Assembly: GCA_002189035.1 (NCBI GenBank)
Contig: NEEC01000326.1
Span: 1 to 33,202 of the forward strand
Length of the DNA stretch: 33,202 nucleotides
From: Utricularia gibba
Lineage: Eukaryota > Streptophyta > Magnoliopsida > Lamiales > Lentibulariaceae
Reading direction: 5' to 3'
The position numbers were made by a program, and so were the translations under genes. The notes under the pieces are model-generated. The model was not told the DNA's origin. It ran no database searches and saw nothing but the letters and a program-made list of their open reading frames with translations. This document shows, in pieces, positions 1 through 33,202 of the stretch; position 1 is the stretch's first letter, and the number at the start of each line of letters is the position of its first letter.

Positions 1-1234
1 GGTCAACCGGATGCAAATCGATTAAAAAAATGATGCATTTGTTTAAATTGCGATATCATGTGCACCCCACATGATTTTTTCAACAACTTACTTTATACTT
101 GAGGAGGCGGTCTTGGGTGCACTGGAACGGGACAAAGGTAAGGTTTGGCTTGCGCCGAGAGTTAGTTGTAGCCCGACAAATAAAGTGATGTATTTATTAT
201 CGTTCGGTTTTCGGGGGCTGCCTACATGGTTTTTCAAGGAACCGCTTCTCGTTTTGTGGCGCCAGTCTCGCTGGGAACTTGGTCCTTGACCCCGATTCTG
301 TATGGCTCATGAGGTCAACCGGATGCAAATCGATTAAAAAAAATGATGCATTTGTTTAAATTGCGATATCACGTGCACCCCACATGATTTTTTCAACAAC
401 TTACTTTATACTTGAGGAGGCGGTCTTGGGGTGCACCTTGAACGGACAAAGGTAAGGTTTGGCTTGCGCCGAGAGTTAGTTGTAGCCCAAATAAAGTGAT
501 TTTATATCGTTCGGTTTTCGGGGCTGCCTACATGGTTTTTCAAGGAACCGCTTCTCGTTTTGTGGCGGCCAGTCTCGCTGGGAAATTGGTCCTTGACCCC
601 GATTCTGTATGGCTCATGAGGTCAACCGGATGCAAATCGATTAAAAAAAATGATGCATTTGTTTAAATTGCGATATGTGCACCCACATGATTTTTTTCAA
701 CAACTTACTTTATACTTGAGGCGGTCTTGGGTGCACTGGAACGGGACAAAGGTAAGGTTTGGCTTGCGCCGAGAGTTAGTTGTAGCCCCAAATAAGTGAT
801 GTATTTATTATCGTTCGGTTTTCGGGGGCTGCCTACATGGTTTTTCAAGGAACCGCTTCTCGTTTTGTGGCGGCCAGTCTCGCTGGGAACTTGGTCCTTG
901 ACCCCGATTCTGTATGGCTCATGAGGTCAACCGGATGCAAATCGATTAAAAAAAATGATGCATTTGTTTAAATTGCGATATCACGTGCACCCACATGATT
1001 TTTTCAACAACTTACTTTATACTTGAGGAGGCGGTCTTGGGGTGCACTTGGAACGGACAAAGGTAAGGTTTGGCTTGCGAGAGTTAGTTGTAGCCGACAA
1101 ATAAAGTGATGTATTTATTATCGTTCGGTTTTCGGGGGCTGCCTACATGGTTTTTCAAGGAACCGCTTCTCGTTTTGTGGCGGCCAGTCTCGCTGGGAAC
1201 TTGGTCCTTGACCCCGATTCTGTATGGCTCATGA

Positions 1235-1538
1235 GGTCAACCGGATGCAAATCGATTAAAAAAATGATGCATTTGTTTAAATTGCGATATCACGTGCACC
1301 CACATGATTTTTTTCAACAACTTACTTTATACTTGAGGAGGCGGTGGGTGCACTGGAACGGGACAAAGGTAAGGTTTGGCTTGCGCCGAGAGTTAGTTGT
1401 AGCCCAAATAAAGTGATGTATTTATTATCGTTCGGTTTTCGGGGCTGCCTACATGGTTTTTCAAGGAACCGCTTCTCGTTTTGTGGCGCCAGTCTCGCTG
1501 GAACTTGGTCCTTGACCCCGATTCTGTATGGCTCATGA
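1235..1538 (+). repeat. Monomer 5, short subtype with two linked deletions
   Basis: This copy reads GGCGGTGGGTGCACTGG, lacking CTTGG-type bases after GCGGT, and further on GTAGCCCAAATAAAG, lacking the GAC of CCCGAC. The same pair recurs in monomers 28 (8372-8678), 36 (10853-11156) and 47 (14200-14486). It is one of the best cases of two separate indels inherited together. Confidence 0.7.
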
Positions 1539-4500
1539 GGTCAACCGGATGCAAATCGATTAAAAAAATGATGCATTTGTTTAAATTGCGATATCACGTG
1601 CACCCCACATGATTTTTCAACAACTTACTTTATACTTGAGGAGGCGGTCTTGGGGTGCACCTGAACGGGACAAAGGTAAGGTTTGGCTTGCGCGAGAGTT
1701 AGTTGTAGCCCGACAAATAAAGTGATGTATTTATTATCGTTCGGTTTTCGGGGCTGCCTACATGGTTTTTCAAGGAACCGCTTCTCGTTTTGTGGCGGCC
1801 AGTCTCGCTGGGAACTTGGTCCTTGACCCCGATTCTGTATGGCTCATGAGGTCAACCGGATGCAAATCGATTAAAAAAAATGATGCATTTGTTTAAATTG
1901 CGATATCACGTGCACCCCACATGATTTTTTCAACAACTTACTTTATACTTGAGGCGGTCTTGGGGTGCACTGGAACGGGACAAAGGTAAGGTTTGGCTTG
2001 CGCCGAGAGTTAGTTGTAGCCCGACAAATAAGTGATGTATTTATTATCGTTCGGTTTCGGGGGCTGCCTACATGGTTTTTCAAGGAACCGCTTCTCGTTT
2101 TGTGAGTCTCGCTGGGAACTTGGTCCTTGACCCCGATTCTGTATGGCTCATGAGGTCAACCGGATGCAAATCGATTAAAAAAAAATGATGCATTTGTTTA
2201 AATTGCGATATCATGTGCACCCCACATGATTTTTTCAACACTTACTTTATACTTGAGGAGCGGTCTTGGGGTGCACTGAACGGGACAAAGGTAAGGTTTG
2301 GCTTGCGCCGAGAGTTAGTTGTAGCCCGACAAATAAAGTGATGTATTTATTATCGTTCGTTTTCGGGGCTGCCTACATGGTTTTTCAAGGAACCGCTTCT
2401 CGTTTTGTGGCGGCCAGTCTCGCTGGGAACTTGGTCCTTGACCCCGATTCTGTATGGCTCATGAGGTCAACCGGATGCAAATCGATTAAAAAAAATGATG
2501 CATTTGTTTAAATTGCGATATCACGTGCACCCCACATGATTTTTTCAACAACTTACTTTATACTTGAGGAGGCGGTCTTGGGGTGCACTGAACGGGACAA
2601 AGGTAAGGTTTGGCTTGCGCCGAGAGTTAGTTGTAGCCCGACAAATAAAGTGATGTATTTATTATCGTTCGGTTTTCGGGGCTGCCTACATGGTTTTTCA
2701 AGGAACCGCTTCTCGTTTTGTGGCGGCCAGTCTCGCTGGGAACTTGGTCCTTGACCCCGATTCTGTATGGCTCATGAGGTCAACCGGATGCAAATCGATT
2801 AAAAAAAATGATGCATTTGTTTAAATTGCGATATCACGTGCACCCCACATGATTTTTTCAACAACTTACTTTATACTTGAGGAGGCGGTCTTGGGGTGCA
2901 AACGGGACAAAGGTAAGGTTTGGCTTGCGCCGAGAGTTAGTTGTAGCCCGACAAATAAAGTGATGTATTTATTATCGTTCGGTTTCGGGGCTGCCTACAT
3001 GGTTTTTCAGGAACCGCTTCTCGTTTTGTGGCGGCCAGTCTCGCTGGGAACTTGGTCCTTGACCCCGATTCTGTATGGCTCATGAGGTCAACCGGATGCA
3101 AATCGATTAAAAAAATGATGCATTTGTTTAAATTGCGATATCATGTGCACCCCACATGATTTTTTTCAACAACTTACTTTATACTTGACGGTCTTGGGGT
3201 GCACTGGAACGGGACAAAGGTAAGGTTTGGCTTGCCCGAGAGTTAGTTGTAGCCCGACAAATAAAGTGATGTATTTATTATCGTTCGGTTTTCGGGGGCT
3301 GCCTACATGGTTTTCAAGGAACCGCTTCTCGTTTTGTGGCGGCCAGTCTCGCTGGGAACTTGGTCCTTGACCCCGATTCTGTATGGCTCATGAGGTCAAC
3401 CGGATGCAAATCGATTAAAAAAAATGATGCATTTGTTTAAATTGCGATATCACGTGCACCCCACATGATTTTTTTCAACAACTTACTTTATACTTGAGGA
3501 GGCGGTCTTGGGTGCACTGGAACGGGACAAAGGTAAGGTTTGGCTTGCAAGAGTTAGTTGTAGCCCGACAATAAAGTGATGTATTTATTATCGTTCGGTT
3601 TTCGGGGGCTGCCTACATGGTTTTTCAAGGAACCGCTTCTCGTTTTGTGGCGGCCAGTCTCGCTGGGAACTTGGTCCTTGACCCGATTCTGTATGGCTCA
3701 TGAGGTCAACCGGATGCAAATCGATTAAAAAAAATGATGCATTTGTTTAAATTGCGATATCACGTGCACCCCACATGATTTTTTCAACAACTTACTTTAT
3801 ACTTGAGGAGGCGGTCTTGGGTGCACCTGAACGGACAAAGGTAAGGTTTGGCTTGCGCCGAGAGTTAGTTGTAGCCCGACAAATAAAGTGATGTATTTAT
3901 TATCGTTCGGTTTTCGGGGGCTGCCTACATGGTTTTTCAAGGAACCGCTTCTCGTTTTGTGGCGGCCAGTCTCGCTGGGAACTTGGTCCTTGACCCCGAT
4001 TCTGTATGGCTCATGAGGTCAACCGGATGCAAATCGATTAAAAAAAATGATGCATTTGTTTAAATTGCGATATCGTGCACCCCACATGATTTTTCAACAA
4101 CTTACTTTATACTTGAGGAGGCGGTCTTGGGTGCACTGAACGGGACAAAGGTAAGGTTTGGCTTGCGCCGAGAGTTAGTTGTAGCCCGACAAATAAAGTG
4201 ATGTATTTATTATCGTTCGGTTTTCGGGGCTGCCTACATGGTTTTTCAAGGAACCGCTTCTCGTTTTGTGGCGGCCAGTCTCGCTGGGAACTTGGTCCTT
4301 GACCCCGATTCTGTATGGCTCATGAGGTCAACCGGATGCAAATCGATTAAAAAAAATGATGCATTTGTTTAAATTGCGATATCACGTGCACCCCACATGA
4401 TTTTTTCAACAACTTACTTTATACTTGAGGAGGCGGTCTTGGGTGCACCTGAACGGCAAAGGTAAGGTTTGGCTTGCGCCGAGAGTTAGTTGTAGCCCGG

Positions 4501-5893
4501 CAAATAAAGTGATGTATTTTTATCGTTCGGTTTTCGGGGGCTGCCTACATGGTTTTTCAAGGAACCGCTTCTCGTTTTGTGGCGGCCAGTCTCGCTGGGA
4601 ACTTGGTCCTTGACCCCGATTCTGTATGGCTCATGAGGTCAACCGGATGCAAATCGATTAAAAAAAATGATGCATTTGTTTAAATTGCGATATCACGTGC
4701 ACCCCACATGATTTTTCAACAACTTACTTTATACTTGAGGAGGCGGTCTTGGGTGCACCTGAACGGGACAAAGGTAAGGTTTGGCTTGCGCCGAGAGTTA
4801 GTTGTAGCCCGACAAATAAAGTGATGTATTTATTATCGTTCGGTTTTCGGGGGCTGCCTACATGGTTTTTCAAGGAACCGCTTCTCGTTTTGTGGCGCCA
4901 GTCTCGCTGGGAACTTGGTCCTTGACCCCGATTCTGTATGGCTCATGAGGTCAACCGGATGGAAATCGATTAAAAAAAATGATGCATTTGTTTAAATTGC
5001 GATATCACGTGCACCCCACATGATTTTTTCAACAACTTACTTTATACTTGAGGAGGCGGTCTTGGGTGCAGCTGGAACGGGACAAAGGTAAGGTTTGGCT
5101 TGCGCGAGAGTTAGTTGTAGCCCGACAAATAAAGTGATGTATTTATTATCGTTCGGTTTTCGGGGCTGCCTACATGGTTTTTCAAGGAACCGCTTCTCGT
5201 TTTGTGGCGGCCAGTCTCGCTGGGAACTTGGTCCTTGACCCCGATTCTGTATGGCTCATGAGGTCAACCGGATGCAAATCGATTAAAAAAAATGATGCAT
5301 TTGTTTAAATTGCGATATCACGTGCACCCCACATGATTTTTTCAACAACTTACTTTATACTTGAGGAGGCGTCTTGGGGTGCACTGGAACGGGACAAAGG
5401 TAAGGTTTGGCTTGCGCGAGAGTTAGTTGTAGCCCGACAAATAAAGTGATGTATTTATTATCGTTCGGTTTTCGGGGGCTGCCTACATGGTTTTTCAAGG
5501 AACCGCTTCTCGTTTTGTGGCGGCCAGTCTCGCTGGGAACTTGGTCCTTGACCCCGATTCTGTATGGCTCATGAGGTCAACCGGATGCAAATCGATTAAA
5601 AAAAATGATGCATTTGTTTAAATTGCGATATCACGTGCACCCCACATGATTTTTCAACAACTTACTTTATACTTGAGGAGGCGGTCTTGGGGTGCACTGG
5701 AACGGGACAAAGGTAAGGTTTGGCTTGCGCGAGAGTTAGTTGTAGCCCGACAAATAAAGTGATGTATTTATTATCGTTCGGTTTTCGGGGCTGCCTACAT
5801 GGTTTTTCAAGGAACCGCTTCTTTTGTGGCGGCCAGTCTCGCTGGGAACTTGGTCCTTGACCCCGATTCTGTATGGCTCATGAGGTCAACCGG

Positions 5894-5901
5894 ATGCAAA
5901 T
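5894..5901 (+). promoter_or_regulatory. Octamer-like ATGCAAAT string in each monomer
   Basis: Exact ATGCAAAT sits 10 bases after the start of nearly every unit. In animals this is the canonical POU-domain octamer. In other eukaryotes it has no such assigned meaning, and in an array it is copied along with the unit, so its number says nothing about function. Four units read ATGGAAAT instead (starts 4949, 9297, 26822, 30530). I list it only as a recognisable string. Confidence 0.3.
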
Positions 5902-5949
5902 CGATTAAAAAAAATGATGCATTTGTTTAAATTGCGATATCACGTGCAC
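5900..5949. other. Cluster of six 6-bp palindromes in each monomer
   Basis: Within 50 bp lie ATCGAT (5900-5905), ATGCAT (5917-5922), TTTAAA (5926-5931), GATATC (5936-5941), CACGTG (5941-5946) and GTGCAC (5944-5949). The last three overlap in a chain. Random sequence would give about one 6-bp palindrome per 64 positions, so six is an excess. The cluster recurs in nearly every copy. The CACGTG member is lost in CATGTG copies and in copies with small deletions at this point. CACGTG is the core of E-box/G-box sites for bHLH and bZIP proteins; whether anything binds here is unknown. Confidence 0.75.
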
Positions 5950-6107
5950 CCCACATGATTTTTTCAACAACTTACTTTATACTTGAGGAGGCGGTCTTGG
6001 GGTGCACTTGAACGGGACAAAGGTAAGGTTTGGCTTGCGCCGAGAGTTAGTTGTAGCCCGACAAATAAAGTGATGTATTTATTATCGTTCGGTTTTCGGG
6101 GCTGCCT
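5941..6107 (+). repeat. Indel-rich ~167-bp block of the unit (example copy)
   Basis: Most copy-to-copy differences fall here. They lie in CACGTGCACCCC, the T5-T7 run before CAAC, GAGGAGGCGGTCTTGGGG, the spacer between GTGCA and GGGAC (CTGGAAC, CCTGAAC, CCTTGAAC, CTTGGAAC, GCTGGAAC or AAC), GCGCCGAG, CCCGACAAA, TTTATTATC and the G4/G5 run before CTGCC. Longer stretches between these sites, such as GGTAAGGTTTGGCTTGC, are stable. The diagnostic subtypes used for the higher-order repeats come from this block. Confidence 0.75.
6020..6028 (+). other. Splice-donor-like AAG|GTAAGG in each monomer
   Basis: AAGGTAAGG matches the general eukaryotic 5' splice-site consensus (MAG|GTRAGT) at eight of nine positions and is preserved in almost every copy. 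I see no matching acceptor with a good polypyrimidine tract and CAG in a fixed place, and no coding exon. It would matter only if the array is transcribed on this strand. Chance is a sufficient explanation. Confidence 0.2.
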
Positions 6108-6187
6108 ACATGGTTTTTCAAGGAACCGCTTCTCGTTTTGTGGCGGCCAGTCTCGCTGGGAACTTGGTCCTTGACCCCGATTCTGTA
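6031..6187 (+). repeat. Half-unit B of reference monomer
   Basis: This 157-bp half runs from TGGCTTGCGCCGAGAG to ACCCCGATTCTGTA. It matches half A at TGGCT, CAAAT, TGATG-ATTT-TT, ACATGGTTTTTCAA, GGCGG and CTGGGAAC. It lacks most of the A8 tract and the palindrome chain. Its first part varies at GCGCCGAG (also GCGCGAG, GCGAG, GCCGAG), at CCCGACAAA (also CCGGCAAA, CCGCAAA, CCCAAA), at TATTTATTATC (also TATTTTTATC, TATTTATATC) and at the G4/G5 run. Its second part, from ACATGG on, is almost invariant across the window. Confidence 0.7.
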
Positions 6188-6253
6188 TGGCTCATGAGGT
6201 CAACCGGATGCAAATCGATTAAAAAAATGATGCATTTGTTTAAATTGCGATAT
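6108..6253 (+). repeat. Near-invariant ~146-bp block of the unit (example copy)
   Basis: From ACATGGTTTTTCAAGG through the unit boundary to TTGCGATAT of the next copy, almost every monomer in the window is identical. The recurrent exceptions are GCGGCCAG versus GCGCCAG, CTGGG versus CTGG, CCCC versus CCC before GATTCTG, and A-run length (7-9). Substitutions are rare, for example GCTGCCAG near 31710 and 32648, and ATGGAAAT. The block covers the end of half B and the start of half A, so it crosses the half boundary. Its length is close to that of a nucleosome core, which may be coincidence. Confidence 0.7.
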
Positions 6254-8371
6254 CACGTGCACCCCACATGATTTTTCAACAACTTACTTTATACTTGAGG
6301 AGGCGGTCTTGGGGCACCTGAACGGACAAAGGTAAGGTTTGGCTTGCGCCGAGAGTTAGTTGTAGCCCGGCAAATAAAGTGATGTATTTATTATCGTTCG
6401 GTTTTCGGGGGCTGCCTACATGGTTTTTCAAGGAACCGCTTCTCGTTTTGTGGCGGCCAGTCTCGCTGGGAACTTGGTCCTTGACCCCGATTCTGTATGG
6501 CTCATGAGGTCAACCGGATGCAAATCGATTAAAAAAAATGATGCATTTGTTTAAATTGCGATATCACGTGCACCCCACATGATTTTTTCAACAACTTACT
6601 TTATACTTGAGGAGGCGTCTTGGGGTGCACAACGGGACAAAGGTAAGGTTTGGCTTGCCGAGAGTTAGTTGTAGCCCGACAATAAAGTGATGTATTTATT
6701 ATCGTTCGGTTTTCGGGGCTGCCTACATGGTTTTTCAAGGAACCGCTTCTCGTTTTGTGGCGCCAGTCTCGCTGGGAACTTGGTCCTTGACCCCGATTCT
6801 GTATGGCTCATGAGGTCAACCGGATGCAAATCGATTAAAAAAATGATGCATTTGTTTAAATTGCGATATCACGTGCACCCCACATGATTTTTTCAACAAC
6901 TTACTTTATACTTGAGGAGGCGGTCTTGGGTGCACTGGAACGGGACAAAGGTAAGGTTTGGCTTGCGCCGAGAGTTAGTTGTAGCCCGACAAATAAAGTG
7001 ATGTATTTATTATCGTTCGGTTTTCGGGGCTGCCTACATGGTTTTTCAAGGAACCGCTTCTCGTTTTGTGGCGGCCAGTCTCGCTGGGAACTTGGTCCTT
7101 TGACCCCGATTCTGTATGGCTCATGAGGTCAACCGGATGCAAATCGATTAAAAAAATGATGCATTTGTTTAAATTGCGATATCACGTGCACCCCATGATT
7201 TTTTCAACAACTTACTTTATACTTGAGGAGGCGGTCTTGGGTGCACTTGGAACGGGACAAAGGTAAGGTTTGGCTTGCGCCAGAGTTAGTTGTAGCCCGA
7301 CAAATAAAGTGATGTATTTATTATCGTTCGGTTTTCGGGGCTGCCTACATGGTTTTTCAAGGAACCGCTTCTCGTTTTGTGCGGCCAGTCTCGCTGGGAA
7401 CTTGGTCCTTGACCCCGATTCTGTATGGCTCATGAGGTCAACCGGATGCAAATCGATTAAAAAAAATGATGCATTTGTTTAAATTGCGATATCACGTGCA
7501 CCCCACATGATTTTTTCAACAACTTACTTTATACTTGAGGAGGCGGTCTTGGGGTGCACCTGAACGGGACAAAGGTAAGGTTTGGCTTGCCGAGAGTTAG
7601 TTGTAGCCCGCAAATAAAGTGATGTATTTATTATCGTTCGGTTTTTCGGGGGCTGCCTACATGGTTTTTCAAGGAACCGCTTCTCGTTTTGTGGCGCCAG
7701 TCTCGCTGGGAACTTGGTCCTTGACCCGATTCTGTATGGCTCATGAGGTCAACCGGATGCAAATCGATTAAAAAAAATGATGCATTTGTTTAAATTGCGA
7801 TATCATGTGCACCCCACATGATTTTTTCAACAACTTACTTTATACTTGAGAGGCGGTCTTGGGTGCACTGAACGGACAAAGGTAAGGTTTGGCTTGCGCC
7901 GAGAGTTAGTTGTAGCCCGACAAATAAAGTGATGTATTTATTATCGTTCGGTTTTCGGGGCTGCCTACATGGTTTTTCAAGGAACCGCTTCTCGTTTTGT
8001 GGCGGCCAGTCTCGCTGGGAACTTGGTCCTTGACCCCGATTCTGTATGGCTCATGAGGTCAACCGGATGCAAATCGATTAAAAAAATGATGCATTTGTTT
8101 AAATTGCGATATCACGTGCACCCCACATGATTTTTTTCAACAACTTACTTTATACTTGAGGAGGCGGTCTTGGGGTGCACTGGAACGGGACAAAGGTAAG
8201 GTTTGGCTTGCGCCGAGAGTTAGTTGTAGCCCGACAAATAAAGTGATGTATTTATTATCGTTCGGTTTTCGGGGGCTGCCTACATGGTTTTTCAAGGAAC
8301 CGCTTCTCGTTTTGTGGCGGCCAGTCTCGCTGGGAACTTGGTCCTTGACCCCGATTCTGTATGGCTCATGA

Positions 8372-8678
8372 GGTCAACCGGATGCAAATCGATTAAAAAA
8401 AATGATGCATTTGTTTAAATTGCGATATCACGTGCACCCCACATGATTTTTTCAACAACTTACTTTATACTTGAGGAGGCGGTGGGTGCACTGGAACGGG
8501 ACAAAGGTAAGGTTTGGCTTGCGCCGAGAGTTAGTTGTAGCCAAATAAAGTGATGTATTTATTATCGTTCGGTTTTCGGGGGCTGCCTACATGGTTTTTC
8601 AAGGAACCGCTTCTCGTTTTGTGGCGGCCAGTCTCGCTGGGAACTTGGTCCTTGACCCCGATTCTGTATGGCTCATGA
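8372..8678 (+). repeat. Monomer 28, short subtype with two linked deletions
   Basis: It has GGCGGTGGGTGCACTGG and GTAGCCAAATAAAG. The following copy (start 8679) has GTGCAAACGGG, lacking the CTGG spacer bases. The same order of subtypes, short type then AAACGGG type, appears again at monomers 36-37, eight units (about 2.48 kb) further on. Confidence 0.65.
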
Positions 8679-10852
8679 GGTCAACCGGATGCAAATCGAT
8701 TAAAAAAAATGATGCATTTGTTTAAATTGCGATATCACGTGCACCCCATGATTTTTTCAACAACTTACTTTATACTTGAGGAGGCGGTCTTGGGGTGCAA
8801 ACGGGACAAAGGTAAGGTTTGGCTTGCGCCGAGAGTTAGTTGTAGCCCGACAAATAAAGTGATGTATTTTATCGTTCGGTTTTCGGGGGCTGCCTACATG
8901 GTTTTTCAAGGAACCGCTTCTCGTTTTGTGGCGGCCAGTCTCGCTGGGAACTTGGTCCTTGACCCCGATTCTGTATGGCTCATGAGGTCAACCGGATGCA
9001 AATCGATTAAAAAAATGATGCATTTGTTTAAATTGCGATATCACGTGCACCCCACATGATTTTTCAACAACTTACTTTATACTTGAGGAGGCGGTCTTGG
9101 GTGCACCTGAACGGGACAAAGGTAAGGTTTGGCTTGCGCCGAGAGTTAGTTGTAGCCCGACAAATAAAGTGATGTATTTATTATCGTTCGGTTTTCGGGG
9201 GCTGCCTACATGGTTTTTCAAGGAACCGCTTCTCGTTTTGGGCGGCCAGTCTCGCTGGGAACTTGGTCCTTGACCCCGATTCTGTATGGCTCATGAGGTC
9301 AACCGGATGGAAATCGATTAAAAAAAATGATGCATTTGTTTAAATTGCGATATTGCACCCCACATGATTTTTTTCAACAACTTACTTTATACTTGAGGAG
9401 GCGGTCTTGGGGTGCACTGGAACGGGACAAAGGTAAGGTTTGGCTTGCGCGAGAGTTAGTTGTAGCCCGACAAATAAAGTGATGTATTTATTATCGTTCG
9501 GTTTTCGGGGCTGCCTACATGGTTTTTCAAGGAACCGCTTCTCGTTTTGTGGCGGCCAGTCTCGCTGGGAACTTGGTCCTTGACCCCGATTCTGTATGGC
9601 TCATGAGGTCAACCGATGCAAATCGATTAAAAAAAATGATGCATTTGTTTAAATTGCGATATGTGCACCCCACATGATTTTTTCAACAACTTACTTTATA
9701 CTTGAGGAGGCGGTCTTGGGTGCACCTGAACGGACAAAGGTAAGGTTTGGCTTGCGCCGAGAGTTAGTTGTAGCCCGACAAATAAAGTGATGTATTTATT
9801 ATCGTTCGGTTTTCGGGGCTGCCTACATGGTTTTTCAAGGAACCGCTTCTCGTTTTGTGGCGGCCAGTCTCGCTGGGAACTTGGTCCTTGACCCCGATTC
9901 TGTATGGCTCATGAGGTCAACCGGATGCAAATCGATTAAAAAAAATGATGCATTTGTTTAAATTGCGATATCACGTGCACCCCCATGATTTTTTCAACAA
10001 CTTACTTTATACTTGAGGAGGCGGTCTTGGGGTGCACCTGAACGGACAAAGGTAAGGTTTGGCTTGCGCCGAGAGTTAGTTGTAGCCCGACAAATAAAGT
10101 GATGTATTTATTATCGTTCGGTTTTCGGGGCTGCCTACATGGTTTTTCAAGGAACCGCTTCTCGTTTTGTGGCGGCCAGTCTCGCTGGGAACTTGGTCCT
10201 TGACCCCGATTCTGTATGGCTCATGAGGTCAACCGGATGCAAATCGATTAAAAAAAATGATGCATTTGTTTAAATTGCGATATCACGTGCACCCCACATG
10301 ATTTTTTCAACAACTTACTTTATACTTGAGGAGGCGTCTTGGGTGCACCTGAACGGGACAAAGGTAAGGTTTGGCTTGCGCCGAGAGTTAGTTGTAGCCC
10401 GACAAATAAAGTGATGTATTTATTATCGTTCGGTTTTCGGGGCTGCCTACATGGTTTTTCAAGGAACCGCTTCTCGTTTTGTGGCGGCCAGTCTCGCTGG
10501 GAACTTGGTCCTTGACCCCGATTCTGTATGGCTCATGAGGTCAACCGGATGCAAATCGATTAAAAAAAATGATGCATTTGTTTAAATTGCGATATCACGT
10601 GCACCCCACATGATTTTTTCAACAACTTACTTTATACTTGAGGAGGCGGTCTTGGGGTGCACTGGAACGGGACAAAGGTAAGGTTTGGCTTGCGCCGAGA
10701 GTTAGTTGTAGCCCGACAAATAAAGTGATGTATTTATTATCGTTCGGTTTTCGGGGCTGCCTACATGGTTTTTCAAGGAACCGCTTCTCGTTTTGTGGCG
10801 GCCAGTCTCGCTGGAAACTTGGTCCTTGACCCCGATTCTGTATGGCTCATGA

Positions 10853-11156
10853 GGTCAACCGGATGCAAATCGATTAAAAAAATGATGCATTTGTTTAAAT
10901 TGCGATCACGTGCACCCCACATGATTTTTTCAACAACTTACTTTATACTTGAGGAGGCGGTGGGTGCACTGAACGGGACAAAGGTAAGGTTTGGCTTGCG
11001 CCGAGAGTTAGTTGTAGCCCAAATAAAGTGATGTATTTATTATCGTTCGGTTTTCGGGGGCTGCCTACATGGTTTTTCAAGGAACCGCTTCTCGTTTTGT
11101 GGCGGCCAGTCTCGCTGGGAACTTGGTCCTTGACCCCGATTCTGTATGGCTCATGA
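10853..11156 (+). repeat. Monomer 36, short subtype with two linked deletions
   Basis: It has GGCGGTGGGTGCACTG and GTAGCCCAAATAAAG, and is followed at 11157 by a GTGCAAACGGG copy. It also reads GCGATCACGTG, having lost AT within GATATC. The pairing with the next unit repeats that of monomers 28-29. Confidence 0.65.
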
Positions 11157-11464
11157 GGTCAACCGGATGCAAATCGATTAAAAAAAATGATGCATTTGTT
11201 TAAATTGCGATATCACGTGCACCCCACATGATTTTTTTCAACAACTTACTTTATACTTGAGGAGGCGGTCTTGGGGTGCAAACGGGACAAAGGTAAGGTT
11301 TGGCTTGCGCCGAGAGTTAGTTGTAGCCCAAATAAAGTGATGTATTTATTATCGTTCGGTTTTCGGGGGCTGCCTACATGGTTTTTCAAGGAACCGCTTC
11401 TCGTTTTGTGGCGCCAGTCTCGCTGGGAACTTGGTCCTTGACCCCGATTCTGTATGGCTCATGA

Positions 11465-14400
11465 GGTCAACCGGATGCAAATCGATTAAAAAAAATGATG
11501 CATTTGTTTAAATTGCGATATCACGTGCACCCCACATGATTTTTTCAACAACTTACTTTATACTTGTCTTGGGTGCACCTGAACGGGACAAAGGTAAGGT
11601 TTGGCTTGCGCCGAGAGTTAGTTGTAGCCCGACAAATAAAGTGATGTATTTATTATCGTTCGGTTTTCGGGGCTGCCTACATGGTTTTTCAAGGAACCGC
11701 TTCTCGTTTTGTGGCGGCCAGTCTCGCTGGGAACTTGGTCCTTGACCCCGATTCTGTATGGCTCATGAGGTCAACCGGATGCAAATCGATTAAAAAAAAT
11801 GATGCATTTGTTTAAATTGCGATATCACGTGCACCCCACATGATTTTTTCAACAACTTACTTTATACTTGAGAGGCGGTCTTGGGCACTGGACAAAGGTA
11901 AGGTTTGGCTTGCGCCGAGAGTTAGTTGTAGCCCGACAAATAAAGTGATGTATTTATTATCGTTCGGTTTTCGGGGCTGCCTACATGGTTTTTCAAGGAA
12001 CCGCTTCTCGTTTTGTGGCGCCAGTCTCGCTGGGAACTTGGTCCTTGACCCGATTCTGTATGGCTCATGAGGTCAACCGGATGCAAATCGATTAAAAAAA
12101 TGATGCATTTGTTTAAATTGCGATATGCACCCCACATGATTTTTTCAACAACTTACTTTATACTTGAGGAGGCGGTCTTGGGTGCACTGGAACGGGACAA
12201 AGGTAAGGTTTGGCTTGCGAGTTAGTTGTAGCCCGACAAATAAAGTGATGTATTTATTATCGTTTTTTCGGGGGCTGCCTACATGGTTTTTCAAGGAACC
12301 GCTTCTCGTTTTGTGGCGGCCAGTCTCGCTGGGAACTTGGTCCTTGACCCCGATTCTGTATGGCTCATGAGGTCAACCGGATGCAAATCGATTAAAAAAA
12401 TGATGCATTTGTTTAAATTGCGATATCACGTGCACCACATGATTTTTTCAACAACTTACTTTATACTTGAGGAGGCGGTCTTGGGTGCACTGAACGGGAC
12501 AAAGGTAAGGTTTGGCTTGCGCCGAGAGTTAGTTGTAGCCCGACAAATAAAGTGATGTATTTATTATCGTTCGGTTTTCGGGGGCTGCCTACATGGTTTT
12601 TCAAGGAACCGCTTCTCGTTTTGTGGCGGCCAGTCTCGCTGGGAACTTGGTCCTTGACCCGATTCTGTATGGCTCATGAGGTCAACCGGATGCAAATCGA
12701 TTAAAAAAAATGATGCATTTGTTTAAATTGCGATATCACGTGCACCCCACATGATTTTTTCAACAACTTACTTTATACTTGAGGAGGCGGTCTTGGGTGC
12801 CGGGACAAAGGTAAGGTTTGGCTTGCGCCGAGAGTTAGTTGTAGCCCGACAAATAAAGTGATGTATTTATTATCGTTCGGTTTTCGGGGCTGCCTACATG
12901 GTTTTTCAAGGAACCGCTTCTCGTTTGTGGCGGCCAGTCTCGCTGGGAACTTGGTCCTTGACCCCGATTCTGTATGGCTCATGAGGTCAACCGATGCAAA
13001 TCGATTAAAAAAATGATGCATTTGTTTAAATTGCGATATCACGTGCACCCCACATGATTTTTTCAACAACTTACTTTCTTGAGGAGGCGGTCTTGGGTGC
13101 ACCTGAACGGACAAAGGTAAGGTTTGGCTTGCGCCGAGAGTTAGTTGTAGCCCGACAAATAAAGTGATGTATTTATTATCGTTCGGTTTTCGGGGGCTGC
13201 CTACATGGTTTTTCAACCGCTTCTCGTTTTGTGGCGGCCAGTCTCGCTGGGAACTTGTCCTTGACCCCGATTCTGTATGGCTCATGAGGTCAACCGGATG
13301 CAAATCGATTAAAAAAAATGATGCATTTGTTTAAATTGCGATATGTGCACCCACATGATTTTTTCAACAACTTACTTTATACTTGGGGAGGCGGTCTTGG
13401 GGTGCAGAACGGGACAAGGTAAGGTTTGGCTTGCCGAGAGTTAGTTGTAGCCCCACAATAAAGTGATAATTTTTATCGTTCGGTTTTCGGGCTGCCTACA
13501 TGGTTTTTCAAGGAACCGCTTCTCGTTTTGTGGCGGCCAGTCTCGCTGGGAACTTGGTCCTTTACCCCGATTCTGTATGGCTCATGAGGTCAACCGAATG
13601 CAAATCGATTAAAAAAAATGATGCATTTGTTTAAATTGCGATATCATGTGCACCCCACATGATTTTTTCAACAACTTACTTTATACTTGCGGTCTTGGGT
13701 GCACTGGAACGGGACAAAGGTAAGGTTTGGCTTGCGCCGAGAGTTAGTTGTAGCCGACAAATAAAGTGATGTATTTATTATCGTTCGGTTTTCGGGGCTG
13801 CCTACATGGTTTTTCAAGGAACCGCTTCTCGTTTTGTGGCGGCCAGTCTCGCTGGGAACTTGGTCCTTGACCCCGATTCTGTATGGCTCATGAGGTCAAC
13901 CGGATGCAAATCGATTAAAAAAAATGATGCATTTGTTTAAATTGCGATATCACGTGCACCCCACATGATTTTTTCAACAACTTACTTTATACTTGAGGCG
14001 GTCTTGGGGTGCAAACGGGACAAAGGTAAGGTTTGGCTTGCGCCGAGAGTTAGTTGTAGCCCGACAAATAAAGTGATGTATTTATATCGTTCGGTTTTCG
14101 GGGGCTGCCTACATGGTTTTTCAAGGAACCGCTTCTCGTTTTGTGGCGGCCAGTCTCGCTGGAACTTGGTCCTTGACCCCGATTCTGTATGGCTCATGAG
14201 GTCAACCGGATGCAAATCGATTAAAAAAATGATGCATTTGTTTAAATTGCGATATGTGCACCCCACATGATTTTTTCAACACTTACTTTATACTTGAGGA
14301 GGCGGTGGGTGCAAACGGGACAAAGGTAAGGTTTGGCTTGCGAGTTAGTTGTAGCCAAATAAAGTGATGTATTTATTATCGTTCGGTTTCGGGGGCTGCC

Positions 14401-14785
14401 TACATGGTTTTTCAAGGAACCGCTTCTCGTTTTGTGGCGTCTCGCTGGGAACTTGGTCCTTGACCCCGATTCTGTATGGCTCATGAGGTCAACCGGATGC
14501 AAATCGATTAAAAAAAATGATGCATTTGTTTAAATTGCGATATCACGTGCACCCCACATGATTTTTTCAACAACTTACTTTATACTTGGGAGGCGGTCTT
14601 GGGTGCAGAACGGGACAAAGGTAAGGTTTGGCTTGCGCGAGAGTTAGTTGTAGCCAATAAAGTGATGTATTTTTTCGTTCGGTTTTCGGGGCTGCCTACA
14701 TGGTTTTTCAAGGAACCGCTTCTCGTTTTGTGGCGCCAGTCTCGCTGGGAACTTGGTCCTTGACCCGATTCTGTATGGCTCATGA
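11465..14785 (+). repeat. Eroded block, monomers 38-48
   Basis: These eleven units average about 302 bp against about 310 bp for units 1-37. They carry larger and more numerous losses. Near 11566 AGGAGGCGG is missing. Near 11885 the CTTGGGCACTGGAC region is shortened. Near 12263 CGGT is lost. Near 13077 TATA is lost from TTTATACTT. Near 13217 AAGGA is lost. Monomer 47 (14200-14486, 287 bp) is the shortest, with gaps at GCGAGTT, TAGCCAAAT and GTGGCGTCTCG. The block runs directly into the mosaic zone. It could be an old, decaying part of the array or a poorly resolved consensus. Confidence 0.7.
14200..14486 (+). repeat. Monomer 47, shortest ordinary copy in the left subarray
   Basis: At 287 bp it combines the short-subtype pair (GGCGGTGGGTGCA and GTAGCCAAAT) with GTGCAAACGGG, GCGAGTTAG, a GATATGTGCACC form and loss of GCCAG after GTGGC. 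It appears to be a hybrid of the short subtype and the AAACGGG subtype, plus further losses. Confidence 0.6.
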
Positions 14786-15040
14786 GGTCAACCGGATGCA
14801 AATCGATTAAAAAAATGATGCATTTGTTTAAATTGCGATATCACGTGCACCCCACATGATTTTTTCAACAACTTACTTTATACTTGAGGAGGCGGTCTTG
14901 GGGCAAACGGACAAAGGTAAGGTTTGGCTTGCGCCGAGAGTTAGTTGTAGCCCGACAAATAAGTGATGATTTTTATCGTTCGGTTTTCGGGGCTGCCTAC
15001 ATGGTTTTTCAAGGAACCGCTTCTCGTTTTGTGGCGGCCA

Positions 15041-16075
15041 GGTCTTGGCTGGGAATTGGTTAGTTGTAGCCCACCCCGATTTTGTATGTATTTATTAGAG
15101 GTCGGTTTTCGGGGCTGCCTACATGGTTTTTCAAGGAACCGCTTCTCGTTTTGTGGCGGCCAGTCTCGCTGGGAACTTGGTCCTTGACCCCGATTCTGTA
15201 TGGCTCATGAGGTCAACCAAAAAAAATGATGCATTTGTTTAAATTGCGATATCATGTGCAAATGATGCATTTTTTTAAAACGTTACTTTATACTTGAGGA
15301 CCCCACATGATTCTTTTCAACAGTTGACTTTATACTTTCTTGGTGCACGGGACAAAGGTAAGGTTTGGCTTGCGCGAGAGTTAGTTGTAGCCCGACAAAT
15401 AAAGTGATGTATTTATTATCGTTCGGTTTTCGGGGCTGCCTACATGGTTTTTCAAGGAACCGCTTCTCGTTTTGTGGCGGCCAGTCTCGCTGGGAACTTG
15501 GTCCTTGACCCCGATTCTGTATGGCTCATGAGGTCAACCGGATGCAAATCGATTAAAAAAAATGATGCATTTGTTTAAATTGCGATATCACGATGCACTT
15601 GGTTTTCACTGATTTTTTCACATGGTTTTTCAAGGAACCGCTTCTCGTTTTGTCTTTAGTCTCATGAGGTCTGGGAACTGCACTTGAGAACCGACAAAGG
15701 TAAGGTTGGCTCATGAGGTTAAGCCCGATGCAAATAAAGATTAAAAAAAATGATGCATTTGTTTAAATTGCGATATGTGCACCCCACATGTTTTTTTTCG
15801 GAACAACTTACATGGTTTTTCAAGGAACCTACTCTGAGGTTTTGTGGCGGTCTTCTCGTGCTGGGAACTTGGTCCTTGACCCCGATTCTTGTATGGCTCA
15901 GAGTTAGTTGTAGCCCGACAAATAAAGTGATGTATTTATTATCGTTCGTTTTCGGGGGCTGCCGGATGCAAATTCGATTAAAACCGCTGATGCATTTGTT
16001 TAAATTGCGATATCACGTGCGGCCACCCTCGCTGGGATGATTTTTTTCAACAACCCCGACTCTGTATACTCATGA
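15041..16075 (+). repeat. Scrambled mosaic of unit fragments in two registers
   Basis: The unit order breaks down here. Starts remain recognisable at 15211 and 15532, and the next regular one is at 16076, giving intervals of 425 (from 14786), 321 and 544 bp. At 15041-15110 pieces alternate: GGTCTTGG, then CTGGGAATTGG, then TTAGTTGTAGCCC, then CCCCGATTTTGTATG, then TATTTATTA, then GTCGGTTTTC. Each register keeps its own order. At 15211-15345 the sequence re-enters earlier unit positions twice. At 15592-16075 blends such as GAGGTTAAGCCCGATGCAAA followed by TAAAGATTAAAA merge the homologous parts of halves A and B. No foreign DNA is seen. Either fine-scale rearrangement or a consensus built from out-of-phase reads would produce this. 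Confidence 0.85.
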
Positions 16076-19000
16076 GGTCAACCGGATGCAAATCGATTAA
16101 AAAAAATGATGCATTTGTTTAAATTGCGATATCACGTGCACCCCACATGATTTTTTCAACAACTTACTTTATACTTGAGGAGGCGGTCTTGGGTGCACCT
16201 TGAACGGACAAAGGTAAGGTTTGGCTTGCGCCGAGAGTTAGTTGTAGCCCGACAAATAAAGTGATGTATTTTATTATCGTTCGGTTTTCGGGGGCTGCCT
16301 ACATGGTTTTTCAAGGAACCGCTTCTCGTTTTGTGGCGGCCAGTCTCGCTGGGAACTTGGTCCTTGACCCCGATTCTGTATGGCTCATGAGGTCAACCGG
16401 ATGCAAATCGATTAAAAAAAATGATGCATTTGTTTAAATTGCGATATCACGTGCACCCCACATGATTTTTTCAACAACTTACTTTATACTTGAGGAGGCT
16501 GGGTGCACTGGAACGGGACAAAGGTAAGGTTTGGCTTGCGCGAGAGTTAGTTGTACAAATAAAGTGATGTATTTATTATCGTTCGGTTTTCGGGGCTGCC
16601 TACATGGTTTTTCAAGGAACCGCTTCTCGTTTTGTGGCGGCCAGTCTCGCTGGGAACTTGGTCCTTGACCCCGATTCTGTATGGCTCATGAGGTCAACCG
16701 GATGCAAATCGATTAAAAAAAATGATGCATTTGTTTAAATTGCGATATCATGTGCACCCCACATGATTTTTTCAACAACTTACTTTATACTTGGGAGGCG
16801 GTCTTGGGGTGCACCTTGAACGGGACAAAGGTAAGGTTTGGCTTGCGCCGAGAGTTAGTTATAGCCCGACAAATAAAGTGATGTATTTATTATCGTTCGG
16901 TTTTCGGGGCTGCCTACATGGTTTTTCAAGGAACCGCTTCTCGTTTTGTGGCGGCCAGTCTCGCTGGGAACTTGGTCCTTGACCCCGATTCTGTATGGCT
17001 CATGAGGTCAACCGGATGCAAATCGATTAAAAAAATGATGCATTTGTTTAAATTGCGATATCACGTGCACCCCACATGATTTTTTCAACAACTTACTTTA
17101 TACTTGAGGAGGCGGTCTTGGGTGCACCTGAACGGGACAAAGGTAAGGTTTGGCTTGCGCGAGAGTTAGTTGTAGCCCGACAAATAAAGTGATGTATTTA
17201 TTATCGTTCGGTTTTCGGGGGCTGCCTACATGGTTTTCAAGGAACCGCTTCTCGTTTTGTGGCGGCCAGTCTCGCTGGGAACTTGGTCCTTGACCCCGAT
17301 TCTGTATGGCTCATGAGGTCAACCGGATGCAAATCGATTAAAAAAAATGATGCATTTGTTTAAATTGCGATATCATGCACCCCACATGATTTTTTCAACA
17401 ACTTACTTTATACTTGAGGAGGCGGTCTTGGGTGCTTGAACGGACAAAGGTAAGGTTTGGCTTGCGCCGAGAGTTAGTTGTAGCCCGACAAATAAAGTGA
17501 TGTATTTATTATCGTTCGGTTTTCGGGGGCTGCCTACATGGTTTTTCAAGGAACCGCTTCTCGTTTTTGTGGCGGCCAGTCTCGCTGGGAACTTGGTCCT
17601 TGACCCCGATTCTGTATGGCTCATGAGGTCAACCGGATGCAAATCGATTAAAAAAAATGATGCATTTGTTTAAATTGCGATATCACGTGCACCCCACATG
17701 ATTTTTTCAACAACTTACTTTATACTTGAGGAGGCGTCTTGGGTGCACCTGGAACGGGACAAAGGTAAGGTTTGGCTTGCGCCGAGAGTTAGTTGTAGCC
17801 CGCAAATAAAGTGATGTATTTATTATCGTTCGGTTTTCGGGGCTGCCTACATGGTTTTTCAAGGAACCGCTTCTCGTTTTGTGGCGGCCAGTCTCGCTGG
17901 AACTTGGTCCTTGACCCCGATTCTGTATGGCTCATGAGGTCAACCGGATGCAAATCGATTAAAAAAAAATTGCATTTGTTTAAATTGCGATATCACGTGC
18001 ACCCCACATGATTTTTTTCAACAACTTACTTTATACTTGGGGAGGCGGTCTTTGGGTGCACTTGGAACGGGACAAAGGTAAGGTTTGGCTTGCGCCGAGA
18101 GTTAGTTGTAGCCCGCAAATAAAGTGATGTATTTATTATCGTTCGGTTTTCGGGGCTGCCTACATGGTTTTTCAAGGAACCGCTTCTCGTTTTGTGGCGG
18201 CCAGTCTCGCTGGGAACTTGGTCCTTGACCCCGATTCTGTATGGCTCATGAGGTCAACCGGATGCAAATCGATTAAAAAAATGATGCATTTGTTTAAATT
18301 GCGATATCACGTGCACCCCACATGATTTTTTCAACAACTTACTTTATACTTGAGGAGGCGGTCTTGGGTGCAGCTGACAAAGGTAAGGTTTGGCTTGCGC
18401 CGAGAGTTAGTTGTAGCCCGACAAATAAAGTGATGTATTTTTTATCGTTCGGTTTTCGGGGGCTGCCTACATGGTTTTTCAAGGAACCGCTTCTCGTTTT
18501 GTGGCGGCCAGTCTCGCTGGGAACTTGGTCCTTGACCCCGATTCTGTATGGCTCATGAGGTCAACCGGATGCAAATCGATTAAAAAAAATGATGCATTTG
18601 TTTAAATTGCGATATCGTGCACCCCACATGATTTTTTCAACAACTTACTTTATACTTGAGGAGGCGGTCTTGGGTGCACCTGGAACGGGACAAAGGTAAG
18701 GTTTGGCTTGCCCGAGAGTTAGTTGTAGCCCGGCAAATAAAGTGATGTATTTTTATCGTTCGGTTTTCGGGGGCTGCCTACATGGTTTTTCAAGGAACCG
18801 CTTCTCGTTTTGTGGCGGCCAGTCTCGCTGGGAACTTGGTCCTTGACCCCGATTCTGTATGGCTCATGAGGTCAACCGGATGCAAATCGATTAAAAAAAA
18901 TGATGCATTTGTTTAAATTGCGATATCACGTGCACCCCACATGATTTTTTCAACAACTTACTTTATACTTGGGGAGGCGTCTTGGGTGCACCTTGAACGG

Positions 19001-19079
19001 GACAAAGGTAAGGTTTGGCTTGCGCCGAGAGTTAGTTTAGCCCGACAAATAAAGTGATGTATTTATTATCGTTCGGTTT

Positions 19080-19086
19080 TCACCTA
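19080..19086 (+). repeat. Internal replacement in monomer 61
   Basis: Where other copies read CGGTTTTCGGGGCTGCCTACATGG, this one reads CGGTTTTCACCTACATGG. The G-run and CTG are lost in a single step. It is one of the few changes immediately before the near-invariant block. Confidence 0.6.
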
Positions 19087-20113
19087 CATGGTTTTTCAAG
19101 GAACCGCTTCTCGTTTGTGGCGGCCAGTCTCGCTGGGAACTTGGTCCTTGACCCCGATTCTGTATGGCTCATGAGGTCAACCGGATGCAAATCGATTAAA
19201 AAAAATGATGCATTTGTTTAAATTGCGATATCATGTGCACCCCACATGATTTTTTCAACAACTTACTTTATACTTGAGGAGGCGGTCTTGGGTGCAGCTG
19301 AACGGGACAAAGGTAAGGTTTGGCTTGCGCCGAGAGTTAGTTGTAGCCCGCAAATAAAGTGATGTATTTATTATCGTTCGGTTTTCGGGGCTGCCTACAT
19401 GGTTTTTCAAGGAACCGCTTCTCGTTTTTGTGGCGGCCAGTCTCGCTGGGAACTTGGTCCTTGACCCCGATTCTGTATGGCTCATGAGGTCAACCGGATG
19501 CAAATCGATTAAAAAAAATGATGCATTTGTTTAAATTGCGATATCACGTGCACCCCACATGATTTTTTTCAACAACTTACTTTATACTTGGGAGGCGGTC
19601 TTGGGGTGCACTGGAACGGGACAAAGGTAAGGTTTGGCTTGCGCCGAGAGTTAGTTGTAGCCCGCAAATAAAGTGATGTATTTATTATCGTTCGGTTTTC
19701 GGGGCTGCCTACATGGTTTTTCAAGGAACCGCTTCTCGTTTTGTGGCGGCCAGTCTCGCTGGGAACTTGGTCCTTGACCCCGATTCTGTATGGCTCATGA
19801 GGTCAACCGGATGCAAATCGATTAAAAAAAATGATGCATTTGTTTAAATTGCGATATCACGTGCACCCCACATGATTTTTTCAACAACTTACTTTATACT
19901 TGAGGAGGCGGTCTTGGGTGCACCTGAACGGGACAAAGGTAAGGTTTGGCTTGCGCCGAGAGTTAGTTGTAGCCCGCAAATAAAGTGATGTATTTATTAT
20001 CGTTCGGTTTTCGGGGGCTGCCTACATGGTTTTTCAAGGAACCGCTTCTCGTTTTGTGGCGGCCAGTCTCGCTGGGAACTTGGTCCTTGACCCCGATTCT
20101 GTATGGCTCATGA

Positions 20114-20250
20114 GGTCAACCGGATGCAAATCGATTAAAAAAAATGATGCATTTGTTTAAATTGCGATATGACGTGCACCCCACATGATTTTTTTCAACA
20201 ACTTACTTTATACTTGGGGAGGCGGTCTTGGGGTGCACCTTGAACGGGAC
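20114..20250 (+). repeat. Truncated monomer 65 (137 bp)
   Basis: The copy stops after CTTGAACGGGAC, and the next base begins GGATGCAAATCG of the following copy. About 187 bp are missing, from unit position 134 to position 8 of the next unit. The junction at 20250/20251 has at most one or two bases of microhomology. The removed piece covers most of half B and leaves two A halves in succession. It also carries the uncommon GATATGACGTG form and the CTTGGGGAGG form. Confidence 0.85.
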
Positions 20251-23069
20251 GGATGCAAATCGATTAAAAAAAATGATGCATTTGTTTAAATTGCGATATC
20301 ATGTGCACCCCACATGATTTTTTCAACAACTTACTTTATACTTGAGGAGGCGGTCTTGGGGTGCAGCTGGAACGGGACAAAGGTAAGGTTTGGCTTGCGC
20401 GAGAGTTAGTTGTAGCCCGGCAAATAAAGTGATGTATTTATTATCGTTCGGTTTTCGGGGGCTGCCTACATGGTTTTTCAAGGAACCGCTTCTCGTTTTG
20501 TGGCGGCCAGTCTCGCTGGGAACTTGGTCCTTGACCCCGATTCTGTATGGCTCATGAGGTCAACCGGATGCAAATCGATTAAAAAAAATGATGCATTTGT
20601 TTAAATTGCGATATCACGTGCACCCCACATGATTTTTTCAACAACTTACTTTATACTTGAGGAGGCGGTCTTTGGGTGCACTGAACGGACAAAGGTAAGG
20701 TTTGGCTTGCGCCAGAGTTAGTTGTAGCCCGGCAAATAAAGTGATGTATTTATTATCGTTCGGTTTTCGGGGGCTGCCTACATGGTTTTTCAAGGAACCG
20801 CTTCTCGTTTTGTGGCGGCCAGTCTCGCTGGGAACTTGGTCCTTGACCCCGATTCTGTATGGCTCATGAGGTCAACCGGATGCAAATCGATTAAAAAAAA
20901 ATGATGCATTTGTTTAAATTGCGATATCACGTGCACCCCACATGATTTTTTTCAACAACTTACTTTATACTTGGGGAGGCGGTCTTGGGTGCACCTTGAA
21001 CGGGACAAAGGTAAGGTTTGGCTTGCGCCGAGAGTTAGTTGTAGCCCGACAAATAAAGTGATGTATTTATTATCGTTCGGTTTTCGGGGGCTGCCTACAT
21101 GGTTTTTCAAGGAACCGCTTCTCGTTTTGTGGCGGCCAGTCTCGCTGGGAACTTGGTCCTTGACCCCGATTCTGTATGGCTCATGAGGTCAACCGGATGC
21201 AAATCGATTAAAAAAAATGATGCATTTGTTTAAATTGCGATATCATGTGCACCCCACATGATTTTTTCAACAACTTACTTTATACTTGAGGAGGCGGTCT
21301 TGGGTGCACTGGAACGGGACAAAGGTAAGGTTTGGCTTGCGCCGAGAGTTAGTTGTAGCCCGGCAAATAAAGTGATGTATTTATTATCGTTCGGTTTTCG
21401 GGGGCTGCCTACATGGTTTTTCAAGGAACCGCTTCTCGTTTTGTGGCGGCCAGTCTCGCTGGGAACTTGGTCCTTGACCCCGATTCTGTATGGCTCATGA
21501 GGTCAACCGGATGCAAATCGATTAAAAAAAATGATGCATTTGTTTAAATTGCGATATCACGTGCACCCCACATGATTTTTTTCAACAACTTACTTTATAC
21601 TTGAGGAGGCGGTCTTGGGGTGCACTGGAACGGGACAAAGGTAAGGTTTGGCTTGCGCCGAGAGTTAGTTGTAGCCCGGCAAATAAAGTGATGTATTTAT
21701 TATCGTTCGGTTTTCGGGGGCTGCCTACATGGTTTTTCAAGGAACCGCTTCTCGTTTTGTGGCGGCCAGTCTCGCTGGGAACTTGGTCCTTGACCCCGAT
21801 TCTGTATGGCTCATGAGGTCAACCGGATGCAAATCGATTAAAAAAAAATGATGCATTTGTTTAAATTGCGATATCACGTGCACCCCATGATTTTTTCAAC
21901 AACTTACTTTATACTTGAGGAGGCGGTCTTGGGGTGCACCTGAACGGGACAAAGGTAAGGTTTGGCTTGCGCCGAGAGTTAGTTGTAGCCCCACAAATAA
22001 AGTGATGTATTTATTATCGTTCGGTTTTCGGGGCTGCCTACATGGTTTTTCAAGGAACCGCTTCTCGTTTTGTGGCGGCCAGTCTCGCTGGGAACTTGGT
22101 CCTTGACCCCGATTCTGTATGGCTCATGAGGTCAACCGGATGCAAATCGATTAAAAAAAATGATGCATTTGTTTAAATTGCGATATCATGTGCACCCACA
22201 TGATTTTTTCAACAACTTACTTTATACTTGAGGAGGCGGTCTTGGGGTGCAGCTGGAACGGGACAAAGGTAAGGTTTGGCTTGCGCGAGAGTTAGTTGTA
22301 GCCCGACAAATAAAGTGATGTATTTATTATCGTTCGGTTTTCGGGGGCTGCCTACATGGTTTTTCAAGGAACCGCTTCTCGTTTTGTGGCGGCCAGTCTC
22401 GCTGGGAACTTGGTCCTTGACCCCGATTCTGTATGGCTCATGAGGTCAACCGGATGCAAATCGATTAAAAAAAATGATGCATTTGTTTAAATTGCGATAT
22501 CACGTGCACCCCACATGATTTTTTCAACAACTTACTTTATACTTGAGGAGGCGGTCTTTGGGTGCACTTGGAACGGGACAAAGGTAAGGTTTGGCTTGCG
22601 CCGAGAGTTAGTTGTAGCCCCAAATAAAGTGATGTATTTTTATCGTTCGGTTTTCGGGGGCTGCCTACATGGTTTTTCAAGGAACCGCTTCTCGTTTTGT
22701 GGCGCCAGTCTCGCTGGGAACTTGGTCCTTGACCCCGATTCTGTATGGCTCATGAGGTCAACCGGATGCAAATCGATTAAAAAAAATGATGCATTTGTTT
22801 AAATTGCGATATCGTGCACCCCACATGATTTTTTTCAACAACTTACTTTATACTTGAGGAGGCGGTCTTGGGGTGCACTTGAACGGGACAAAGGTAAGGT
22901 TTGGCTTGCGCCGAGAGTTAGTTGTAGCCCGACAAATAAAGTGATGTATTTATTATCGTTCGGTTTTCGGGGGCTGCCTACATGGTTTTTCAAGGAACCG
23001 CTTCTCGTTTTGTGGCGGCCAGTCTCGCTGGGAACTTGGTCCTTGACCCCGATTCTGTATGGCTCATGA
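20251..23069 (+). repeat. Trimeric higher-order repeat, three ~940-bp blocks
   Basis: The C-to-T variant CATGTG recurs at 20300, 21244, 22187 and 23127, spaced 944, 943 and 940 bp, which is three units. The units with T at 20251 and 22130 share GTGCAGCTGG with GCGCGAG. The units that follow them (20558, 22444) share TCTTTGGGTGCA. The third units (20870, 22756) share CTTGAACGGG, and CTTGGGGAGG is seen in 20870. The middle block (21187-21816) follows the T spacing but not all other markers. The same three-step order also appears at 24313-25253. Confidence 0.7.
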
Positions 23070-24312
23070 GGTCAACCGGATGCAAATCGATTAAAAAAAA
23101 TGATGCATTTGTTTAAATTGCGATATCATGTGCACCCCACATGATTTTTTCAACAACTTACTTTATACTTGAGGAGGCGGTCTTGGGGTGCACCTTGAAC
23201 GGGACAAAGGTAAGGTTTGGCTTGCGCCGAGAGTTAGTTGTAGCCCCACAAATAAAGTGATGTATTTATATCGTTCGGTTTTCGGGGCTGCCTACATGGT
23301 TTTTCAAGGAACCGCTTCTCGTTTTGTGGCGCCAGTCTCGCTGGGAACTTGGTCCTTGACCCCGATTCTGTATGGCTCATGAGGTCAACCGGATGCAAAT
23401 CGATTAAAAAAAATGATGCATTTGTTTAAATTGCGATATCACGTGCACCCCACATGATTTTTTCAACAACTTACTTTATACTTGAGGAGGCGGTCTTGGG
23501 TGCACTGGAACGGGACAAAGGTAAGGTTTGGCTTGCGCGAGAGTTAGTTGTAGCCCGACAAATAAAGTGATGTATTTTTTTATCGTTCGGTTTTCGGGGG
23601 CTGCCTACATGGTTTTTCAAGGAACCGCTTCTCGTTTTGTGGCGGCCAGTCTCGCTGGGAACTTGGTCCTTGACCCCGATTCTGTATGGCTCATGAGGTC
23701 AACCGGATGCAAATCGATTAAAAAAAATGATGCATTTGTTTAAATTGCGATATCATGCACCCCACATGATTTTTTCAACAACTTACTTTATACTTGAGGA
23801 GGCGGTGGGTGCACTTGGAACGGGACAAAGGTAAGGTTTGGCTTGCGCCGAGAGTTAGTTGTAGCCCGGCAAATAAAGTGATGTATTTTTTATCGTTCGG
23901 TTTTCGGGGGCTGCCTACATGGTTTTTCAAGGAACCGCTTCTCGTTTTGTGGCGGCCAGTCTCGCTGGGAACTTGGTCCTTGACCCCGATTCTGTATGGC
24001 TCATGAGGTCAACCGGATGCAAATCGATTAAAAAAAATGATGCATTTGTTTAAATTGCGATATCACGTGCACCCCACATTTTTTTCAACAACTTACTTTA
24101 TACTTGGGGAGCGGTCTTGGGGTGCACTTGAACGGGACAAAGGTAAGGTTTGGCTTGCGCCGAGAGTTAGTTGTAGCCCAAAATAAAGTGATGTATTTAT
24201 TATCGTTCGGTTTTCGGGGCTGCCTACATGGTTTTTCAAGGAACCGCTTCTCGTTTTGTGGCGGCCAGTCTCGCTGGGAAGGTCCTTGACCCCGATTCTG
24301 TATGGCTCATGA

Positions 24313-25253
24313 GGTCAACCGGATGCAATCGATTAAAAAAAATGATGCATTTGTTTAAATTGCGATATCATGTGCACCCCACATGATTTTTTCAACAACT
24401 TACTTTATACTTGAGGAGGCGGTCTTGGGGTGCAGCTGGAACGGGACAAAGGTAAGGTTTGGCTTGCGCGAGAGTTAGTTGTAGCCCGGCAAATAAAGTG
24501 ATGTATTTATTATCGTTCGGTTTTCGGGGGCTGCCTACATGGTTTTTCAAGGAACCGCTTCTCGTTTTGTGGCGGCCAGTCTCGCTGGGAACTTGGTCCT
24601 TGACCCCGATTCTGTATGGCTCATGAGGTCAACCGGATGCAAATCGATTAAAAAAAATGATGCATTTGTTTAAATTGCGATATCACGTGCACCCCACATG
24701 ATTTTTTCAACAACTTACTTTATACTTGAGGGCGGTCTTGGGTGCACTTGGAACGGGACAAAGGTAAGGTTTGGCTTGCGCCGAGAGTTAGTTGTAGCCC
24801 GGCAAATAAAGTGATGTATTTTTTTATCGTTCGGTTTTCGGGGGCTGCCTACATGGTTTTTCAAGGAACCGCTTCTCGTTTTGTGGCGGCCAGTCTCGCT
24901 GGGAACTTGGTCCTTGACCCCGATTCTGTATGGCTCATGAGGTCAACCGGATGCAAATCGATTAAAAAAAATGATGCATTTGTTTAAATTGCGATATCAC
25001 GTGCACCCCACATGATTTTTTCAACAACTTACTTTATACTTGGGGAGGCGGTCTTGGGGTGCACCTTGAACGGGACAAAGGTAAGGTTTGGCTTGCGCGA
25101 GAGTTAGTTGTAGCCCGACAAATAAAGTGATGTATTTATTATCGTTCGGTTTTCGGGGGCTGCCTACATGGTTTTTCAAGGAACCTTCTCGTTTTGTGGC
25201 GGCCAGTCTCGCTGGGAACTTGGTCCTTGACCCCGATTCTGTATGGCTCATGA
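24313..25253 (+). repeat. Further copy of the trimeric block
   Basis: Unit 24313 has CATGTG, GTGCAGCTGG, GCGCGAG and CCGGCAAA. Unit 24627 has CACGTG, GTGCACTTGG, GCGCCGAG and CCGGCAAA. Unit 24941 has CTTGGGGAGG, GTGCACCTTGAAC and CCCGACAAA. This is the same succession as in 20251-21186. Between the two regions the spacing of the T variant drops to two units (23127 to about 23754 to about 24369), so blocks of two and three units are mixed. Confidence 0.65.
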
Positions 25254-28200
25254 GGTCAACCGGATGCAAATCGATTAAAAAAAATGATGCATTTGTTTAA
25301 ATTGCGATATCACGTGCACCCCACATGATTTTTTCAACAACTTACTTTATACTTGAGGAGGCGGTCTTTGGGTGCACTGGAACGGGACAAAGGTAAGGTT
25401 TGGCTTGCGCCGAGAGTTAGTTGTAGCCCGGCAAATAAAGTGATGTATTTATTATCGTTCGGTTTTCGGGGGCTGCCTACATGGTTTTTCAAGGAACCGC
25501 TTCTCGTTTTTGGCGGCCAGTCTCGCTGGGAACTTGGTCCTTGACCCCGATTCTGTATGGCTCATGAGGTCAACCGGATGCAAATCGATTAAAAAAAATG
25601 ATGCATTTGTTTAAATTGCGATATCACGTGCACCCCACATGATTTTTTCAACAACTTACTTTATACTTGAGGAGGCGGTCTTGGGGTGCACTGGAACGGG
25701 ACAAAGGTAAGGTTTGGCTTGCGCGAGAGTTAGTTGTAGCCCGGCAAATAAAGTGATGTATTTATTATCGTTCGGTTTTCGGGGGCTGCCTACATGGTTT
25801 TTCAAGGAACCGCTTCTCGTTTTGTGGCGCCAGTCTCGCTGGGAACTTGGTCCTTGACCCCGATTCTGTATGGCTCATGAGGTCAACCGGATGCAAATCG
25901 ATTAAAAAAAATGATGCATTTGTTTAAATTGCGATATCACGTGCACCCCACATGATTTTTTCAACAACTTACTTTATACTTGAGGAGGCGGTCTTGGGGT
26001 GCACCTTGAAACGGGACAAAGGTAAGGTTTGGCTTGCGCCGAGAGTTAGTTGTAGCCCGACAAATAAAGTGATGTATTTATTATCGTTCGGTTTTCGGGG
26101 CTGCCTACATGGTTTTTCAAGGAACCGCTTCTCGTTTTGTGGCGGCCAGTCTCGCTGGGAACTTGGTCCTTGACCCCGATTCTGTATGGCTCATGAGGTC
26201 AACCGGATGCAAATCGATTAAAAAAAATGATGCATTTGTTTAAATTGCGATATCACGTGCACCCCACATGATTTTTTCAACAACTTACTTTATACTTGAG
26301 GAGGCGGTCTTGGGGTGCACTGGAACGGGACAAAGGTAAGGTTTGGCTTGCGCGAGAGTTAGTTGTAGCCCGACAAATAAAGTGATGTATTTATTATCGT
26401 TCGGTTTTCGGGGGCTGCCTACATGGTTTTTCAAGGAACCGCTTCTCGTTTTGTGGCGGCCAGTCTCGCTGGGAACTTGGTCCTTGACCCCGATTCTGTA
26501 TGGCTCATGAGGTCAACCGGATGCAAATCGATTAAAAAAAATGATGCATTTGTTTAAATTGCGATATCACGTGCACCCACATGATTTTTTTCAACAACTT
26601 ACTTTATACTTGAGGAGGCGGTCTTGGGTGCACTTGGAACGGGACAAAGGTAAGGTTTGGCTTGCGCCGAGAGTTAGTTGTAGCCCAAATAAAGTGATGT
26701 ATTTATTATCGTTCGGTTTTCGGGGGCTGCCTACATGTTTTTCAAGGAACCGCTTCTCGTTTTGTGGCGGCCAGTCTCGCTGGGAACTTGGTCCTTGACC
26801 CCGATTCTGTATGGCTCATGAGGTCAACCGATGGAAATCGATTAAAAAAAATGATGCATTTGTTTAAATTGCGATATCACGTGCACCCACATGATTTTTT
26901 CAACAACTTACTTTATACTTGAGGAGGCGGTCTTGGGGTGCAGCTGGAACGGGACAAAGGTAAGGTTTGGCTTGCGCGAGAGTTAGTTGTAGCCCGGCAA
27001 ATAAAGTGATGTATTTTTATCGTTCGGTTTTCGGGGGCTGCCTACATGGTTTTTCAAGGAACCGCTTCTCGTTTTGTGGCGGCCAGTCTCGCTGGGAATT
27101 GGTCCTTGACCCCGATTCTGTATGGCTCATGAGGTCAACCGGATGCAAATCGATTAAAAAAAATGATGCATTTGTTTAAATTGCGATATCACGTGCACCC
27201 CACATGATTTTTTTCAACAACTTACTTTATACTTGGGAGGCGGTCTTGGGGTGCACTTGAACGGGACAAAGGTAAGGTTTGGCTTGCGCCGAGAGTTAGT
27301 TGTAGCCCCACAATAAAGTGATGTATTTATTATCGTTCGGTTTTCGGGGCTGCCTACATGGTTTTTCAAGGAACCGCTTCTCGTTTTGTGGCGGCCAGTC
27401 TCGCTGGGAACTTGGTCCTTGACCCCGATTCTGTATGGCTCATGAGGTCAACCGGATGCAAATCGATTAAAAAAAAATGATGCATTTGTTTAAATTGCGA
27501 TATCATGTGCACCCCACATGATTTTTTCAACAACTTACTTTATACTTGAGGAGGCGGTCTTGGGGTGCACTGGAACGGGACAAAGGTAAGGTTTGGCTTG
27601 CGCGAGAGTTAGTTGTAGCCCAAATAAAGTGATGTATTTATTATCGTTCGGTTTTCGGGGCTGCCTACATGGTTTTTCAAGGAACCGCTTCTCGTTTTGT
27701 GGCGGCCAGTCTCGCTGGGAACTTGGTCCTTGACCCCGATTCTGTATGGCTCATGAGGTCAACCGGATGCAAATCGATTAAAAAAAATGATGCATTTGTT
27801 TAAATTGCGATATCACGTGCACCCACATGATTTTTTCAACAACTTACTTTATACTTGAGGAGGCGGTCTTGGGTGCACCTTGGAACGGGACAAAGGTAAG
27901 GTTTGGCTTGCGCCGAGAGTTAGTTGTAGCCCACAAATAAAGTGATGTATTTATTATCGTTCGGTTTTCGGGGGCTGCCTACATGGTTTTTCAAGGAACC
28001 GCTTCTCGTTTTGTGGCGGCCAGTCTCGCTGGGAACTTGGTCCTTGACCCCGATTCTGTATGGCTCATGAGGTCAACCGGATGCAAATCGATTAAAAAAA
28101 ATGATGCATTTGTTTAAATTGCGATATCATGTGCACCCCACATGATTTTTTTCAACAACTTACTTTATACTTGAGAGGCGGTCTTGGGTGCACTGGAACG

Positions 28201-30251
28201 GGACAAAGGTAAGGTTTGGCTTGCGCCGAGAGTTAGTTGTAGCCGGCAAATAAAGTGATGTATTTATTATCGTTCGGTTTTCGGGGGCTGCCTACATGGT
28301 TTTTCAAGGAACCGCTTCTCGTTTTGTGGCGGCCAGTCTCGCTGGGAACTTGGTCCTTGACCCCGATTCTGTATGGCTCATGAGGTCAACCGGATGCAAA
28401 TCGATTAAAAAAAATGATGCATTTGTTTAAATTGCGATATCACGTGCACCCCACATGATTTTTTCAACAACTTACTTTATACTTGAGGAGGCGGTCTTGG
28501 GGTGCACCTTGGAACGGGACAAAGGTAAGGTTTGGCTTGCGCGAGAGTTAGTTGTAGCCCGACAAATAAAGTGATGTATTTATTATCGTTCGGTTTTCGG
28601 GGCTGCCTACATGGTTTTTCAAGGAACCGCTTCTCGTTTTGTGGCGGCCAGTCTCGCTGGGAACTTGGTCCTTGACCCCGATTCTGTATGGCTCATGAGG
28701 TCAACCGGATGCAAATCGATTAAAAAAAATGATGCATTTTTTAAATTGCGATATCACCCACATGATTTTTTCAACAACTTACTTTATACTTGAGGAGGCG
28801 GTCTTGGGGTGCACTGAACGGGACAAAGGTAAGGTTTGGCTTGCGCGAGAGTTAGTTGTAGCCCGACAAATAAAGTGATGTATTTTATTATCGTTCGGTT
28901 TTCGGGGCTGCCTACATGGTTTTTCAAGGAACCGCTTCTCGTTTTGTGGCGGCCAGTCTCGCTGGGAACTTGGTCCTTGACCCCGATTCTGTATGGCTCA
29001 TGAGGTCAACCGATGCAAATCGATTAAAAAAAATGATGCATTTGTTTAAATTGCGATATCACGTGCACCCACATGATTTTTTCAACAACTTACTTTATAC
29101 TTGAGGAGGCGGTCTTGGGTGCACTGGAACGGGACAAAGGTAAGGTTTGGCTTGCAAGAGTTAGTTGTAGCCCGGCAAATAAAGTGATGTATTTTTATCG
29201 TTCGGTTTTCGGGGGCTGCCTACATGGTTTTTCAAGGAACCGCTTCTCGTTTTGTGGCGCCAGTCTCGCTGGGAACTTGGTCCTTGACCCCGATTCTGTA
29301 TGGCTCATGAGGTCAACCGGATGCAAATCGATTAAAAAAAATGATGCATTTGTTTAAATTGCGATATGTGCACCCCACATGATTTTTTCAACAACTTACT
29401 TTATACTTGAGGAGGCGGTCTTGGGGTGCACCTGGAACGGGACAAAGGTAAGGTTTGGCTTGCGCCGAGAGTTAGTTGTAGCCCGACAAATAAAGTGATG
29501 TATTTTTTATCGTTCGGTTTTTCGGGGGCTGCCTACATGGTTTTTCAAGGAACCGCTTCTCGTTTTGTGGCGGCCAGTCTCGCTGGGAACTTGGTCCTTG
29601 ACCCGATTCTGTATGGCTCATGAGGTCAACCGGATGCAAATCGATTAAAAAAAATGATGCATTTGTTTAAATTGCGATATCACGTGCACCCCACATGATT
29701 TTTTTCAACAACTTACTTTATACTTGAGGAGGCGGTCTTGGGGTGCACCTGGAACGGGACAAAGGTAAGGTTTGGCTTGCGCCGAGAGTTAGTTGTAGCC
29801 CGACAAATAAAGTGATGTATTTATATCGTTCGGTTTTCGGGGGCTGCCTACATGGTTTTTCAAGGAACCGCTTCTCGTTTTGTGGCGGCCAGTCTCGCTG
29901 GGAACTTGGTCCTTGACCCCGATTCTGTATGGCTCATGAGGTCAACCGGATGCAAATCGATTAAAAAAAATGATGCATTTGTTTAAATTGCGATATCATT
30001 GCACCCCACATGATTTTTTCAACAACTTACTTTATACTTGAGGAGGCGGTCTTGGGGTGCACTGGAACGGGACAAAGGTAAGGTTTGGCTTGCGCGAGAG
30101 TTAGTTGTAGCCCGACAAATAAAGTGATGTATTTATTATCGTTCGGTTTTCGGGGCTGCCTACATGGTTTTTCAAGGAACCGCTTCTCGTTTTGTGGCGG
30201 CCAGTCTCGCTGGGAACTTGGTCCTTGACCCCGATTCTGTATGGCTCATGA

Positions 30252-30529
30252 GGTCAACCGGATGCAAATCGATTAAAAAAAAATGATGCATTTGTTTAAA
30301 TTGCGATATTTGATGCAGTCAGGGGAGGAGGCGGTCTTGGGGTGCAAACGGGACAAAGGTAAGGTTTGGCTTGCGCCGAGAGTTAGTTGTAGCCCAAATA
30401 AGTGATGTATTTATTATCGTTCGGTTTTCGGGGGCTGCCTACATGGTTTTTCAAGGAACCGCTTCTCGTTTTGTGGCGCCAGTCTCGCTGGGAACTTGGT
30501 CCTTGACCCCGATTCTGTATGGCTCATGA
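30252..30529 (+). repeat. Monomer 97 with internal deletion and filler DNA
   Basis: The copy is 278 bp. After TTGCGATAT the usual CACGTG-to-ACTTGAG segment (about 45 bp) is gone. In its place are about 15 bases, TTGATGCAGTCAGGG (30310-30324), that do not match that part of the unit. The normal GAGGAGGCGG then resumes. Filler at a deletion is typical of end-joining repair. The unit also has GTGCAAACGGG and CCCAAATAAG. Confidence 0.8.
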
Positions 30530-30822
30530 GGTCAACCGGATGGAAATCGATTAAAAAAAATGATGCATTTGTTTAAATTGCGATATCATGTGCACCCCAC
30601 ATGATTTTTTCAAGTAATCCGGCGGTCTTGGGGTGCAAACGGGACAAAGGTAAGGTTTGGCTTGCGCCGAGAGTTAGTTGTAGCCGGCAAATAAAGTGAT
30701 GTATTTATTATCGTTCGGTTTTCGGGGCTGCCTACATGGTTTTTCAAGGAACCGCTTCTCGTTTTGTGGCGCCAGTCTCGCTGGGAACTTGGTCCTTGAC
30801 CCCGATTCTGTATGGCTCATGA
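30530..30822 (+). repeat. Monomer 98 with internal deletion and filler DNA
   Basis: The copy is 293 bp. After TTTTTTCAA, the AACTTACTTTATACTTGAGGA-type segment is replaced by GTAATCC (30614-30620), and GGCGGTCTTGG follows. The right end of the deletion lies within a few bases of that in the preceding copy. Both copies share GTGCAAACGGG and GTGGCGCCAG, so the two may share history. It also carries ATGGAAAT and CATGTG. Confidence 0.8.
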
Positions 30823-33202
30823 GGTCAACCGGATGCAAATCGATTAAAAAAAATGATGCATTTGTTTAAATTGCGATATCATGTGCACCCCACATGATTT
30901 TTTTCAACAACTTACTTTATACTTGAGGAGGCGGTCTTGGGGTGCAGCTGAACGGGACAAAGGTAAGGTTTGGCTTGCGCCGAGAGTTAGTTGTAGCCCG
31001 CAAATAAAGTGATGTATTTTTATCGTTCGGTTTTCGGGGCTGCCTACATGGTTTTTCAAGGAACCGCTTCTCGTTTTGTGGCGGCCAGTCTCGCTGGGAA
31101 CTTGGTCCTTGACCCCGATTCTGTATGGCTCATGAGGTCAACCGGATGCAAATCGATTAAAAAAAATGATGCATTTGTTTAAATTGCGATATCACGTGCA
31201 CCCCACATGATTTTTTCAACAACTTACTTTATACTTGAGAGGCGGTCTTGGGGTGCACTGGAACGGGACAAAGGTAAGGTTTGGCTTGCGCCGAGAGTTA
31301 GTTGTAGCCCGACAAATAAAGTGATGTATTTATTATCGTTCGGTTTTCGGGGGCTGCCTACATGGTTTTTCAAGGAACCGCTTCTCGTTTTGTGGCGGCC
31401 AGTCTCGCTGGGAACTTGGTCCTTGACCCCGATTCTGTATGGCTCATGAGGTCAACCGGATGCAAATCGATTAAAAAAAATGATGCATTTGTTTAAATTG
31501 CGATATCATGTGCACCCCACATGATTTTTTCAACAACTTACTTTATACTTGAGGAGGCGGTCTTGGGGTGCAGCTGGAACGGGACAAAGGTAAGGTTTGG
31601 CTTGCGCCAGAGTTAGTTGTAGCCCGGCAAATAAAGTGATGTATTTATTATCGTTCGGTTTTCGGGGGCTGCCTACATGGTTTTTCAAGGAACCGCTTCT
31701 CGTTTTGTGGCTGCCAGTCTCGCTGGGAACTTGGTCCTTGACCCCGATTCTGTATGGCTCATGAGGTCAACCGGATGCAAATCGATTAAAAAAAATGATG
31801 CATTTGTTTAAATTGCGATATGACGTGCACCCCACATGATTTTTTTCAACAACTTACTTTATACTTGAGGAGGCGGTCTTGGGTGCACCTGAACGGGACA
31901 AAGGTAAGGTTTGGCTTGCGCCGAGAGTTAGTTGTAGCCCGACAAATAAAGTGATGTATTTATATCGTTCGGTTTTTTCGGGTGCCTACATGGTTTTTCA
32001 AGGAACCGCTTCTCGTTTTGTGGCGGCCAGTCTCGCTGGGAACTTGGTCCTTGACCCCGATTCTGTATGGCTCATGAGGTCAACCGGATGCAAATCGATT
32101 AAAAAAAATGATGCATTTGTTTAAATTGCGATATCATTGCACCCCACATGATTTTTTCAACAACTTACTTTATACTTGAGAGGCGGTCTTGGGGTGCACT
32201 GGAACGGGACAAAGGTAAGGTTTGGCTTGCGCCGAGAGTTAGTTGTAGCCCGACAAATAAAGTGATGTATTTATTATCGTTCGGTTTTCGGGGGCTGCCT
32301 ACATGGTTTTTCAAGGAACCGCTTCTCGTTTTGTGGCGGCCAGTCTCGCTGGAACTTGGTCCTTGACCCCGATTCTGTATGGCTCATGAGGTCAACCGGA
32401 TGCAAATCGATTAAAAAAAATGATGCATTTGTTTAAATTGCGATATCACGTGCACCCCACATGATTTTTTCAACAACTTACTTTATACTTGAGGAGGCGG
32501 TCTGGGTGCACTTGGAACGGGACAAAGGTAAGGTTTGGCTTGCGCCGAGAGTTAGTTGTAGCCCGGCAAATAAAGTGATGTATTTATTATCGTTCGGTTT
32601 TCGGGGGCTGCCTACATGGTTTTTCAAGGAACCGCTTCTCGTTTTGGGCTGCCAGTCTCGCTGGGAACTTGGTCCTTGACCCCGATTCTGTATGGCTCAT
32701 GAGGTCAACCGGATGCAAATCGATTAAAAAAAATGATGCATTTGTTTTAAATTGCGATATCATGTGCACCCCACATGATTTTTTCAACAACTTACTTTAT
32801 ACTTGAGAGGCGGTCTTGGGTGCAGCTGGAACGGGACAAAGGTAAGGTTTGGCTTGCGAGTTAGTTGTAGCCCGCAAATAAAGTGATGTATTTATTATCG
32901 TTCGGTTTTCGGGGGCTGCCTACATGGTTTTTCAAGGAACCGCTTCTCGTTTTGTGGCGCCAGTCTCGCTGGGAACTTGGTCCTTGACCCCGATTCTGTA
33001 TGGCTCATGAGGTCAACCGGATGCAAATCGATTAAAAAAAATGATGCATTTGTTTAAATTGCGATATCACGTGCACCCCACATGATTTTTTCAACAACTT
33101 ACTTTATACTTGAGGAGGCGGTCTTGGGGTGCACCTTGAACGGACAAAGGTAAGGTTTGGCTTGCGCCGAGAGTTAGTTGTAGCCCACAAATAAAGTGAT
33201 AA
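30823..33202 (+). repeat. Dimeric higher-order repeat (~627 bp period)
   Basis: CAT-type copies (CATGTG, or CATTGC at 32135) occur at 30880, 31507, 32135 and 32761, spaced 627, 628 and 626 bp, which is every second unit. GTGCAGCTG marks three of these four copies (30823, 31450, 32703). The alternating copies carry CACGTG or GACGTG. A second marker, GCTGCCAG in place of GCGGCCAG, appears at about 31710 and 32648, three units apart, so the dimer pattern is not perfect. Confidence 0.65.
33011..33202 (+). repeat. Monomer 106, cut by the window edge
   Basis: The last copy has its first 192 bases, through half A and into half B (CCCACAAATAAAGTGAT). It shows no sign of degeneration, so the array is cut by the window rather than ending here. 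At the other edge, base 1 coincides with the unit start I chose. Confidence 0.9.

Follow-up and report, generated by a model that had tools for sequence, protein, structure and literature searches.

An ordered two-register mosaic in a dimeric satellite array of Utricularia gibba, most likely an artefact of assembly

The window analysed here, a whole contig of 33,202 bases (NEEC01000326.1) from Utricularia gibba, consists of one head-to-tail array of a satellite unit of 313–315 bp, whose regular order gives way at 15–16 kb to short blocks that alternate between two registers of the unit. The pattern is truly in the sequence, and it is most likely absent from the plant itself. Taking a merge of reads and other faults jointly, the mosaic is very probably an assembly artefact of some kind, and we regard it as probable that the artefact is specifically a consensus merge of out-of-phase reads. 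A preliminary description of this DNA had left the choice between such a merge and real exchange undecided; the merge is now favoured because the registers are ordered, a simulated half-unit shift reproduces that order, the sampled joins are unique, the left flank carries almost only deletions, and the same satellite is scrambled in other contigs. Conversely, the data speak against template switching to random places, and patchy conversion appears improbable.

The array and one of its regular units are as follows:
1–33,202, forward strand: satellite array, unit of 313–315 bp, about 105 copies, reported as tandem repeat rows of 65.4, 32.2 and 8.3 copies
16,083–16,397, forward strand: sample regular unit on the right side of the mosaic, counted from CGGATGC, its two halves diverged and about 157 bp each

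Satellite DNA is recognized by homogeneous head-to-tail copies over many kb, and the window holds about 105 of them. The unit represents an old dimer with homologous halves, as the preliminary description had proposed: aligned to itself half a turn away, it gave 66% identity over 289 columns and a score of 69, whereas 40 shuffles scored −0.3 on average (standard deviation 13) and 35 at most. With this half-to-half identity the array resembles dimeric plant satellites in being a head-to-tail repeat of a 313–315 bp unit whose two halves, each about 157 bp, have diverged, the likeness being to that kind of satellite in general and to no named family.

In the genome (100,091,633 bases in 516 contigs), the unit is matched at least 425 times. 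Those listed fall in 11 contigs of 14.7–43.6 kb, to which a search with a 481-base query from the mosaic adds two; the listed contigs carrying the satellite are small and apparently unplaced. No RNA family was found in positions 13,000–18,000 or in four more satellite stretches. The telomere word TTTAGGG occurs at 560 places genome-wide, and those listed include the starts of contigs C1–C3 and a site near 5.347 Mb of C3; the nematode telomere word had zero matches in the genome search. The plant-specific NAM domain has 140 matches in this genome and none in 14 control genomes, and the 5S genes form arrays whose unit measures about 545–548 bp. The putative centromeres of U. gibba are described as devoid of satellite repeats (PMC8333044), and its long-read assembly was produced with HGAP at 88-fold coverage (N50 3.4 Mb, 581 contigs, genome of 82 Mb; PMC5793159).

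We parsed the window against the 315-nt unit under a model that permits jumps. The parse was collinear in 1–15,058 and 16,053–20,249, with short blocks between; altogether it comprised 24 blocks and 23 joins, of which 20 fall within 15,059–16,053. To the eye, which set the limits given below, the mosaic resolves into three patches:
15,041–15,101, forward strand: mosaic patch 1, an interleaving of two registers at a parsed offset of about 122
15,218–15,342, forward strand: mosaic patch 2, pieces inserted from a register some 40 bp off, with no alternation of halves A and B
15,594–16,068, forward strand: mosaic patch 3, the bulk of the alternation, registers 99–156 bp apart (modulo 315)

The 20 joins measure, signed and modulo 315, −122, +115, −115, +15, −36, +38, −41, +138, −145 and +143 for the first ten, and +41, −45, +153, −156, +135, −152, +99, −117, +108 and −110 for the remainder. 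The preliminary description had the alternation bridging roughly 120–200 bp; 14/20 joins measure 99–156 bp and the other six 15–45 bp. It had also described a single mosaic zone over 15,041–16,075: the parse is indeed broken there, but the array is regular between the three patches, and 15,300–15,598 forms a single parsed block of 299 bases. Apart from this block, the parsed blocks span 8–133 bases, more than the 6–30 bp first claimed, and pieces of 5–8 bases, under the resolution of the parser, are visible by eye. The mosaic occupies 994 bases between unit positions 277 and 285, compared to an arithmetically expected 952 had phase been kept.

The joins exceed chance, and the parser invents none in simulated arrays of comparable error: 90 arrays in which deletions reached at most 6%, and insertions and substitutions 3% each, gave 0 joins, and 30 arrays with higher error gave a mean of 0.1 and a maximum of 2 joins per 1,260 bases. 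Three words spanning joins (39, 34 and 46 bases), two from patch 3 and one from patch 1, were sampled in all; allowing up to three mismatches, each was found once in the genome, within the window. The matches listed for the 481-base query, which comes from patch 3, were ordinary array copies at about 75% identity or less; owing to a candidate limit this search missed patch 3 itself, and it has no bearing on uniqueness.

The preliminary description had further claimed that each register keeps its own order, and this holds. We assessed it with a return test, devised after the blocks had been seen, which asks whether the next-but-one block resumes ahead in its own register. Forward returns were found in 17/19 cases, a count matched by none of 20,000 uniform draws. 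When two cases whose middle blocks measured 133 and 299 bases were omitted, so that only middle blocks of at most 120 bases remained, 15/17 returns were forward, compared to 4.1 expected, and in 10/17 the skip equalled the length of the other block within 15 bases, compared to 1.7 expected. These forward returns and length-matched skips show that the two registers advance side by side, which is what a consensus merge would be recognized by. In patch 3 each register is in order, and the offset between the two drifts: a strict two-track model of constant offset scored 392 there, against 527 for jumps. Its gains in patches 1 and 2 (21 and 18) resembled those obtained in a pair of control stretches (17 and 22); the model thus adds nothing in these patches and was dropped. 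As to the claim that joins lie at homologous positions of the halves, 7/20 fall within 30 bp and 11/20 within 45 bp of the homologous position (for the latter, P about 0.012 relative to uniform destinations); the remaining joins, and patch 2, do not conform.

The mechanism that we consider probable would run as follows. Noisy long reads from the array would be stacked, part of them shifted by about half a unit; given the 66% identity of the halves, a read so displaced would still be alignable, the consensus caller would face near-ties and could draw columns from either register, and the output would be short alternating blocks that preserve the order of each register.

We mimicked this process with a toy consensus caller that scores a link as its count minus half the coverage, which we take to be the scheme of falcon_sense, and supplied it with noisy simulated reads. 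In-phase reads alone gave 0 joins in 24 runs. By contrast, a mixture of four in-phase reads and six half-unit-shifted reads gave 6.8 joins per consensus (12 runs), with 58/58 returns ordered and matched within 15 bases; in 8 further runs, 26/26 returns were ordered. Equal mixtures (2+2, 3+3 and 5+5) produced few joins, 0.5–0.8 per consensus, with all 12 returns matching. Shifts of 40, 80, 122, 200 and 240 bp also yielded some joins, with forward returns in 5/34 cases and a match within 15 bases in 1/34. As only the half-unit shift gives ordered alternation, patch 3 is well explained, in contrast to patch 2 and some of patch 1. That the real assembler acted like the toy caller, and what read technology supplied it, we infer.

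The array to the left of the mosaic is collinear and rich in deletions:
11,001–15,040, forward strand: left flank, collinear, with 33, 34, 38 and 62 deletions per kb in successive bins and few or no substitutions and insertions

The last bin before the mosaic has 62 deletions, 0 substitutions and 0 insertions. Elsewhere, deletions number 11–24 per kb in 1–11 kb, 17–19 after 16 kb and, from 20 kb on, 3–16, except for 19 in the bin that holds a break at 30.3 kb. This pattern is unlike ordinary divergence among copies and suggests a loss of consensus quality. We also asked whether the flank deletions could be votes cast between the two half registers. Such votes should favour columns that differ between the halves, but in 11,000–15,040 the deletions show no preference for them (62/1,653 versus 105/2,554, odds ratio 0.91, p 0.57), leaving this idea unsupported. 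When homopolymer columns only are considered, a modest excess of deletions at half-differing columns appears in 1–11,000 (p 0.01) and in 20,250–33,202 (p 0.039). The flank deletions favour columns that are variable among copies, as do those in the other parts of the window. Low coverage and mixed monomer variants were rejected as sources of the deletion-only flank: simulations of both also yielded insertions and substitutions, and the flank was not reproduced.

The flank bears on another assembly fault, namely that the poor-quality end of one pre-assembled read was joined to another at about 15–16 kb through a misaligned seam. We regard this as possible, if rather unlikely. In its favour, the deletions climb from 11 to 15 kb and drop at once to 17–19 per kb past 16 kb; they are also unlike half-register votes, and the offsets of patches 1 and 2 are not produced by a half-unit mixture. 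However, a seam by itself does not predict two registers advancing side by side, and no joins arose when low coverage alone was simulated.

The mosaic had been described as the only place where the repeat grammar fails, which proved incorrect: the window contains two other breaks, and many are found in other contigs.
20,121–20,378, forward strand: second grammar break, 129 bp present twice, unit position passing from 127 to 1 at 20,249/20,250
30,310–30,612, forward strand: third grammar break, one irregular unit with end skips of 42 and 19 positions and 13 inserted bases

These breaks account for the three joins of the window beyond the mosaic, at 20,250, 30,310 and 30,613. The second break is either a true part-unit duplication or a contig seam. 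The deletion rate per kb drops at 20,249/20,250, with 72 deletions in 16,060–20,249 and 149 in 20,250–33,202.

Beyond the window, we examined 14 comparison stretches, which are parts of contigs picked for carrying the satellite. Ten of them contain 167 joins and the other four 175, that is, 342 joins in 126,431 bases. Scrambling of the satellite is thus common, and it is uneven among contigs (1 to 88 joins per stretch); the most scrambled stretch, C260:28000-37999, has 88 joins in 10 kb and lacks two-register order. Two-register order as a general trait of the scrambled satellite in this assembly was considered and rejected: forward returns amounted to 67/226 in the 14 stretches, compared to 57.1 expected, and matches within 15 bases to 19/226, compared to 22.4 expected. 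The ordered form was seen in the mosaic and in 0 of these 14 stretches. Across 130 one-kilobase bins, joins correlate with deletions (rho 0.42) and insertions (0.44), and not with substitutions (0.05); deletions were not significantly higher in jump-free bins adjoining scrambled ones (p 0.22). A 5S array showed only 2 joins, both small, over 15,000 bases that were readable. A part of it, C223:21001-22500, is rich in deletions, with 52 deletions, 5 substitutions and 4 insertions relative to its unit.

The consensus merge of out-of-phase reads therefore has to be weighed on both sides. For it speak the order of the registers, the homology of the halves, the 4:6 mixture in the toy caller, the three unique join words, the deletion-only left flank, the scrambled stretches of this satellite in other contigs and the tracking of deletions and insertions, not substitutions, by the joins. 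Against it stand the indifference of the flank deletions to half-differing columns, the unordered outcome of the simulations at the offsets of patches 1 (about 122) and 2 (about 40), the few joins from equal mixtures, the defeat of the strict two-track model in patch 3, the scrambled stretches elsewhere that are without two-register order, the deletion-only flank that was not reproduced, the result for jump-free neighbouring bins and the near-regular 5S array. Tandem repeats in draft long-read assemblies suffer consensus and collapse errors, and the present case is similar in that the array is too long for read placement and the contigs that carry the satellite are small, unplaced, indel-rich and scrambled. 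It differs in that the mosaic merges two registers in order, which the other 14 stretches do not.

Two biological readings remain to be set against the merge. The first is patchy conversion between half-units, in which short tracts were copied from half to half with the register kept. We consider it improbable, and equally doubtful is the related notion that the mosaic is a frozen step of satellite homogenization, with fine-grained real exchange between the dimer halves in tracts of tens of bases. Registers advancing side by side are what conversion of aligned halves would produce, the halves are 66% identical, and the 7/20 joins within 30 bp of the homologous column are consistent with it, but the other 13/20 lie farther off. 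In addition, conversion would have kept the length, and the 994 bases depart from the phase-keeping 952; no second copy of the three sampled joins was found; and the many tracts of tens of bases per kilobase are well below the usual reported size, conversion tracts being usually reported as far longer. The mosaic thus resembles gene conversion or template switching between repeats in alternating two related templates, each in order, and departs from them in its joins mostly off the homologous column, its changed length and its very short tracts. The second reading, a series of template switches at short homologies as DNA was replicated or a break repaired, would account for many short blocks at a single site whose sampled joins occur once in the genome, but is highly improbable: the joins do not lead to random places, 17/19 returns resuming ahead in the same register, and such switching would not be expected to leave 4 kb of flank decaying through deletions.

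Were the mosaic real, exchange tracts would be much shorter than commonly assumed. If it is instead a consensus merge of out-of-phase reads, as we think probable, a dimeric unit is what eases such register-alternating errors, and the return test, in which a register resumes once it has skipped the length of the other block, provides a cheap screen for them. Satellite biology read from draft long-read contigs may accordingly mislead and calls for caution, since consensus calling can mimic patchy conversion.
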